The translations under genes were made by a program, and so were the position numbers. From the NCBI RefSeq assembly GCF_000011005.1, contig NC_013665.1, positions 1,589,501-1,653,500 on the forward strand: a stretch of 64,000 bases of DNA, given 5' to 3'. The notes under the pieces are model-generated. The model saw only the letters and a list, made by a program, of their open reading frames with translations, did no database searches and had not been told where the DNA came from. Origin of the DNA: Methanocella paludicola SANAE (lineage in GTDB: Archaea > Halobacteriota > Methanocellia > Methanocellales > Methanocellaceae). Shown here piece after piece: positions 1-64,000 of this stretch. Numbering within the stretch: the stretch's first letter is position 1; each line of letters starts with the position of its first letter.

Positions 1-152
1 CGAGTTATTGCCTCTTCGGGACACGCGTCGATGCACACTCCACAACCAGTACACTTGTCGAGCTCGACCGTTAAGTTGGACTTGGTCAATAATAATTTCT
101 GCTCGACGTCCAGTCTATTGTTGTCTAATCTTTTCGCATAACCGGGAAACAA
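1..152 (-). CDS. polyferredoxin, N-terminal part (cut by window edge)
   Basis: About 50 residues are visible. They contain a complete first 4Fe-4S signature (C-T-G-C-G-V-C-I-D-A-C-P), so this is an electron-carrying iron-sulphur protein. The start is a TTG at 152..150. It sits 7 nt after an AGGAGG Shine-Dalgarno site that overlaps the stop of the upstream ferredoxin gene, so the two genes are translationally coupled. A small ferredoxin followed by a second cluster protein resembles the FwdG-FwdF/FmdF pair of formylmethanofuran dehydrogenase, the first enzyme of CO2-reducing methanogenesis. That assignment is inference from neighbourhood and motif. The remaining clusters that would prove a polyferredoxin lie outside the window. 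Confidence 0.6.
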   Translation of the reverse strand, partial: MFPGYAKRLDNNRLDVEQKLLLTKSNLTVELDKCTGCGVCIDACPEEAIT

Positions 153-163
153 ATCCCTTCCTC

Positions 164-415
164 CTATACGCTCGACTCCGTTGTTAGCGTGATCGCTCTC
201 TGAGGACATACCATTAAGCAAATGCCGCAACCATTGCAGACGTCCTCATCGATCACTACAGCCTTTCCGTTCAGCACGTTGTACGTCTTCTTCTTAGTCA
301 CCGGGTTGATCACGGTGAGCTCCAACGCGTTGACCGGACAGGCGACAACGCAATTATTGCAACCAGTGCAGATCCTGCCCTGGATGTCTAACGCTATTGC
401 CGTCACTTTTCGCAC
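164..415 (-). CDS. two-[4Fe-4S] ferredoxin, FwdG-like
   Basis: This 83-residue protein has two complete 4Fe-4S signatures: C-T-G-C-N-N-C-V-V-A-C-P near residue 16 and C-N-G-C-G-I-C-L-M-V-C-P near residue 60. Length, spacing and the C-P-V-N-A-L context match the small ferredoxin subunit (FwdG/FmdG type) of formylmethanofuran dehydrogenase, which passes electrons to the catalytic subunits. The start is GTG at 415; no in-frame ATG is available. A TATA-like box lies about 35-50 nt upstream, so the leader is very short. The next gene starts 11 nt after the stop, with its ribosome site inside the stop region. Other small ferredoxins of unknown pathway remain possible. Confidence 0.65.
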   Translation of the reverse strand: MRKVTAIALDIQGRICTGCNNCVVACPVNALELTVINPVTKKKTYNVLNGKAVVIDEDVCNGCGICLMVCPQRAITLTTESSV

Positions 416-440
416 CAGCCATAGATATTAATGAAAAACG

Positions 441-465
441 TTATATAGATAATATATTTAAAGTT
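441..465 (-). promoter_or_regulatory. TATA-type promoter for the ferredoxin operon
   Basis: Read on the minus strand, the sequence is a run of TTTAAATATATTATC, a good archaeal TATA box centred near 457. About 25 nt downstream would place the transcription start near 430, some 15 nt before the GTG start at 415. Confidence 0.5.
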
Positions 466-659
466 TGCCGTACACGTAGCGCTCTAAATACGAGAAATGG
501 CATACATGTAACTTATTTACAATTTTATGCCATTTATTAAAATACTTTCTGGTCGAATATATCAATAAAAGTAGCCATTTAAAATATAGAAAATTTATTT
601 GGAAACGACGTGCCTAATAAATTACTACTAAAAATGAATGTATAATACTGTATTTTTCG

Positions 660-806
660 TTATTCCGTGCACTGGACCACGCGCTCGCTGACAATGTTGC
701 CGTCCTTGAGCTCGTAGATGTACTTGCGCCGGGTGTTCATGCAGTAAACGGATGTCTCGATCGTGCCCTTTTTCTTGTCTGTGGTATGGGTGCTGTGGTC
801 TTTCAT
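660..806 (-). CDS. small hypothetical protein, 48 aa
   Basis: This short basic ORF starts at ATG 806, preceded at good spacing by AGGTGA. It begins M-K-D-H-S-T-H-T-T-D-K-K-K-G and continues with a compact segment rich in charged and beta-prone residues (Y-C-M-N-T-R-R-K-Y-I-Y-E-L-K-D-G-N), ending T-E-stop. The codon choice (CGG, CGC, GAG, CTC, GTC) matches the GC-rich genes nearby rather than the AT-rich spacer on either side, which favours a real gene. There are two cysteines (residues 22 and 46). The fold resembles nothing I can name. It sits alone between the ferredoxin operon promoter and the divergent YdeI-like gene. Confidence 0.5.
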   Translation of the reverse strand: MKDHSTHTTDKKKGTIETSVYCMNTRRKYIYELKDGNIVSERVVQCTE

Positions 807-1079
807 ATGGTCACCTGTGTTCAGTTTTCGAAAAAGAGTAAAGCCTGGATTAGCCGTACCCCCCGATATTATTCATATACTTATTGGTTTGTTATCGCTC
901 AATGGCCAACCATTGAAACTTACGTGTTGATGGAGATAATGCTATATATACTTTTATATCGACACTTGCCGTATTTTTGAATTTTTCCTGCCTTCCGGAT
1001 GGAATGGTAAACGGATCCTCGCCCGGCGTATAAATTGCGGCGCGAGATTTAAGGTATTATGAGTTAAAGGTCCTGGAGT

Positions 1080-1766
1080 ATGAAAGCCGAACGTTTTTCC
1101 AGGAAAATTTATAAGACTGGCATTAATTTTGCGGTCGACGTGCCGCACGAGGTCAGCAAAGCGTTCGGCATGCGGGGTAATATCCCGGTCACGGGCTCGG
1201 TGAATGGCGTACCCCTTAAGGCGACGCTCGTGCCTGTCGGCCAGGGGCGGCATCGCCTATTCTTGAACGGGGATACGAGGAAAGCGCTGGGCGCCGGAGA
1301 GGGTGATACGGTGGAGGTCTCGGTCAGCATCGATAAGGAGCCCCGCACGAGGCCCGTCCCGCCAATGTTCCGGGAGGCCCTGGATAAGGACCCGGATGCG
1401 AAGGCGGCCTGGGATAAGCTTCCGCCGTCCCGCAAAAAGGAGATCCTCGCCTATCTTAATAATTTAAAAAGCCCTGAATCTCTCAAACGTAATATCGATA
1501 AGGCCATAAAGAACCACCTGGTCTTTTATGGAAGAAAAAAAAATAAAGGGCCGGGAGGGGATTCCTCCCGTTCTCGCTTTTTAGAAGCCAAGAGATATTT
1601 CGAGCTTCATTGCGCTCTTTGCCCATACTCCCGCCGGGTCGGAGAGCACGACCCTTACCCGGGCGCCGGCGATGGAGATGTTCAGCGGCCGGACGCCGCG
1701 CTGCCTGAGCAGGTCGGCGAGCTTTACCTTTGCCACAGGCACGGTCAGGTCCTCCACGAATATTAG
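1080..1766 (+). CDS. YdeI/OmdA-like protein (DUF1905 + OmdA domain), 3' end frameshifted
   Basis: Residues 1-90 look like a DUF1905 domain (F-S-R-K-I-Y-K-T-G-I-N-F-A-V-D-V-P then a short beta barrel). Residues 100-150 look like the bacteriocin-protection/OmdA helical domain (A-W-D-K-L-P-P-S-R-K-K-E-I-L-A-Y-L-N). Such proteins are normally about 150-160 residues. Here the frame runs on for about 70 residues antisense through the convergent VIT-VWA gene, with no domain character. The break is at a run of nine A (1535-1543). One extra A would bring TAA at 1544 into frame, directly before a hairpin terminator. The authentic end is therefore probably near 1546, and the long tail reflects an indel or a sequence error. 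The biochemical role of the family is not established. Confidence 0.65.
   Translation: MKAERFSRKIYKTGINFAVDVPHEVSKAFGMRGNIPVTGSVNGVPLKATLVPVGQGRHRLFLNGDTRKALGAGEGDTVEVSVSIDKEPRTRPVPPMFREALDKDPDAKAAWDKLPPSRKKEILAYLNNLKSPESLKRNIDKAIKNHLVFYGRKKNKGPGGDSSRSRFLEAKRYFELHCALCPYSRRVGEHDPYPGAGDGDVQRPDAALPEQVGELYLCHRHGQVLHEY
1552..1582. terminator. bidirectional hairpin terminator between convergent genes
   Basis: There is a perfect 7-bp stem, CGGGAGG / CCTCCCG, with a 5-nt loop (1552-1570). On the plus strand it is followed by a T-run at 1578-1582. On the minus strand it is followed by nine T (complement of the A-run at 1535-1543). It can therefore end transcription from both sides of this convergent pair. 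Confidence 0.7.
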
Positions 1767-4091
1767 GATGCTTAAGCCGGGGTCGAGGGATGCGGGCTTT
1801 TTGCCGGAGAACTCGACCTTGAGCCGGTGGAGGGTATCGGCGCCGCTCAGCTTTTTGGGGCTGAGGGCGGAATCGAACAGGACTGCCTCGCCGTTCGTAA
1901 AGGCGGCCGTGCCCGAGTATACGATGACCTCAGCATTCCGCGGTATCGGGAATGACTCGTCATCAATATCTTCTATAACGCTGGAGGAGTGGTTCAAGTG
2001 GTAGACCATATCCGGCATGGCAAACTTGCTGGCCTTCCGGGCAGGGCTCATCAGCTTGAAACTTGCCGACGGAGCCTGCTTCGGTATCGGGGCGCATGAC
2101 AGTATATCGGCGGACTCGAAGCTCTGGTCCCAGCCTTCAGGCAGCGCATTGGGCACGAGCGCCGTGGCCTCGACACGCTTCCCTGCCCTGTGATAGACAG
2201 CGATGAGCGCGGTCTCCGAGGACGGCAGGCCATATCCCAGTGACTCCTTCACGATGAAGTCCCGCAGGGCTTCTATCTCATTCACCTGGCTGTTCTCAGG
2301 GTAGAGCTTCGGCGGCCTGTCGAATACCTTTTCCGGATCGTAGCCGAGCGTTTCGAGCTCACTCCTGAGGGCTGTGCCAGTATACCTCGAGTGGATGAGG
2401 TATTCGAGGCCGAGGAGCTTTTTCGCCCCGAAGAGCGGCTTGACCTCTGGCATTACGTCCGCTTTCGTTATCGAATGTGTAGATATCGTGGCGCCCGCAC
2501 GGTTTAGCACCCGTATTGTCATGCCTTCCCCGATGGAGCCCGTCACCTTCCCTGAGGCCCAGATAGTCCTGCCGGCGGGCAGGTCGCCGATATCCAGGTA
2601 GCGGCTGCCGTCGGTAACAGGATGGACCGTGCCGCTGGTCGAGTCTAAGCCCGGCCTGTCGACGGTGAGCCTCAGGCCCGCCAGCAGCGGCTGGCGCCAG
2701 TCATCCAGGATGGCGTCCAGTGCCGACGAGATGTCGCCCTCGGACGGGTCGCTTGTCAGGAATTTGACGATGCCCCCGCCCCGTTCGGCAATGGCCGCGG
2801 CGAGGTACGAGTTGGGCGCCGCGTCGATGCAGAGCAAACTTATAGAGCGCCGGTCCGGGCGCCGGGACTCCCGGTCGACCAGCCGCAGGATGCGGCCGCC
2901 GTCGGTGACCTCGGCATCCGTTATTATTAAGACGTGGCGGGATACGTCTCCCTTGAGCCTTTTAATGTCCAGGGCCTGTTCAAGCGCCACTCCCATCTCG
3001 GTGCCTCCGCCTTCGAATTTGCTCTTCATGAACTCGACCGCGTTCTTCACTGTGTCCCCGGTGGCGCCGGCCAGCAATCTGGAATACCACCTGGTATTAT
3101 TGCTGAATGCGCCGAGCGTGAACCAGTCGTCCGGGCCGAGGCCGAGCAGGAACTTTCCGACCGCCCATTCGGCCGCCTCTTTCTTGGGGCCCGCCATGGA
3201 GCCCGAGTGGTCGATGAGGATGACGTATTCGCCCGAGATCTTTTTAACATCTTTAGAGGCGGGCGGCGCCAGCATGGCCATGAAATAGGTGTCGCCGGAA
3301 GCGTCCTCGTGGGCCATCGCCTTCAGCATCGGGCGCGCCCCCTCCTGCTTCGGCTTCCACACGAGCATGCAGTCCCGGTCGGGCACTACTTCGCCTTCCT
3401 GGAGCCTTACGATGATAGAGTCGCCTTCCCGGGCCATGCTCAGGCGGTGTGTCGGGCTTTCCACGCAGGAAGCGCCCAGTATCTTCAAGTCCATAGCAAA
3501 GCGGTGCCCGGGGTCCCTCAGGACGGCCAGGGGCTGCCCGTGGGCATGCCGTGAGCTGAACTCGTCCTTACGGATATAGCGGGGCGCCGTGGTAAGAGGC
3601 ACGCGGATAGACCATCCGATGCCCTCGGGCGCGGCAAGCTGGACGTAGCGTGTCTCGACCTTCACGTCCATCTCCGGCTCGATGCCGGCGATGCATATCG
3701 TAAAGACGTCGGGCGACTCGCGGGTGACCATGACGGCCTTTTCCCCGGCCTTCTTCGCCTCTTTATACTCGTCCTTAGCTTCCTGGCGGCTCTTTAGCTC
3801 GGTCTGGATCTCCGTGTCGCCGAAGGTGACCTTAACGCCGGTGACGGCCGCGTCGCCCGGCAGCGGGAAACGGTAGCGTGCCTCGAGGACCTTATCGCAC
3901 TGCTCCTTTGAAAAGCGATAAGTCTGGGTGAGGCACAGCGAGGCTAGCGGTCCCGCTATCTCACCGGTAAGCTCCGACCTGCGGAGCGCAGCAAAAACGA
4001 TCTCGTAATTTTTCGCCGTCTTCTCGCCGGCGATCTCGAGTACGCCGATGCCCCCGGCACGGCTGTTCTCATAAGTGTTCTTGTTGAATAT
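1581..4091 (-). CDS. VIT domain and von Willebrand A domain protein
   Basis: The N-terminal ~120 residues form a VIT domain (L-T-Q-T-Y-R-F, R-Y-R-F-P-L-P-G-D-A-A-V, then R-Q-E-A-K-D-E-Y-K-E-A-K-K). It is followed by a linker and a VWA domain whose metal-binding MIDAS reads V-I-L-I-D-H-S-G-S-M with downstream T-E-M-G and D-A-E. The C-terminal half is beta-rich and ends near L-E-I-S-L-G-F. Inter-alpha-inhibitor-like VIT-VWA proteins of this size (~836 aa) are common in archaea and are thought to mediate protein contacts; the partner here is unknown. The first in-frame ATG (3731) lies inside the VIT domain, so the start must be upstream. An AAGGAGG site at 4105..4099 points to an ATA codon at 4091, and a stop lies just upstream. 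Confidence 0.8.
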   Translation of the reverse strand: MFNKNTYENSRAGGIGVLEIAGEKTAKNYEIVFAALRRSELTGEIAGPLASLCLTQTYRFSKEQCDKVLEARYRFPLPGDAAVTGVKVTFGDTEIQTELKSRQEAKDEYKEAKKAGEKAVMVTRESPDVFTICIAGIEPEMDVKVETRYVQLAAPEGIGWSIRVPLTTAPRYIRKDEFSSRHAHGQPLAVLRDPGHRFAMDLKILGASCVESPTHRLSMAREGDSIIVRLQEGEVVPDRDCMLVWKPKQEGARPMLKAMAHEDASGDTYFMAMLAPPASKDVKKISGEYVILIDHSGSMAGPKKEAAEWAVGKFLLGLGPDDWFTLGAFSNNTRWYSRLLAGATGDTVKNAVEFMKSKFEGGGTEMGVALEQALDIKRLKGDVSRHVLIITDAEVTDGGRILRLVDRESRRPDRRSISLLCIDAAPNSYLAAAIAERGGGIVKFLTSDPSEGDISSALDAILDDWRQPLLAGLRLTVDRPGLDSTSGTVHPVTDGSRYLDIGDLPAGRTIWASGKVTGSIGEGMTIRVLNRAGATISTHSITKADVMPEVKPLFGAKKLLGLEYLIHSRYTGTALRSELETLGYDPEKVFDRPPKLYPENSQVNEIEALRDFIVKESLGYGLPSSETALIAVYHRAGKRVEATALVPNALPEGWDQSFESADILSCAPIPKQAPSASFKLMSPARKASKFAMPDMVYHLNHSSSVIEDIDDESFPIPRNAEVIVYSGTAAFTNGEAVLFDSALSPKKLSGADTLHRLKVEFSGKKPASLDPGLSILIFVEDLTVPVAKVKLADLLRQRGVRPLNISIAGARVRVVLSDPAGVWAKSAMKLEISLGF

Positions 4092-4279
4092 ACAGATTCC
4101 TCCTTGTGTGTTCTAAATTTGCCTCTTTTTGTTGCGCGAATAAAGGGCTGTAGATAAGTTTTTCGAGGTCATGCCAACGTAGCTGGAAAGGCGCAAGGAG
4201 ATGACACCTTCCAATTGGCGAGTGGTTTATATACAAGCCACTTCATTTACGCGTTTAAATGTTATAGGGTAATATAAAT

Positions 4280-4843
4280 CTAATGGTTCAGGTCCTTATT
4301 CGGCCGTAGTTTTGCCGGCCCATCATATGGCGGAAAAGGCCGACTCTCTTCCATCGCAAAGGATAGCTTGACTGGAGTTCCGTCCTCAAGCAGGTCGAAC
4401 TGATATTGTTCGAATATTCTGCCATTGCTCACGAACTTGAAGTACCACCAGTAGGTCTGGCCGGCATATTCCCGGATCTTCGGCAACAATTCGCCAAAGC
4501 CCTTCGGAATACTCTGGCCTTCGGGCGCCAGAGCCTTGAAGACGAGCTCATCGCCTTCGATCTCCAATTTGAGGAGAACCTCCTGGCCCTTATACAGGAA
4601 CTTTCCGGAGAAGAGGACGCTATCGACGCTGACCTTATACATCTCCTGCATCCGCTCATCGACCAGCTTCAGGTCAAAGTCCAGGACTTCCATGTATTGC
4701 TGGAAGAAGGCACGGACATTGTTGCCGACGAAGCGCAGGGAGTACTGCTGGTGGAAGTACTTCATCCAGTAATAGCGTGCCGCCTTTTTGGCTTCCTCGC
4801 TGAGCTCGTCATATTTATAGAGCTTTAATTGTTCAGTCCTCAG
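4280..4843 (-). CDS. hypothetical protein with N-terminal L-x-K-Y-D-E-L-S-E-E-A-K-K-A-A-R motif
   Basis: I cannot name this ~187-residue protein. Its first residues (K-L-Y-K-Y-D-E-L-S-E-E-A-K-K-A-A-R-Y-Y-W) match a recurrent short motif in phage-like and plasmid-like proteins of unknown function. The rest alternates helices and beta strands, with an aromatic patch Q-T-Y-W-W-Y-F-K-F. The first ATG is at 4765, but coding character continues upstream to a CTG at 4843, where an AGGTGA site lies a few bases away. I therefore prefer the longer form, possibly with a CTG start. The ribosome site overlaps the stop of the HD gene upstream, so this is the third gene of an operon with the exonuclease and HD hydrolase. 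Confidence 0.6.
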   Translation of the reverse strand: MRTEQLKLYKYDELSEEAKKAARYYWMKYFHQQYSLRFVGNNVRAFFQQYMEVLDFDLKLVDERMQEMYKVSVDSVLFSGKFLYKGQEVLLKLEIEGDELVFKALAPEGQSIPKGFGELLPKIREYAGQTYWWYFKFVSNGRIFEQYQFDLLEDGTPVKLSFAMEESRPFPPYDGPAKLRPNKDLNH

Positions 4844-4854
4844 GTTATCACCTT

Positions 4855-5292
4855 TTATTGTATTTTATTCATGGCTTCGGTAAGCACCGCTTTTGCACGA
4901 ATATACCGCTTGATGCGGTCGACATTGACCAGTGACGGGTCCTTGAAGCGCCGCACGTCCAGGTTATCGTTCAGGTCGGCCAGCTTTACGCGGGTAGCGA
5001 CCGTATTCGTCTTCACGCGCTCGATGAAGGCCTCGTATGGCTCGCCGCGGCGCTTTGTCAGAAGGGCCAGGGCATCGGTCACCTCTTTCGGGTAGCCCAG
5101 CTTTTCGAGCATAGGCAAGTCAATCGGCGTATCCTCGACAACATCGTGCAGGATGGCCACGACCTTCTCCGTCAGAGACTCGACCTGGAACATGACCCTT
5201 AGAGGGTGCAGGATATAGGGAGCGCCCGCCTTGTCCTTCTGGCCCGCATGGGCGGATGCGGCGAGGGCGATCGCCATTTCTAATGTAGGCAT
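4855..5292 (-). CDS. small HD-domain hydrolase, SpoT/MESH1-like
   Basis: This 145-residue protein carries the HD phosphohydrolase signature of (p)ppGpp hydrolases: H-A-G-Q-K-D-K-A-G-A-P-Y near residue 15, H-P-L-R-V near 29, and the metal-binding H-D-V-V-E-D-T near 49, with later K-L-A-D-L-N-D-N. It is a stand-alone hydrolase without synthetase or TGS/ACT domains, as in small alarmone hydrolases. The true substrate in archaea is uncertain; it may be a nucleotide other than ppGpp. The start ATG has a strong AGGAGG site at ideal distance. The gene begins 14 nt after the exonuclease stop and is followed by the unknown protein, so the three are co-transcribed. Confidence 0.8.
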   Translation of the reverse strand: MPTLEMAIALAASAHAGQKDKAGAPYILHPLRVMFQVESLTEKVVAILHDVVEDTPIDLPMLEKLGYPKEVTDALALLTKRRGEPYEAFIERVKTNTVATRVKLADLNDNLDVRRFKDPSLVNVDRIKRYIRAKAVLTEAMNKIQ

Positions 5293-5306
5293 GTTTTACC
5301 TCCTTT

Positions 5307-5903
5307 TTAGATGGTCACGGGCATCCGGGGGCTTTCGATGCCCAGGGAGCCCGGCAGCTCAAAAGTGTATCCATTCAGGGCTGCATGGACAGCCAGCGTC
5401 CGGATGCAGTCGTTGAAAGCGTTATGCGCTTCCAGGCGGAGGACGCCATCATGCGTAACGTGGTTTTGCACGTAGCGCTCGAGCCTGGAGTATCTTTCAG
5501 GCATCATCTCCCGCCAGACAAGTGATGGAGGCAGCATGCGGGCCATCCGGAAGAGCACGTCCACGAAGTGCTTATCGAAGTGATAGTTCCAGGCGCCGAC
5601 GGGCATTGCCTCGTACTTTGCGAACAGCGCCTTGAGGTCCAGGCAGACCTGCGTGGGTGCAGGGGCACTGTCCAGCTCTTCGGGCAATATGCCGTGGATG
5701 AGCATGGTGTCATCAGCCTTTGATGTGTCCGGTATGCGGATGAGCGAGTACATGCCGTCCACGCACCGCACCTGCTTCTTTACCACGTTCACGTCTGCGA
5801 CCACGGCCCCGATGCTGATCGGGTAATCGACCCTTCCGGGATTCGCCCTGTCGAATTTTCCCAGACCCGTTGTTTCCGTATCGATGACACATAATAAGGT
5901 CAT
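5307..5903 (-). CDS. DnaQ-like 3'-5' exonuclease (DEDDh)
   Basis: The N-terminus reads V-I-D-T-E-T-T-G, the ExoI motif with the first two catalytic acids. A central W-N-Y-H-F-D-K-H-F supplies the ExoII aspartate. The C-terminal H-N-A-F-N-D-C-I-R-T gives the ExoIII histidine and final aspartate of the DEDDh class. At 198 residues it is close to the minimal exonuclease domain. It may act in proofreading, repair or RNA processing; the substrate cannot be told. A longer frame reaches an ATG at 5996, but the ATG at 5903 has a GAGGTG site and starts right at the fold, so I use it. First gene of an operon with the HD hydrolase. Confidence 0.8.
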   Translation of the reverse strand: MTLLCVIDTETTGLGKFDRANPGRVDYPISIGAVVADVNVVKKQVRCVDGMYSLIRIPDTSKADDTMLIHGILPEELDSAPAPTQVCLDLKALFAKYEAMPVGAWNYHFDKHFVDVLFRMARMLPPSLVWREMMPERYSRLERYVQNHVTHDGVLRLEAHNAFNDCIRTLAVHAALNGYTFELPGSLGIESPRMPVTI

Positions 5904-6041
5904 GCTTAACACCTCACATCGCTTGCTAAGTAATAATAGTCGGTTCATGTTAATAAATGTTGTTACATGCCAATTAATAACGATAAATTTGAGCAATTGA
6001 TTTAAGTAAGACCATTCCCTATCTTATTGAAATGGGTTGGT

Positions 6042-7577
6042 ATGGCAGCGATAACCATCTATGATGGCGCCGAGTCCATCGGTGGCAATAAAATTTATGT
6101 TGAGGATAATCAGCGCGGAGTTTTTCTGGATTTTGGCATGAACTACGCGAGGCGTAGTGCCTTTTTTGTTGATTTCCTTAACGAAAGGGCAGTAAGGGGT
6201 ATCCATGACATGCTATATCTGGATATAATCCCGAGAATTAACGTATACCGGCAGGATCTATTAACTTCAGACGTAGAGCCGCTGATAAAGTCATATCCAA
6301 AGGTGTCGCCCGAAGCTGTCCTGTTAAGCCATGCACATACAGACCATAATGGAAATATCGGATTGCTTGACCACGGGATCCCGGTCGTGGCATCTGCTAC
6401 CAGTATAGCTATCATGAAAGCCATGAGGGATATTAAATCGAGTGGATTGGGTGGGGATATCGCATATTCTACGTTAAGGGAAAAAGACAAAAACAATAGC
6501 AATCTCCTGAAAACAGAAGGCAGTAAATATCAGGGCCGGCAGTTCTGCTATGCAGGAAAATGTAACCCTGAGCTGAGCGAGTTTATATCCGATAAGCCAG
6601 GGAGCGGCGGGAGAAATGCAAAGAAGCTCGACGGTTGCGGCTTAGAAGCTTTGGGTAAAAAAGAGCTGCCATTTGAAATTAAACCATTTGAAGTCAATCA
6701 TTCAATCTATGGCGCTATGGCCTATACTTTGAGGTCGAATAATACTTCACTGGCGTATACTGGAGACTTCCGTATCGGCGATAATGCGAAGCAGCTTCCA
6801 GATTTTATTAAGGAAGCGAAAAACTCTTCTGTCCTGATCATCGAAGGCACGAGGACCGGCCGTTCTGGCGATATGGATGTTACAGAAACGAATGTATACG
6901 ATACATGCAAAGCCACATCCGATGACGTCAAGGGTATTATCATAGCCGACTTTTCTGCCAGGAACTTTGAACGATTGGAGATATTTAAGAGAATCGCCAG
7001 AGAGATCGGCAGGCAACTCGTAATTACTGCGAAAGATGCGTATTACCTGTATGCAATAGGATGCGCCGCTGGCACTTGCAGCACTGACGGATTACTAGTA
7101 TACGACGAACTCAAGGATAAAAAGGCATGTAAATATGAAACCGAAACACTGGCACAGGATTGTCCGGTCGAATATGTGAGAAATCATGAGATAAAAGATA
7201 ATCCGGACGGCTATATTCTGTGCATGTCATTCTATGACATCAAACAGTTATTGGACATAGAGCCCAGAGGCGGAGCATATATATATTCTTCATCTGAGGC
7301 GTACTCCGAAGAACAGGAGATCGACTTTGAGAAGCTGAAGAACTGGCTGGAGCTTTTTAGTATTGAGCCCCATGGATTTACTTTTGATAATGGAAAGCCG
7401 AAATTCATTAAAGGTTTCCACGCTTCGGGACATGCTACCGGCGAAGAGCTCGAAAGGGTTATCGATGCCGTGGATCCTGATGTGCTTATACCGGTGCATA
7501 CCCAGAATAACGGCTGGTTTAAGGAGAAATGGGAGCAAACTCGCCTGGTGAAAAACGGAGAAACAATTGAGATATAA
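6042..7577 (+). CDS. metallo-beta-lactamase / beta-CASP protein, RNase J-like
   Basis: The protein (~511 residues) has the MBL motif H-A-H-T-D-H-N-G near residue 95, the later H-S-I-Y-G and T-G-D-F-R metal-site segments, and a C-terminal H-A-S-G-H-A-T-G-E-E beta-CASP motif followed by L-I-P-V-H-T. This is the layout of RNase J/CPSF-type nucleases, which cut or trim RNA (some act on DNA). Between the MBL motifs sits an insert with cysteines (F-C-Y-A-G-K-C, D-G-C-G) not usual in RNase J, so this is a divergent paralogue; a standard RNase J end is present at the right edge of the window. The start is M-A-A-I-T-I at 6042 rather than the ATG 15 nt upstream. Confidence 0.75.
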   Translation: MAAITIYDGAESIGGNKIYVEDNQRGVFLDFGMNYARRSAFFVDFLNERAVRGIHDMLYLDIIPRINVYRQDLLTSDVEPLIKSYPKVSPEAVLLSHAHTDHNGNIGLLDHGIPVVASATSIAIMKAMRDIKSSGLGGDIAYSTLREKDKNNSNLLKTEGSKYQGRQFCYAGKCNPELSEFISDKPGSGGRNAKKLDGCGLEALGKKELPFEIKPFEVNHSIYGAMAYTLRSNNTSLAYTGDFRIGDNAKQLPDFIKEAKNSSVLIIEGTRTGRSGDMDVTETNVYDTCKATSDDVKGIIIADFSARNFERLEIFKRIAREIGRQLVITAKDAYYLYAIGCAAGTCSTDGLLVYDELKDKKACKYETETLAQDCPVEYVRNHEIKDNPDGYILCMSFYDIKQLLDIEPRGGAYIYSSSEAYSEEQEIDFEKLKNWLELFSIEPHGFTFDNGKPKFIKGFHASGHATGEELERVIDAVDPDVLIPVHTQNNGWFKEKWEQTRLVKNGETIEI

Positions 7578-7611
7578 TATACTTTTTTCAACATCATAAC
7601 ATAAAATTTAG

Positions 7612-7682
7612 TTACATCTCGTAAGTTATTAATATTAGAATAACATTTGGTTACTTACCAGGCGTAAGGTGATAAATTACGT
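7612..7682. promoter_or_regulatory. upstream region with GTAAGT...ACTTAC inverted repeat and GGTGATAA motif
   Basis: GTAAGTTATT at 7621-7630 and GGTTACTTACC at 7649-7659 form an inverted repeat. The stretch GGTTACTTACCAGGCG (7649-7664) recurs with one mismatch at 12179-12194. GGTGATAAATTAC (7668-7680) belongs to the GTGATAA motif repeated upstream of other genes between 10.6 and 20.6 kb. Likely a shared operator; the regulator is unknown. Confidence 0.4.
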
Positions 7683-7696
7683 CTGGGGGGTATCCT

Positions 7697-8944
7697 ATGT
7701 CTGTACAAACGATAATGTGTCCTAATTGTAAGTGTGAGATCGAGATCACCAGGGTCATGGAAGACCAGATCAAAGAAAAAATGCACCTGGAGATCGATGC
7801 CGAACTCAAAGCTAAGCAAAAAGAGTTCATGGATAGGGAGCAGGCCCTCAAAGAAAAGGAGCGCGACATCGAGAAGCAGAAAGCTGAAATGGATGCCCTG
7901 GTCGACGCTCGTTTAAAAGAGGAATCCGCCCGCATTAAGGCCGACGCGGATAAGAAGGCCGAAGATGCCGTTGCCGCGAAGTTAAAAGTCATGGGCGACG
8001 AACTGGCAGAGAAACGCCAGAAGCTCTCTGAAGCGCAAAAAGCCGAAGTAGAGTATCTTAAACTCAAAGCTGAACTGGAGGAGAAGGCATCCGAGCTGAA
8101 TCTGCAGATGCAGAGAACGCTGGAGAATGAGAGGGACGAGATCAAAAATAAAGCCCTGAAAAAGTTCCAGGAGGAGCACGATCTCAAGGATAGGGAAAAG
8201 GACGAGCAGATAGAATCGATGCGGAAAAAGATAGAAGAGCTCAACGTTAAGGCTTCACAGGGCACCAACCAGGGACGCGGTGAGGCCATGGAGCAGAGCA
8301 TCGAGGATACGCTTGGTAAGAAGTTCCCGGATGATGAGATAGAAGCCATTGACCGGGGTAAGAAGGGCGCAGACGTACTGCAGTGCGTCTACGACGGCTT
8401 CGGCAACGTCTGCGGCAGCATTATCTGGGAATCAAAGAACACGTTGTCCTGGCAGGACAAATGGATCGGTAAGCTGAAGGACGACCGGAGAGAGGCGAAA
8501 GCGGAAATCGCCATTATCGTGACAAAGACATTGCCAAAGGGCATCAGTAACTTCGGCGTGATCGATGGCGTATGGGTCACGGACTATAGCTCGTTCGTCA
8601 GCGTCGGCCATATACTACGGATGAGCCTGCTGGAGATCGCCGCCGTAAAGGTCGCCAATATGGGTAAAAATGAAAAGATGGAATATATTTACCAATACCT
8701 GACCGGCCCTGAGTTCCGGCAACGTATACAGGCGATTATCGACCCGTTCCTGACAATGAAAAATGACATGGATAAAGAGAAAGCCTCGATGACTAGGATG
8801 TGGGCAAAGCGAGAGAAGGAGATCAACAAGGTCATCGATAACGCTTCGGGTCTTTATGGCGATCTTCAGGGCATCGTAGGGTCGTCGCTACCCGAGATTG
8901 AGAGCCTGGAGCTAAAACAGCTATCGTCGGGCAATGAAGAGTAG
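7697..8944 (+). CDS. DUF2130 protein: zinc-hook/coiled-coil with nuclease-like C-terminus
   Basis: This 415-residue protein has a short N-terminal C-P-N-C-K-C-E cysteine motif, then a long charged coiled coil (residues ~25-190, rich in K, E, A and R), and then the conserved DUF2130 region (residues ~200-380). That region contains K-G-A-D-V-L-Q and I-W-E-S-K-N-T-L-S-W, consistent with the D...ExK active site of the PD-(D/E)XK fold; this reading is inference. Function is unestablished; family members are suspected DNA-associated nucleases. The ATG follows GGGGGGTATCCT, a good ribosome site. It sits between an RNase J-like gene and a CARF-like regulator, all on the same strand but with separate promoters. 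Confidence 0.75.
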   Translation: MSVQTIMCPNCKCEIEITRVMEDQIKEKMHLEIDAELKAKQKEFMDREQALKEKERDIEKQKAEMDALVDARLKEESARIKADADKKAEDAVAAKLKVMGDELAEKRQKLSEAQKAEVEYLKLKAELEEKASELNLQMQRTLENERDEIKNKALKKFQEEHDLKDREKDEQIESMRKKIEELNVKASQGTNQGRGEAMEQSIEDTLGKKFPDDEIEAIDRGKKGADVLQCVYDGFGNVCGSIIWESKNTLSWQDKWIGKLKDDRREAKAEIAIIVTKTLPKGISNFGVIDGVWVTDYSSFVSVGHILRMSLLEIAAVKVANMGKNEKMEYIYQYLTGPEFRQRIQAIIDPFLTMKNDMDKEKASMTRMWAKREKEINKVIDNASGLYGDLQGIVGSSLPEIESLELKQLSSGNEE

Positions 8945-9023
8945 ATAATAACGAAAAACGATACCTTCTTTATTACACATTTGACTTTATAGTCATAATA
9001 GCAATTTTTGTCATGTATCATTT

Positions 9024-9045
9024 TCAAAGGTTAAATATATGTACT
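9024..9045 (+). promoter_or_regulatory. BRE/TATA promoter for the CARF-like gene
   Basis: A purine-rich CAAAGG followed by TTAAATATAT lies about 25 nt before the ATG at 9064. This predicts a transcription start at or next to the start codon and therefore a leaderless mRNA, in keeping with the absence of a Shine-Dalgarno site there. Confidence 0.5.
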
Positions 9046-9063
9046 GGCCGGGCCTTTAGTGGT

Positions 9064-9915
9064 ATGGATATGACTAAACCAGGTGTTCATATAATCCCGG
9101 CCGGCCTCGAGTACGATCGGGTGATCAAGCCCCTGTTCAAGGACTTTACCGTACAGAAGGCTTATTTACTTGTGCAAAATCCAAAGAGCGATAAAGGTTA
9201 TTATAAACATCAAACGGATGTTGTCAATTCGTTTTTAAAAGAGATAAAACGCGTCCCCATCGAATGGGAAGATTGTTATATTGACTTATATGATTTTAAC
9301 AGTACTTTTAAAACCGCTTATAAATTAATTGAAAAAGAAGTTAAAAAAGGAAATCCTGTTTATGTGAATATTTCTTCTGCGCCGAGGATGGTCCAGGTCG
9401 CCCTTATCATGGCCAGCTTTTTAAACCGGCGTGAAGATGCAATCGTCGAGTTATATTATATTGAGCCGGAAAAATATTACGAAGGCGAACTGGTAAATAC
9501 GGTCTTTAAGCTGCTGGAACGAAATGCCGATGAGAAGCAGATAATTAAAAATTTAAAGGGTATTGCCCAGGAAATAAAGGAACATGGCATGGCCTCGGGA
9601 GAAGCGACCCTGCATAAGTTCCCGCCATTCCCGATAGCTAAAGTGACGGATATTGAATATGACATGTTAAAAGTCATTAAAGAAAAAACCGTGGAACACG
9701 GCTCAAATAATGGTAATGGATATATCGAGTCGATTAAAGAGTTGAAAGAACTTTTAGACAGGAGCAGGGGGTCTGAAACGCCCCGTTCTAATGTAAAATA
9801 TTATCTGGATAACCTGCAAGAGATGGGTCTGATCGAGACTGAGCGGAATAAGAAAGAGCTAAAGATCTGCCTTACGGTCGTCGGAAAAATTTTTGCGGAT
9901 ACAAAAAGTAATTAA
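9064..9915 (+). CDS. CARF-like domain and winged-helix regulator (HFX_2341/DUF6293 family)
   Basis: The N-terminal ~150 residues (K-P-G-V-H-I-I-P-A-G-L-E-Y-D-R-V, later V-Y-V-N-I-S-S-A-P-R-M-V-Q-V-A-L) form a Rossmann-like domain of the CARF type, in which the N-x-S-x-x-x-(K/R) loop binds cyclic nucleotides. The C-terminal ~90 residues form a winged helix (P-R-S-N-V-K-Y-Y-L-D-N-L-Q-E-M-G-L-I). This is the architecture of Csa3 and haloarchaeal HFX_2341 regulators. No CRISPR array or cas gene is in the window, so its ligand and targets are open. The first in-frame ATG is 9013, but the TATA box lies downstream of that, so I start at 9064 (9070 is also possible). Confidence 0.75.
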   Translation: MDMTKPGVHIIPAGLEYDRVIKPLFKDFTVQKAYLLVQNPKSDKGYYKHQTDVVNSFLKEIKRVPIEWEDCYIDLYDFNSTFKTAYKLIEKEVKKGNPVYVNISSAPRMVQVALIMASFLNRREDAIVELYYIEPEKYYEGELVNTVFKLLERNADEKQIIKNLKGIAQEIKEHGMASGEATLHKFPPFPIAKVTDIEYDMLKVIKEKTVEHGSNNGNGYIESIKELKELLDRSRGSETPRSNVKYYLDNLQEMGLIETERNKKELKICLTVVGKIFADTKSN

Positions 9916-10068
9916 AAAATTTTACATTTTCTTAGAAGCTTTTCATACCAGAGCTTTTCCAAGGTTCGCCCTTAGCTAAGCATCTTCAGGCGCGAGGCGT
10001 ACGGCTTCTTGAAACTATTTATTTGCCCGGCCGTATGCCATTTGAATATCTCAGGGCTTCACTTCCCA

Positions 10069-10572
10069 CTAGGCCGTGTTGCCCTGCCCCTGGTCGATGA
10101 CCCTTTGCCATCGCTCGATCGCCTTACGGATTCGGCAGATCTCCGAAGTGTAGGACATATACAGGCGAGCGTCCGGGGTTAATCCATCCCTAATGGCCTG
10201 TTTTTTCACCAGGGACCGGTAAAGGTAGTCGATGCGCGCGATCGCCTCATCGATCACGGGATCACCCGTCGAAGCGGAATCGACGATATCCTGCGTGGAC
10301 AGGATATTTTTCCAGCGGATTATCCGCCGCCGGACAACGGAGATGTAGGAGGTCAGATTACGATATGCCTTTGTATTATAGGGGTAATTCTTTCGCTCCT
10401 CGATATACGCGTTCTCCTGCAGTTCCAGGCGATGTACACGGGCCACGATCGCCGTTGTCGTCATGAATGAGGGACGCTCTTTAATCGGCTGGCCCGCTTT
10501 TACGCGTTCGCGGTACCGCTTCATCGCTTCTCGGCATGCTTCCCTTTGCTTTTCAGGATCAGAGTATACCAT
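10069..10572 (-). CDS. hypothetical helical basic protein, 167 aa
   Basis: I do not recognise this protein. It is almost entirely helical and rich in R, Y and I. It opens with a positively charged amphipathic stretch (P-E-K-Q-R-E-A-C-R-E-A-M-K-R-Y-R-E-R), often seen in small DNA-associated proteins of mobile elements. The chosen ATG at 10572 has an AGGAGG site 10 nt upstream; the longer frame to 10608 lacks one. Upstream, at 10629-10646, is the inverted element AAGTGATAACTT related to the GTGATAA motif seen at other genes nearby, which suggests shared regulation. Confidence 0.55.
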   Translation of the reverse strand: MVYSDPEKQREACREAMKRYRERVKAGQPIKERPSFMTTTAIVARVHRLELQENAYIEERKNYPYNTKAYRNLTSYISVVRRRIIRWKNILSTQDIVDSASTGDPVIDEAIARIDYLYRSLVKKQAIRDGLTPDARLYMSYTSEICRIRKAIERWQRVIDQGQGNTA

Positions 10573-10628
10573 TGATATCAACCTCCTATAGTATTTTCCA
10601 TCGTTCACCCGTTATCGGGCAATGTATA

Positions 10629-10680
10629 GTAAGTGATAACTTATACTTATAATTTGCGTTATGTGACAAGATAAGTTGTT
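10629..10680. promoter_or_regulatory. AAGT-GATA-ACTT operator-like element
   Basis: The palindrome AAGTGATAACTT (10631-10642) is followed by ACAAGATAAGTTGTT (10666-10680), itself an inverted ACAA...TTGT. Both lie between two minus-strand genes and match the GTGATAA / TAAGTTA family found near 7.65, 12.1-12.2 and 20.6 kb. Confidence 0.4.
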
Positions 10681-10701
10681 AAATTAACAATCTGGTTTTT
10701 A

Positions 10702-11814
10702 TTATTTACTCCGAAGACGTTTCGAAACCATTTCCAGATTCTTTTTATAGGCCGCATTGGAAGGGTTCAGCCGGAGAGCCTCCTCGAATTCCGCCTGCGC
10801 AGTCTTTAATCGACCGGTTCTGGCGCAGGCGATGCCGAGATAGTTGTGGGCAATTGCGGAGCCGGGATTAATCCTGACCGCTTCTTTATATTCATCGATG
10901 GCCTCATTTCTCATCTTCATTTTTTCATAGCACTGGCCCAGATCGAGGCGGGCATCGATACGATCGCCCTTCAGCGCAATGGATTTCTTTAACGCTTCAG
11001 CCGCTGTGGGATATTGCTTCTTTTGCAGCAGTGCCATCCCCAGGCCCATATAAGCATCGCTATTATCAGGAGATGCGGTCACGGCAGCCTTATAAGAATC
11101 GATCGCCTCGTCGAACATCCCACGCTCGAAATATATCAGGGCAAGGTCCATATGCGCCATCGCGAACCCGGGATCAATACGTATAGCTGTGATATTCTCC
11201 TTGACCGCTTCGTCGTAGTTGCCTTTGTCATATAATACGCTGGCCCGCCAATAGTGGGCTTCGGCGCTTGCCGGGTCTACCACGACGGCGGCAGTGTAGC
11301 TGCGTAAGGCATCGTCGCTCCTTCCGGCGAGCGCCAGGATATGTCCCTGTTCGAGCAGGTATTGAACATCATCTGGTTCAATTTTTACCGCCATGGCGAT
11401 CGATGATATTGCTTTATCCATTGATGCTTTCCGCTTATAGAGAATTGCCAGACGATAATAGGCGTCAGCGTTAACGGGAATGAGCGTAACGTATTTCGAT
11501 AATGCCGATATGGCTTCATCAAGAGAGTCGAGCTCTGACAAACACATGGCAAGATTATACAATGTAGCCGTGTCGCCCGGATCTTTAAGGTATATAGATT
11601 TGAGCTCTTTTACTGCATCTGATATACGTCCGCTTTTATAGAGGTCGTGCGCATACTCTTTTTTAGCTTCGAGATTCCCGCCCATATTCCTTAACGCTTC
11701 TTTTGTCTTCTCGTCATATTCGAGGCCAAGCTCCCTCAGACATTTTTCACAATAGTGGGGCAATATGCCCTGGATGATCGGCGCACCACACTTAAGGCAA
11801 TGTCCATCTGGCAT
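10702..11814 (-). CDS. TPR protein with N-terminal zinc ribbon
   Basis: Residues 1-30 carry two C-x-x-C pairs (H-C-L-K-C-G, Y-C-E-K-C), a probable zinc ribbon. From about residue 50 to the end there are roughly nine tetratricopeptide repeats (A-L-Y-N-L-A, A-Y-Y-R-L-A, A-H-Y-W-R-A, A-Y-M-G-L-G and so on, each with a final P at the repeat edge). TPR arrays are helical scaffolds for protein-protein contacts; no enzymatic domain is present. The start ATG is preceded by GAGGAG. It is one of at least six TPR genes in the window, and it lies next to a decayed copy of a small Cys-rich gene. The partner is unknown. Confidence 0.85.
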   Translation of the reverse strand: MPDGHCLKCGAPIIQGILPHYCEKCLRELGLEYDEKTKEALRNMGGNLEAKKEYAHDLYKSGRISDAVKELKSIYLKDPGDTATLYNLAMCLSELDSLDEAISALSKYVTLIPVNADAYYRLAILYKRKASMDKAISSIAMAVKIEPDDVQYLLEQGHILALAGRSDDALRSYTAAVVVDPASAEAHYWRASVLYDKGNYDEAVKENITAIRIDPGFAMAHMDLALIYFERGMFDEAIDSYKAAVTASPDNSDAYMGLGMALLQKKQYPTAAEALKKSIALKGDRIDARLDLGQCYEKMKMRNEAIDEYKEAVRINPGSAIAHNYLGIACARTGRLKTAQAEFEEALRLNPSNAAYKKNLEMVSKRLRSK

Positions 11815-11836
11815 GTGTTATCAACTCCTCTGGATT

Positions 11837-11978
11837 CTATTCATTCTTATCGACAAATGCCGGGCATTCGTCATATTCCGTAAAAGCAAGAAGCTCCAGG
11901 GCCGGCAGGACGCTGACCTCGCAATAGGTCTCGTTTATGAAGTACAGGCAACAATAGCAGCAATTCAACACTAGCATA
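11837..11978 (-). pseudogene. small Cys-rich protein, frameshifted copy
   Basis: Read on the minus strand from ATG 11978, this encodes M-L-V-L-N-C-C-Y-C-C-L-Y and then, after one extra base in the AAA near 11940-11942, continues in another frame as F-I-N-E-T-Y-C-E-V-S-V-L-P-A-L-E-L to a TAG at 11837. Removing one A restores a 46-residue protein closely matching the intact copy at 20279-20419. Most differences between the copies are synonymous, so the gene was under protein-level selection before the shift. The extra base could also be a homopolymer sequencing error, in which case this is a live gene. Confidence 0.6.
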
Positions 11979-12018
11979 TGATGCTCCATCCCTACCCTGG
12001 CCCATGATGTGGGCTAAA

Positions 12019-12097
12019 GCCACGTTATCTCCAACAAGGTAACGTGGCCAGTCCGGCCTGGATAACACCATTATGGCAAATAATGGAGGTGATAAGT
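12019..12097. other. tandem conserved hairpins upstream of TPR gene, copy 1
   Basis: Hairpin 1 (12019-12048) pairs GCCACGTTA with TAACGTGGC. Hairpin 2 pairs CACCATTAT with ATAATGGAGGTG a few bases later. Both are kept in the duplicate at 20466-20545, although loop sequences differ. They could be a structured leader, a small RNA or paired operators. No known riboswitch class is recognisable. Confidence 0.45.
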
Positions 12098-12196
12098 TAT
12101 GAGGTTCAGGCCGGGCGCTATAGCCCCCCTTGTACGGGGCGCCCGTGGTGATAAGCTATGATATTGGTGATAAGTTATGGTAACTTACCAGGCGCC
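12090..12196. promoter_or_regulatory. cluster of GGTGATAAGYTATG operator-like repeats
   Basis: GGTGATAAGTTATG occurs near 12091 and 12167 and GGTGATAAGCTATG near 12148. The last copy extends into the palindrome TAAGTTA-TGG-TAACTTA followed by CCAGGCG, the same string seen at 7650-7664. Repeats of this spacing upstream of a long TPR gene look like sites for a dimeric repressor. Confidence 0.45.
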
Positions 12197-12317
12197 TCGT
12201 GCAATACCTCTTAATACACTTTGAGTATAAATAGTTAACTCATAACGTGATAAATTGTTACATTGCAAACCTTTATATTGAAATAATACATAACAATCGG
12301 TGGGAGTGTGAACTATC

Positions 12318-14735
12318 GTGGACGAGCAGATCATGAGCAAGATCAACGAATACAGGGAAGCCGTGCGCATGAACCCAGAGAACGCTCTGGCCCATAACGA
12401 CCTGGGCAAGATGCTGATGCAAGGGGAAGATCTGGACAAGGCCGTCGAGGAATTCCGGGAATCGGTCAAGCTTGACCCGAAGAACCCGGAAGCACAGTTT
12501 AACCTGGGACTTGCCTGTTTTCAGAAAGGCATGCTGGACGACGCCATCAGTGCCTTACGGGAATCGATCTGGCTGGAGCACGACGAGATCGAGGCGCCGC
12601 ACGTCGTGCTGGGAATGGCATTATTTAACAAGGGAAGTCTGGATGAAGCCATTAAAGAATTTAGAGATGCTATCCGGATCAACCCCGGCGATGCCCATGC
12701 GCATTATCATCTTGGGACGGCCCTCGCAAAGAAAGCGGAAGACACTCCAATCTTATATTATGAAGCCATGCTGGAGTTCCGCGAGGCGATACGGCTGATG
12801 CCGGAGCTGGCAAAAGCCCATAATGGACTGGGAAAGGCGCTGGGAAAGAGGAACCTGATGGACGAGGCGGTCCATGAGTTCCGGGAAGCAATCCGCATTA
12901 TGCCCGAATATGAGGAGGCCCACATGAACCTGGCCGAGACTTACTCGGCCATACACCGGTCACAGGACGCGATCCCCGAGTTCAGGGAGGCGTTAAAGCT
13001 CAACAATGGCCATCCGTATGCTAAGTATAAGCTGGCCCGTGAATTGCGGATCACTGGCAAGTATACCGAAGCGATCGCGTTACTCAAAGAAGTGGCCGTG
13101 AAAAATTCACACCGGATAGAAGTCCATAATGAGCTGGGCGCAGCCTATGCGGCGACCCATGACCTGAATAATGCTATAGCGGAATTCAATGAAGCCCTGA
13201 AGATAGAGCCTGCGAACATGGCCGTAAAAGGCCTGTTGGGCCTCGCGCTGACGCAAAAAGGTGCTCTGGACGACGCCATCGCGGTGTTGAAAGAAGCCAT
13301 ACCGCTATCACCTGATGATCCTCAGCTGCACTTTTACCTGGGGCTGGCCTACCAGAAGAAAGGGTACACGCCCAATGCAGTTAACGAATATCGTAAGACC
13401 ATCGAGCTAAACCCTGACCATGCGGACGCCCATGGAAATCTAGGCGTCGTATTGCGGAAGCGCAAAAAGGTGAATGAGGCACTAAAGGAGATCAAGGAAG
13501 CGATTCGGCTCAACCACTATAACGGCTTTAAGCATTACGATATGGGCATGGCGTTGATGGATAAGGGACTGCCATATGAGGCCAGCCTGGAATTCCGGTA
13601 TGCGGTCTTGCTGGACCTGAAGAATGCCGGGTTCCATCATAGTCTAGGCGTTGCGCTCCATCAGCTGGGACTTAATGGCGAGGCAGTTTTTGAGCTTACG
13701 GAGGCGGTCAAGCTCGATCCGGCGGATGCGGACGTACACTATGCACTCGGCCACGTATTTTATGATGTAAACCGTACGGAAGAAGCCCTGGCTGAAGTTC
13801 AAAAAGCTGTGCTCATGGGCGCCCGGTCTTATGACGTGTATAAGCTGCTCGGCTCTTGCCACATGGTGTTGAGAAGGCCTGAAGAGGCGCTGAATGCCTT
13901 CAAAGAGGCCGTCAGACTGGAGCCAAATAGTGCCATAGCCCATACTTATCTGGGCGACGCGCTATGGGCGACCGGACATCATGAAGAAGCTATCGCCAAG
14001 TATAAGGAGGCAATTCAGCTTGAACCGACGAATACGTATGCGCACTATAGCCTGGGGATCTCATATAGCTCAATGAGAAAGCTGGACGAAGCGCTCGCCG
14101 AGTATGACGAGATCCTGAAGATCAACCCAAAGGATGAAAAAGTGGTCATGAATCGGGCGAACATCATCCACTGGAAAGATATGATAGATGAGTCTATATC
14201 GGAATATAAGAGGGCCCTGGAGCTTGATCCCTATGATGCAATGGCGCATTTCAATCTCGCGAACGCCTACCAGGATAAGAAGATGCTGGAAGAGGCTATC
14301 GTCGAATATAAAATGGCCCTGGTGCTGAACCCGTATGATTTCAAGGTGCATAATAACTATGGGGCGCTGCTCCTGAACAAGGGTATGTTGTACGACGCTT
14401 TGCTGGAGTTCCGGGAGTCGGTCAGGCTGAACCCGAATGACCATATATCGCATATGAACCTGGGCGTGACGTTGATCAAGAAGGATATGGTCGATGATGG
14501 GCTTAAGGAGCTTGAGATGTCGATCAAGCTGAACCCTCAATATGCAGACGCGTATTATGAGCTGGGGAGCGTGTATGATAAGATGCTCCAAACTGATAAG
14601 ACTAAAGATGCGTTCATGAAGTTCGTCGAGTATGCAGCTAAAGACGATAATAGGGTGGAGCGGATAAATAAGAGGATAGCTGAGCTAAAAGATATGGAAA
14701 AGATCGAAGAAAAGCAAGAATCTGTTTTCCAGTAG
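12318..14735 (+). CDS. large TPR-array protein, 805 aa
   Basis: The protein is built almost entirely of tetratricopeptide repeats (about 22 units of 34 residues; typical unit A-H-Y-N-L-G ... A-I-x-E-F-R-E-A-I-R-L-x-P), ending with a short charged helix. It has no signal peptide or catalytic domain and probably acts as a cytoplasmic scaffold. The start is GTG at 12318 with GGTGGGAG upstream; the preceding ~300 bases hold duplicated hairpins and GTGATAA repeats that may control it. The region coding for repeats near residues 600-800 is duplicated as a decayed copy at 20776-21404. Partners are unknown. Confidence 0.85.
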   Translation: MDEQIMSKINEYREAVRMNPENALAHNDLGKMLMQGEDLDKAVEEFRESVKLDPKNPEAQFNLGLACFQKGMLDDAISALRESIWLEHDEIEAPHVVLGMALFNKGSLDEAIKEFRDAIRINPGDAHAHYHLGTALAKKAEDTPILYYEAMLEFREAIRLMPELAKAHNGLGKALGKRNLMDEAVHEFREAIRIMPEYEEAHMNLAETYSAIHRSQDAIPEFREALKLNNGHPYAKYKLARELRITGKYTEAIALLKEVAVKNSHRIEVHNELGAAYAATHDLNNAIAEFNEALKIEPANMAVKGLLGLALTQKGALDDAIAVLKEAIPLSPDDPQLHFYLGLAYQKKGYTPNAVNEYRKTIELNPDHADAHGNLGVVLRKRKKVNEALKEIKEAIRLNHYNGFKHYDMGMALMDKGLPYEASLEFRYAVLLDLKNAGFHHSLGVALHQLGLNGEAVFELTEAVKLDPADADVHYALGHVFYDVNRTEEALAEVQKAVLMGARSYDVYKLLGSCHMVLRRPEEALNAFKEAVRLEPNSAIAHTYLGDALWATGHHEEAIAKYKEAIQLEPTNTYAHYSLGISYSSMRKLDEALAEYDEILKINPKDEKVVMNRANIIHWKDMIDESISEYKRALELDPYDAMAHFNLANAYQDKKMLEEAIVEYKMALVLNPYDFKVHNNYGALLLNKGMLYDALLEFRESVRLNPNDHISHMNLGVTLIKKDMVDDGLKELEMSIKLNPQYADAYYELGSVYDKMLQTDKTKDAFMKFVEYAAKDDNRVERINKRIAELKDMEKIEEKQESVFQ

Positions 14736-15002
14736 AGCAATAAAAACTTCTTTTTTAATTATGCGGTGTTAGGTACGCCACCCTCGGGACAGAGGATGGC
14801 GATACCCCGCCCGGCAGGGTTTCGACTGATTTTATGGCAATATATGAGAGCGTCGAAGCCTGATGCCGGGCTATATAGCCCCCTTTGTGCGGGCCGTTGG
14901 GAGATTGAGCTAGCAACCGGCTCGTACATAAAGTATTAACAAGCTTATGTTATATAAAGATATCTCATGCCATATTATTTTGTTATGACAATCTGGAATT
15001 AA
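14736..15002. other. intergenic region between convergent TPR genes
   Basis: I see no gene here. There is a hairpin (GCCACCCTC / GAGGATGGC, about 14775-14797) and a stretch GCCGGGCTATATAGCCCCC near 14871 that resembles GCCGGGCGCTATAGCCCCC at 12111, another sign of local duplication. A T-rich segment after the plus-strand stop (CTTCTTTTTTAATT) may terminate the 805-residue TPR gene. Confidence 0.4.
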
Positions 15003-16154
15003 TTAACGTTCACATGACTGCCTTTTCATTTCCCTGAGCTTTTCAAGGCTGTCCCTGGCTGCCTTTATACCCGGCTCCGTCGCTATTAGCTTCTCATATT
15101 CTTCGATGGCCTCATCGTATAGCTCGTCTTCGGCGTATAGCTGGGCCAGCCTGCGGCGTGCCTCAAAGTTACCTGGATCAAGTTTGAGCGCACGTTTTAG
15201 CTCTTTTCTCGCTTCCTTGAACATCCCCTCGTCGGCATAGGTGGCACCGATGTAATAGTGGGGTAAGGCGTTATCCGGATAGGTTTTCATTGCTTTTTTG
15301 AACATGCGTACGGCGTCGTCGATCATGCCGTGGTTGCCATAATGTTCGCCCAGAAGGAACATGGCGTCCAGGTATTTTGGCCGGATGCGCAGTGCCTCCC
15401 GGAGCTCCTCGATGGTGTCCGGGTCGTCGTTGAGGTCGAGGATGTAGGCGAGATCGTAGTGGTATTCGGCGTTCTTCGGGTCGAGTTTGATCGCTTTCCT
15501 GAGCTCGTCGACGACGCCTTCGGTCACGTTCATTAAAATGAGGACGACGGCGAGCCAGTGGTGTACCACGGGATTATCGGGGTCTTTTGCCGCGGCCGCT
15601 CTGGCGGCCCTGATCTCCTGCTCGGGGAGCAGGCTGAGCTTGGGGACGTACTTGAGTCGGAAGAGTGAGCCTTTGTCGTGCGGGACGAAATGGAGGTTGC
15701 GCTTGAATTCTTCGTTGGCCTCCGCGTATTTTCCCGTTTCGACGTATGCGGACCCGAGCCCGTAGTGGGCGAAGGCGTTGTCGGGCGCCCTCTCGATAGT
15801 ATTTTTGAAGGCGTCTATGGCTTCTTTAATACGTTTTTTCTTATAGCTGACCATGCCAATAAGGAACCAAGGTTCCTGGCGATCCGGGGAGGATTCGGCG
15901 GCCTTTTTTAGCGCGTCCACCGCCTTGTCGTCCTTCTTTAGCGCGAAGTACTCCATGCCGAGGTTGTACCAGGCGTCGTAGTTTTGGTTGTCGAGCTTGA
16001 GGATTTCTTTGTATTCTTTTACGGCTTCGTTGTGCATCTCTTCGCCGCGGTAGATGCTGGCCAGGAGTAAGCGTAGGTCGATGTTAGTCGGGTCTGCCGT
16101 TATCTGTTTCTTGAGGTCGCCTATGGTTGGTGATGAATCGAAGCCTTCGAACAT
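15003..16154 (-). CDS. TPR protein, 383 aa
   Basis: The protein has about ten TPR units covering almost its full length (A-W-Y-N-L-G-M-E-Y, P-W-F-L-I-G-M, A-H-Y-G-L-G-S-A-Y, and a final A-I-E-E-Y-E-K-L-I-A-T-E-P-G-I-K-A-A-R). The C-terminal signature E-P-G-(I/V)-K-A-A-R-x-x-L-E-K-L is shared with the TPR proteins at 36108 and 46120, so these form a paralogous family. The start ATG is preceded by AAGGAT. It is convergent with the 805-residue TPR gene and is followed upstream by a toxin-antitoxin pair. Scaffold role inferred from the family. Confidence 0.85.
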   Translation of the reverse strand: MFEGFDSSPTIGDLKKQITADPTNIDLRLLLASIYRGEEMHNEAVKEYKEILKLDNQNYDAWYNLGMEYFALKKDDKAVDALKKAAESSPDRQEPWFLIGMVSYKKKRIKEAIDAFKNTIERAPDNAFAHYGLGSAYVETGKYAEANEEFKRNLHFVPHDKGSLFRLKYVPKLSLLPEQEIRAARAAAAKDPDNPVVHHWLAVVLILMNVTEGVVDELRKAIKLDPKNAEYHYDLAYILDLNDDPDTIEELREALRIRPKYLDAMFLLGEHYGNHGMIDDAVRMFKKAMKTYPDNALPHYYIGATYADEGMFKEARKELKRALKLDPGNFEARRRLAQLYAEDELYDEAIEEYEKLIATEPGIKAARDSLEKLREMKRQSCER

Positions 16155-16200
16155 GCGTTTATCCTTTAGTTATATTATATAACATATATGATAAAAATAG

Positions 16201-16455
16201 TTATTTGAACTGGCCCAGCCATTTTTCATATTCTTTATGATGCTCGAAACATCTCATAATATATATCGTATCTTCCCTCACTAGATATGCGATACGCCCC
16301 TGCCCGACGTTTTCCTTGAAGAATGGTACGCCATGCTGGAGATGCCTGCGTGGTGGCATCGCAGCGATCTTATCTATGTGCTTTCTGAACCGGATATAGA
16401 CATCATTATCCATACCGTCGAGGTCATTTTCAGCCTCTTCGGATAGCTGGATCAT
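16201..16455 (-). CDS. RelE/ParE-family toxin
   Basis: This 84-residue protein has the RelE/ParE layout: N-terminal helix pair (S-E-E-A-E-N-D-L-D-G-M), the L-x-x-G-V-P-F-F-K-E-N turn, the central beta strands G-R-I-A-Y-L-V-R-E-D-T-I-Y-I, and the C-terminal H-H-K-E-Y-E-K-W. RelE relatives cleave ribosome-bound mRNA and ParE relatives poison gyrase; the sequence does not decide between them. Its start overlaps the antitoxin stop by 4 nt (ATGA), which ensures co-translation. Confidence 0.8.
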   Translation of the reverse strand: MIQLSEEAENDLDGMDNDVYIRFRKHIDKIAAMPPRRHLQHGVPFFKENVGQGRIAYLVREDTIYIMRCFEHHKEYEKWLGQFK

Positions 16456-16709
16456 TTCAGGCCACGCTTCCTGTTCTGGCGCTCCCGGACTTCTTCCCAG
16501 CTACGCGTCTTCATCTTGCCGCTCTCTATGTCGGCCATCATGCTCTCGCATGCCCTGGCAAGTAACTCGGTTTCTTCGTCCTCGATCTGTCTCTCGTAGG
16601 CTTTGAGAGCGTGCCTGATCGCCTCGGTCCGGTTTCCTGCGTAGCCGCGCTTGATAAGCATGTCGATGATGGCCTCGTATGGCTGGCCCAGGTTTACTGT
16701 GTAGCCCAT
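16452..16709 (-). CDS. ribbon-helix-helix antitoxin
   Basis: This 85-residue protein has an N-terminal strand (Y-T-V-N-L-G-Q-P-Y), a helix-turn segment G-Y-A-G-N-R-T-E-A-I-R-H-A-L, and a charged C-terminal tail that would wrap the toxin. This is the MetJ/Arc/CopG-type antitoxin plan. It lies first in the two-gene operon and overlaps the RelE-like toxin by 4 nt. As usual for such modules it probably binds its own promoter region between 16710 and 16790. Confidence 0.8.
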   Translation of the reverse strand: MGYTVNLGQPYEAIIDMLIKRGYAGNRTEAIRHALKAYERQIEDEETELLARACESMMADIESGKMKTRSWEEVRERQNRKRGLK

Positions 16710-16793
16710 GATTTTTCACCAATGATGTGTAAAGTATAATGGATATATAATCATTATGCATTTGACATGGTGTTCCGGGATACGGTCGCTTAA

Positions 16794-17696
16794 TTATAGT
16801 GCTGCCAGGGCGAGCCACTTGCCCATGCAATCGTTGGCTTCCTCGTGTATCTTTTTAGTGAGCTCTTCGCATTCTATCTGAAGCTCATCCCGCCTTTTAA
16901 GTAGATCTTTTATCTCGGGAATTTGTTCAACAAGTGCCGCCGTAATGTAGACAGTGGTCGTGCACTGCCTGGATATTAAATTCAGGCAGGGGAGCTTTGC
17001 CCAATAATGGCCCCAACCCTTGCTCCAGTCGAAGTCGCAGACCGTTCCGGGAGTGCGTATCTGGATAGCGTACACCTGCTCTACCGCTCTGATTTCGTTT
17101 ATTTTTTTAGTCTCGTACAGGTAATGGCAGTAGACTGATCTCGGCGATATTTCCAGGATCGGTGCCTCCGTTCTGCTTATAGTGCTCACTATATCGGTCT
17201 CGTTCTGCTTTAGCCAATCGTGGAACTTAAGAAAATCGTCGGCCATGCCACCCATTTTAATATTTTCAGCGATGTACTTGCCATGCTTGACTACAGCGTA
17301 GATATAGCGTGCGGACCTGTGCTCCCATCCCTCATTATAGTACACTTTCCCATCCCAAACGCCGAGCGTGTCATTGTCGACCTGTCTGATTTTCACCCTG
17401 CCAACACAGTTTAAGACCCTCACCAGCTCGGCCATCACGACGTAGTTGGGGCTCTCGAAAGGCTCGCTCGCGCTCTTTAATATAATTTCATCGGCTCGCT
17501 TATCATATTTTTTTATTATGCTCCGCCTGCGCCCTTCGGCCTGTTTCAGTGTCCATTTACGCTTGCCCATGTCCTCTACAAGGACAAATTTTTGTTTTTT
17601 GCACAACGCTATGAGTATATCGAGCTTTTTTATCTTGTCGATGTCAGCCTTACCGTCCACGGTTTTATCTTTAACGTTATTATTAACCACTCCCAT
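16794..17696 (-). CDS. unknown third protein of the MoxR/VWA operon, 300 aa
   Basis: I recognise no family. The N-terminus is basic and helical, with a K-R-K-W-T-L-K-Q-A-E-G-R-R-R segment. The middle is beta-rich with aromatic residues (V-W-D-G-K-V-Y-Y-N-E-G-W-E-H-R, W-S-K-G-W-G-H-Y-W-A-K). The end is a coiled coil (L-L-K-R-R-D-E-L-Q-I-E-C-E-E-L). ATG 17696 has AGGGAG immediately upstream. It follows the VWA/metallopeptidase-like gene by about 110 nt on the same strand, so it is probably the substrate or effector of that ATPase-VWA pair; this is inference from gene order alone. Confidence 0.55.
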   Translation of the reverse strand: MGVVNNNVKDKTVDGKADIDKIKKLDILIALCKKQKFVLVEDMGKRKWTLKQAEGRRRSIIKKYDKRADEIILKSASEPFESPNYVVMAELVRVLNCVGRVKIRQVDNDTLGVWDGKVYYNEGWEHRSARYIYAVVKHGKYIAENIKMGGMADDFLKFHDWLKQNETDIVSTISRTEAPILEISPRSVYCHYLYETKKINEIRAVEQVYAIQIRTPGTVCDFDWSKGWGHYWAKLPCLNLISRQCTTTVYITAALVEQIPEIKDLLKRRDELQIECEELTKKIHEEANDCMGKWLALAAL

Positions 17697-17807
17697 CACT
17701 CCCTACATTATGCTTCAATCGTAGAATGTCTCTATCGCCAACCACTTGTCATTAAATTATTTTTGACATTCGGCTTTCTCTTAGGCAGCATGGTCCAATG
17801 GCATTCC

Positions 17808-19076
17808 TCAGTTAGGTATCTTTATTGCCCACCCAAAAGGCACGTCCTTCTCGCTTATCCCGTCCGGACTAAGCACCCAAATCACTTCGTAAGGTTGACG
17901 CTCGCCGAAATCAGTCTCGCCATCCGTTAGACAAACAACGAGCCTTGCTGTGGGCTTATTCTTATTAATCCACTCCCATACAGGCACATGCGAAGTACCA
18001 CTACCGCCTTTTGGTTTCCACTCTAGCAAACGGTGAATGTCATGCTCGCTGACCGTGATTGAATCCTCCACCGCGGCACTATGGCATAACAAAGTCATAT
18101 TCAGCCCATGATAGCTTCGGCCAATGTTTACGGCCTCACTCATGAATCTGGTTAAAGTATCCCGGTCTATGCTCGGGCTGGTGTCTATAGCGACGATGAC
18201 ATCGCATCCCTCCCGGATAACAGAAGGCAGGTATGTACCGCAGGCGATACTTTTTTTGCCCGGTCGCCTATACGTGAAATCAAAGGGCAGTTTGTTCGTT
18301 ATGGCCCGGCGAAGCAAAATACGCCAATCAACCTTTGGGGGTAATAGCTTTTCTATAAGGCGTTCTATGCCCATCGGAAGAGCGCCGCGGCTCACCGCGA
18401 AGTTTCTTGCTTCAACCATCATTTCTTTACAATTAGCTTCTATTGCACTCGCCTCGGCCTCGTCCCCTTCACTTATGTAGATGTGTTCATCCAGGCCCGC
18501 TCCGCTCTCGCCTGTCGGCCGGCCGTTTTCATCGGTTTCAATAGCATTTTCGGGCTCGTCCTGCCCGGAGCTGTCGGCTTTTCCATCATCCTTATTTTTT
18601 ATATCATCATTGACCGTTGCCGCTGCCAGCATAAGCTCTTCGTAAACCTCTTCCGCTGATTTCTCGTCCAGGCCATCGATTTTTATGGGCTGGCCGTTAA
18701 GCATGGTCTTATAGGTATGGTTTTTCGGGAGTATCCCGCACGCAGGGAGCTTCATGCCCGCCGACAGCAGTATATCGTTTACTACCATGTCTGCAGCAAT
18801 GTTAAAGAGGCGTTTATCCTTATTCGCCATACGGATCATATGGCATAAGCCGTAGTGCAGAGCCTCATGTATGATGAGCCCTTCGACCTCTTTATCGGTC
18901 ACGGAGTCCACGAACGCCGGGTTATAGTGGACCTGGCCTTTATGATCAACGCCTATTGTCGGTAATTTACCTTCTTTAAATTCCAGGTGCATGACGAGAT
19001 AGCAGAAAAAAGGCTGAGATTGCTGCAAATGTACAATGCCCTTCGTGATCTTTTCGCCCGAGGTTAGATCCTGCAT
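17808..19076 (-). CDS. DUF2201 protein: metallopeptidase-like + VWA domain
   Basis: The N-terminal half contains I-I-H-E-A-L-H-Y-G-L-C-H near residue 70, an HExxH-type zinc site, and D-M-V-V-N-D, as in putative metallopeptidases of DUF2201. A disordered acidic linker (residues ~160-210) joins it to a C-terminal VWA-like domain with D-V-I-V-A-I-D-T-S-P-S-I as MIDAS and L-T-D-G-E-T-D-F-G later. Such proteins pair with MoxR ATPases, which remodel or activate protein complexes. The gene begins 16 nt after the MoxR gene stop and has GGCGGAAAC before its ATG, so they form an operon. Confidence 0.8.
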   Translation of the reverse strand: MQDLTSGEKITKGIVHLQQSQPFFCYLVMHLEFKEGKLPTIGVDHKGQVHYNPAFVDSVTDKEVEGLIIHEALHYGLCHMIRMANKDKRLFNIAADMVVNDILLSAGMKLPACGILPKNHTYKTMLNGQPIKIDGLDEKSAEEVYEELMLAAATVNDDIKNKDDGKADSSGQDEPENAIETDENGRPTGESGAGLDEHIYISEGDEAEASAIEANCKEMMVEARNFAVSRGALPMGIERLIEKLLPPKVDWRILLRRAITNKLPFDFTYRRPGKKSIACGTYLPSVIREGCDVIVAIDTSPSIDRDTLTRFMSEAVNIGRSYHGLNMTLLCHSAAVEDSITVSEHDIHRLLEWKPKGGSGTSHVPVWEWINKNKPTARLVVCLTDGETDFGERQPYEVIWVLSPDGISEKDVPFGWAIKIPN

Positions 19077-19092
19077 GTTTCCGCCTTGCCTC

Positions 19093-20193
19093 TCAGTTGA
19101 GGTATTTACCGTACCTCTCCGTAAATTTATCCAGATCCACTGCAGCGACCAGTTCCCTGGTAAAATTCTTGTTCATGCCCTTGATGGTCCGGTACATCCA
19201 TATACTGTATTCCGGCCGCATATTATCAGCCACGGCCGCTATCTTACTGAGCTTTTTCTTATTAGCCCGGTACTTTTCAATGAGCCCGCCAGCCACGCCA
19301 AATAGTAGCTGCGGCTCGGTTATCCTGGTCACTTCGTCCGGGTGGTCAAGAATATTATCCAGGTCTACATTATCGTACAGCTTTACATGTGCTGTAAATT
19401 CCACGGCTGTGGCCTCGCCCACAGCGCTCTCGGCGATCATCCTTATCTGTTCATAATCCTTAAGGCCGCTAATGCACCTGGATAGCTTCTCCCATGATCT
19501 CGGCGTCGGGAAGGAATATTCACCATCGAGGCCCGGCTTATACAGCAATGAGGGCTTAAACTTGATGAAGGCGAGCACCCTGGAATCGATACCGTGCCCG
19601 GCACCCCATACTGTCCAGTCATCGGCGTTAGGCTGAGCCAGCTTGACGTTAAGGAACCTGTTACGGAGCGGGTATGGTATCTCGTACACGGCCGCCCTGT
19701 CCGTGATGTCGTTTCCCGCAGCGACCACGTAAACGCCATCCGACAGGTGGTTTTCTCCGATTTCCCGGTCGTTCACGATCTGGTAGAACATACCCTGTAT
19801 CGACGGCGGGGCCAGATTAAATTCGTCCAGAAATAGTATGGCCTTCGTTTCCGGCATGCACATGTATGCATATACCATCGGAATGCACCACTCGAATCCA
19901 CCGTTCTCGTCGAACCTGGGCAGCTTAAAGTCGCCCAGATCCAGCATGAGAGCCCGCTGATCAACGAAGGTGAAATATTTAGACGTGTGAGCCATTACCT
20001 CTAGCTTTTCGCACTTTGGAATGTCATTCCATGCCATGAATTCCCGCTGTGCCCTGGCGGCGCACTCCATCGCGAATTCCTTTATGGTTTCCGACTTGCC
20101 GATGCCGATGCCGCCCCTTACGTAGAGGGGCTGTCCATTGTTATAAGAGATTTCCAGCACGGTCTTTAATCCGTTGTGATTTATATCGCTTAT
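19093..20193 (-). CDS. MoxR-family AAA+ ATPase
   Basis: Walker A reads G-G-I-G-I-G-K-S-E-T, Walker B is A-I-L-F-L-D-E-F-N-L-A, sensor 1 is V-V-A-A-G-N-D-I-T-D, and an arginine-finger segment (P-L-R-N-R-F) follows. This is the AAA+ core of MoxR/RavA-type ATPases, which act with VWA partners; the next gene supplies one. The first accepted start codon in frame is GTG at 20160, leaving only ~15 residues before Walker A. Coding similarity extends upstream (D-Y-I-S-D-I-N-H-N-G-L-K-T-V-L) to an ATA at 20193 that lies 9 nt after GGAGG, with a stop before it. I therefore favour the longer form. Confidence 0.85.
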   Translation of the reverse strand: MSDINHNGLKTVLEISYNNGQPLYVRGGIGIGKSETIKEFAMECAARAQREFMAWNDIPKCEKLEVMAHTSKYFTFVDQRALMLDLGDFKLPRFDENGGFEWCIPMVYAYMCMPETKAILFLDEFNLAPPSIQGMFYQIVNDREIGENHLSDGVYVVAAGNDITDRAAVYEIPYPLRNRFLNVKLAQPNADDWTVWGAGHGIDSRVLAFIKFKPSLLYKPGLDGEYSFPTPRSWEKLSRCISGLKDYEQIRMIAESAVGEATAVEFTAHVKLYDNVDLDNILDHPDEVTRITEPQLLFGVAGGLIEKYRANKKKLSKIAAVADNMRPEYSIWMYRTIKGMNKNFTRELVAAVDLDKFTERYGKYLN

Positions 20194-20278
20194 GTAGTCA
20201 GTCCTCCGTTAGTCATATCCCTTCGACGACTGTATAACGGCCATATATTGTAGCGTCCATGTCGTTTACTTTCTTTTG

Positions 20279-20419
20279 TTAATCGTACCTGTAAACAAAT
20301 GCCGGGCATTCATCGTCTTCCGTAAAGGCGAGAAGCTCCAGGGCAGGTAAAACGCTTACTTCACAATATGCCTCGTCGATGAAATAGAGACAATGGTAAC
20401 AGCATTTTAGTATTAGCAT
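20279..20419 (-). CDS. small Cys-rich protein, 46 aa, intact copy
   Basis: It runs from ATG 20419 to TAA 20279. The N-terminus is L-K-C-C-Y-H-C-L-Y-F, followed by E-A-Y-C-E-V-S-V-L-P-A-L-E-L-L-A-F-T and D-E-C-P-A-F-V. Five cysteines and a histidine suggest a metal-binding knuckle. The frameshifted relative at 11837-11978 shows mostly synonymous differences, the best evidence that this is a true protein. Both copies sit just upstream of, and divergent from, a TPR gene, with conserved hairpins between. Function unknown; a zinc-binding regulator or adaptor is one guess. Confidence 0.6.
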   Translation of the reverse strand: MLILKCCYHCLYFIDEAYCEVSVLPALELLAFTEDDECPAFVYRYD

Positions 20420-20465
20420 TTGATCTTTCGCCTGGCCTCTGTTTCACGTGTTCATGTGTTATTAT

Positions 20466-20545
20466 GGCCACGTTACCCGAGGATGGAGTAACGTGGCCTG
20501 TCCGGCCCTTTCGATAACACCATTATGGTAGATAATGGGAGGTGA
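20466..20545. other. tandem conserved hairpins, copy 2
   Basis: The 11-bp stem GGCCACGTTAC / GTAACGTGGCC (20466-20498) is followed by CACCATTAT / ATAATGGGAGGTG. Stem sequences are kept relative to 12019-12097 while the first loop has changed, which supports a structural role. Confidence 0.45.
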
Positions 20546-20775
20546 AAGCTGTTTGCTTTGGGCCGGTTGTTGGTCGTACCCGATTCACGAGCCGCCCGGT
20601 GGTGATAAGATATGACATTTGGTGATAAGCTATGATACACATTTACCGGACGGTTCGTGTACTACCCATTAAGTAGCTTTTAGTATAAATAATTAACTTA
20701 TTACATAAAAAGTTGTTATATTACAAGCATTTACATTATAATAATACATAATAATCGGTCGAAATTTGAACTATT

Positions 20776-21404
20776 ATGGACAAGCAGATCATTCATTCAG
20801 AGGATGAATAGTGGTCATGAACAGGGCGAACTTCATCCACTGGAAGGATATGATCGACGAGTTGATCGCGGAATATATGAGGGCACTGGAGCTCGACCCC
20901 TATGATGCTATGGCGCATTTCAATCTCGCAATTGCCCACCAAGATAAGAATATGCTGGAAGAGGCCATCGGCGAATATAAAATGGCCCGGGTACTGAACC
21001 CGTATGATTTCAAGGTGCAGAATAATGACGGGGCGCTGCACCTGAACAAAGGCAGGATGTATGACGCTTTGCTGTAGTTCCGGGAGTCGGTCAGGCTGAA
21101 CCCGAATGACTATATATCGCATATGAACCTGGGCGTGACGTTGATCAAGAAGGATATGGTCGATGATGGGCTTAAGGAGCTTGAGAAAGCTATTGAGCTG
21201 AACCCACAATATGCCGATGCATACTATGAGCTCGGATCGTTCTTTGAGAAGGCCCAGGATGTAACAAAAGCCCGGGGGGCATATGAGAGCTTCGTGAAGT
21301 ATGCCTCAAAAGATGATGAAAGAGTTGAGCGGATAAGCAAGCATTTAGTTGAGATAAAAGAAAGAGAGGATGCTGAGAAAAAGGGGGAACAAGTTTACCA
21401 ATAA
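20776..21404 (+). pseudogene. decayed TPR gene (internal deletion, frameshift and nonsense)
   Basis: It begins like the 805-residue TPR gene (M-D-K-Q-I-I) and within 12 codons joins sequence matching that gene near codon 603, losing about 600 codons, with a stop at the junction. A later TAG at 21075 replaces a glutamate codon (context L-L-E-F-R-E-S-V in the parent). The remaining frame continues to 21404, ending G-E-Q-V-Y-Q. Open stretches remain at 20811-21077 and 21123-21404, but no complete protein can be made. It directly borders the AT-rich defence island. Confidence 0.8.
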
Positions 21405-21516
21405 ATGGTAATAAATGTAAAAAATTAATTATTTATGAAATCATTACATATATTTTTAAGGAAAGGTTTTAAGGTAGATTGCGCATACCAGTATTATATT
21501 TACTATAAGTGGTATA

Positions 21517-22539
21517 ATGGTAATATTGAATATTAACTATCCGCTATTGGATCAAAAACCTGAAAAAAGATTGCTATTTTTGAACACGATAATAGATGTT
21601 ATTCGTTCTGACCATCCTATAGTTTTAAATAAAATTTTAACTGAATCTGATATGAATACTTTTTTGAAGATAATTAATTCTGCGTATAAAGATGTATTTA
21701 TTATTGATAATTATTCCTTATCAAAAAAAGGGATATTAGATGGTGAAATTGTTTTAGGTTTAGATATTCTATTCAAAGATATTCAAGATAAAAAGTTAAA
21801 TCCGTTTAACCAAATTCCGAGTATGGAAAATAAAGATGATTCTATATTATTAAAAAGGGTTGATTTAACATTAAATACTTTAAAAAATTATATCTTAAAT
21901 CCGGGATTTTTTAATTTATGGCTTTTTAAATATTTTGATAATATGTTTATACCATATAACAATACCGGATATACAATATATAAAGCATATTTTGATGAAA
22001 TGAAAATCGATGAAGTTAAAACATATTTTAGATCTGAGTTAATCGCTTCTGAAATTAGAAGATTACAAAAAAGAGAAAGTAATAACCAAATTAGCCATAC
22101 AGATTGTGTTCATGTTATTGAATTTGTAAATGAATTTATGGAAACCCTGGATATTAGAACAAAAGAGTATCAAGCAGACAATATAAAAAAATTGATAAGT
22201 GAGTTAACTGATGGCAGATATGATAGCGAAGAAGATACTAATAATTTAACAAAAGATAAAATTCTATTATTAGTCGATGACCAAGTTAAAAAAGGTAGAG
22301 TAATAAGTCATTATAAAAATGCGCAAGTACTGTTCATAGATAGTAATGTGATAACTCGATCTTTAGGACCACGATATTTAGTGGTTTCACAAATGTTAAA
22401 AAAATTTGACTCTGCAAATTTAATAATTGTCGAACCTTTAAAAATTGTTGGAATTCAAGAGGCAAAACAATTATTAGAAGAAGGAATTGATGCAGGACCA
22501 TCGGTCGATGCAGTTAATGAATATTTGTCGAAGTGTTAG
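21517..22539 (+). CDS. unknown first gene of the PglZ-helicase cassette, 340 aa
   Basis: I do not recognise a family. The sequence is helical and Lys/Asn/Ile-rich, with a C-terminal segment that looks like a small alpha/beta domain (K-I-L-L-L-V-D-D-Q-V-K-K-G-R, A-Q-V-L-F-I-D-S-N, A-N-L-I-I-V-E-P-L) and could be receiver- or PIN-like; that is only a guess. Codon use is strongly AT-rich, as in the next three genes. It ends 3 nt before the PglZ gene, so the cassette is one transcription unit. There is no convincing Shine-Dalgarno site; a TATA-like TTATATTTA lies about 25 nt upstream, so the mRNA may be leaderless. Confidence 0.65.
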   Translation: MVILNINYPLLDQKPEKRLLFLNTIIDVIRSDHPIVLNKILTESDMNTFLKIINSAYKDVFIIDNYSLSKKGILDGEIVLGLDILFKDIQDKKLNPFNQIPSMENKDDSILLKRVDLTLNTLKNYILNPGFFNLWLFKYFDNMFIPYNNTGYTIYKAYFDEMKIDEVKTYFRSELIASEIRRLQKRESNNQISHTDCVHVIEFVNEFMETLDIRTKEYQADNIKKLISELTDGRYDSEEDTNNLTKDKILLLVDDQVKKGRVISHYKNAQVLFIDSNVITRSLGPRYLVVSQMLKKFDSANLIIVEPLKIVGIQEAKQLLEEGIDAGPSVDAVNEYLSKC

Positions 22540-22542
22540 ACG

Positions 22543-24399
22543 ATGTTTGAAAGTAAAAAAATCGATATTGTAAATGAGTTCCAGGATATACGAACAGTAT
22601 TACTTTTAAGATTACGGGAAGGAAAAATCACTCAAGATGAGATATCACAAATAACTTTTTATTTAAAATCACCCAGGGAGACTCTAGATATCAATAGAAG
22701 GGATATTGGTAATCAGGAATTAATAACAGAGGATATTAACTCTTTGAGTAATAAAAAATTGATCCTATACACATTAATTAAGTTAAACCAATACTATAAA
22801 AAAGACAAAGAAGAATATATCAGGGTTTGTGTCGATGGGCAAAGCATCGTTTGGGAGAGCGTTTTTAATTCGGCAGAAAAAATAATCCAGATAAGAAATC
22901 GATTACAGTCTATTGATAATGATGCTTATGAGAATGATTATGTAAAATCAAACAAAATTGTTAGAAAGCACTTAGCACTTCTTGCAGAATCTTATAAAGA
23001 GTTATTACTATTCGAGAAGCAGATGGGTATAGACCGTTATCTTGCCACATCTGGGCTTAAGGATATTAAAATATTGCATGATATGGTAACAGAAACGCGT
23101 AAAATTTGTAACGATAAACTCAATAATTATATTAATATTTACCAAGAAAAATGGAATCTAACATCTGTATCATTGTGTATTAAAAAGATGTTCAATCCGA
23201 AAATATATGATTCGGCAGTAACATCCTGCATGTATTCAGACCAGCAAAGAGTGATCTATGTATTATTGGATGGCTTTGGATATTCTCAATATTTATGGTT
23301 GTCTAATGGTTTAAAAGAAAGAAAAAGTACTACATTTGGTATAAATCTATTTGAGTGGTTACAAGGAAAAGATGAGTACAATGATAAATTAATACTAGGT
23401 TCGACATTAATTACGGATACAGGTGCCGCGTTAACTACTATATTCACGGGGCTGTTACCTGTAGAAACTAGAGTTATATCATCTAAAGTATATAATGGTA
23501 CATTAAACGATAAAGAAAAGATTGCGGATGTAAAAAGAGTAGCAGAAGGGGGGTTATCAAGATATATTGGAAAGAAACCTGAAACGTTTCTGAATCATAT
23601 CAAAGATATCCAATTTAATATACTTAGTGCAACCAAATCTAGTAAGGTCACTAGTGATTTTACTAAGATGCTATATGGTGACAATAATGTTGTTAATATA
23701 GACCCTTCCGACCGTTTGTTCAAAAACATTGTTAAAACAATTGTTAATAATAAAAAGCAATTGATTATTGCTTATTATCCATTAATCGATCACTCTGGCC
23801 ATACAATAGGTTCATTTACATCTTTTGAATCGTATGAGTATGAAAAATTGAACTTATTACTTGTGGAATTTATGCTTGACCTTGCGAAAAATAAAAAAGA
23901 AATTTTTGATGGTAAAACAACTATAATATTTTCAGCTGATCATGGGATGTTTGAGACGTCGTCCAAATATATAACTAAAAAAGAGATAAAAGAGGAATTT
24001 GAGCATAGTAAGCTTAAATCGCCGTATATATCTGTTAGTAATCGATGTCTACTCTTTTATGATATAAATAGGATGGATCTCGAAGAGTCATACTCTTTAA
24101 TAAAGGGGTTATTAGAGAAAAAGGGTATTCCGAACAGAATTTATAGGTATAATGATCCTATTATAGAAAAGTTGCTTTGTAAGAAAAATGAACCAATTGA
24201 CTATAGGGCACCAGATATTGTTTGTCTTTTTAGTGATGAAGGAATTGCTGTACCGTTTAAAGATATAGATGAAACAATGCTACATTATGGCGGGCATGGT
24301 GGATGCAGTAGTGAGGAAGTATTCGTTCCATTTATTACCCTCCGATTAACAGAGCGTCTATATGAAGATTTAACAGGTTATTTTTCCAAATTAGGATAG
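22543..24399 (+). CDS. pglZ: PglZ-domain alkaline phosphatase-superfamily protein
   Basis: After a helical N-terminus (~230 residues) come the metal-binding and nucleophile motifs of the alkaline phosphatase superfamily: V-L-L-D-G-F-G (~240), I-T-D-T-G-A-A-L-T (~290), D-H-S-G-H (~415), F-S-A-D-H-G-M (~463). The C-terminal Y-G-G-H-G-G-C-S-S-E-E-V-F-V-P (~582) is the hallmark closing motif of PglZ proteins. PglZ is the shared core of BREX and Pgl phage-defence systems, where it is needed for methylation and exclusion; its substrate is still unsettled. At 618 residues it is shorter than BREX type 1 PglZ. Neighbours are a helicase-DUF1998 protein and two unknown proteins, not BrxC/BrxL. Confidence 0.85.
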   Translation: MFESKKIDIVNEFQDIRTVLLLRLREGKITQDEISQITFYLKSPRETLDINRRDIGNQELITEDINSLSNKKLILYTLIKLNQYYKKDKEEYIRVCVDGQSIVWESVFNSAEKIIQIRNRLQSIDNDAYENDYVKSNKIVRKHLALLAESYKELLLFEKQMGIDRYLATSGLKDIKILHDMVTETRKICNDKLNNYINIYQEKWNLTSVSLCIKKMFNPKIYDSAVTSCMYSDQQRVIYVLLDGFGYSQYLWLSNGLKERKSTTFGINLFEWLQGKDEYNDKLILGSTLITDTGAALTTIFTGLLPVETRVISSKVYNGTLNDKEKIADVKRVAEGGLSRYIGKKPETFLNHIKDIQFNILSATKSSKVTSDFTKMLYGDNNVVNIDPSDRLFKNIVKTIVNNKKQLIIAYYPLIDHSGHTIGSFTSFESYEYEKLNLLLVEFMLDLAKNKKEIFDGKTTIIFSADHGMFETSSKYITKKEIKEEFEHSKLKSPYISVSNRCLLFYDINRMDLEESYSLIKGLLEKKGIPNRIYRYNDPIIEKLLCKKNEPIDYRAPDIVCLFSDEGIAVPFKDIDETMLHYGGHGGCSSEEVFVPFITLRLTERLYEDLTGYFSKLG

Positions 24400-24407
24400 G
24401 TGAATTT

Positions 24408-27400
24408 ATGGTTGATGTATATTATTCGCACATAATGGATGACTCTCTTAAGAGCATAAAAAATCCTGAAATCTATAATGTTGATGGAAAAATTATCGAT
24501 TTATTGAAAATGATAAATTCAAAGCATCCAGGCTTTTCCAATTCTATAATAGATACAAATAATAAAATCCATTCTCGTGTCCGCGTATATAAAAATATTA
24601 TTTTTGAGGATGGGCGTATAGCAGATAGCGATAAAACTGTTTATGTAAATGATATTAACGATAATATTTCAAACACCGATAATATATTATTTTCTATATT
24701 CGATGCAGAAAAATTTAAAGAATTAATAAATCAAACTTTATTAAAATCTGATCAAAAATTTACTTATCGTAGTGTAAAAAGCCAGGGCATATCAAAGAAA
24801 GACTATAATATATTCATAGATGATGTAAAAGGCCCTATAAAGGAATCCATAAAAAAATTTAAAAATGGCGACTGCACATTAAAAGATCTTAAGGTTTCTG
24901 ATGGACAACACATCAATATTAGATTAAAGGAATCTGAGGATCCATTTGATCGTTTTGACAGAAAAGGATCCAAATTGTTACCTTCACCGATAATTAGTGC
25001 CATATCGAAAATTTGGGGATTTAACGAAGAAGATTCAAGATTATACTTACACCAAGAAGATTCATTGTTCTTCATACTTAGTAAGCTAGAAAAACCACAG
25101 GACATCAATAAAAGTTGTTTACTACTGTCTATCCCGACTGGTGGAGGTAAAACAGAAGCATTTCTGATACCGATAATTGCCCATATTTACGATGATAAAT
25201 TAAAAGATATAACAAGCGGATATGAGCCGTTATCCAAAGTACGAGCAATAATCACTTATCCGACAAAAGCACTCGCAAATGACCAAGCGAATCGTATCGT
25301 TGAAATATTAAATGAAATAAATAGGCAAGCAATACCACATCAACAAATTACCTTAGGTATATTAACAGGGGATACACCAAATCCCCAAAAACTCTATAAA
25401 GATAATCCTATTCAGCTTTGTCCAGAATGTAAAGAGTCAAACTTTGAGTACATAATTTCTGATTCTGAGAATGGAAAAAAGTTATACACAATGAAATGTA
25501 GCCATTGTGGACTTGAGATTAGATTCGTGCGGCTTACAAGGGAGGATATAATCACATCACCTCCAGATATTCTCATTTCGAATCTTGATATGATTAATGT
25601 CTGTCTGCAGTCGCCTAAATATAGAAATATTTTTGAGCAAAAAATCGATTTGATGGTATTTGATGAGTTCCATCTATGTGAGAGTATATACGGATGCCAT
25701 GCTGGACATTTGTTGAGAAGACTGGAAGAAGCATCTGGAAATAAACCATTGTATATTGGTGTAAGCGCGACTATTAAAAATGCAGAAGAAATTGCTTCAT
25801 TGGTATTTAATGTAGACAAAAAAGACATTTTGTTCTTATCGGATAAGAATCGTTCTTATCTTATAAATGATGAGAATAATCGCTATAGGTATCATTACGC
25901 AATTGTACCATATAATTATAAAGAAAATAGGTTCATGCAAGTCGTAACTACAACATTAAATACTGTCGAAGTGCTAGGTCATTCAATTAATGATCCACAT
26001 TTCCGTAAAACTATTGTTTTTACTAATTATCGGCATGATACTGATAGCTTAGTAAGAAATCTAAAAGGAAACGAGACTAAGTACTTTAGAACATATAAAG
26101 AGGACGTATTTCCAAAGATTGAATCTGATGTACCACTTGATAAATCCGATGAAAGAGTCGGAAGATATGTTGGTAAATGGTATGACTATTTAAAGCAAAA
26201 TGGCATGCTGAATGATGCTATTCTAGAAATTGGCTGGCATAGAGGCGGTTTGGAACCAGAGGAGCGTATTAAGTCAATCACGAAGTTTACCACAAGTAAA
26301 ACGACTAATTGGAGAGGCAGGGAACAGTTAAGCCCGATAGATATAATGATGGCAACCAAAACGCTCGAACTTGGTATCGATATTGGCGATGTAAGCAATG
26401 TTTTTAATTCGTCGGCACCGTTCACAGTGAACGAATATGTTCAGCGTATTGGTAGAGGTGGCCGAAAGAAAGATTCTATAGCTGTAACGGTAATCGACCC
26501 GACAAACGCTATGGATTATTATTTCTTAAATGAATTCGAAAACTTTGCTAAACCTGAAAAAAGGGTCTATGAAGATGCCCCGATTCTCATATCTAATCAA
26601 AGTATTGTCGATATTCATTTAACTGCAAGAATACTGGATTTTATAGCCAGTGAACTCCGGTCAAGATCAATTAGCGATAGGCCGATAATAACTATAGAAA
26701 ATATTAAAAAAATAAAAATATCGTATAAAGGAGAACAGATAGATCTAGTTAATAATCCAAAAATATTTGCTGAGGTTATATTAGATTCGACCATTAACAA
26801 GATAATTTCTATAAGCGACGAAACAAAAACAAAATCAATAACATCTTATATGGAATGGTTTGACAGAGAGCAAAAAATTCTTAACACGAATAAATATAAT
26901 GCATCTGTAGAACAAATTAAAAAGGTAATTATTGATAAATGTGTTGAAATTGCTGATAAAATAAACCGCGGAATAGTTAAAGATCAAGATATTATTAGTG
27001 GTCCTGGATCTAAGATTAGCGATTTAGTACCAAATATGAGAGGAGCGGGTTATACCTGCCATATGATGTTAATAACTGGCAAAGAGGACGCAATAAAAGA
27101 TGCAATCGGAAGAATACAGGTCCTCTCGCACCATCCATTGGGTGGATTCGCTACACAAGGTGCAAATAGTTATAAGATCGATAGCCTTGAAAGAGATCCC
27201 ATTATTGAGTTAAAAATTAAAAGGCTGCTAAACATTAATGCAAAAGCGTTTGACTTTTATAAAAAACAGTTTGGAGAATCATTCCCTGAAGACGCTATAG
27301 CCCTAGATGTACAGACACCACTGAATATTAAGGTTCGTTATTATCCCTACCGATTTTATTGTCCTAAATGCGGTAGGACATACCTTAAGCCTACGGACGA

Positions 27401-28700
27401 GGGTAATCGTTGTATCAATTGTCATACCGAACTTGCCCAGATAAGTGAAGTATACAGATGCAGGAACTGTGGTGAAATTTATGAACCACCAGTGCCAAGA
27501 GTTTGTATGAATCCAGCGCATATTAGAAGAGAAACTGAATTTATGCAATCTATGAAATCTGAAGCAAAGTACGATAAGTTTGCATTCAGATCATTACCTG
27601 GGTTATACTGGCAATGCAAAGAATGTAAAAAAGTATTCAATTATCATGATAAGAATGGTATAGATTTGCCAAAAGAATTTATGAGGAAAAAATTTGATAA
27701 AAATCTTGATTTTGACATTCCAGAAGACGTGGCAAAATTATATCAGTATAGGCCTGAGGCTAAGTTAATTAACCGAACAGAATATTTGAGTAATGGCTAT
27801 AACTTGCCAAGATATACTTGCGGAAAATGTGAAAATAAAAGATTTGATAGTGTAACAGCTGTTGATCTACCGAATACTAGAACAGTATTGCTAGAATATC
27901 TTATATATAAAGATGAATTAATGTCCCCCGAGACTGCGAAATTCGGATCGGTAGACTTTAAATCGGTAGATGTAATATCACTTGGAAGGGAATATGTTAC
28001 ACGATTTATTAGCTCAAATGGATACGAATTAAAGATATATGATATATTTCCAAAAGATATTGGCCAATACAGCTATATGGGTAATGTATTTTCCACACAT
28101 TCTATAGGTATAAAATTCTTACCTGGACTGCTAGATGAATTCATTTCCACTCAGCATTTTTGTATTAATGGTAGCTGTTCAAATTGTGAGAATATAGTAA
28201 AATTAGATAGCGCAGAGATGACTAGACCAACGCTTGATTTAAAAGATTGGGAACGCCAGAAAAAGCCGGATATAAGGCGTAAATGGTGCGAAACAATAAA
28301 AGGAATAGTATGCGATAATGCAGATTGTACATCATGTGCAAAATTTGATAGAGAAGCATATCTTAGATATCTTCTCCTACATACTATCAAACATGGAATA
28401 ATATTATCTATGCCAAAATATACGGGCATCAATAAAAATGAAGTTCGAGGTATTATATATCCTAATGATGAATCATCGCCTGAACTTGCATTTCTGGATT
28501 CCCACGAAAGTGGTTCAGGATCAATATATTTAGCGAAAAGAAATTGGGAACAGATATGGGAACTCTCAAAAGAGCTCATACAAAATGCGAGAGACAATGA
28601 AGGCACGTTGTTATTGCCTAACTTCTGCTCGAGATATAATGCAGACTTATGCCCGTTTTTAGCAGCGGAATTCTATAAATTTTTAGATAAAAGGCGATGA
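24408..28700 (+). CDS. SF2 helicase with zinc ribbons and DUF1998-like C-terminus, 1430 aa
   Basis: Helicase motifs: I, I-P-T-G-G-G-K-T-E-A-F (~242); Ia, Y-P-T-K-A-L-A-N-D-Q; II, V-F-D-E-F-H (~416); III, V-S-A-T-I; V, T-K-T-L-E-L-G-I-D-I-G; VI, Q-R-I-G-R-G-G-R (~680). A zinc ribbon (C-P-E-C ... C-S-H-C) is inserted between Ia and II. C-terminal to the helicase are several Cys clusters (C-P-K-C-G, C-I-N-C, C-R-N-C-G, C-K-E-C, C-G-K-C) and a terminal region with D-S-H-E-S-G-S-G-S like the DUF1998 module of MrfA/YprA and DISARM DrmB. It looks like DrmA-type and DrmB-type functions in one chain. AGGTGA precedes the ATG. The likely role is moving along foreign DNA to expose it to partner activities. 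Confidence 0.85.
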   Translation: MVDVYYSHIMDDSLKSIKNPEIYNVDGKIIDLLKMINSKHPGFSNSIIDTNNKIHSRVRVYKNIIFEDGRIADSDKTVYVNDINDNISNTDNILFSIFDAEKFKELINQTLLKSDQKFTYRSVKSQGISKKDYNIFIDDVKGPIKESIKKFKNGDCTLKDLKVSDGQHINIRLKESEDPFDRFDRKGSKLLPSPIISAISKIWGFNEEDSRLYLHQEDSLFFILSKLEKPQDINKSCLLLSIPTGGGKTEAFLIPIIAHIYDDKLKDITSGYEPLSKVRAIITYPTKALANDQANRIVEILNEINRQAIPHQQITLGILTGDTPNPQKLYKDNPIQLCPECKESNFEYIISDSENGKKLYTMKCSHCGLEIRFVRLTREDIITSPPDILISNLDMINVCLQSPKYRNIFEQKIDLMVFDEFHLCESIYGCHAGHLLRRLEEASGNKPLYIGVSATIKNAEEIASLVFNVDKKDILFLSDKNRSYLINDENNRYRYHYAIVPYNYKENRFMQVVTTTLNTVEVLGHSINDPHFRKTIVFTNYRHDTDSLVRNLKGNETKYFRTYKEDVFPKIESDVPLDKSDERVGRYVGKWYDYLKQNGMLNDAILEIGWHRGGLEPEERIKSITKFTTSKTTNWRGREQLSPIDIMMATKTLELGIDIGDVSNVFNSSAPFTVNEYVQRIGRGGRKKDSIAVTVIDPTNAMDYYFLNEFENFAKPEKRVYEDAPILISNQSIVDIHLTARILDFIASELRSRSISDRPIITIENIKKIKISYKGEQIDLVNNPKIFAEVILDSTINKIISISDETKTKSITSYMEWFDREQKILNTNKYNASVEQIKKVIIDKCVEIADKINRGIVKDQDIISGPGSKISDLVPNMRGAGYTCHMMLITGKEDAIKDAIGRIQVLSHHPLGGFATQGANSYKIDSLERDPIIELKIKRLLNINAKAFDFYKKQFGESFPEDAIALDVQTPLNIKVRYYPYRFYCPKCGRTYLKPTDEGNRCINCHTELAQISEVYRCRNCGEIYEPPVPRVCMNPAHIRRETEFMQSMKSEAKYDKFAFRSLPGLYWQCKECKKVFNYHDKNGIDLPKEFMRKKFDKNLDFDIPEDVAKLYQYRPEAKLINRTEYLSNGYNLPRYTCGKCENKRFDSVTAVDLPNTRTVLLEYLIYKDELMSPETAKFGSVDFKSVDVISLGREYVTRFISSNGYELKIYDIFPKDIGQYSYMGNVFSTHSIGIKFLPGLLDEFISTQHFCINGSCSNCENIVKLDSAEMTRPTLDLKDWERQKKPDIRRKWCETIKGIVCDNADCTSCAKFDREAYLRYLLLHTIKHGIILSMPKYTGINKNEVRGIIYPNDESSPELAFLDSHESGSGSIYLAKRNWEQIWELSKELIQNARDNEGTLLLPNFCSRYNADLCPFLAAEFYKFLDKRR

Positions 28701-28705
28701 TATAA

Positions 28706-31700
28706 TTGTATGACTCGAAAGGCCTAGATGCGAAAGAACTAATTAAAAAAATAAATGAATCCATCGCAGAAGATTTAGAACAGTTAGCGGATGAAAGGCC
28801 TATTCAACAAAATTTTTCGAATAATTATTCAGATCTTCAAATAGCATGCCAATATATAACCAATCATGAGAGCAATAGTATTTTTTCGAAATTAGAGAAT
28901 AACATTTTATTAGCATATTCAATTGAAATTTCCAAACGCTTCTGTACTAGTTTTTGGAGAGAATTTTTCGAACAATTGAACATGGATGAGAATTCTTATA
29001 AACAAGTGAAAATTCATGATAATTTATGTAAACGACTTGATCAGATTGGTATCCAAGTAGAGAAAAATAAACAAGGATCGAGATTACTTGTAGGTACATT
29101 AAGATTATTGACAGAGGCTAATATTAAACCAGCAATCGATTTTTGTATAAAATACTATAAAAATTATTACTTAAAAAATCGTAAGGAAAAATTTCATGAT
29201 ATTTTTAATTTATATTCCCATGATACAAATGAGTATGAATTATATGAAGTGGTTAATGAAAAATTAACTAAAATCTTTGATTATATCAAAGACAATATTG
29301 ACATAATTGATATAGATAACGATGAAGATGTGGTAGAAAAAATAAAAAATAACACAAATATTAACATAAAAAATATAATAAGGGCCAAAATTTCCACACT
29401 ATATAGTGAAATTTTTAACAATTATACACCAATACAATTTAAAAGTATATTGAGAAACAATCGAGATAATAATGTAATATGTCCTGACACTAAGACCGTA
29501 AAATGTGGTTCACTCGAAGATGCAATCATCGATTATGGGGTATATTCAATAAATGAAAATGAATATACAATAACGCCTAGTATAAAGATAAGTATTAACG
29601 ATATGGCTCAATGGCCATGTTGTGAAATATGTAACAAAAATGGATTATACTATTATAAAAAAGATGAAGAATTTAGTGTGTATAAGGGTAATATACCTCA
29701 AATGGTCAGAGCATTTGTAAATAATGGTGAAAAACAATTCATTTGGTGTGGAAATATAACAGTAGGCGAAGAGTACCTGGTAGATGGAATAAGCTATCGT
29801 TCCGAGGGATTTTCTTGGAATCCTGATTTAAAAATGATGTGGGGACAAAACAATGAACTTCCATTTTTACAAATTGAAATCCCGAAGATAGCTTATTATG
29901 ATGAAAATAACTCAAGAAAAAAGATTCAAATTAATATAGAAGACGAAATCAAAGAGTTAAAAATAGGTAGCGACGGAAGTTTAGTACATAAAAATTTTTA
30001 CTTTAAAATAGAAAAAATGTTAAAATCAAACAAGTTTTCAATAAATATGTCTGCTTCAATTAGAGATAACGATTTCCATCGTAACCAAATTATTGATTTA
30101 GAAGACAATATGCTTTTTTCTGGTAGTACAAGAAATCGGATAGTATCTCAATATGCTCGTAATGAAAAGATAAAACGTAATTTTGGAGATGATCGTTATT
30201 ATCTATTCACAATAGCTGACAAAGAGGATATAATTGTAAAAACATCAATCGAGGATGCCAAAGTAGAAAAATCTGAGGATGAAGAAGAGTATGAATTAGA
30301 ATCCATTACATATCTTGGCGATCTATCAAGGTACCATATTTATGAAATCGCTTGGACTTATGGTGATAATTTAATAATCAAAGCCGGAAATTGTAATTGG
30401 AAATTTGAGAGAAAAAGTTTTTTAGAATGGCAATTTGAAAGCCCTGATAATGTTTTTTCATCTATTAGCGATATACAGATAAGCGGATTTTGTAATTCAA
30501 ATAATGACCTAGAGGATGGTTTATATTATAGGATCCTTGATGACAATTATGATGAGATCAGTAGATTTGCCGATAATGGTGTAACAATAAATGGTCTTCA
30601 CTTTTATATAAATGGTAAAATTATTTTAAAAGATTGTGCCATTGATAACAATCTAGAAGAAGGAGAATATGTGTTTGAAATATTGGCAGAGAGTACTACT
30701 TATTCAAAAAAATTTTATATTGTCCCAAAAATTTTCCCAATATCTTGGCCGTCTATGCTCATTGAGGGTGAAAAATCAGTTGTTAGGATAGAATCAGATC
30801 ATCCTGTGATCATAGACCCGGTTAGTAACAAAGAAGTAGAAAGAGTTGATTTTGAAATTTATGGTAAAGCTATTGAATCTTCTCTTGATGGTTTAATTAT
30901 AGAAGAAGCCCCAATTTCCGTAAAAGTGGGCTTTAAAAACCCATCTGTAATTAGAACGTTTTCACCATTAAAAGTACCATATCTATTCGCATATAGACTA
31001 TACCGTAAGGATAAGAAGTCATTAAACCTCATAAAAGAAGCAGAATATAATAGCTTAGAGGATACAATTTTATACGTCTATGGAATCCCCGATATGTTTG
31101 TAGTATTAAAAATCGATGGTCAGCATTATAAAAGCAAACGTATTGATACAAAAGGATACGTAAAATTTGATGAATTAAAGGACTTATATCGGTTTTGTAA
31201 ATCGAGTGAAACATCGGTTTCTATTTGTCTTCAGTATGATTTAAACGCGCATACAGCCGTAGTTGCGCATAAAATATTTAAAGTTATATGGAACCCAGAA
31301 ACACTTTCGATTGCTCATGATGAAGTTTATTTAGGTAATAATATTAAAGCCAACATATGCAGTAAAGGGCCAAGTGATAAAAAGATCACAGTTATGCTCA
31401 GGACCCCAACGATGTTGCTGGAAAAGCAGGATATACAATGTACAGGTAAGGAAGAGTCTAATGAAATTTGTTTCAAACTAGAAAAAAAAGTTGAAGATAC
31501 ATTCCTATATCTTGAAACCTATTATTCATACAATGATATTTTACTTAAATCAAAATATGCCATTATAAATAATGGACTAATTATTCCAATAGAAATCGAG
31601 AACGGTGCAAAGACAATTATTTCTGTATCTGATTTTTATAAGAATATAATCAGTATTGTTCAGGATATATTATATCAAGAGCACAAAACTATTATTCGAT

Positions 31701-32092
31701 TAAGTAATACATCACTTAATAAGATTCAACTAATGATTTTGAATATTTTAATTGCATTAGATTCGAGTTATGATGTTGTAATTCCGGATAGCGCTCGATA
31801 TATGTATTATTCAGAAATTAAAAATATATGCGGCCGAGAAAATTTAATTGTATTAAAGAATAGCGCCATAATAGATAAAGTCGAAAATGTTTTATCATTT
31901 AATATTCAACAACAATCACCAGCTGGCATCGGCGCATCATCAATTAATCTTTTAGAAAATACCGAGTACATATTTTCTAGGCCTTTGATATTCATTGATT
32001 GTCAAGATCTTAAGCTGGAAGATAAGAAAGCCATTTTAGAGTATCATGGCAAGAGAAAAATCATAATGATTGAAAAAAAGATAAAAACATAG
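28706..32092 (+). CDS. large beta-rich unknown protein of the PglZ-helicase cassette, 1128 aa
   Basis: No known family is recognisable. Residues 1-240 are helical. Around residue 305 there is a possible zinc site (W-P-C-C-E-I-C-N-K-N-G). Residues ~320-960 are a chain of beta-sandwich-like segments (repeated G-x-Y-x-F/I-x-I patterns such as E-E-G-E-Y-V-F-E-I-L-A-E). The last ~130 residues return to alpha/beta (T-I-I-R-L-S-N-T-S-L-N-K-I-Q-L-M ... P-L-I-F-I-D-C-Q-D-L). Start TTG at 28706; the ATG slightly upstream stops at once. It starts 5 nt after the helicase stop and closes the operon. Its size and lack of enzymatic motifs suggest a structural or sensor component; this is inference. Confidence 0.7.
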   Translation: MYDSKGLDAKELIKKINESIAEDLEQLADERPIQQNFSNNYSDLQIACQYITNHESNSIFSKLENNILLAYSIEISKRFCTSFWREFFEQLNMDENSYKQVKIHDNLCKRLDQIGIQVEKNKQGSRLLVGTLRLLTEANIKPAIDFCIKYYKNYYLKNRKEKFHDIFNLYSHDTNEYELYEVVNEKLTKIFDYIKDNIDIIDIDNDEDVVEKIKNNTNINIKNIIRAKISTLYSEIFNNYTPIQFKSILRNNRDNNVICPDTKTVKCGSLEDAIIDYGVYSINENEYTITPSIKISINDMAQWPCCEICNKNGLYYYKKDEEFSVYKGNIPQMVRAFVNNGEKQFIWCGNITVGEEYLVDGISYRSEGFSWNPDLKMMWGQNNELPFLQIEIPKIAYYDENNSRKKIQINIEDEIKELKIGSDGSLVHKNFYFKIEKMLKSNKFSINMSASIRDNDFHRNQIIDLEDNMLFSGSTRNRIVSQYARNEKIKRNFGDDRYYLFTIADKEDIIVKTSIEDAKVEKSEDEEEYELESITYLGDLSRYHIYEIAWTYGDNLIIKAGNCNWKFERKSFLEWQFESPDNVFSSISDIQISGFCNSNNDLEDGLYYRILDDNYDEISRFADNGVTINGLHFYINGKIILKDCAIDNNLEEGEYVFEILAESTTYSKKFYIVPKIFPISWPSMLIEGEKSVVRIESDHPVIIDPVSNKEVERVDFEIYGKAIESSLDGLIIEEAPISVKVGFKNPSVIRTFSPLKVPYLFAYRLYRKDKKSLNLIKEAEYNSLEDTILYVYGIPDMFVVLKIDGQHYKSKRIDTKGYVKFDELKDLYRFCKSSETSVSICLQYDLNAHTAVVAHKIFKVIWNPETLSIAHDEVYLGNNIKANICSKGPSDKKITVMLRTPTMLLEKQDIQCTGKEESNEICFKLEKKVEDTFLYLETYYSYNDILLKSKYAIINNGLIIPIEIENGAKTIISVSDFYKNIISIVQDILYQEHKTIIRLSNTSLNKIQLMILNILIALDSSYDVVIPDSARYMYYSEIKNICGRENLIVLKNSAIIDKVENVLSFNIQQQSPAGIGASSINLLENTEYIFSRPLIFIDCQDLKLEDKKAILEYHGKRKIIMIEKKIKT

Positions 32093-32131
32093 GTTAAAGA
32101 ATATATCTAGAAAGACTTAAAATAATTGTCA

Positions 32132-32644
32132 TCAGAATCCTCTTATCTTGCACTCTTCATCAATGACTTTCCAAGGTTTACCTTTACTTTCATCAGCCGC
32201 AATTTTGGGTGGTACATTTTCTAATAGCACACGATGTACACCAAGCCGTTTTATCCTCTTTCCAAGCTTTGTCCAACGTTTGTTCTCTTCGGCAACCATT
32301 GCCATATAGAGAACAGATAACCAAATTTCCATTTCAAGGGAGTCTTTATTATATTTTGATGAAATGGTGCTAATTAATGAAAAAGCCTTAGTGCTAGTCT
32401 TTAAATCACTCGTCGTAATATCATATATTTTAACAAAATCATTATAAATTGTATCAGGCCCATAGATATTGGCTGAATCCCGTAAAAATTTAAAATATTG
32501 TGTGTCTGTGGGAGGATACCAAGGAATTCCTATATTTGGTCTCTTTAATCTTACCTGCCAACGATCAAATCCCCCCTGAAAATAATCCAAAGCACTTCCA
32601 TCAATAAACTCTTTAAAAGAGCTATTGTTTGTTTCCTCGGACAT
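32132..32644 (-). CDS. hypothetical protein in defence island, 170 aa
   Basis: I do not recognise it. It is mainly helical with a conserved-looking core F-L-R-D-S-A-N-I-Y-G-P and a segment E-I-W-L-S-V-L-Y-M-A-M-V-A-E-E-N-K, followed by a basic patch (K-L-G-K-R-I-K-R-L-G-V-H-R) and a Lys-rich end. Codon use is AT-rich like the island. It is convergent with the four-gene cassette and divergent from the HAD-like gene. It may belong with the methyltransferases as an accessory or restriction subunit, but no nuclease motif is visible. Confidence 0.6.
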   Translation of the reverse strand: MSEETNNSSFKEFIDGSALDYFQGGFDRWQVRLKRPNIGIPWYPPTDTQYFKFLRDSANIYGPDTIYNDFVKIYDITTSDLKTSTKAFSLISTISSKYNKDSLEMEIWLSVLYMAMVAEENKRWTKLGKRIKRLGVHRVLLENVPPKIAADESKGKPWKVIDEECKIRGF

Positions 32645-32788
32645 ATAAATTTGTATATTTGAAACATCTAGCTTATATTTGTTGTGCGATTATTTTCATA
32701 TCGCAGACTAACAAAGTAATTGTAGGATAATAAATTAAATAATTAAGTAAAACTGGTATCACTTCACACGAAATTCTTTCGGGATAAT

Positions 32789-33145
32789 ATGGCGATATTT
32801 GCAATAGATTTTGATGGTACGATTGTAATCGATAAATACCCAGGGATAGGGGAACCTATTCCCGAAGCTATCGATACAATAAGAGAGATAAAAAAATTAG
32901 GCCATAAAATAATAATTTGGTCATGCAGAGTTGACCCCCAGCTCTCGGAAATGCGTGATTTTTTAATTTTTAATAGGATACCTTTTGACCATATTAACGA
33001 AAATTGCCCGGCAAAGATAGCCTACTACAATAATGATACTAGAAAAATCGGTGCGGACTACTATATTGACGATAAAATGATTGGGACTTGGACCTGGCAG
33101 GATGTTCTCTCAATAGCAACTAAGTATGCTAACAAGAAAAATTAA
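32789..33145 (+). CDS. small HAD-superfamily phosphatase-like protein
   Basis: This 118-residue protein begins I-F-A-I-D-F-D-G-T-I-V, the HAD nucleophile motif (D-x-D-G-T), continues with I-I-W-S-C-R near 45 (motif II position), and ends with Y-Y-I-D-D-K-M-I-G (motif IV). It lacks a cap domain, so it should act on an exposed or polymeric phosphate. Similar mini-HAD proteins are frequent in phages and mobile DNA, where they may dephosphorylate nucleic-acid ends or nucleotides. The gene is upstream of the Dam-like methyltransferase on the same strand and shares its AT-rich composition. Confidence 0.75.
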   Translation: MAIFAIDFDGTIVIDKYPGIGEPIPEAIDTIREIKKLGHKIIIWSCRVDPQLSEMRDFLIFNRIPFDHINENCPAKIAYYNNDTRKIGADYYIDDKMIGTWTWQDVLSIATKYANKKN

Positions 33146-33166
33146 TACTATAAAATTAAATTATGG

Positions 33167-34114
33167 ATGGTAAGCATGCAATTAACACTAACAAATAAAG
33201 AAATCACCAATGCAAAGCCTTTTTTAAAATGGGCAGGCGGTAAAACACAATTACTTGAAGATCTTGAAAAACGATTGCCACAACAAATCATAGCCGATAG
33301 GATTATCGAAAACTATGTAGAGCCATTCGTTGGTGGAGGCGCTATGTTCTTTTATCTAAAAAAGAACTTCAATGTTAAGAGCGCTTATCTATTTGATATT
33401 AATCCCGAATTAGTATTGGGTTATACCACTATAAAAAAGAGCAATAAAGAGCTAATAAGAATCCTACACGATATGGAAAATGAATATCTTAGTAAAAACG
33501 TAACTGATAGAAGCGTATATTTTTATCAAGTCAGAAATTCGTACAATGAGGAAGATAAACAATTCGACTATAAAAAATATAGTGATAAATGGATAGAAAG
33601 GACAGCCAAGCTTATCTTTTTAAATAAAACATGTTTTAACGGATTGTTTAGACAAAACAGCAAAGGCGAGTTCAACGTTCCTTTTGGAAAATATAAGAAC
33701 CCGACGATATGTGATGAAAACAATATCACCGAAGTTAGCAGAGCTCTTAAAGGTGTATCGATAATTTGTGGAGACTTTGGGAAGACTTCTAGGTATATAC
33801 AAAAAGGAACGTTAGTTTATCTTGATCCGCCATATAGACCACTAAATAATACATCAAGTTTTACCGACTATTCAAAAGATGGTTTTGGCGATGAGGAACA
33901 AAAAAGGTTAGCTATGTTCTATAAAAAAATGGATAAAAAAGGTGCGTATCTAATCTTAAGTAATTCTGACCCGAAAAATGAAAATCCAAACGATAACTTC
34001 TTTGATGAACTTTATCGTGGATATAACATTAATCGAGTAAGGGCTAATAGGATGATTAATTGCCAAGCAGAGGGAAGAGGTTATATATCAGAGTTAATAA
34101 TAACTAATTATTAA
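33167..34114 (+). CDS. Dam/DpnM-family adenine DNA methyltransferase
   Basis: F-L-K-W-A-G-G-K-T-Q near residue 18 (motif X), Y-V-E-P-F-V-G-G-G-A-M-F-F (motif I, SAM binding) and L-V-Y-L-D-P-P-Y-R near 216 (motif IV) show an alpha-class N6-adenine methyltransferase of the Dam/M.DpnII family, often GATC-specific; specificity cannot be read with certainty. The first ATG is 33167, though ATG 33176 with GGATGG upstream is equally plausible. It is complete at ~315 residues. No clear partner endonuclease adjoins it, so it may modify host DNA for the island's defence system or be a solitary methylase. Confidence 0.85.
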   Translation: MVSMQLTLTNKEITNAKPFLKWAGGKTQLLEDLEKRLPQQIIADRIIENYVEPFVGGGAMFFYLKKNFNVKSAYLFDINPELVLGYTTIKKSNKELIRILHDMENEYLSKNVTDRSVYFYQVRNSYNEEDKQFDYKKYSDKWIERTAKLIFLNKTCFNGLFRQNSKGEFNVPFGKYKNPTICDENNITEVSRALKGVSIICGDFGKTSRYIQKGTLVYLDPPYRPLNNTSSFTDYSKDGFGDEEQKRLAMFYKKMDKKGAYLILSNSDPKNENPNDNFFDELYRGYNINRVRANRMINCQAEGRGYISELIITNY

Positions 34115-34126
34115 AGAGGAATTACT

Positions 34127-34942
34127 ATAAACAATAAAATTAAAAATAAACAGCCCCTTACTTTAAATCCAAGTAATTTCAAACCAGAATATTCAACCCT
34201 TTGGTCTTTTCCAGAAAGAGGAGATTGGGCTACACATTCGCCTGATTATAGGGGTAATTTTGCCCCTCAAATTGCGAGAAATATTATTTTAAAATATTCA
34301 AAAGAAGGAGACGTTGTTTTAGACCCTATGGCGGGCGGGGGAACAACACTTGTCGAAGCTAAGTTACTCAATAGAAGGGGCATTGGTATTGATATTAACC
34401 CTAAATCTATTGAGTTAATAAAAAACATCTTAAATTTTGAATCTGAATCAAAATATGAACCCGATGTCAAAATTGGAGATATTAGGAATTTAGGAGATAT
34501 CAATGAAAATAGTATAGATTTAATTGTTACGCATCCACCATATTTGAATATCATAAAATATTCTGAAGGCAAAATAGAAGGCGATCTTTCTAATATTTCG
34601 AGTCTAAAAAAGTTTTGCGATGAACTAGAATTAGGAATAAAAGAATTTTATCGAGTTCTAAAAGAAGACTCTTATTGTGCAATTTTAATAGGTGACACAA
34701 GAAGAGCGAAGCATTACATTCCGCTATCCTATTATGTCATGCAGAAATTTTTAGATAATAATTTCGTGCTTAAAGAGGATATTATCAAAGCTCAACATAA
34801 TTGTGAATCTACACCATACTGGAAAGGGCAAGCAAAAAAACTGAATATTTATTTAATAGCGCATGAGCATTTATATGTATTTAGAAAACCTCGAGAACAT
34901 GAAGATTTATCGAGACTGAGATATAGTAGAAAAATAAATTAA
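34127..34942 (+). CDS. DNA methyltransferase (N4-cytosine/N6-adenine type)
   Basis: D-P-M-A-G-G-G-T-T (SAM-binding motif I, ~residue 66), I-D-I-N-P-K-S, and V-T-H-P-P-Y (catalytic motif IV, ~134) identify an amino-methyltransferase acting on DNA. The N-terminal W-S-F-P-E-R-G-D-W-A-T-H region is essential to the fold and lies upstream of the first ATG (34328). The real start must be further up, where AGAGGA is followed 6 nt later by ATA at 34127, with the previous gene's stop just before. This is one of three apparent ATA starts in the window. It is convergent with, and 1 nt from, an unknown gene that could be its restriction partner. Confidence 0.8.
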   Translation: MNNKIKNKQPLTLNPSNFKPEYSTLWSFPERGDWATHSPDYRGNFAPQIARNIILKYSKEGDVVLDPMAGGGTTLVEAKLLNRRGIGIDINPKSIELIKNILNFESESKYEPDVKIGDIRNLGDINENSIDLIVTHPPYLNIIKYSEGKIEGDLSNISSLKKFCDELELGIKEFYRVLKEDSYCAILIGDTRRAKHYIPLSYYVMQKFLDNNFVLKEDIIKAQHNCESTPYWKGQAKKLNIYLIAHEHLYVFRKPREHEDLSRLRYSRKIN

Positions 34943-34943
34943 A

Positions 34944-35579
34944 TTATAAGGTTGATTGTCCGTCATTTTTCAAATACCATAAAGGTTTAAGGTTCGGTTG
35001 ATATCTCCTATTTTTCTTATTTTCTTTATCGGTATATTGAGAGGTTGGCGGCTGAAATCTCGCAACGCTCATACACATATTATCAATCTCTTTAGGATTG
35101 TCAATAAATTGACGAATCCATCCCTGATAAAACAAATTTTTAGGATCAAAATTGCTCTCTCGTGTATAATTTAATTCTTGCTCGATCAAAAACAACTGAG
35201 ATAAACATGCTATTGTTTTAATTGAATTTAGATAATGGGGGAATTGTTCATTATCAAAAACCCTAACTTCTTCTAATGGATCGCTGCCATAAAATATATT
35301 GTCAAAAGCCATTAATAATTTATTTTTTAAGTCTGGCCTAGCTCTTACCCTTAAGTTCAAATCAATAAAAACACGTAGATGATTTGGTTTAAAGTTTCTA
35401 TAATGATGATTTAACCATATTTGAAAATTCTTCTTTACATCATACTCATTTCTGAGCGACCCGGGCAGAACAGAAGGCCGTATTACATAAAGTTCGGCAT
35501 TATCATTATCAATGTTAATTGTTGATTTCTTATCGAATTCGAGCTTTTCAATTTTAGCCAACAATTCATTTTTCTTCAT
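34944..35579 (-). CDS. unknown protein convergent with the DNA methyltransferase, 211 aa
   Basis: No family is recognised. It is a mixed helical protein with basic and aromatic patches (F-Q-I-W-L-N-H-H-Y-R-N-F, H-L-R-V-F-I-D-L-N-L-R-V-R-A-R-P, W-I-R-Q-F-I-D-N-P) and a Lys/Asn-rich tail. Its tight tail-to-tail packing against the methyltransferase (1-nt gap) and shared AT-rich codon use are typical of type II restriction-modification pairs, so a restriction endonuclease is possible. I cannot point to a definite PD-(D/E)XK, HNH or GIY-YIG active site, so this stays a hypothesis. Confidence 0.55.
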   Translation of the reverse strand: MKKNELLAKIEKLEFDKKSTINIDNDNAELYVIRPSVLPGSLRNEYDVKKNFQIWLNHHYRNFKPNHLRVFIDLNLRVRARPDLKNKLLMAFDNIFYGSDPLEEVRVFDNEQFPHYLNSIKTIACLSQLFLIEQELNYTRESNFDPKNLFYQGWIRQFIDNPKEIDNMCMSVARFQPPTSQYTDKENKKNRRYQPNLKPLWYLKNDGQSTL

Positions 35580-35778
35580 ACCATAACCCTAAGATATCAT
35601 GATATTTTATTGATAATATTTCTATCTCTGAAAACTTTTCTAGATTCAGCTTGACCTTCTTGCTCTACATGACTAATTGTACTAATTCATAAATTCGGCA
35701 CTCATCTTCATGTACCCCAGCTAATCTCAAACTATTTTTGAAAAGGTGCTTCTACATCACGTGGCAAAATGCAAAACA

Positions 35779-35870
35779 TGTTCATTCTATTGTGCCATTG
35801 TATCCTTTGTGCCTTAACGCCAATGAACAGGGCTTTGTGCGCCATTGTGTCATAGTGCCTTTGTGGTGAA
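35779..35870. repeat. truncated palindrome-family A repeat
   Basis: TGTTCATT...TGTGCCATTGTATCCTTTGTGCC and CATAGTGCCTTTGTGGTGAAA match the right-arm sequence of the longer elements at 39219, 45241 and 55471. Only about 90 bp remain and the left arm is lost. The rest of 35580-35905 shows no gene. Confidence 0.6.
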
Positions 35871-35905
35871 ACCGATACCGCGCCGATATAAGATTAAAAC
35901 AGGAA

Positions 35906-36088
35906 TCACTCAACCGCAGGCAGCATTACCACAAACCGGCTTCCTTCATTATACTCCCCACGCACCCGGTTCTCGACCCACACGCTCCCGCAATAGCTCT
36001 CCACCTGCGACTTCACCAAGTACATCCCTAACCCACTACCTTTCGCACGATTCGCGGCGTTCGAGAAAACGTCGACTACGAAGTGAAA
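35906..36088 (-). pseudogene. histidine-kinase C-terminal fragment (HATPase)
   Basis: The frame reads V-D-V-F-S-N-A-A-N-R-A-K-G-S-G-L-G-M-Y-L-V-K-S and ends V-V-M-L-P-A-V-E, a close match to the ends of the histidine kinases at 39477 and 42528 (G-box, final beta strand). Everything upstream (PAS and phosphoacceptor regions) is missing, so this is debris of a former kinase gene at the edge of the AT-rich island. Confidence 0.75.
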
Positions 36089-36107
36089 AAGAATACAATA
36101 ATAAACC

Positions 36108-37010
36108 CTACCCTCGCTTAAGCAGCTCCAGCTTCTTACGGACCATCTCAACACCCGGTTCCATCTCAACAAGCACTTCATACTGCTCGATAGCTTTATC
36201 CTTCAAACCCTGAACCAGGTACAAACCGGCGAGCACACGCCTCGCCTCATAATTATCCGGATTCAACTCCACGGCCGTCTCCATCTCGATCCGGGCATTT
36301 CTAGCATTAAAAGCCTTAAAATACGCATCCCCGAGAAGATAATGCAAGAGGTCATTATCAGGATATATCTTCAACGCCTGCCGGTAAGCATTAATGGCAT
36401 CGCCGAGCCGGCGCAAGTCCGCGTAGAACGCGCCCAGAAAAAGCCAGGCTTCAAGCCACCTGGGCGCCAGCCGCAGTGCAGCTTTTACCTCCCGCAGCGC
36501 TGCACCCTCATAAAAAGACGACAATGCATAAGCGAGATCCAGACGATACTCCTCCTTATCCGGGGCAAGCTTTACCGCTCTCTCGACTTCTGCCCGGCCG
36601 CTTTTCATGTCATCCATCATGAGTAAAAGGGTACCCAGACGATCATGTGCTCCGGCATCATTAGCATTCTTCTCCACCGCCATCCGGGCGTCCTTTAATA
36701 CCTCATCAGGGGCTTTATTGAAACGCGCAATATGCCGCAAAAAGAAACGTATATCCAGGTCATCCGGGGCAAATCGCGCGGCCCTTTCCAGTTCCCTTGA
36801 GGCTTCATCGCCATTGCCCGTCATCAGCCAGGCCTCCGCCAGCTTGAAATGGGCAACTGCATGGTCAGGGAGCTTATTCGTGACCCGCTTAAATTCCTCG
36901 ATTGCATCGTCATACCGACATTCATCCATCAGCTCCCTGCCCCGGTTAATAGCTTCACGGGCTTCATAAGCCTCGGCATCGTCCATCTCAACCGTATAGT
37001 CTTCGTCCAT
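36108..37010 (-). CDS. TPR protein, ~300 aa
   Basis: Seven or eight TPR units (A-I-N-R-G-R-E-L-M-D, A-H-F-K-L-A-E-A-W, A-H-D-R-L-G-T-L-L-L, L-H-Y-L-L-G-D-A-Y, A-R-R-V-L-A-G-L-Y) end with E-P-G-V-E-M-V-R-K-K-L-E-L-L-K-R. It is a clear paralogue of the TPR protein at 46120 (same repeat order and C-terminus). The open frame continues upstream to 37274, but the extra 88 residues include a histidine-kinase fragment, so I start at M-D-E-D-Y-T (37010). That start lacks a strong ribosome site. No signal peptide; probable cytoplasmic scaffold. Confidence 0.75.
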   Translation of the reverse strand: MDEDYTVEMDDAEAYEAREAINRGRELMDECRYDDAIEEFKRVTNKLPDHAVAHFKLAEAWLMTGNGDEASRELERAARFAPDDLDIRFFLRHIARFNKAPDEVLKDARMAVEKNANDAGAHDRLGTLLLMMDDMKSGRAEVERAVKLAPDKEEYRLDLAYALSSFYEGAALREVKAALRLAPRWLEAWLFLGAFYADLRRLGDAINAYRQALKIYPDNDLLHYLLGDAYFKAFNARNARIEMETAVELNPDNYEARRVLAGLYLVQGLKDKAIEQYEVLVEMEPGVEMVRKKLELLKRG

Positions 37011-37174
37011 CTGTATCGTATTGAATGGTTTGACTACCCATGGATAATAGAGTTGGGCATAAAAAAATTGATTTATAGCGCCGTAATTATCAAACTCTTT
37101 CGGCTTAGCGATTTCAGATCCCGCTGAATCGCCTGTACTCTGGGATAAGGCAAATATGCATAGTTTGTACCGAG

Positions 37175-37274
37175 CTTGTTTTTCAGCCGGAAGCCGATTT
37201 CGGTCCAGAAGCGACTTCACCAGGTACAGCCCGAGCTCATTTTCCTTGACTCTCCCCAACCCGTAGAGAACCAT
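37175..37274 (-). pseudogene. histidine-kinase G-box fragment fused in frame to the TPR gene
   Basis: Residues 5-26 of the long frame read G-L-G-R-V-K-E-N-E-L-G-L-Y-L-V-K-S-L-L-D, equal to the ATP-lid/G2-box of the neighbouring kinases. It is a second, independent kinase remnant: the remnant at 35906 contains the same motif, so the two are not halves of one gene. Confidence 0.55.
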
Positions 37275-37354
37275 CCGAAGGCATTTCTTTCAAGCACCCC
37301 ACAAGTTAAAAGTTTATATGATGCGGACCCATAATATGAATTGGCTCAGGAATC

Positions 37355-37756
37355 ATGTTCGACCAGGATACCAGGAACGACCTTGAATTGATAAAAGAGG
37401 CGATCAACAAAGAATTACCCGACGTTGAAGCCATCTACCTGTTCGGAAGCGTAGCCAGAGGGAACTATCGTAAAGAAAGTGATTACGACATCCTGGTATT
37501 AGTAAATGACCTGCCGGACAATAAGATTAAAAGGATATCCCGGATCAGGTACGGACTTCTAGGTAAGATAAAAAGGCCGCTAGAGCTGTTTATTCTGGGC
37601 ACTGACGAGCTAGAATTTTCATCGCCTTTCCTCTACGAAGTCTACCACAACCATAAGCAGATCTATGGTAAAGACGTAATGTCTCGCTATAAGGACATAG
37701 CGAAAAAAATGAGGCCGTTCGTGCTCAACGGGGTCAAAGTAGGATACTATGTCTAG
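37355..37756 (+). CDS. MNT-type nucleotidyltransferase (antitoxin-like)
   Basis: Y-L-F-G-S-V-A-R-G-N-Y-R-K-E-S-D-Y-D-I near residue 30 is the Pol-beta-type nucleotidyltransferase motif (GSxARG and DxD) of minimal MNT proteins. These proteins are antitoxins in HEPN/MNT pairs and act by attaching AMP to the HEPN partner. At 133 residues it is of usual size. It overlaps the HEPN gene by 8 nt. A TATA-like AGTTTATATGATG at 37310-37322 lies ~25 nt before a plausible transcription start. Confidence 0.85.
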   Translation: MFDQDTRNDLELIKEAINKELPDVEAIYLFGSVARGNYRKESDYDILVLVNDLPDNKIKRISRIRYGLLGKIKRPLELFILGTDELEFSSPFLYEVYHNHKQIYGKDVMSRYKDIAKKMRPFVLNGVKVGYYV

Positions 37757-38276
37757 CCTGGCGGAAACTAGGGCCGTCCGATACTTATTGGATGCGATCT
37801 TTGACAGATCGCTTATCGATGCTGCTATCGATGATAATATACCCTCGTTAGCCCTGTTCCACATGGAGCAGCTATGTGAAAAATCTACCAAAGCTTGCCT
37901 CGCTACGATGAATATTCTTATTACAAAGGAACATACGTTCAGCGATTATGTTGAGGCCGTATTGATTCCCGATTCCACTGCGTTTCAAGAGGATTTCAAG
38001 AAGCTATTGCCTGCTCTTAGCGATATCGAGACCGAATACATTTCTTCGAGATATGGAGTTGATTCCTTCGGGCGGGTGACTCTCGAAGAGTATCAAAAAA
38101 ATGACGTTCTCCGGTTACGGCAAGCTTCATTTGACTACATGGAATTAGCCTTTAAGTTTGTCGAATCAAAGTATGGTAAAAAGTTCCCGAGAAATAAAGA
38201 CGAACTGTTGGCGTATATGAAATCAACCTATGATGAGTTCATCACGAAGAGTTCAATTAAAAAGAATTTGAAATAA
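37749..38276 (+). CDS. HEPN-domain protein, partner of MNT
   Basis: The helical protein (175 aa) has the HEPN core A-L-F-H-M-E-Q-L-C-E-K-S-T-K-A-C-L and the later E-Y-I-S-S-R-Y-G-V-D. HEPN partners of MNT proteins are usually RNases with an R-x4-6-H active site. I find no such spacing here, so it may be a catalytically inactive HEPN or use other residues. The overlap with the MNT gene supports a toxin-antitoxin or RNA-repair-type module. Confidence 0.8.
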   Translation: MSSLAETRAVRYLLDAIFDRSLIDAAIDDNIPSLALFHMEQLCEKSTKACLATMNILITKEHTFSDYVEAVLIPDSTAFQEDFKKLLPALSDIETEYISSRYGVDSFGRVTLEEYQKNDVLRLRQASFDYMELAFKFVESKYGKKFPRNKDELLAYMKSTYDEFITKSSIKKNLK

Positions 38277-38451
38277 TATAATTTTATACAGCTTCATAAA
38301 CAGCCCCTGGCCGAACCCTTCTGCATTCTGTTAAAGGTCAAACCTTCAAAACCATCCGCCACACACAGCCCATCACCGTCGACGATCACAGGACAATACA
38401 CTCTATTAAAAGCGATAAATAATTAAGTTATAAACCCAAACATCCAAAAGC

Positions 38452-39168
38452 ATGATAAAACAATTAATTGCTTCCATAGCGATTTTATCATCCATCATAC
38501 TCATAACCGGGTGTACAGGCATACAACAGGCAACAGTGACCCCGACACCTATTCCCTCACCAACTCTGAGCCAATCGGCTCCGACCATTACACCAACCCC
38601 GTCACTCTCTCCTTCACCGAAACCAACAACACTACCCGCGGCAAACGGCCTCATACCTGGCACAGCTCTCTACAACCCCTTCAACACCCACAACTACGAA
38701 TACGTGGCGACCATCACCGACTACCTCGGCACACGCCCATACAAATGGGCCGACTCCAACCTCACCACAGACACATACAACGGCCGAAGCGCATACCACT
38801 GGAAAGTCAATGAATACGACACCTCCCACAGCCTGGCCAAAACCACCGACTACTATTACGACAAAGACCACGCCCTCCTCGGCGGGCACATGAAGATCCA
38901 GCCCAACGTAGACAGGGACTTCTCGTCCTCAGAAACGGGCATATACGGCGAAGCCACCGAGCCAAGGAACTACGATTACCGCCTCGAAGGCCGCGAATCA
39001 GTAACCGTACAGGGATTCACCTACCAGGACGCCGCAAAATACGCCGCACAAAAAACCCCTTACGACAGCGTCACCATCTGGGTCGAAAGCTCCATCAGCA
39101 TACCGGTAAAGATCGAGTACGCCTACAGCAACGTACGCATAACATACGAACTAACGGACATGAGCTGA
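38452..39168 (+). CDS. secreted lipoprotein with Thr/Pro-rich linker
   Basis: A basic start and hydrophobic stretch lead to a lipobox-like L-I-T-G-C-T at residue ~22, so the protein is exported and probably lipid-anchored. A Pro/Thr/Ser linker (residues 28-62) is followed by a ~170-residue beta-rich domain (Y-V-A-T-I-T-D-Y-L-G, S-A-Y-H-W-K-V-N-E-Y, T-I-W-V-E-S-S-I-S-I-P-V-K-I-E-Y) resembling outer-surface lipoproteins of unknown function in methanogens. A TATA-like TTAAGTTATAAA ends ~18 nt upstream, so the message is nearly leaderless. Confidence 0.7.
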   Translation: MIKQLIASIAILSSIILITGCTGIQQATVTPTPIPSPTLSQSAPTITPTPSLSPSPKPTTLPAANGLIPGTALYNPFNTHNYEYVATITDYLGTRPYKWADSNLTTDTYNGRSAYHWKVNEYDTSHSLAKTTDYYYDKDHALLGGHMKIQPNVDRDFSSSETGIYGEATEPRNYDYRLEGRESVTVQGFTYQDAAKYAAQKTPYDSVTIWVESSISIPVKIEYAYSNVRITYELTDMS

Positions 39169-39218
39169 TAAGCCTGGTAATTCCGGTATTTTCAAAGACT
39201 TGTTTATTATTTTATATT

Positions 39219-39418
39219 GCACAAAGGTGATAGTGCCACAACGAATGAACAGGCAAGCACTTTTTGCCATCGTGCCATTGTATCCTTTGTGACCTAAAAC
39301 CCAAAAAGCATGCTCTGTGGCCTTTGTGACCTCCATCTAAAAAGAAATCTTTGTGAACCTTAGTGCGCTCAGTGCCATTGTGGTGAGAATAGTGCCTCCG
39401 TAAACTTAGTGCCTCAAA
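39219..39418. repeat. palindrome-family A repeat, left arm truncated
   Basis: The right arm is complete: CATCGTGCCATTGTATCC, CTGTGGCCTTTGTGAC, AGTGCCATTGTGGTGAGAATAGTGCC, CTTAGTGCC. The left arm is cut to ACAAAGGTGATAGTGCCACAACGAATGAACA, the same junction sequence found at the centre of the complete element at 55471-55790. Confidence 0.7.
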
Positions 39419-39476
39419 GACGAGCTGAACATGAATGTATGAATCGCGAACAATATCAAGCGATTAAAACACCCTA

Positions 39477-42401
39477 TTAAATCGTCTCAACGGCGGGCAA
39501 CAGGACCACGAAACGGGCACCCTTAGCATAATCACCCAGCACCCGGTCCTCCACCCACACACGCCCGCCAAAACTATCTACAAGCGTCTTCACAAGATAC
39601 AGCCCAAGCCCCATCCCTTTAGCCGAACCATTTTGCATACGGTTAAAGACCCTATCTTTAGACCCATCGGGTACCCCGGGGCCATCATCCTCGACAATGA
39701 CACGATAATACGCACCGCCTGCATTAACACGGTCAACGTCAATGATGATCTCCGCCTTCTCGCCCGTATGACGCACGGCATTACTCACGAGATTAGCGAA
39801 AATATCGTGCAGCAGCTCATTAGCCTGAACGTGGCAATGCTCATGACCGTTAAGGTTAAGAAAAATACTCTTACCGGGCACGCCCCCGAACTCTTTCTGC
39901 ACACTCTGCAACACAGAAAGCAGGTCCATCTTCTCCGTCTTATAGATACCATGCCGGTGCTTCTGCAGCTTCTGCACATTCTTAATGAGGCGGGAGCTAC
40001 GCTGCAGAACTTCAATAGGCTTATCGAGCAATTCATTCGGGCCGGCATCCGGGTGCATATCCTGAGCGATCTCCAGGTAACCGAGAGCCACCTGATGCAG
40101 GTTATTGATGTCGTGGCCCATCAAGTCCAGGTATAGCTCGGCCTGGGCTCTAGCCTCCTTCATGTCGGCCTCCATCCTCTTACGATGAAAAGCCTCGACG
40201 ATCGCCGGCGCAAGGGCGCTCATCGCGGCCACATCATCGTTATTATAGCCGCCGTCCCTGTTACCGACGGCGATTACGCCGGTGACCTCTCCGGACTGCA
40301 GGAGAGGCACGCCCAGGAACGCCGTTAATGGCGGATGGTCCCCGGGTAAACCGGTAAAGTCCGGGTGCGATGCGGGATCGTTAATATAAAATGGCCTTCC
40401 GTCTTTGAGTAACCGTAGGGACAGGTCCCGCATCCGATAGCACATCTTCATCACGATGTGGCCCCTGGGGTTCACTGCACGGCCGGCATCCCGGTCTGGA
40501 TTGCATAGGGCAACATAGTCGAGGCGACCCTCTTTATTTATTTCATAGATGAGCCCGAACCGGCTCCGGGTGACATCCTCGGCTACCCGGAGGCAGGTTT
40601 CGCCCAGCGCTTCTTCCGTGCCCGAAGACATCGCCTCCCTGAAGATCTGATTGATGCCCTCAAGGACCAATTTATGCTGCTGGACCCTCAGCTCATTCAG
40701 CTTACGCTCGGTGACATCACGCTGGCTGCCGTCCCGGTATATCGGCCTCCCGCTACTATCCCGGATAATGTTCATATGATTGGATATCCAGCGAAGCTCG
40801 CCGCTTTTCGTCCGCTGCCGGTATTCCACCTTTGCGCTTCCGACCTCTATACAGCGCACAACGGCCGCCCTCATCGCCGGAAGGTCATCCGGATGAACCA
40901 TGGCCAGCGATGTCTCGACGTCCAGAGCCATTAATTCCTCGGGCGTATAGCCCAAGATATCTTTACAGGAGGGGCTAATGTACTCATAGCGGCCGGTATG
41001 CACGTTCATGCGATAGATACAATCCCGCGAATTATCCAGCACAGACTTGAACCGGGCCTCGCTCTCCCGCAGCTCTTTTTCCGCACGGGCATGCTCGACC
41101 GCGGCCCAGGTGCGCGCATGGACTTCCTCGATGATCGATACCTCGTCGGACGTCCAGTCTCGCGGAGTGCGGGAAACTACGGTCAACGTCAAGACTAGCT
41201 TACCTTCCCTGACCAGCGGCACTGAGACAAAAGAGATGAATTCGAGCGCACGGTACATCGCATGCGCCGGCACGGAAAGCATGGGCCAGGTTTCGATATT
41301 ATTGATGACGAGCGTACGGCCGGCCCGTAGAGCCGCCGGCGATTCGCCGAAGTCGGCAATGGAATACCGTCCCGAATGGTCCTTCAAACCCTCGCGTAAG
41401 TAGCCGGGCGGAACGATGACGAATCCCCCATCGTCATGGTACTCTCCGTAATGCACGCGGTCGGCGCCGATGTGCTTACCCAGGAGCGTGGATGCGGTGA
41501 GCTGGATATCGGACAGGTCCGTCAGCGGCCTCAGCGCATCGCTAAGCTTAAGCAGGAACGCCTGCCGCTCCTCGGCGAGCCTGCGCTCCGTGATATCCTG
41601 GGCGATCACCAGGACACGTACGGGCTTACCATCCCGATGGAGCACCTTCGTATTGAGAGACGCGTAGATCTTCCGCCCGCCCTTACCTATTATACCGAAT
41701 ATTACGGACTCGTTGATCTTCAGGCCGGCCAGAACATTCCGGATCCGTTCCTGAAATATTGCCTTAGTCCCCGCGTCCAGGAGAGAAGAGGGTTCCATGG
41801 CCAGAAGCTCTTCCCGGGTATAGCCCAGGACATGGCACATGGCATCGTTGACACGTAAGAAGCGGCGGCCCATGATGTCCATCTCGTAGATCGCAGTCGG
41901 CGCAAGCTCCACTATATGCCGGTATTCTTCCTCACCTGTGCGCAATGCCGCCTCTGCCAGCCGAAGTTCCGTGACGTCCATGGAGATCACGGCGACCCGG
42001 TATAACCGTCCGTCTTCAGAAAAGACAGGATTCACGGTGCTCCGGATAACTCTGCCGTGGGTAATATCTTCGAAGCTCACCGGTTTGCCCACGCGAAAAG
42101 CCTCGTCCATCTTTGCCCTTCGGAACCACGCGACGCCCGGGTCAAGAATGTCAAAGATGCACGAGCCGATCAGCCTGTTAAGGGGAATATTCAGGCGCTT
42201 TGACAGCGTTTCGTTCGCGATAAGGACAACGCCGTTCAGGTCCAGCAGCATCAGGGCCTCGGGGATGCTGTCGATGAAGCCCTGTGTCATATGCCCTTGT
42301 GACCGGAGTTTCTCGATCTCCGCCTCGAGGTCTTCGTTCCGGCCCGCTATCTCCTCCGATGATATAGCATTTTCGTTATTAGAAGCCGGTTTCCTGACCA
42401 T
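39477..42401 (-). CDS. multi-PAS/GAF sensor histidine kinase, 974 aa
   Basis: Order: charged coiled coil (1-35), PAS (~40-150), PAS with PAC (~160-285), GAF (~290-435), PAS/PAC (~445-570), GAF (~575-735), phosphoacceptor helices with M-G-H-D-I-N-N-L (~755), and HATPase with N-box and G-boxes (V-E-D-D-G-P-G-V-P, G-L-G-L-Y-L-V-K-T). No transmembrane segments are evident, so it senses cytoplasmic signals. The histidine in G-H-D-I-N-N is the probable phosphorylation site; the box lacks the usual proline. No response regulator is nearby. AAGGAT precedes the ATG. It is a paralogue of the next kinase. Confidence 0.85.
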   Translation of the reverse strand: MVRKPASNNENAISSEEIAGRNEDLEAEIEKLRSQGHMTQGFIDSIPEALMLLDLNGVVLIANETLSKRLNIPLNRLIGSCIFDILDPGVAWFRRAKMDEAFRVGKPVSFEDITHGRVIRSTVNPVFSEDGRLYRVAVISMDVTELRLAEAALRTGEEEYRHIVELAPTAIYEMDIMGRRFLRVNDAMCHVLGYTREELLAMEPSSLLDAGTKAIFQERIRNVLAGLKINESVIFGIIGKGGRKIYASLNTKVLHRDGKPVRVLVIAQDITERRLAEERQAFLLKLSDALRPLTDLSDIQLTASTLLGKHIGADRVHYGEYHDDGGFVIVPPGYLREGLKDHSGRYSIADFGESPAALRAGRTLVINNIETWPMLSVPAHAMYRALEFISFVSVPLVREGKLVLTLTVVSRTPRDWTSDEVSIIEEVHARTWAAVEHARAEKELRESEARFKSVLDNSRDCIYRMNVHTGRYEYISPSCKDILGYTPEELMALDVETSLAMVHPDDLPAMRAAVVRCIEVGSAKVEYRQRTKSGELRWISNHMNIIRDSSGRPIYRDGSQRDVTERKLNELRVQQHKLVLEGINQIFREAMSSGTEEALGETCLRVAEDVTRSRFGLIYEINKEGRLDYVALCNPDRDAGRAVNPRGHIVMKMCYRMRDLSLRLLKDGRPFYINDPASHPDFTGLPGDHPPLTAFLGVPLLQSGEVTGVIAVGNRDGGYNNDDVAAMSALAPAIVEAFHRKRMEADMKEARAQAELYLDLMGHDINNLHQVALGYLEIAQDMHPDAGPNELLDKPIEVLQRSSRLIKNVQKLQKHRHGIYKTEKMDLLSVLQSVQKEFGGVPGKSIFLNLNGHEHCHVQANELLHDIFANLVSNAVRHTGEKAEIIIDVDRVNAGGAYYRVIVEDDGPGVPDGSKDRVFNRMQNGSAKGMGLGLYLVKTLVDSFGGRVWVEDRVLGDYAKGARFVVLLPAVETI

Positions 42402-42527
42402 GAGTATCCTTAATAAATCTCATTTGCTATCTTATACGATAAATGCTTTTAGAATAAGGCCCTGAAGAATTTGTTTATACGTTTTTTATAGCTTTAATGG
42501 GCTTATACTCTCCGGGCTGCTTTTAAT

Positions 42528-44651
42528 CTACCTGGAAGGAAGCACAACAACGAACCTGCTACCTGCTTTATAATTCCCGGCCACTCGGTTCTCCACCCAC
42601 ACACGACCGCCATAGCTCTCCACGAGCGACTTCACAAGATACAGCCCGAGCCCGCTCCCCTTGATCCGGTTCGCGCCACTGGAGAAACGCCCAAAAACCG
42701 CCTCTTTCCTCTCATCCGGTATGCCCGGGCCATTATCATCGACGGTTATCCGGTAAAAGTCCTTACCGCCCTCGTGCAGTTCAGACATGCCGATATCAAT
42801 GACCAGTGGCCTATCGCACGGCGAATGCTTAATCGCATTAACGACGAGGTTCGAGAACACGTCGGTCAGCAGCTCATCTGCTGAAACAAGCCCCCTGGCA
42901 GGCGTATAATGAATAGTGATGTCCCTTCCGGGAACGGTAGAATAGGTCTTAACAACGTCCTCGATGATCTTTCCCACGTCAACGGTCTTCGATTCCAGGT
43001 GCCCGGACCTCATCATCTGCAGTTTTCTCACCTTCTCGATCAGCCGGGAGCTTTTCTCGAGCGCTTCCATCGGCTTAACGATAAACTCCCTGGTTGATTC
43101 GTCCAGCGGCAGCCTCTCGGTCGCGAGCTCCAGGTATCCCAGCGCCACCTGGTTTAAATTATTAATGTCATGCCCCATCAGGTCGACATACAGGTCGGCC
43201 TGCGCTTTCGACTCCATTAGCGAAGCTTCAGCCTGCTTCCGGTCCGTGATGTCCAGGGCGATAACGATGCCCGCGGGCTTTCCCTTATAATCGATCAGGC
43301 CGGCTGCGAATTCGGCCCATCTGACTTCTCCTTTGCTCGTGATATACTGCACTTCATACCGGGATGGCACCTGTTCGCCCTTTTGCCTTGCCAGGCCTAT
43401 TTCTTTTACCATATCCCGGTATTTCGGGTGCACCATGTCCCAAAAGTTCTTTTTTAACAGTTCCCCCGGATCAAAGCCAGTGAATTTCACAGCCGCAGGG
43501 TTCGCATAGATCAGCTTGTTCTCCTGGTACAGGAATATCGCCGCGGGCGACGTCTCCGACAGCACGCGGAACTTCTCCTCGCTCTCCCGCAGCGCTATCT
43601 CGGCAAACTTGCGCATAGTAATATCAAAGGCAATGATGACGGTCGCATGATTTCCCTTATACTTTAAATGGCCGACGGTCAGGTCACACCAGCCAGTCTC
43701 ACCGTTTTTCTTTAAAAATTGAGATTCAAAATGCCTGGGTACTTGCTCGCCGCTGATGAGAGCCCGCCGATACGCTTTTACTTGTTCCCTGAGGCTGGGG
43801 TCGACGACTTCCCAGTACTTCATATGTAAAAGCTCTTCTTCCGAATACCCGAGAATGCGACTTGCGGCCGGGTTCACGTAATTGAACATGGAATTTTGGA
43901 CGAAGAATATGGCTGCCCGGGAAGTTTCCGTCAGGACCCTGAACTTCTCCTCGCTTTCTGTCAGGGCAGTCTCTGCACGCTTGCGCTTGGTGATATCAAG
44001 GCCGGATACGACGCAGGCCGGCTCTCCTTTGTACAGGGTAGGAGCTGCCGTGAAGATCGCCCAGCCTTCCTCTCCCGTCTTCTTAACGTACTTGACCTCG
44101 AGATGGCCATGTACATGCTCATTACGGTGTATCGAGAGGCCGCATTCCTTGACTTGCTCGCGATGATCTGGATGTATAGGCTCCCAGAAGTCCATGGCTA
44201 AAAATTCCTTATCGGAATATCCCATTGTGTTCTGGGCTGCGGGATTGGTATAAACGAACCTCTCGTTCTGGACGAGAAAGATCGGGGTCAATGACGTGTC
44301 TGCCAGGACCCTGAAAAGCTCTTCGTTCTTTTCGAGGGCTTCCCTGGTCGCTAACACCTCTTTATCGTTAACGTAAAAATCCGATAAACTATCCTTAACT
44401 CTTTCACTATGCGCCTCTATGTCTTCCTGGGTTTTTCTCAGCTCATCGAACAGAGACCTCGTATCCTCTATCCCTGTTCCAGGCTTCTCGCTTTTACCGG
44501 CTGCTTCTGAGCCGGGATACGATATTTTTTCACATCTATGGAGGATCTCTTTTAACCTTAAGTTTGCAGAAGATATCGCTTTAAGCTCATTAAGAAGCTC
44601 CCTTCCATGAATATCCTTGTTCCTTAAGGCTGAGTTAGATTCTATTCCCAT
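42528..44651 (-). CDS. multi-PAS sensor histidine kinase, ~707 aa
   Basis: After a coiled-coil N-terminus there are three PAS/PAC units (each with L-x-x-T-S-x-x-x-I-F-x-x-x and a closing G-x-x-x-x-x-x-D-I-T-x-R-K), then the box M-G-H-D-I-N-N-L-N-Q (~485) and a HATPase domain with V-D-D-N-G-P-G-I-P and G-S-G-L-G-L-Y-L-V-K-S. The three PAS units are highly similar to each other, so they arose by internal duplication. The longest frame reaches 44741, but the ATG at 44651 with GGTG upstream is the likelier start. Cytoplasmic, no membrane spans. Output partner unknown. Confidence 0.85.
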   Translation of the reverse strand: MGIESNSALRNKDIHGRELLNELKAISSANLRLKEILHRCEKISYPGSEAAGKSEKPGTGIEDTRSLFDELRKTQEDIEAHSERVKDSLSDFYVNDKEVLATREALEKNEELFRVLADTSLTPIFLVQNERFVYTNPAAQNTMGYSDKEFLAMDFWEPIHPDHREQVKECGLSIHRNEHVHGHLEVKYVKKTGEEGWAIFTAAPTLYKGEPACVVSGLDITKRKRAETALTESEEKFRVLTETSRAAIFFVQNSMFNYVNPAASRILGYSEEELLHMKYWEVVDPSLREQVKAYRRALISGEQVPRHFESQFLKKNGETGWCDLTVGHLKYKGNHATVIIAFDITMRKFAEIALRESEEKFRVLSETSPAAIFLYQENKLIYANPAAVKFTGFDPGELLKKNFWDMVHPKYRDMVKEIGLARQKGEQVPSRYEVQYITSKGEVRWAEFAAGLIDYKGKPAGIVIALDITDRKQAEASLMESKAQADLYVDLMGHDINNLNQVALGYLELATERLPLDESTREFIVKPMEALEKSSRLIEKVRKLQMMRSGHLESKTVDVGKIIEDVVKTYSTVPGRDITIHYTPARGLVSADELLTDVFSNLVVNAIKHSPCDRPLVIDIGMSELHEGGKDFYRITVDDNGPGIPDERKEAVFGRFSSGANRIKGSGLGLYLVKSLVESYGGRVWVENRVAGNYKAGSRFVVVLPSR

Positions 44652-44894
44652 GAAATTTACACCGGTGTTGGTCAGGATTGAGGAGAGGCATGATAAATAC
44701 TTTGAGTACAACGATGGCACAGCAATGGTATTTTCACACAATGACGTTGCGCTCAGGTATACAATATTTCAGTGTTCGAAAAATCAACTGATCTTTAAGC
44801 TGCATATAACAATACTGCTTTGAATTTCTTTTGTATATAACGCTGAATAACGTTTAGCCCCCATGCTCACATTGCCTCAATGGAGGCTTAAAAT

Positions 44895-45191
44895 GTGAAA
44901 GTCAGGATCATAGCCGTAATGCTCTTGCTGATCATCGTATTAGCCATACAGCCCGTTCACAGTCAGACAGGCTCCTCGTATAACCCGGGCCAGAACTATG
45001 GCCAGTACGGCGTGCCGCCAGTCCCGAGTGCGCCACAGCCGCCTGCGACACCGGGATTCCCGGCTATACCGTGGCCCTGGAAGCCGACCCTGACGCCAAC
45101 ACCAGTCCCGACCCTCGTGCCAGTTACACCGACGCCCACGGCCCTGCCAACGCCGGTACCGACGCCGCTACCGACACCGATACCGGGATAA
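44895..45191 (+). CDS. small secreted Pro/Thr-rich protein, 98 aa
   Basis: The start is GTG with GGAGG 8 nt upstream. A clear signal peptide (V-R-I-I-A-V-M-L-L-L-I-I-V-L-A-I, cleavage after about residue 23) is followed by a short Gly/Tyr/Gln segment and then by a low-complexity tail of T-P-T-P-V-P-T-L type repeats. The tail resembles cell-wall or S-layer spacer segments and may be glycosylated. No globular domain. It may be a surface spacer protein. Confidence 0.6.
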   Translation: MKVRIIAVMLLLIIVLAIQPVHSQTGSSYNPGQNYGQYGVPPVPSAPQPPATPGFPAIPWPWKPTLTPTPVPTLVPVTPTPTALPTPVPTPLPTPIPG

Positions 45192-45240
45192 AAACTGGCA
45201 CCATCCATAAAATATAAACTAAGAACTATTTATCGTATTT

Positions 45241-46036
45241 GAGGCACTGAGCTTACAGAGGCACTATTCTCACCACAATGGCACGGAGTTCACGAAGGCT
45301 CACAAAGACTTTTTTAAATGTAAGGGACAGAGGCCACAAAGCCCGGTTCATTAGGTTATAGGGCACAAAGGAGACAATGGCACAATGTAATGAACAATTA
45401 CCATTATTTTCAATAATATTAGAAATTGTTATATTATGGTAATTACACTTAATATACTATGCATAAAAGAAAAGAGCCCATACCCGACAAAACCAACAAG
45501 ATATCCGGCATAATAGTCGATTCAGCATTAACAGTCCACCGAACACTTGGACCGGGATTACTCGAACGAGTATACGAAGAATGCCTGATACAAGAATTAA
45601 CACTAAGAGGCCTCAAAGTAGAATCCCAGATACCCCTACCCATCGAGTACAAAGGATTAAGGATCGAAGACGCCGTAAGAATAGACATACTTGTCGAGAA
45701 CTGCGTCATCATCGAAATTAAAGCAGTAGAAACCGTACTACCGGTACATGAAGCACAACTGCTTACATACCTAAAGCTATCAAACAACCGATTGGGCTTG
45801 CTTATTAATTTTAATTCTCCACTTATAAAAGACGGCATAAAAAGAATAGCGAACTAAGAAAACTGACAAATTGGTAATCCTTTTTTCCACCGTGCCATTG
45901 TCCCCTTCGTGCCTGTAACCCAAAAAGCCTGCTCTGTGGACTTTGTGATCTCCATTTAAAAAAAGACTCTGTGAAACTCCGTGCCCTTAGTGCCATTGTG
46001 GTGAGAATAGTGCCTCGGTCAACTTAGTGCCTTAAA
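45241..46036. mobile_element. palindromic element enclosing a GxxExxY gene (family A, gene-bearing form)
   Basis: The left arm (45241-45397) begins GAGGCACTGAGCTTACAGAG and contains CACCACAATGGCACGGAG, GGACAGAGGCCACAAAG and GGTTCATT...AATGAACAA. The right arm (45881-46036) is its inverted counterpart, ending AGTGCCATTGTGGTGAGAAT, AGTGCCTCGG, CTTAGTGCC. Between them lies only the 399-bp GxxExxY gene with AT-rich flanks. The gene-less element at 55471-55790 has the same two arms joined directly, so the gene occupies exactly the loop of the palindrome. No transposase is present. Classification as mobile is inference from copy number and structure. Confidence 0.6.
45459..45857 (+). CDS. GxxExxY protein, PD-(D/E)XK nuclease-like
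   Basis: This 132-residue protein has the family signature G-P-G-L-L-E-R-V-Y-E-E-C-L, followed by a PD-(D/E)XK-like active site: R-I-D-I-L-V-E-N-C-V-I-I-E-I-K-A-V-E (D...ExK), then A-Q-L-L-T-Y-L-K and a final I-N-F-N-S-P-L-I. It is full length for the family, whose function is unknown. It lies alone in the centre of a long inverted repeat that occurs elsewhere in the window without the gene, suggesting the protein acts on or with the repeat. There is no strong ribosome site; a TATA-like stretch precedes the ATG. Confidence 0.85.
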   Translation: MHKRKEPIPDKTNKISGIIVDSALTVHRTLGPGLLERVYEECLIQELTLRGLKVESQIPLPIEYKGLRIEDAVRIDILVENCVIIEIKAVETVLPVHEAQLLTYLKLSNNRLGLLINFNSPLIKDGIKRIAN

Positions 46037-46119
46037 TATCAGAATGTACGGAGTAAGGCAAAAAGTAGGTAAACGCATCAAGTATAATCACAGCAGTACT
46101 GTACTTTGGATAATATTGG

Positions 46120-47022
46120 TCATTTTGCTTTCAACAGTTCAAGCTTCTCCCGGGCAGCTTTAACGCCCGGCTCCATCTTCACCAATTCCTCGAGCTGGTC
46201 GATCGCCTTATCGTCCCGGCCACTGATCATGTACAGCTCTGCCAGAGCCCTCCTCGCTGCGTAATTATCCGGGTTTAATTTTACAGCCGTCTCTATCTCT
46301 ATTCTCGCCATTCCGATATTTTGAACTGCAAAATATACATTGCCTATGAGATAGTGAAGCAGGTCGCTACCCGGATAGATCGATACCGCATCTTCGTACG
46401 TGGCAAACGCATCGGCTTCCCTGCCCAGGTCCATGTATAGCGCCCCTAAAAAAAGCAGTGCGTCAAGGTTCTCCGGCCCCATGCTCGAGGCCAGGTCCGC
46501 CTCCCGCCACGCCTCGCCCTCGTCGAATAGCGATTGAGCGTAGGCGAGGTTCAAATGATATTCGGCCTTATTCTCGAGCTCCACCGCCCACTGTATCTCC
46601 TGCAGCCCGCAGTCCAGGCTGTCCATCATGAGCAATATGACGCCGAGCCTGTTATGTGCGAAGGCATCTCCTGCGTCCATGTCCACCCCATTCTGCGCAT
46701 CTTTCAGCTCCTCGCTCAGCGGCTTCGTGAATTGAGGCACGTAGCGCAGGAAAAACTGGATGTCCATGTTATCGGGCTCGAACCTGGCCGCCCTCTCGAA
46801 TTCCTTTAGGGCTTCCCGATTTTCGCCCATCAAAAGATACGTCTTCGCCAGCTCATAGTGGGCAGTAGAGAAGTCCGGAACATTATTAACGATCGCCGTA
46901 AATTCCCGGATAGCATCGTCATACCGGCATTTCATCTTAAAGCCCATGCCCCGGTTAAACTGCTCACTAATGCCAGGCTCATTTACATCTGCCCATGTCT
47001 CACCAGACGGGTTATCAGGCAT
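46120..47022 (-). CDS. TPR protein, 300 aa
   Basis: Eight TPR units (F-N-R-G-M-G-F-K-M, A-H-Y-E-L-A-K-T-Y, A-H-N-R-L-G-V-I-L-L, Y-H-L-N-L-A-Y-A, L-H-Y-L-I-G-N-V-Y, A-R-R-A-L-A-E-L-Y) end with K-M-E-P-G-V-K-A-A-R-E-K-L-E-L-L-K. It is paralogous to the gene at 36108. The open frame runs up to 47106, overlapping the MazG-like gene, but the N-terminal 28 residues are hydrophobic and unlike TPR proteins, so M-P-D-N-P-S at 47022 is preferred. Probable scaffold; partner unknown. Confidence 0.8.
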   Translation of the reverse strand: MPDNPSGETWADVNEPGISEQFNRGMGFKMKCRYDDAIREFTAIVNNVPDFSTAHYELAKTYLLMGENREALKEFERAARFEPDNMDIQFFLRYVPQFTKPLSEELKDAQNGVDMDAGDAFAHNRLGVILLMMDSLDCGLQEIQWAVELENKAEYHLNLAYAQSLFDEGEAWREADLASSMGPENLDALLFLGALYMDLGREADAFATYEDAVSIYPGSDLLHYLIGNVYFAVQNIGMARIEIETAVKLNPDNYAARRALAELYMISGRDDKAIDQLEELVKMEPGVKAAREKLELLKAK

Positions 47023-47092
47023 ATCGAAGACCGCAATATAAGATATAAGATCCTGGAATAATAGCCTTAGGAAATAAAAAAGCGCCCGATAC

Positions 47093-47470
47093 TCAAAACT
47101 TATCATACTTCAGGTTCGAGCCCCGGGTCTTTTCGACGGGGTACTTAAGCTCGTTCTTCTCCATCTTCCTCGCCAGCGCCGTCGCAAGGTCGATGTCGTA
47201 CTTCTGCCCCAGCCTCAACACGAAAAACAGCACGTCCGCCATCTCGTCCTCGATATCCTCGCGCTCCCGGGCATTACGGAACATCCCTTCGACCTCCTCC
47301 AGGGACTTAAAGCGGAACAGGTCCAGCAGTTCCCCGGCCTCCGTACTCACGCCGATGGCCAGGTCTTTCGCGTTATGGTACTGGTCCCAGTCGCGGGCTT
47401 CGCAAAAGGATTTAATACGAGCTTTTAAATCAACAATAGAGGTCGTAGGGTCTGCATTCATGATGATCAA
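47093..47470 (-). CDS. MazG-like nucleotide pyrophosphohydrolase
   Basis: The all-helical protein (~125 aa) has the MazG/dCTPase metal site: S-T-E-A-G-E-L-L-D-L (ExxE-like) and E-D-I-E-D-E-M-A-D-V-L-F-F (ExxD). Such enzymes hydrolyse non-canonical or excess (d)NTPs to monophosphates, cleaning the nucleotide pool. It is similar to the small RS21-C6/dCTPase group. Methionines at residues 1 and 4 are both possible starts. Upstream there is a long AT-rich spacer before the divergent toxin-antitoxin pair. Confidence 0.85.
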   Translation of the reverse strand: MIIMNADPTTSIVDLKARIKSFCEARDWDQYHNAKDLAIGVSTEAGELLDLFRFKSLEEVEGMFRNAREREDIEDEMADVLFFVLRLGQKYDIDLATALARKMEKNELKYPVEKTRGSNLKYDKF

Positions 47471-47663
47471 TTAAATTATCAAAAGTATCAATCTATTATA
47501 GCATTATTCTCGATTTATTTCAAGACACTCTTATACTATATCTTAATTACACTTTTTTGCATATAAGTTTTTAATATTTATGAAATTAGTAAGGCCGTGA
47601 TAAAAATTAGCCGATTATGTTTTTATACAAAAAAGATATACTTATATATACAGGGGATATGCT

Positions 47664-47909
47664 TTGCGTGATTTTCACAATATCCCCATAGTGTTGAAAA
47701 AACACGCATCCCAGGCCATAACTCTTAGATTTAAAATGGATGCTGAGGATGTCGTACACTATATAAAAACGGCTAGAGTCATTAAAGATATCGATAAAGA
47801 CGGGAACATCGGCATATTACAGAGCGATATAGGAGATCGGAAAATACAATTCATATGTACGATAAGAGAGGGGGTCCTATACATAATTACAGTGGAGGAA
47901 TGTAAATGA
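47664..47909 (+). CDS. DUF4258 protein, RelE-like toxin candidate
   Basis: This 81-residue protein has two short helices with V-L-K-K-H-A-S-Q-A, then strands K-I-Q-F-I-C-T-I-R-E-G-V-L-Y-I-I-T-V. This is the DUF4258 plan, a family related to RelE/MqsR-type mRNA interferases. The start is TTG at 47664, preceded by AGGGGAT at good distance. It overlaps the downstream gene by 4 nt (ATGA), and that gene encodes a zinc-finger/AbrB protein typical of antitoxins, so the pair is a probable toxin-antitoxin module with the toxin first. Confidence 0.75.
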   Translation: MRDFHNIPIVLKKHASQAITLRFKMDAEDVVHYIKTARVIKDIDKDGNIGILQSDIGDRKIQFICTIREGVLYIITVEECK

Positions 47910-48193
47910 GCAGGTGTCCAATTTGTAATACTCCAATGAATAGGGAGAGAAGAGAGATTGAGAAAGGTCTATTCTGCGAGGTTGAAGTCTGCCCCAAATG
48001 CCAGGATGAATGGTTAGACCTCAAAGCGCATGAAGAACTGTACCAGTACTATAATAGAAAAACATTCAAAATAGGCGGTAGTCTGGCAATCCGTATACCA
48101 AAAGATCTTGCAGAGATCGTTGGTATTAAAGAGGGAACTCGAGTGAAGTTTGCCGTAAAGGATAAAAAGCTGGTCATTGAAGCTATATCATAA
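47906..48193 (+). CDS. zinc-finger + AbrB/MazE-like antitoxin
   Basis: The N-terminus has C-P-I-C ... C-P-K-C, a YgiT-type zinc finger that would bind the toxin. The C-terminal ~45 residues (F-K-I-G-G-S-L-A-I-R-I-P-K-D-L-A, G-I-K-E-G-T-R-V-K-F) are a SpoVT/AbrB swapped-hairpin DNA-binding domain. The combination is the antitoxin architecture found with DUF4258 or MqsR-like toxins. It should bind the operon promoter, which contains the TATA-like stretch at 47635-47652. Confidence 0.8.
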   Translation: MSRCPICNTPMNRERREIEKGLFCEVEVCPKCQDEWLDLKAHEELYQYYNRKTFKIGGSLAIRIPKDLAEIVGIKEGTRVKFAVKDKKLVIEAIS

Positions 48194-48264
48194 GCTAAAT
48201 ATCAGATTACTTTTACTATACTCTAACCCGTTATTTATCAACCATTTATCGCACATGACCAATT

Positions 48265-48567
48265 ATGCCTGAAGATACATTACCAGCCGTTTGCTGCCTC
48301 TTCTGCGGCTCCTGCATAAATTTAGGCAATGGCTGCGAGGACCGTGACGATGTTAAAGAAAAGCCCTTCTGGACTGAATTAATAGGTATCGGCATCTCCC
48401 CGGTATATGACTGCTGCGTGAATACCCGGCACTACGGGCATTGCGGTGAATGCAGCGAGCTATTGTGTGACAGGTACGATCCGATCAAGAACCCGGCCAT
48501 ACCAGAACATCGGATTGGAATTATCAATATTGGGAAGGATAGGTCACGAATAAGAGCGAATAATTAA
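48265..48567 (+). CDS. Cys-rich DUF3795-like protein, 100 aa
   Basis: Eleven cysteines, including C-C-L-F-C-G-S-C near the N-terminus and H-C-G-E-C-S-E-L-L-C-D around residue 60, fit the DUF3795 pattern, a probable metal-binding domain found widely in anaerobic archaea and bacteria. The P-V-Y-D-C-C-V segment is also typical. The function is unknown. It is convergent with the TPR gene downstream (4-nt gap). Confidence 0.65.
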   Translation: MPEDTLPAVCCLFCGSCINLGNGCEDRDDVKEKPFWTELIGIGISPVYDCCVNTRHYGHCGECSELLCDRYDPIKNPAIPEHRIGIINIGKDRSRIRANN

Positions 48568-48571
48568 AAGA

Positions 48572-49399
48572 TCATTTTTTCACTTTAGCTTTCGGCTTCG
48601 GCTTCGCAACTTTCTTAACGACCTTACCCTTTATGGCTTTAGCTTTCGGCTTCGGCTTAACAGATTTCTGCTCGGCCTTTTCTTCCTTGTCCAGGTCATC
48701 CAGCAGATCCCGAGCTTCCTGATCCTTAGGCGACTCCAGCAGAACAATATCAAGCTGTTCCTGCGCCAGGCCGTACTTCTCCTGCCCGATATAGGCTTTC
48801 GCCAGGTTCCTCCGGGCATCGATATCATCCGGGTCAAGCTCAATGGCTTTCAGTAATTCTTTAATAGCCTTACTCCTCTGGCCCATTGCCATATACAGGA
48901 TGCCCAGATTATAGCGTGCGTCAGAGAACATCGGGTCGAGCTTCAGCGCCTCTTTGAGAATGGCGACGGCCTCGTCGCTCTTGCCGTTCATGTAATACAC
49001 GTTCGCCAGGTAAAAACGCGACTCCGTATCCTTCTTGCCGACCTCGACCGCGCCTTCCAGCTCCCTCTCGGCATCCTTCGGCTTATCCAGGTTTAAATAG
49101 ACCAGCGCGAGAGACGTCCTTGGCTGAACGACATCAGGGTCCAGCTCGATAGCCCTCTTAAGCTCTTTTATGCTCTTCTTCGCATCGCCCTTTTCATTGT
49201 ACGCCAGCCCCAGGCCGAAATGCGCGGGCGCATAGTCCTTGTTGATGGCCAGCATGCCCTTGAAATCAACGATGGCCCTGTCGAAATTGCCCTTCTGCAT
49301 GTTCGCGTGGGCACTCTTTAAAAGCGATACGGCCTCATCGAGCTTATCCTTCGTTAACCCGGGCGATCTATTAGTCGAGCGTGTAGCCATAAAAACCAA
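48572..49399 (-). CDS. TPR protein with Lys/Pro-rich tail
   Basis: About six TPR units (A-H-F-G-L-G-L-A-Y, P-R-T-S-L-A-L-V-Y, S-R-F-Y-L-A-N-V-Y, A-R-Y-N-L-G-I-L-Y, A-R-R-N-L-A-K-A-Y) are followed by a strongly basic tail of K-P-K-P-K-A-K repeats (last ~35 residues), which could contact nucleic acid or an acidic partner. No signal peptide. It is distinct from the E-P-G-V-K group of TPR proteins in this window. Confidence 0.85.
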   Translation of the reverse strand: MVFMATRSTNRSPGLTKDKLDEAVSLLKSAHANMQKGNFDRAIVDFKGMLAINKDYAPAHFGLGLAYNEKGDAKKSIKELKRAIELDPDVVQPRTSLALVYLNLDKPKDAERELEGAVEVGKKDTESRFYLANVYYMNGKSDEAVAILKEALKLDPMFSDARYNLGILYMAMGQRSKAIKELLKAIELDPDDIDARRNLAKAYIGQEKYGLAQEQLDIVLLESPKDQEARDLLDDLDKEEKAEQKSVKPKPKAKAIKGKVVKKVAKPKPKAKVKK

Positions 49400-49485
49400 T
49401 CCCTTAATTTATTTGCCCTTATAGTTTAAGTGTTTTTTTCTATATCGTTATTTACAATACTTATTAATAGGTTCCATTGCAGTAG

Positions 49486-49990
49486 ATTTGTTTGGTTGGT
49501 AACACGAACCTCTCCAAAGGAATTAAAACACGAATTTTCTTTTAAGATTTTACTCACTAAGCCTCAGATGCTCTAGCACACCGTCAATGCCCGAACTCTC
49601 TAATACACAGGGCAGTGCTCTAAGCCTCTAACGCGCTAACCCGAAAAGAAAGCTCTAAGTCTCTAAATCACGTTTGAAACGCTAAACAGTGGAGCACCAA
49701 CACTCAAAGAGCCCGGTCGTTCCCCGTAGTTAGGGGTTTTAGTGCCGTTAGCGTTTTAGCCGAGCCTTAGAGAGTTAGTGCTATGTCGTTTAGCGTTTCA
49801 AACGTGCATTCGAGCATTAGAGCATTCGTTTCGGGTTAGCGCGTTTGTGAATTCGTGCAATGCCCAGAGTATTTGAGAGTTCGGGCATTGACGGTGTTTT
49901 AGAGGCTCAGGGATTTAGTGAGTAAAAATTATAAAAAAAATTCGTGGTTTAATTACTTTGGAGAGGTTCGTGTTACTGACCAAACAAAAG
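49486..49990. repeat. long imperfect palindrome, family B (gene-less)
   Basis: The left arm begins TTTGTTTGGTTGGTAACACG and the right arm, read backwards on the other strand, begins TTTGTTTGGTCAGTAACACG. Both then share CGAACCTCTCCAAAG, TACTCACTAA, CACCGTCAATGCCCGAACTC, CGCGCTAACCCGAAA and CACGTTTGAAACGCTAAAC over ~230 bp each. The inside is built of short words such as CTCTAA. There is no gene in the loop near CCCCGTAGTTAGGGG. It fills the whole gap between two minus-strand genes. Confidence 0.8.
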
Positions 49991-50049
49991 TGATACCGAC
50001 CAAACAAAACAGCGTATACCGGAAACAATGCATGATAAAAAAATGTATA

Positions 50050-51339
50050 TTAAGGATATACAGGCTCTGGCTCGGGCACCACCTGCGCCTCGATCGCGGG
50101 CAATGTGATAATGAACTCGCTGCCCTGCTTATAATCCCCCGGCACACGGCTCTCCACGCGTATATCCCCGCCCAGCCGGTCCAGCACCAGCTTCACCAGA
50201 AACAATGGCAGCGCCTTCCCGTGCGCCTGCGTAATGCCAAGGTGGAACGTGAACAGCTCATTCCGGGTCTCGTCAGGGATCTCCTGAGAATTATCGATGA
50301 TGGACACCGTGTAGTAAGGCTGCGTGTCGATGTGCACCTTGTCCACCTTGATGTCGAGCGCGACGTCCCCGCGGGAGCACATGATGGCATTATTCATCAG
50401 CGTATAGAAAACGTCTTTCAACACGGTGCTGCCGTTCACTATCCGCCCCATCTGCGGAGTATAGTGGATATCCACGCTCTTCGTCTGCGGCCAGTCCACT
50501 TCCTTTATTGCGTCCTCGATCAACCCATCGAGGTCCATTGACTCGATGGGCAGGTCTTCGCTGAGCGTGTGGTGCAGGATGCGGACATTATCGACGATGG
50601 TCTCGCTTTCCTCGACATCCCTCTTAACGGCGTCGATGGTATCCCTGGCGTCCCGGTCAAGCGTCGTTTCCGAAAGGACCGTATCCAGGTCTTCGATAAT
50701 GACCTTGTTCAGGTTCTTGATATCGTGCTCGATAATGTCAAGGTACATGGAAGCCTGGCGGTTCATGTCGAGGTTCAGCACGCACAGCCTGCCGACGGCA
50801 ATGGCCGAAGAACAGCGCTCCGCTGCCACCATTAAGATCTCCAGCTCCAGCTCGCTGAACAGGTGCGTCTTCCGCCAGTCGACGTGCAGAACGCCGATGG
50901 CCTCCCCGCCATACAACAAAGGCACGCCGAGCATTGAATGGATGCCGGCACGCTGGACATATGGGCTGATGACGAGAGGGTCGGCCTGGGCGTCCTGGAC
51001 GTACAGGTGGTTCTTCGTTTCGGCGATCATGCCCTCGAAGCCCTGGCCTATGGGCACGGTGAAGCGCTGCGCGGCCTCCTCGCCCGCGCCCAGCGCCATG
51101 AACGCCGTCAGGTTATCCCCCTCGCGTAAATGCAATACGGCCCCGTCGGCCTTGAATAGATCGATGAGCGTTTGCAGGATCTCGTAAAGCTGCTCTTCGG
51201 CGTCCGCCGCGTCGTGCCCGCTCATCCCGATGTCCAGTACGGCGTGCAGCGATTCCTTCGCGCTGTCCAGCTGCTCCTGGAGGCTGCTCCTGTCTTCCTG
51301 TTTTCCCATCATCCCGTCCGACCCCAAGAAGCGTTTCAC
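50050..51339 (-). CDS. GAF-domain sensor histidine kinase, 429 aa
   Basis: A coiled-coil N-terminus is followed by a GAF domain (residues ~50-200; F-T-V-P-I-G-Q-G-F-E-G-M-I-A, S-M-L-G-V-P-L-L-Y-G-G-E-A-I-G-V-L), then Y-L-D-I-I-E-H-D-I-K-N-L-N-K (phosphoacceptor, ~222), and a divergent HATPase domain. The ATP-lid G-box G-L-G-L-Y of the other kinases here is weak (K-A-L-P-L-F-L-V-K), so activity may be reduced. Cytoplasmic. No partner regulator is adjacent. Confidence 0.8.
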   Translation of the reverse strand: MKRFLGSDGMMGKQEDRSSLQEQLDSAKESLHAVLDIGMSGHDAADAEEQLYEILQTLIDLFKADGAVLHLREGDNLTAFMALGAGEEAAQRFTVPIGQGFEGMIAETKNHLYVQDAQADPLVISPYVQRAGIHSMLGVPLLYGGEAIGVLHVDWRKTHLFSELELEILMVAAERCSSAIAVGRLCVLNLDMNRQASMYLDIIEHDIKNLNKVIIEDLDTVLSETTLDRDARDTIDAVKRDVEESETIVDNVRILHHTLSEDLPIESMDLDGLIEDAIKEVDWPQTKSVDIHYTPQMGRIVNGSTVLKDVFYTLMNNAIMCSRGDVALDIKVDKVHIDTQPYYTVSIIDNSQEIPDETRNELFTFHLGITQAHGKALPLFLVKLVLDRLGGDIRVESRVPGDYKQGSEFIITLPAIEAQVVPEPEPVYP

Positions 51340-51417
51340 GGCCGGATATAAAAACGCATATCAAAATTATTATGGCTGATGATAATAAAATAAAAAAAGA
51401 CGAGGGCAATGGTCCGA

Positions 51418-52701
51418 TTATTTCTTTCCTGCCCTCAATATCGCGGCAATGCAAAAGACGCCGATCGCCAGTAATAGGGGCGTGGATGGAGTCTGCGTCC
51501 CGGTCGTGGCGGAACCCGCCGTGGGCGCCGCAGTGGCCGTCGGGACGGCCGTCGAGGCCGATCCGATGAACTTGATCTGCGTAGCCTTTCCGGATTCTGC
51601 CAGGTAGCCAGTCTCCGGGTCCCTATAGCTTAATCCGCCGATACCCCAGACCGTGCCATTCTGGTTTAACGCCAGCACGGGGGCCTTAAAGTCCGCCGAA
51701 ATGGCCTTCGCGCCGGTGATCGCCGTCAGTGCCGTGGGCGTATTGATCGGGGGGCCCGCCACGCTAAGGCTCATCGCGGACGGATAGTAATTGCCCCAGA
51801 CGTATATCGTCCCGTCGTCCTTGAGAGCTGCGGCCGTCTCGGACGAGGCCGCGACATCGATGATGCCGCTCAGCCCGGGGACCTGTACGGGCACCTTCGA
51901 CCCGGACGTGCCCGTGCCGAGGACGCCCTGGTTATTCCAGCCGCAGGCCCAGACCGTGCCGTCCTCCTTCAAGAACAGGCTGAACTGGTAGCCCGCCGCA
52001 ACGTCCTTGACGCCCGATAAGCCGGTCACTTTGACGGGCGTCGGCTGGGCGGCATAGCTGCCGATGCCGATCTGGCCGTTGAGGTTATTGCCCCAGGCCC
52101 AGGCGTTGCCGTCCTTATCCACGACGAGGTAGTGCCAGTTGCCGGCGGAGATGGCCTTGATGTTCGCAAGGCCCGGGACAATTTCGGGAACCGTTACGTT
52201 CTTATTATTGGCACCGCTGCCGTACGAGTAATAGCCCCAGACCCAGACGGTGCCGTCGTCCTTCAGCGCCATGCCCACCGAGTCCTTTGCGTCGATGGCT
52301 ACGATATTGCTGAGGCCTTTAACCTGCGCGAAGCTCGAGCGGTCCGTCATAGTGCCGTCGCCGAGTTGCCCGTGGTCATTCTTACCTGCCGCCCAGACCG
52401 TGCCATCCCCCTTCAGCAAGAGCGTGAACGTCGCGTCTGCCGATAAGGCCTTGACGCCGGTCAGGCCCGGTATCTGGAAAGGCACGTATATCGTGCTCTT
52501 GTCGCCAATGCCCATCTGGCCGTCCCGGTTATTGCCCCAGGCCCAGACCGTACCATCTTCAGCCAAAGCGAAGTTCGCGTATGCGCCGGAATCGACCGCT
52601 TTCATCTTGACCGACGATGCGGCCATTGATATCGTCGCGGCTGTAGAAAAAAGGGCCGCTAACATGATCACAGTAATCACTAACCTTAACTTACCCCTCA
52701 T
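51418..52701 (-). CDS. secreted RCC1-repeat protein with C-terminal membrane anchor
   Basis: A signal peptide (L-V-I-T-V-I-M-L-A-A-L-F, cleavage near residue 27) precedes six or seven RCC1-type blades, each with D-G-T-V-W-A-W-G-x-N and L-x-G-V-K-x-(I/V)-x-A, forming a beta propeller. A Thr/Ala linker then leads to a C-terminal hydrophobic helix (L-L-L-A-I-G-V-F-C-I-A-A-I-L) ending R-A-G-K-K, the form of archaeal surface-anchor tails. It is an extracellular structural or adhesive protein; the ligand is unknown. Confidence 0.85.
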   Translation of the reverse strand: MRGKLRLVITVIMLAALFSTAATISMAASSVKMKAVDSGAYANFALAEDGTVWAWGNNRDGQMGIGDKSTIYVPFQIPGLTGVKALSADATFTLLLKGDGTVWAAGKNDHGQLGDGTMTDRSSFAQVKGLSNIVAIDAKDSVGMALKDDGTVWVWGYYSYGSGANNKNVTVPEIVPGLANIKAISAGNWHYLVVDKDGNAWAWGNNLNGQIGIGSYAAQPTPVKVTGLSGVKDVAAGYQFSLFLKEDGTVWACGWNNQGVLGTGTSGSKVPVQVPGLSGIIDVAASSETAAALKDDGTIYVWGNYYPSAMSLSVAGPPINTPTALTAITGAKAISADFKAPVLALNQNGTVWGIGGLSYRDPETGYLAESGKATQIKFIGSASTAVPTATAAPTAGSATTGTQTPSTPLLLAIGVFCIAAILRAGKK

Positions 52702-52804
52702 AATGAAAGCAATCTCTTGCAGTGTATCTTTAATATTTCCTTATCTTTTGATAATTGCCGAAAGGTGGATAAGCTCTTAAGCTCATATGGAGTTCGGGTA
52801 TTAG

Positions 52805-53686
52805 ATGAGAAAGAAGGCCAATGGTACAGAGACGAGCGCCTTCGGCTCCGCGGGCCGGTATAGTCACGATTCCTCGAAGTTTTATGGCGGCAGGCTGTAC
52901 GAGGGCCTGCAGGCCCCGGATATCGTCGAGCATGGCGAGAATCCGGTACCAGCGAAGCGCCTGAATAAGATCTTTTGTAAGTCCAGCGAGCGCATGGATG
53001 AGCTTCCGGATAATTCTGTTCATTTGATGGTCACATCCCCGCCGTATAACGTCGGCAAGGAATATGACGATGACCTCACGCTGGACGAGTATCGGGCATT
53101 ATTATTTTGCGTCTGGGAAGAGGTTTATCGCGTTCTCGTCCCTGGAGGCCGTGTCTGTCTCAACGTCGCTAATCTAGGGCGAAAGCCCTACTTGCCATTA
53201 CACGCGTTCATGGCTGAAGATCTGCTGAAAGCAGGGTTCCTGATGCGCGGCGAGGTCATCTGGAACAAAGCATCTGCAGCGGGAACATCGACAGCATGGG
53301 GAAGCTGGCAGTCGGCGAAAAATCCCACGCTCAGGGATGTCCACGAGTACATACTCGTATTCTCCAAACAGTCATACTCGCGAACACCGGGTGATAAAAG
53401 ATCGACAATAACGAAGGAAGAATTCCTCGAGTACACGAAAAGTGTCTGGTCATTCGGCTCCGAGTCGGCAAAAAAGATAGGCCACCCGGCGCCGTACCCG
53501 GTCGAGCTACCCTCCCGCTGTATCAAGCTCTACACCTTCGAGGGCGACGTCGTCCTTGACCCGTTCATCGGCAGCGGCACGACCGCCGTCGCCGCAAAAA
53601 TGCTCGATCGCCACTACGTCGGCTACGAGGTCGACGAAGAATACGTGGAGCTGGCCAGGCGCCGGCTTAAAAACCACTTTCTATAA
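52805..53686 (+). CDS. beta-class DNA methyltransferase (orphan)
   Basis: Motif IV, T-S-P-P-Y-N-V-G (~residue 76), precedes motif I, D-P-F-I-G-S-G-T-T (~252). This order marks a beta-class amino-methyltransferase; S-P-P-Y favours N4-cytosine. The N-terminal ~50 residues are a separate charged extension. No endonuclease gene is adjacent, so it is probably a solitary methylase. GC content is like the host genes, unlike the AT-rich methylases at 33-35 kb. Confidence 0.85.
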   Translation: MRKKANGTETSAFGSAGRYSHDSSKFYGGRLYEGLQAPDIVEHGENPVPAKRLNKIFCKSSERMDELPDNSVHLMVTSPPYNVGKEYDDDLTLDEYRALLFCVWEEVYRVLVPGGRVCLNVANLGRKPYLPLHAFMAEDLLKAGFLMRGEVIWNKASAAGTSTAWGSWQSAKNPTLRDVHEYILVFSKQSYSRTPGDKRSTITKEEFLEYTKSVWSFGSESAKKIGHPAPYPVELPSRCIKLYTFEGDVVLDPFIGSGTTAVAAKMLDRHYVGYEVDEEYVELARRRLKNHFL

Positions 53687-53711
53687 ATACCAACCCCTCA
53701 TATTAAGAACG

Positions 53712-54359
53712 ATGCTCGGCACCCTCGTTCAATGGGTAAAGGAATACAGGCTGATGTTTCTATTATTCATCCTCGTTCCCGTGACGCTGGGATCTTCCAT
53801 ATCCCTCATGTATGACGGAGGGGGCATCAGTCAGTTCTACTATGTCATATCGATCATCGCTATCCTGCTCTTGCAGGGCGGCACCCTGGCCATGGGCCGT
53901 TTTTTCGACATCTTCTTCAACGGCGGCATATTAAAAAATATAAGAGAGATCCTGCTCGACATTAAAGGCCACATGGGCGAGCTGGCGAAGCCTTCGTTTT
54001 ACCTGATATCGGGCGGCATCAGCCTCGGCTTATGCGTTTTTATAGGCCTGTTCATCGCTATAACGAGAAGTCTGCTATTATTGCCGATAGGCATGATCGG
54101 CGTAGGCATGGGCATGTTCTACACCATACCTCCGCTCAAGCAGCGATTCCACATCATAGGCCAGCTTGCCTGGTTCCTTACCGTGCCCCTTTGCGCCGTA
54201 GGCGCATTTCTGGTGCAGGTGCCCATCCCGTCGCTCGAGACGCTGGCACAGCATTCCGGCACGTTCTGGCTCATCATCGGGGCATGCCTGCCGCTGGCTC
54301 TCATAGGCACCTGCGGGAACTACCTCATTGAAAAATACCAGCCCATTGAAAAGGCGTAA
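53712..54359 (+). CDS. UbiA-like membrane protein (prenyltransferase family, short)
   Basis: This ~215-residue protein has six or so hydrophobic helices (L-M-F-L-L-F-I-L-V-P-V-T-L-G-S, Y-V-I-S-I-I-A-I-L-L-L, L-L-L-P-I-G-M-I-G-V-G-M). The segment G-R-F-F-D-I-F-F-N-G-G resembles the N-D-Y-F-D-x-x-x-G motif of UbiA prenyltransferases but lacks the first Asp/Asn, and a second Asp-rich motif is not evident; activity is doubtful. Start is ATG 53712; the frame extends upstream only into the methylase gene. Confidence 0.6.
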   Translation: MLGTLVQWVKEYRLMFLLFILVPVTLGSSISLMYDGGGISQFYYVISIIAILLLQGGTLAMGRFFDIFFNGGILKNIREILLDIKGHMGELAKPSFYLISGGISLGLCVFIGLFIAITRSLLLLPIGMIGVGMGMFYTIPPLKQRFHIIGQLAWFLTVPLCAVGAFLVQVPIPSLETLAQHSGTFWLIIGACLPLALIGTCGNYLIEKYQPIEKA

Positions 54360-54406
54360 CATCCGCAGAATTTATGGGCAATAAATGAAACCTAACTTGG
54401 AACGCT

Positions 54407-55453
54407 ATGGACGTCATAATATTCCTATTAAGCTTCATTATCATCCTCATCGGCTGTGAGCTTTTCACGAACGGCGTCGAATGGGCCGGCAAAAAGCTCA
54501 AGCTCACGAAAAGCGCCGTCGGCAGCATCCTCGCTGCCATCGGCACGGCGCTTCCCGAGACCATCCTGCCCCTCATTGCCATCCTGCTCCTCGCCGGCGA
54601 CGCCGGCACGGACATCGGCACCGGCTCCATACTTGGCTCTCCCTTCACCCTGTCCACGATAGCGCTCTTCCTTTGCGGGCTGACCGCCCTTCTGTTGGCG
54701 AAGGATAAAGCTACCGGCGTCGTCCACGTTAACGGCAAAATGGTCCGCAACAACCTGAGGTTCTTCATCCTGGCATATGGCATTGCTGCCATCGCGGCCT
54801 TTATCCCCGAAGAGTATCGGACGGTAAAGCTCATTATCGCTATCGGGCTGCTTCTGATCTATATCGCCTATATGGTGCGCACGCTTAAGGCCGATGGTGA
54901 AACGTCCGAAGAGGACGAGACCAAGTGCCTCTACTTTGATTCGTACGTCGGAAAGCTCACGGGAAATAAGGTCGATGCAAGCGCCGAGCCCTCATTGATC
55001 ACCATCGTGGCGCAGGTCTTCATATCGCTGGCGATCATCGTGCTGGGAGCCAACATTTTCGTCAACCAGGTCAACGAGGCGGCCACCCTTCTCGGCATCA
55101 GCCCGCTCATCCTCTCGCTGCTCATCAGCCCTCTGGCGACTGAATTGCCTGAGATGTTCAACAGCATCCTCTGGGTCAGGGAAGGTAAGGACATCTTCGC
55201 GGTGGGTAACATCCTGGGCGCCATGGTCTACCAGAGCTGTATTCTGGCTTTCATCGGTATCGTGCTTACTCCGTGGCACTTCAGCCCCGGGGACCCGACC
55301 CAGCTTTTGCAGATCATCAGCATCGCTATCGCACTGTTCTCTGCAGCCGTTTTGTACTTTAATTCGAGTAAGGATACGCTGAAGATCTGGACCCTGCTGC
55401 TTTGCGGCGTGTTTTATATTGTGCTCATAACGCTGGTACTGCTTCGGATATAA
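54407..55453 (+). CDS. Ca2+/cation antiporter family membrane protein
   Basis: It has ten to eleven predicted membrane helices. The two alpha-repeats of CaCA exchangers are visible: G-S-I-L-A-A-I-G-T-A-L-P-E-T near residue 40 and S-L-L-I-S-P-L-A-T-E-L-P-E-M near 245, with catalytic glutamates. Between them is a soluble charged loop (~residues 155-195). It probably exchanges Ca2+ or Na+ for H+/Na+ at the cytoplasmic membrane. It lies 47 nt downstream of the UbiA-like gene, possibly co-transcribed. Confidence 0.85.
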   Translation: MDVIIFLLSFIIILIGCELFTNGVEWAGKKLKLTKSAVGSILAAIGTALPETILPLIAILLLAGDAGTDIGTGSILGSPFTLSTIALFLCGLTALLLAKDKATGVVHVNGKMVRNNLRFFILAYGIAAIAAFIPEEYRTVKLIIAIGLLLIYIAYMVRTLKADGETSEEDETKCLYFDSYVGKLTGNKVDASAEPSLITIVAQVFISLAIIVLGANIFVNQVNEAATLLGISPLILSLLISPLATELPEMFNSILWVREGKDIFAVGNILGAMVYQSCILAFIGIVLTPWHFSPGDPTQLLQIISIAIALFSAAVLYFNSSKDTLKIWTLLLCGVFYIVLITLVLLRI

Positions 55454-55470
55454 TTCCTAAAAATTTTCAT

Positions 55471-55790
55471 CGAGGCACTAAGCGTACAGAGGCACAGTTT
55501 TCACCACAATGGCACGGAGTTCACGAAGGCCCACTAAGATTTCTTTTAAATGTGAGGGACAGAGGCCACAAAGCCCGGTTCATTAACGATAGGGCACAAA
55601 GGATATAATGGCACAACGGAATGAACAAGAGCACTTTTTGCCATCGTGCCATTGTCCCCTTCGTGCCTTATAACCCAAAAAGCCTGCTCTGTGGCCTTTG
55701 TGACTCACATTTAAAAAAGTCTTTGTGAAACTCAGTGCGCTCCGTGCCATTGTGGTGAAAATAGTGCCTCTGTACGCTTAGTGACTTAAA
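55471..55790. repeat. complete gene-less palindrome, family A
   Basis: The left arm CGAGGCACTAAGCGTACAGA ... CACCACAATGGCACGGAG ... AAAGCCCGGTTCATT and the right arm (its inversion, ending GTGCCATTGTGGTGAAAATA, GTGCCTCTGTACGCTTAGTG) meet at GGAATGAACAAGAGCACTTTTTGCC near 55630. This is the same element as 45241-46036 but without the GxxExxY gene. It fills the gap between two convergent genes. Confidence 0.8.
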
Positions 55791-55843
55791 AAGGATTGTA
55801 TAAAATTGCAGTAATCATGAGAAGAACAAAAAATTAAAAAAGG

Positions 55844-57556
55844 TTAGGGGTGCGTGTAATAGGCCACGATAACCCCATTAATAGAGTCAATACGGCAGAA
55901 GGCGAAACGCTCGAACTGCACGACATTGTTCAGCTCGTTATGGATACCCTGCTCCGCCACACCATGGAACTCGCCCTCGGGGCCCAGGACACGGACAGTA
56001 AAGCCATCCGTCGGCGCCCAGTGAATAATCTTAGCACCTTGCTTAAGCACAGCCAGATCGTTACCGATATACTCGGCCTCGAACGGCTCTAGCGACATGA
56101 CACGGACATTGAATAGGTCTTTCAGCCGCAGAATATCGCCGACCTTCGTCTGTCCCTTATCCTCCAGCGTAACGAGGATGGTGGGATCATCGCATACGCA
56201 TATCTCCCGGAAGCCGCGCTCGTGGTGCAGCGGGTGCAGCGGAGCTTTCGCCGTCGTCTGCGGAGCGCCATTGACCTTCAGAGGCACCGGGTCCTTCACG
56301 AAGAAGTAGCGGTTCGCCCGCGGGTCCACGATCTTGCGGTTCTCGGCGTACAGCGTGTCCATGCTGAACTCGATATCCGTCTCGGTCACGCCCATGTTCA
56401 CCATTACGTTCTTAATGGCCTCGGGCTCTATGCCCCGGCGCTTGAGCGCAGCCACGGTCGGCAGGTGCGGGTCGTCCCAGCCGGTGTATTCCCCGGCCTC
56501 GATGCCCTTCTTCATAACGCTCGTGGAGAACTTGCCGAAACCCAGCAATCGCACTCTGCCCCAGTGGTTGACGTGCGGGTACTCCCAGCCTAAATATTCG
56601 TAAACGTAGCGCTGCTTATCCGCCGTCTTCATGAGGTCCTTACCGCGGATGATGTGCGTAACACCCTGGAAGTGGTCCTCCATGGCCGACTCGAAGTCCA
56701 GCATGGGCCAGACGAGGTACTTGTCGTCCGTCCTCGGGTGGGGCTCACGAACGATACGGAAAGCGACCCAGTCCCTCATAGCAGGGTCTTTGTGCCTTAT
56801 ATCCGTCTTGATGCGGAGCACGACCTTCTCCTCGAAGTCGCCGTTCAGCATTGCCTTCCAGTTCTTCATGTTCTCTTCGGGCGACGCGTTACGGTGAGGA
56901 CAGGGCTCTCCCTTATCCTTCAGCGCCTTGAACGAGTCGTGGTCGCAGAAACAGACGTACGCCTTGCCCATATCGATGAGCTTCTCGGCGTACTCGTAAT
57001 AAAGGGGGATGCGGTCCGAGGCGATGACGACCTTATCGGGCGGGCAGCCAAGCCATTTCGCCTGGTCGACGTACCACTGGTAGGCCTCCAGCATGGGCCT
57101 CTTGATGGACGGGTCCGTGTCGTCGAAACGCATGATGAATACGCCGTCGTACATCCGGGCGTACTCGTAGTTGACGATGATGCCGCGGGCGTTGCCCAGC
57201 GACGGAGGGCCGTTCGGGTTAGGGGCGATACGCAGCGTGACCTTCTGGCCGGGCTTGACGTTCGAGATGTCCAGTTCAGGCAGGCCTTTCCTTGCCTCCC
57301 TCTTGACGTGCAACTCCTCAATAAGCTCGGGGGCGATGCTCTGCAGCTTCGACTTAACATCTTCGGGGGACATTTTACCGACGTCGGAGAGGACTTTACT
57401 GATGATGGGCATAAGCTCCTTTGCCTGTGCCTTCAATTCGGGGTGGGTGCCCAGCAGCTTACCCATGACGGCCCCGGCCTGCGGGGCTTTACCATACTTA
57501 TAGGCGTTCTGGAGCGCCAGCTTTTGAGTAATGAGCTCGATCTCTTGAGATTCCAT
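55844..57556 (-). CDS. gltX: glutamyl-tRNA synthetase, archaeal type
   Basis: This 570-residue protein charges tRNA-Glu (and, in archaea lacking GlnRS, tRNA-Gln for later amidation). An archaeal N-terminal extension (~100 aa) precedes the catalytic domain starting I-A-P-N-P-N-G-P-P-S-L-G-N-A-R. The HIGH-equivalent tetrapeptide is S-L-G-N rather than the more usual H-L-G-N/H-I-G-H. The KMSKS loop is G-K-F-S-T-S-V-M-K-K. The beta-barrel anticodon domain fills the C-terminus, as in archaeal/eukaryotic-type GluRS. The ATG has GGGAG upstream. The TetR gene lies further upstream on the same strand. Confidence 0.9.
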   Translation of the reverse strand: MESQEIELITQKLALQNAYKYGKAPQAGAVMGKLLGTHPELKAQAKELMPIISKVLSDVGKMSPEDVKSKLQSIAPELIEELHVKREARKGLPELDISNVKPGQKVTLRIAPNPNGPPSLGNARGIIVNYEYARMYDGVFIMRFDDTDPSIKRPMLEAYQWYVDQAKWLGCPPDKVVIASDRIPLYYEYAEKLIDMGKAYVCFCDHDSFKALKDKGEPCPHRNASPEENMKNWKAMLNGDFEEKVVLRIKTDIRHKDPAMRDWVAFRIVREPHPRTDDKYLVWPMLDFESAMEDHFQGVTHIIRGKDLMKTADKQRYVYEYLGWEYPHVNHWGRVRLLGFGKFSTSVMKKGIEAGEYTGWDDPHLPTVAALKRRGIEPEAIKNVMVNMGVTETDIEFSMDTLYAENRKIVDPRANRYFFVKDPVPLKVNGAPQTTAKAPLHPLHHERGFREICVCDDPTILVTLEDKGQTKVGDILRLKDLFNVRVMSLEPFEAEYIGNDLAVLKQGAKIIHWAPTDGFTVRVLGPEGEFHGVAEQGIHNELNNVVQFERFAFCRIDSINGVIVAYYTHP

Positions 57557-57622
57557 GTAACGATGCTCCCTATGAGCGAATATGACGGGCTACAATATAA
57601 CAAAGGATATACTTATTGGTTA

Positions 57623-58258
57623 CTATTTACCGCGCCGGTAGCCCCAGATGTTCAGGGACATGTCGACCAGCAGGTCTGTCAGAGCACTTTTATTGGCAAA
57701 GGGCACCGGATAGATCAAGTCCAGCATAAGGATACCTTTTATGGTCATACCCCAGTATGCCAGCATTTCCATGGGATCCTTATCGCCGATGTCGATGCCC
57801 CTGAACCGGGAGAAAACGTCCGCGATAGCCAGGTAATCCTTGATATCGACCTTTTTTATTTCGCCCGCCATCTCGCCTTCCGTCAGTGCGGCGATGGTCA
57901 GGGCCTTGATCAAAGGTTTATTAGTCTCCATTATTTCCTGCCAGTGAATGATCAGACTGCGGATGTAGCCCGGGAAATCATCATAGTCGATGGCCTCTTG
58001 CCGGCTTACCATCATCAGGCCGTCGATGTTCTGGGCGCCAAAGCCTTTGATGAGGATGTCGAACTTGCCTTCCGGGAAATACTTGTAGATAAGGCCGATG
58101 CTGACATCTGCTTTTTCGGCGATGTCCCGGATAGTAACCTTGTCGTATCCCATGGACACGATCAGCTCCCGGGTGGCCTCAATGATGGAGTCGATCTTCG
58201 CCTCCTTATCCCGGGTGACCGGTCTCCTGTCGCCGGGAACCTTCTTTTTCGCAAGCAT
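57623..58258 (-). CDS. TetR-family transcriptional repressor
   Basis: The N-terminal helix-turn-helix reads V-T-I-R-D-I-A-E-K-A-D-V-S-I-G-L-I-Y-K-Y-F (residues ~41-61), a standard TetR recognition region. The C-terminal ~140 residues are a helical ligand-binding domain. It is divergent from an ABC exporter operon, and two GTGAAC...GTTCAC palindromes lie between them. By the usual TetR logic it represses the exporter, and itself, until a compound binds. The inducer is unknown. Confidence 0.9.
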   Translation of the reverse strand: MLAKKKVPGDRRPVTRDKEAKIDSIIEATRELIVSMGYDKVTIRDIAEKADVSIGLIYKYFPEGKFDILIKGFGAQNIDGLMMVSRQEAIDYDDFPGYIRSLIIHWQEIMETNKPLIKALTIAALTEGEMAGEIKKVDIKDYLAIADVFSRFRGIDIGDKDPMEMLAYWGMTIKGILMLDLIYPVPFANKSALTDLLVDMSLNIWGYRRGK

Positions 58259-58273
58259 TCGTTACCCCTATTG

Positions 58274-58338
58274 GTGAACCTTGTTCAAAAACTTTATTAG
58301 TAAGTAATCCGTATTAAAGGTTAGTGAACAATGTTCAC
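58274..58338. promoter_or_regulatory. two TetR-type operators in the divergent promoter region
   Basis: GTGAACCTTGTTCA (58274-58287) and the perfect palindrome GTGAACAATGTTCAC (58324-58338) share the half-site TGAAC/GTTCA. They flank an AT-rich promoter stretch around TTTATTAGTAAG. The first lies near the TetR start and the second 24 nt before the ABC start, suiting control of both genes. Confidence 0.75.
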
Positions 58339-58361
58339 CATGTCAGGCAAGAGATGACATT

Positions 58362-59264
58362 ATGACCGAACCAGTGATCGAAATTCACAACCTCACGAAG
58401 TACTATGGCAGACAGATGGCCCTCGACGGCGTGGACCTCGAGGTCCGGAAGGGCGAGGTCTTCGGCTTTATCGGCCCCAACGGGGCGGGCAAGACGACGA
58501 CCTTACGCATCCTGCTCGGGCTACTGAACAAGAATTCCGGCGACATAAAGCTCCTGGGCGGCGACCCATGGCGGGACCGCGTGGCACTCCACCGACGGCT
58601 GGCCTATGTGCCGGGCGACGTGAGCTTCTGGCCGAACCTGACGGGCGGCGAGGTAATCGATCTTTTAGGAAGGTTGCACGGCGGCTTCGACCCTAAGCGG
58701 CGTGCGGAGCTGGTCGAGCGCTTCGGCCTGGACACGACGAAAAAGTGCCGCACCTATTCCAAGGGCAACAGGCAAAAGGTGGCGCTCATCGGTGCCCTCA
58801 TCTCCGACGCCGAGCTGCTCATCCTGGACGAGCCGACCTCGGGTCTGGACCCCCTGATGGAGATGATCTTCCGGGAGTGCATCGCCGACGTGCGGAAAGC
58901 GGGCAAGACCGTGCTGCTGTCCAGCCACATCCTGGCCGAGGTCGAGCAGCTCTGCGACCGCATCAGCATCATCAAGGCGGGCAGGATCGTGGAGTCGGGC
59001 ACGCTTTCGGAGCTGAGGCACCTGACGCGCACGACCATTACGGTCGAGACAGCCCGTCCCGTCACCGGCCTGAAGGAAATCGCCGGTGTCCACGACCTAT
59101 CGCTGGACGGTAATAAGGCTCGTTTCAGCGTGGACCCCTCCGAGCTGGACCGCGTGCTGCCGTACCTCACGAAGTTCGGCGTCCGCTCGCTCAACAGCGC
59201 CCCGCCCACGCTCGAGGAGCTCTTCATACGCCACTATGAGCTTGCGGCGGTGCCGGCAAAATGA
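58362..59264 (+). CDS. ABC transporter ATPase (drug-export type)
   Basis: Walker [13 protein letters not shown] signature [12 protein letters not shown] (~139), Walker [14 protein letters not shown] and switch histidine L-L-S-S-H are intact, and a C-terminal ~80-residue domain is typical of DrrA/CcmA-like export ATPases. It overlaps the permease gene by 4 nt. With the adjacent TetR gene it forms a regulated efflux system, probably for lipophilic or toxic compounds; substrate unknown. Confidence 0.9.
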
Positions 59265-60856
59265 CCGAAAGCGGATTTACCGGAACGGTCCCTCTGGTAC
59301 GGCTTATCGTTAAGCGGGACTGGCTCCTGCTGGCGGCCTGGGCCATCGTGATGATCGTCCTTGCGGCCATCGTCGTGGCCAGCTTCGGCAAGCTCTATCC
59401 CACGCCCGAAGCGCTCAAGGAATTCGCCGACAGCGTGACCGGCAATACCGGCGAGATAGCGCTGCTCGGGAATGTGCTTTCCCCGACTTTAGGGGGTATT
59501 ACGGCCTGGCGGCTTATCATGCCGGCATTCATCATCGGCGGGCTCGCCAGCCTGCTCGCGGTCATCCACTATACGAGGAGCGAGGAAGAGACGGGCCGGC
59601 GGGAACTGATAGACTCGACGGCGATCGGTCAGTACGCGGTCCTGGCCTCGGCGCTCATCGTGGCGTTCGGAGTCAACCTCGTCATCGCAATAATGTCAAT
59701 GCTGGCGTTCTTAGGCTTCGGGCTTCCGGCAGCCGGGTCTGCTGCCCTCGCGCTGTCCATTGGCGCCTCCGGGTGCCTGATGGCGGGCGTCGGCGCCATC
59801 GCCGCACAGCTTGCGCAGAATACGGGCACGGCGAGGGGCATTGCAGGAGTCGTCCTGGCCGTTGCATATATACTCCGTGTCATTGGCGATGGTGCCAATC
59901 TACCCCTGCTATCCTGGTTATCCTTTACCGGCTGGATGCAGCAGATGAGGCCATTCGCGGGGGAGCAGTGGTGGGTACTCCTGCTCTTCGTAGTTTCTAC
60001 CGTGGTACTAGCTGTCGCGGCCTTTTCCCTACACTCGAAGCGGGACATTGATACGGGTCTGTTGCCGCAGAGGCCGGGGCCGGAGCACGCATCGGCGTGG
60101 CTCAACAGCCCGCTGACGCTGGCCTGGCGGCTTCAGAAAGGCATGCTGCTGGGATGGGTCGCGGGCTATGCGCTCATCGGCCTCCTCATCGGCTACCTGG
60201 CCAATACGGTCGCGGAACAGCTGGCAGCCAATCCCCAGTTCATGGAGTATTTGAAACACCTGGGCGGCAATGCGACGCCTGCCGATAGCTTCTTCACCAT
60301 GGGCGTGATGATCCTGGGCGAGATCACGGCAGCCTATGCGCTCCTGGCCACTTTGAAGATCCAGTCGGAGGAGACGGAATCTCATGCTGAGACGGTGCTT
60401 TCGGGGCCCGTGGGCCGGCTCCAGTGGATGGCGGGCCACCTGGCCATAGCCCTCGCCGGCACAGTCGTCGTGCTCCTGACGTTCGGCATCTGCGCCGGGC
60501 TGACCTATGGCCTGAGCAATGGTAACGCTGGCATGGTCATACTGCGCGTGATGGCAGCCGTGCTCGCATACGTGCCGGCCATCTGGGTCATCGCCGGCCT
60601 CGCCGTGGCACTGTTCGGGGCCCTGCCACGGTTCACCCTCGCAGCCTGGGCCGCCTTTGTCGGTTGCCTGCTGCTCGAGCTGGCGGGCGAGCTGCAGCTC
60701 GTGAGCGGTGTGATACTGGACATATCGCCATTCACGCACGTGTCGAAGCTCCTGGTCAGTGACCTGGCGATATTGCCGATGGCCGCCCTGGTAGTCATAG
60801 CGCTTGCTTTCATGGCGATCGGGCTGGCCGGATTTCAGCGCCGTGACGTCGACTGA
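59261..60856 (+). CDS. ABC-2 type export permease, 531 aa
   Basis: It has about twelve hydrophobic segments in two similar halves ([16 protein letters not shown] near the start; [14 protein letters not shown] near 300), so it is a fused double permease of the exporter-of-polyketide-antibiotics type. It pairs with the upstream ATPase via ATGA overlap. The gene is very GC-rich. No periplasmic binding protein is present, as expected for export. Confidence 0.85.
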
Positions 60857-60962
60857 TCGGGGCGATAAAAACCTTAATATAGGCCTTGATAAGCTTCGCA
60901 CAAAACCCTTATCAACGGGATATTGAAAAACATGAATAGGATCGGTAAGTCCTGCAGGAAAG

Positions 60963-61823
60963 ATGCCCATGATAGATGTTAAAGACCTGACCTTCGCATA
61001 TCCCGGGGGAAAAAAGGAAGCGCTAAAGGGCATATCGTTCAGCGTAAAGCCCGGCGAAATATTCGGTTTCCTGGGCCCAAGCGGGGCCGGGAAGAGCACG
61101 ACGCAAAAGATATTGACGGGACAGCTTGCCGGGTATAAAGGCCACATATCGGTCATGGGGAAGGACGTGAGCTCCTGGAAGTCCGACTATTACGAGAAGA
61201 TCGGCGTCTCCTTCGAGATCCCGAACCACTACCTGAAGCTCACGGCAAAGGAGAACCTGGACTATTTCCGTTCCCTGTATGGCGGTGAGACGGAGGACTC
61301 GCTGGCCTTACTCAGGATGGTCGGGCTGGACGGCGACGCGAACGTCCGCGTCTCGAAGTTCTCCAAGGGCATGAAGGTCAGGCTCGGCTTCGTCCGGGCG
61401 CTGCTCAATAGGCCCGACCTCATGTTCCTGGACGAGCCCACGACGGGCCTCGATCCGGTCAACGCCCGGATCATTAAGGACATCATCCTGAATAAGAAGG
61501 CGGAGGGCAAGACCATCTTTTTAACGACGCACAACATGTCGCTGGCCGACGAGATCTGCGACCGGGTGGCGTTCATCGTGGATGGCGAGATACGGCTGAT
61601 CGATTCCCCCCACGAGTTAAAAATAAAGAACGGCCGGTCCGTCGTCCGCGTGGAGTACTCGGTCAACGGCTCCGCGGAATACCGGGAATTTCCGCTGGCC
61701 GGCCTGGGGGCCAATAAGGAATTCATCGGCATGCTCAACGATAATAAGGTCAGGTCCATCCATTCGAGCGAGGCCACGCTGGACGATATTTTCATCAAGG
61801 TCACCGGAAGGAGCCTCGTATGA
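60963..61823 (+). CDS. ABC transporter ATPase (second export system)
   Basis: Walker A G-P-S-G-A-G-K-S-T-T, signature F-S-K-G-M-K-V-R-L-G-F, Walker B L-M-F-L-D-E-P-T-T-G-L-D-P and switch region L-T-T-H are complete (286 aa). It begins 106 nt after the previous permease, with its own TATA-like CCTTAATATAGG at 60873-60884, so it can be transcribed alone. It overlaps the next permease by 4 nt. Two small permease subunits follow, giving a classic ABC-2 exporter. Confidence 0.9.
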   Translation: MPMIDVKDLTFAYPGGKKEALKGISFSVKPGEIFGFLGPSGAGKSTTQKILTGQLAGYKGHISVMGKDVSSWKSDYYEKIGVSFEIPNHYLKLTAKENLDYFRSLYGGETEDSLALLRMVGLDGDANVRVSKFSKGMKVRLGFVRALLNRPDLMFLDEPTTGLDPVNARIIKDIILNKKAEGKTIFLTTHNMSLADEICDRVAFIVDGEIRLIDSPHELKIKNGRSVVRVEYSVNGSAEYREFPLAGLGANKEFIGMLNDNKVRSIHSSEATLDDIFIKVTGRSLV

Positions 61824-62527
61824 CGGGCAGGTATGTCTCCACGGCCAGGCTGGACTTCCGGCTGCAGGCGAGGCAGGGCTTCTACTATGCCTCGATCCTG
61901 ACCACGGCCATAATGATCCTCATCTTAACACAGGTTCGCGTAAAAGACCTGGGATTCTTTATTCCGGTATTCCTCATCAATAATATGGTGCTCAATACTT
62001 TCTATTTCATGGCGGGCATGGTGCTCTTCGAGAAGGCGGAGGGCACGCTGAAGGCGCTGTCGGTCACGCCACTGTCAGCCTTCGAGTACCTATGCTCAAA
62101 GGCAGCTACCCTGACGGCCCTGGTGCTTGTGGAGAATTTCGCCATCATACTGCTTACCTATGGCCCGGGCTTCGACATGTTGCCGGTGCTTGCGGGGACG
62201 GTGCTCATGTCGGTAATTTACGTGCTCGCCGGCTTTATCGCCGTCGCTAAGTATGATTCCATCAGCGAGTTCATCATGCCGTCGGTCGTCTACGTGATAC
62301 TGCTCCAGCTGCCGCTCGTGGACTACCTGGGAATATTTCGGAACCCTGTGTTCTACATATTCCCGATGCAGGCCCCCCTCGTGTTGATGGGGTCTGCCTT
62401 CGTACACATGGAACTCTGGCAGGTCGCGTACGGCATCGCATATTCGCTGGCCTGCGTTGTCCTCGCTTACGCCTGGGCGCGCAGGTCGTTCAAAAAATAC
62501 GTCATCCAGGGCGAGGGAGGGGCTTAA
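61820..62527 (+). CDS. ABC-2 permease subunit, 235 aa
   Basis: It has six hydrophobic helices (A-S-I-L-T-T-A-I-M-I-L-I-L-T near 30, V-L-F-E-K-A-E-G-T-L-K-A-L-S-V-T-P loop near 72). The E-K-x-x-G-T-L-x-A-L-x-V-T-P loop is the ABC-2 coupling motif that contacts the ATPase. It is translationally coupled to the ATPase and is followed directly by its partner permease. Confidence 0.85.
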   Translation: MTGRYVSTARLDFRLQARQGFYYASILTTAIMILILTQVRVKDLGFFIPVFLINNMVLNTFYFMAGMVLFEKAEGTLKALSVTPLSAFEYLCSKAATLTALVLVENFAIILLTYGPGFDMLPVLAGTVLMSVIYVLAGFIAVAKYDSISEFIMPSVVYVILLQLPLVDYLGIFRNPVFYIFPMQAPLVLMGSAFVHMELWQVAYGIAYSLACVVLAYAWARRSFKKYVIQGEGGA

Positions 62528-63259
62528 ATGGACTACCTGAAAGCGGTCAGGTCGCTGAGCGCGGCCGACGTCAAGAACGTCATCCGCGACCCGTTCCTGA
62601 AGTGGGTCATACCCGCCCCGTTCATAATGGCCATCGCCTTTCGGCTCCTCATCCCGGGGATCACGGCGGTGGCGGAGCCATGGGTCGCCCTGAGCGACTA
62701 TTATCCGCTGCTGTTGAGCATGATCGTGATCTTCGTGCCCCTTTTATACGGCATCGTCGTCGGCTTCATGCTCCTCGACGAGCGGGACAAGGATACGCTG
62801 ACCGCCCTGAAGGTCACGCCTATGTCCATGGGTAAATACCTGGCGTATCGCATGACGACGCCCGTCATTATCAGCGTCGCCACCACGCTGCTGGCATACC
62901 CGCTGATCGGGCTGGTGAACGTCGACCCGGTATTGCTCGTCGCCGTTACGCTCCTGGCCTCTTTGAGCGCGCCTTTTATCGCGCTGATCTTCGCCGCGTT
63001 CGCGCGGAATAAAGTCGAGGGCATGGCCATCCAGAAGTTGCTCGGCGGCGTCTTCATGATACCCGTGCTCGCCTACTTTATCCCTTCCTGGTGGCAGCTG
63101 CTGTTCGGGATATTCCCGACCTACTGGACGCTCAAGGCGTTCTGGGTCGCCTGCGAAGGCGGCCAGGGCTTCTGGCCCTATATCATCGCGGGCTTACTCG
63201 TGCACCTGGTCTTTATAGGCTTACTGCTAAAGCGCTTCGATATCGTGATGCATCGATAG
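62528..63259 (+). CDS. ABC-2 permease subunit, 243 aa
   Basis: It has six hydrophobic helices and the ABC-2 motif D-E-R-D-K-D-T-L-T-A-L-K-V-T-P near residue 85. It is paralogous to the previous subunit; the two would form a heterodimer in the membrane with the ATPase at 60963. Its start immediately follows the preceding stop. The gene ends the operon; a palindromic repeat begins ~70 nt downstream. Confidence 0.85.
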   Translation: MDYLKAVRSLSAADVKNVIRDPFLKWVIPAPFIMAIAFRLLIPGITAVAEPWVALSDYYPLLLSMIVIFVPLLYGIVVGFMLLDERDKDTLTALKVTPMSMGKYLAYRMTTPVIISVATTLLAYPLIGLVNVDPVLLVAVTLLASLSAPFIALIFAAFARNKVEGMAIQKLLGGVFMIPVLAYFIPSWWQLLFGIFPTYWTLKAFWVACEGGQGFWPYIIAGLLVHLVFIGLLLKRFDIVMHR

Positions 63260-63328
63260 TAAAAAATGGGTTCTTGTGCGTTTTTGGGATGATATATTGC
63301 TTTGGCTGATGCCTTCGCTCGTTTTTAT

Positions 63329-63647
63329 GTTATGCCGTCGTTGAGTGGTCCAACCACAGGGGCACGGAGCGCAGGGGAGTTTCACGGAGTTTTCTTATAA
63401 AGGGAGACCCAGAGGCCACGGAGTACGGGTTTATAACATTCCCGGGGCACGGAGTGCTTAGAGGCACTGCCGAGGATAAACCGCATTATTGTTTATTGGT
63501 CAACCGAGCCTCAATAAACTCTGTGCCCCGGGTAAGCCAATAAACCGGCCTCTGAGCTCTCTGAGTCTTAAATTATTAAAAAATAACTCTGTGAAACTCC
63601 TGTGCGCTCCGTGCCCCTGTGGTTGGACCACTCAACGACGGCATAAC
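63329..63647. repeat. long palindrome, family C (gene-less)
   Basis: The outer 45 bp are perfectly inverted (GTTATGCCGTCGTTGAGTGG ... CACAGGGGCACGGAGCGCA on each arm), followed by GGAGTTTCAC and further inward similarity (CAGAGGCC, CCCGGGGCAC, AATAA) over ~150 bp per arm. The style, with repeated CACGGAG words, is like family A but the sequence differs. It lies between the ABC operon and a convergent RNase J gene. Confidence 0.8.
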
Positions 63648-63853
63648 TAGAAAAGGATAAAAAAACATTCATCCCAAAACCGCGGAAGAGTCTAAAAAAA
63701 TGATACGGCATTTACGTTACAAATTTTAGATTTTTACTGTGCCGAATATTCCGATTTAAGGCTCGGAGTGCCCTCTGTACCTTATATAACTTAAAACTTG
63801 GGAGTAATTCAACATAGCGAAATTTTAAAAAAAAGCTAGAGGGGGCTGGCCCG

Positions 63854-64000
63854 TTAAAGGGTCAGCTCCTGTCCGTTCCTTAAAATGTGCACATTCTCGC
63901 CGAACTCGTAGCCGGTGTCCTCGGCCATGTCGACGTACGCCGTGTGCATGTGCATGTTGCCGTGGGCCGGGATGACGTGCTCGGGCTTGACCATCCTCAG
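63854..64000 (-). CDS. RNase J-family nuclease, C-terminal end (cut by window edge)
   Basis: The visible 48 residues read M-V-K-P-E-H-V-I-P-A-H-G-N-M-H-M-H, then A-E-D-T-G-Y-E-F-G-E-N-V-H-I-L-R-N-G-Q. This is the conserved end of archaeal RNase J/beta-CASP exoribonucleases, whose P-x-H-G-(D/N) carries a metal-site histidine. The 5' part is outside the window. A run of eight T on the minus strand near 63826-63833 would serve as its terminator. Confidence 0.75.
   Translation of the reverse strand: MRMVKPEHVIPAHGNMHMHTAYVDMAEDTGYEFGENVHILRNGQELTL

Follow-up and report, generated by a model that had tools for sequence, protein, structure and literature searches.

A compact AT-rich four-gene block and its neighbours

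ORF calling on the window, the 64,000-nucleotide stretch of DNA from the methanogenic archaeon Methanocella paludicola under analysis, revealed four genes on one strand covering 10.6 kb (positions 21517-32092) and encoding proteins of 340, 618, 1430 and 1128 aa. The intergenic gaps are 3, 8 and 5 bases long, and per-gene values of 0.26-0.34 for GC and 0.18-0.27 for GC3 set the cassette apart from the genes of its left flank (GC 0.50-0.54). Four same-strand, AT-rich, closely spaced genes had been predicted here, and both the spacing and the composition (26-34% GC versus about 50% in the flanks) bear this out. Short gaps, a single coding strand and AT-richness relative to the flanks support a horizontally acquired operon, which is the best explanation for the four-gene block. 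The composition profile, together with per-gene GC and GC3, delimits an AT-rich acquired block of about 30-33% GC at 21410-35800 (edges approximate), comprising the cassette and the genes for a DUF7004 protein, a HAD phosphatase, two methyltransferases and ORF211. On the left, the cassette adjoins a decayed partial copy of a TPR-repeat gene with its leader (20280-21404, forward strand; repeat families D1, D4, D5 and D6), which carries an internal stop; the TPR-repeat gene itself lies upstream at 12318-14735. Other conflict-type genes are found near the cassette, namely two pairs, MNT/HEPN and MoxR-like/VWA, and one gene for a CARF protein.

On the right, the DUF7004 gene (32132-32644, reverse strand; PF22539, 7.6e-53) is convergent with gene 4 and stands between the cassette and the two methyltransferase genes. 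It is followed on the forward strand by genes for a BT0820-like HAD phosphatase of 118 aa (32789-33145; NF046079, 1.4e-26, under the model cut-off), a Dam-family (D12 class) adenine DNA methyltransferase of 315 aa (33167-34114; TIGR00571, 1.7e-86; PF02086, 2.3e-58) and an N6/N4-type DNA methyltransferase (34127-34942; PF01555). The ATG-initiated ORF of the latter begins at 34328, but the family match reaches into the frame upstream (5.9e-29 with the extension versus 3.8e-16 without it), so that its start is either non-canonical (ATA or ATT) or lost. ORF211 (34944-35579, reverse strand, 211 aa), for which Pfam, NCBIfam and PADLOC gave no match, lies at the right edge of the block.

The two methyltransferases had been proposed as a possible source of self-marking. 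Both are indeed present, starting about 1.1 and 2.0 kb past gene 4, but the intervening opposite-strand DUF7004 gene speaks against their belonging to the cassette, and we set them aside as members without regarding membership as disproved; for the Dam-family enzyme, participation in the system is uncertain. Self might possibly be told from non-self by these nearby methyltransferases, a role that is unproven given their position past the opposite-strand gene.

A YprA/MrfA-family motor and a phosphodiesterase-fold enzyme

Gene 3 (24408-28700, forward strand), preceded by a ribosome-binding-like GGTGA, encodes a 1430-aa SF2 helicase of the YprA/MrfA family. Its RecA1 domain (residues ~200-480) carries an inserted C4 zinc knuckle and a DEFH box (~419-422), RecA2 spans residues ~600-760, and the cysteine-rich C-terminal half ends in an MZB/DUF1998 region (1328-1393). 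Pfam matches (PF00270, 1.8e-18; PF00271, 2.5e-13; PF09369, 1.9e-5) cover both the SF2 core and the zinc-binding end, the latter passing its cut-off with 25.7 bits against 24.2, and the best PDB match is YprA/MrfA (6znp, 3e-12). The expectation of an SF2 helicase, many zinc ribbons and a DUF1998-like end in one chain was thus met by helicase motifs, nine CxxC-type zinc pairs and the PF09369 match. Since gene 3 joins a YprA/MrfA helicase to MZB, its family assignments confirm the reading as a DrmA/DrmB-like motor in fused form. Its best PADLOC scores were with defence-associated relatives, namely DpdJ (2.3e-40), SngC (2.5e-31), DrmA (1.3e-30) and DruE (1.1e-28), while its NCBIfam scores lie far under the curated cut-offs (DpdJ, 123.8 of 800 bits; DrmA, 47.5 of 950 bits).

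The RecA1-RecA2 span of gene 3 is about 510 aa. In the long relatives, which we take to be of the ARMADA, Druantia, BRIGADE and TALON types, it reaches about 900-1130 aa, and in zinc knuckle and RecA spacing gene 3 is more like the Dpd-type and L032-type relatives than like these long proteins. By BLAST score (L032, 134 bits; L051, 127; L010, 117; L144, 110; L011, 108; DpdJ, 108), gene 3 is not specially near the PglZ-linked haloarchaeal helicases L051 and L144. A helicase-core tree, built on query-anchored columns, left gene 3 outside a four-member Dpd group (0.996 local support); because its deeper splits are weakly supported, the tree was used only to place gene 3 as un-nested in the sampled groups.

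Gene 2 (22543-24399, forward strand) encodes a 618-aa protein in which an N-terminal part of about 225 aa, of no recognised family, precedes an alkaline-phosphatase-superfamily catalytic domain that is NPP-type and PglZ-like. PF01663 (type I phosphodiesterase/nucleotide pyrophosphatase) matches this domain with 1.1e-13 (52 bits, cut-off 23), and an Asgard relative, L112, is 26% identical over 333 aa. Residues D243, T293/T298, D416, H420, D466, H467 and H585, the last in an HGGxSxEE motif, are invariant between the two, placing gene 2 in the PF01663-type superfamily with its catalytic residues in position and its active site intact. The original prediction called this protein a PglZ-domain phosphatase. 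That name did not hold at family level: PF08665 (PglZ) gave no match to gene 2 at E<=1, nor any match genome-wide at E<=0.01, and the BREX PglZ models of PADLOC and NCBIfam were equally silent. As Pfam returned PF01663 and the curated PglZ models failed, we no longer assign gene 2 to the PglZ family and keep the label at superfamily level only, where kinship is evident from the catalytic layout and the HGGxSxEEvxVP end common to gene 2 and PglZ proteins; in sequence comparison gene 2 is nearest to NPP-type enzymes. Phosphodiesterase or nuclease activity has been reported for the PglZ proteins of PorX and Type I BREX (PMC12839542, PMC12205998), the latter being described in PMC12205998 as a metal-dependent nuclease. 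Gene 2 shares with them a like superfamily catalytic layout and the HGG end but differs in its N-terminal part and in scoring with PF01663 instead of PF08665.

The two remaining proteins, encoded by gene 1 (21517-22539, forward strand, 340 aa) and gene 4 (28706-32092, forward strand, 1128 aa, TTG start, 20 Cys), have no significant hit among Pfam, NCBIfam and PADLOC models or PDB sequences and contain no Walker A motif, in keeping with the two uncharacterised subunits that had been anticipated. One hhalign comparison, with flags that made the alignments degenerate, gave no link of either protein to DpdG, DpdH or DpdI. AlphaFold modelling from single sequences reached a pLDDT of 35 for gene 1 and 32 for the catalytic domain of gene 2, too low for use.

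Comparison with described systems

The cassette shares with DISARM, Dpd, Druantia, ARMADA, BRIGADE and TALON (PMC12458937) a YprA-family motor with a DUF1998/MZB end as the core of a multigene operon, but its other products are an enzyme of the alkaline-phosphatase superfamily and two proteins that match no family. We recognised in it neither a PLD or PD-(D/E)xK nuclease nor BrxHII, PglX or a deazaguanine gene. The large RecA1-RecA2 inserts (BrxA-like, beta-barrel or MarR-like) of ARMADA, Druantia, BRIGADE and TALON would set these systems apart from gene 3, whose span is short. DISARM has separate DrmA and DrmB proteins and the PLD nuclease DrmC, whereas the cassette has motor and MZB in one chain and no PLD match, and the Dpd set (DpdA, preQ0/7-deazaguanine genes, DpdG, DpdH and DpdK) was not found among the genes of the AT-rich block. 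A DISARM or Dpd derivative that kept the same motor and MZB, exchanged its PLD nuclease for a phosphodiesterase, and either lost its modification genes or had the neighbouring methyltransferases take their place, would account for DpdJ and DrmA being among the best matches of gene 3, for its Dpd-like zinc knuckle and spacing, and for methyltransferases 1-2 kb away. We nevertheless consider it unlikely, given the low NCBIfam scores, the position of gene 3 outside the Dpd group in the tree (whose deeper splits are weak), and a block in which no DpdA, DpdG, DpdH or PLD gene was recognised.

With BREX and the related BR and BRC systems (PMC12839542), the cassette has in common a PglZ-like enzyme of the alkaline-phosphatase superfamily beside large proteins; it differs in its YprA-family helicase and in a gene 2 that fails PglZ models. 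The model for the BREX ATPase BrxC (NF033441), which matched in 3 of 14 control genomes, found none in the whole genome at E<=0.01. No PglX-type methyltransferase is present among the four genes, the nearby enzymes being of the D12 (Dam) and N6_N4 kinds, and DUF499, DUF6079 and HerA likewise gave no match among the four. A divergent BREX, BR or BRC system, with PglZ and its other components changed past recognition, would fit the catalytic layout and HGG end of gene 2, as well as genes 1 and 4 matching no family, BrxB-type proteins being reported as fast-evolving (PMC12839542). The missing ATPase and PglX, the silent PglZ models and the lack of Walker A motifs in genes 1 and 4 make such a system improbable. 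The predicted departure from BREX and DISARM thus stands, and none of the layouts described for BREX, BR, BRC, DISARM, Dpd, Druantia, ARMADA, BRIGADE or TALON matches that of the cassette.

Two haloarchaeal loci, L051 and L144, contain a conserved set of PglZ, wHTH-like protein, AAA ATPase, YprA helicase and MZB, and represent an independent pairing of the alkaline-phosphatase superfamily with a YprA helicase. Like the cassette, they join the two enzymes in an operon with MZB in the set. Unlike it, they adjoin 7-deazaguanine (Que) genes, with DpdA also present in L144, include the AAA and wHTH-like proteins, encode MZB separately and have a PglZ recognised by PADLOC models; no PLD protein was recognised among their members tested.

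Sparse searches of about 1,370 genomes from five phyla (394 from the phylum, 4 from the class, 399 from a Clostridium phylum, 198 from a Thermodesulfobacteriales-MAG phylum, 201 from a Dehalococcoidia-MAG phylum and 177 from the Sigynarchaeum phylum) yielded no second copy of the cassette, nor did the plasmids, phages and viral contigs searched; among the viral contigs no relatives of genes 1-4 were found, including with a gene 2 and L112 alignment as query. A helicase-motif scan of genome contigs from about 85,000 genomes gave, among the matches listed, no second copy, helicase-domain relatives alone with no convincing match to gene 1 or gene 4, and L051 as the single case of an alkaline-phosphatase-superfamily neighbour. 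A conserved association of the four genes is consequently not established.

A putative YprA-helicase defence complex

Repair-related helicases make up one main branch of the YprA family (PMC12458937), and the enzymes nearest to gene 2 are of the NPP type, so the cassette could be an operon for DNA repair or the processing of nucleic acids on a mobile island, pairing an MrfA-like helicase with a housekeeping-type pyrophosphatase and having no defence role. Its patchy presence, foreign composition and extra zinc modules, the better scores of gene 3 with defence-type helicase models and the conflict-type genes close by render this improbable too. Close one-strand spacing across 10.6 kb and uniform composition make a fortuitous cluster of foreign genes improbable as well.

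We give an even chance to an acquired operon that encodes a YprA-helicase type of defence complex directed at nucleic acids, with gene 2 as effector; the cassette has the look of a rare and so far undescribed relative of the virus-defence systems already known. In DISARM and Dpd the effector place belongs to PLD nucleases, in BREX to PglZ. In our model, the YprA/MrfA motor with its fused MZB/DUF1998 end would bind invading DNA and move along it, gene 2 would fill that effector place as a metal-dependent phosphodiesterase that nicks or degrades the DNA, and genes 1 and 4 would serve as adaptor or sensor and scaffold. We infer this joint action of all four genes, and a phage-defence role is suggested by family and context. 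The match of gene 3 to DpdJ, SngC, DrmA and DruE and to YprA/MrfA in the PDB, together with its RecA spacing and zinc knuckle, supports the YprA defence kind, and the MNT/HEPN, MoxR-like/VWA and CARF genes nearby support a defence reading. Nucleic-acid cleavage by gene 2 may be presumed from its retained catalytic residues and from the nuclease activity described for Type I BREX PglZ (PMC12205998), and the L051/L144 pairing lends support to a motor acting with a phosphodiesterase. The lack of a second copy, the failure of PglZ models and a gene 3 not specially close to the L051/L144 helicases weaken this explanation.

More tentatively, the cassette may be the first observed member of a separate defence type, made of a fused YprA-MZB motor, two subunits not seen before and, as effector, an NPP/PglZ-like phosphodiesterase; that type would, on the same tentative footing, need neither an AAA ATPase nor a PLD nuclease, and DNA modification would not be obligatory. 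PglZ is nowhere named in the text of the YprA survey (Bell et al. 2025, PMC12458937), and YprA, MrfA and DUF1998 are absent from that of the BREX survey (Rakesh and Krishnan 2026, PMC12839542). If the defence reading is true, it would join YprA and PglZ/BREX systems, which these surveys handle apart, and would give the YprA-helicase systems a further branch with a phosphodiesterase as effector. Together with L051 and L144, the cassette suggests that alkaline-phosphatase-superfamily enzymes have been recruited beside YprA motors more than once.

Layout and surroundings of the cassette

The genome holding the window (G000:C1:1589501-1653500) is a single contig of 2,957,635 bases, in which ORF calling recovered the four plus-strand genes exactly where the original prediction had placed them (window 21517-32092), with intergenic gaps of 3, 8 and 5 bases. 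An AT-rich block spanning roughly 21.4-35.8 kb of the window holds the cassette, amid DNA of ~50% GC: between 22 and 36 kb GC is 0.30-0.35 per 2 kb, and per gene it is 0.26-0.36, with a GC3 of 0.18-0.36. Just left of the cassette ends a decayed partial copy (window 20280-21404) of the TPR-repeat gene at 12318-14735 and its leader.

Downstream of gene 4, a minus-strand DUF7004 gene is followed by plus-strand genes for a HAD protein, a Dam-family methyltransferase and an N6/N4 DNA methyltransferase (window 34121-34942). For the last of these, the family match requires a start that is not canonical. Its frame extends past the initial ATG to an upstream ATA or ATT that lies behind a ribosome-binding-like site, so the start is either non-canonical or decayed. 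Both methyltransferases, proposed earlier to serve self-marking, lie in the same AT-rich block, so joint acquisition with the cassette is possible; however, the opposing DUF7004 gene places them in a distinct transcription unit, and self-marking by them would be a guess.

Other genes, among them some of conflict type, were observed in the window: a plus-strand row (6027-9915) encoding metallo-beta-lactamase-fold, DUF2130 and CARF (HFX_2341-like) proteins, the last scoring 548 bits with a PADLOC CARF model; a minus-strand group in which a MoxR-like AAA gene is paired with a VWA (DUF2201) gene and joined by one more gene of no named family (16794-20160); and a nucleotidyltransferase-HEPN pair of the MNT/HEPN toxin-antitoxin kind (37355-38276).

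Family assignment of the four products

The catalytic half of gene 2 matched PF01663 (type I phosphodiesterase/nucleotide pyrophosphatase; Pfam, 1.1e-13) and not PF08665 (PglZ), which also found nothing in the whole Methanocella genome at E <= 0.01 while giving matches in 55 of the 187 genomes searched from the phylum. The closest relative found, a 390 aa Asgard archaeon protein (L112; 26% identity over 333 aa), is of the PF01663 type. In their alignment the expected metal-binding residues and nucleophile threonine region are conserved, leaving in place what the general features of the superfamily indicate to be active-site residues. The terminal HGGxSxEEvxVP motif is shared by gene 2, PglZ proteins and L112, and is therefore not diagnostic of PglZ; small home-made NPP-type and PglZ profiles scored gene 2 about equally. 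For these reasons the label is kept at superfamily level: gene 2 encodes an alkaline-phosphatase-superfamily enzyme with a PglZ-like layout, and its membership of the PglZ family is not supported.

Gene 3 matched DEAD (1.8e-18) and Helicase_C (2.5e-13), and its residues 1328-1393 matched the MrfA zinc-binding domain MZB, above the Pfam cut-off. Its top PDB sequence match was YprA/MrfA 6znp (3e-12); DpdJ, SngC, DrmA and DruE were the top-ranked PADLOC models, and all NCBIfam matches listed fell below their own cut-offs. The chain carries nine CxxC-type pairs. Two of these make up a zinc knuckle within RecA1, a domain that has a CxxC in several relatives as well. A fused DrmA/DrmB-like motor is thus confirmed at family level. 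In YprA proteins, as Bell et al. (PMC12458937) describe them, the core typically carries the OB-CON-DUF1998 part on the same chain, whereas DISARM has it as a separate protein; the fusion per se is thus not unusual. MZB on the helicase chain sets gene 3 apart from DISARM.

Genes 1 and 4 gave no significant match among Pfam, NCBIfam or PADLOC families or PDB sequences, in keeping with the two uncharacterised subunits predicted. Both lack a Walker A motif, and no ORF in the helicase-relative loci resembled either of them convincingly.

Related loci and search for further copies

Compared with BREX, DISARM and Dpd, the cassette fell into none of them, and BrxC is missing from the genome by profile search; the layout is, as anticipated, unlike BREX or DISARM. 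Two haloarchaeal operons, in Natronosalvus (L051:2956-14246) and in G161, another genome of the phylum (L144:5928-17125), share a five-part set of PglZ-like, wHTH-like, AAA ATPase, YprA helicase and separate MZB proteins, with pairwise identities from 28% (PglZ) to 50% (helicase). QueD/QueE/QueC-type 7-deazaguanine genes adjoin both sets, and DpdA and GTP cyclohydrolase adjoin that of L144; no PLD nuclease was recognised among the members tested. PADLOC labels the first protein PglZ in both operons, whereas its PglZ models do not recognise gene 2, and their MZB protein is separate, whereas that of the cassette is fused. This operon type is missing from the main texts of the YprA survey (PMC12458937), where PglZ is unmentioned, and the BREX survey (PMC12839542), where YprA, MrfA and DUF1998 are all absent. 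By BLAST scores the L051 and L144 helicases have no special kinship with gene 3, so the pairing of an enzyme of this superfamily with a YprA helicase may be convergent. Separately, a Thermoprotei contig (L032:1705-14730) encodes a type IIG-like methyltransferase, Lhr-like and YprA-like helicases and an adjacent protein whose end is PLD-like, an archaeal arrangement that, judged by eye, is DISARM-like.

Copies were sought at thresholds of 1e-20 to 1e-30. With genes 3 and 4, the cassette was found among 394 genomes of the phylum in the Methanocella genome only. Gene 3 alone revealed no second cassette in 4 genomes of the class, nor in the phyla of a Clostridium (399 genomes), a Thermodesulfobacteriales MAG (198), a Dehalococcoidia MAG (201) and Sigynarchaeum (177), four phyla without a known positive, for which an empty result says nothing about the phylum. 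Plasmids and phages gave matches to the helicase domain only, or none, and a scan of about 85,000 genomes gave no second cassette among the matches listed. The four genes are thus seen together in this one genome, and the cassette is likely rare.

Proposed mode of action

We infer that the four genes act jointly, in defence and with nuclease activity. Their products would form a motor-plus-effector complex, in which the YprA helicase (gene 3) would travel on invading DNA and hand it to the phosphodiesterase effector (gene 2), while the partner proteins from genes 1 and 4 would serve sensing and assembly. The best reading, to which we give roughly even chances, is that the cassette functions in the manner of the broad YprA class.
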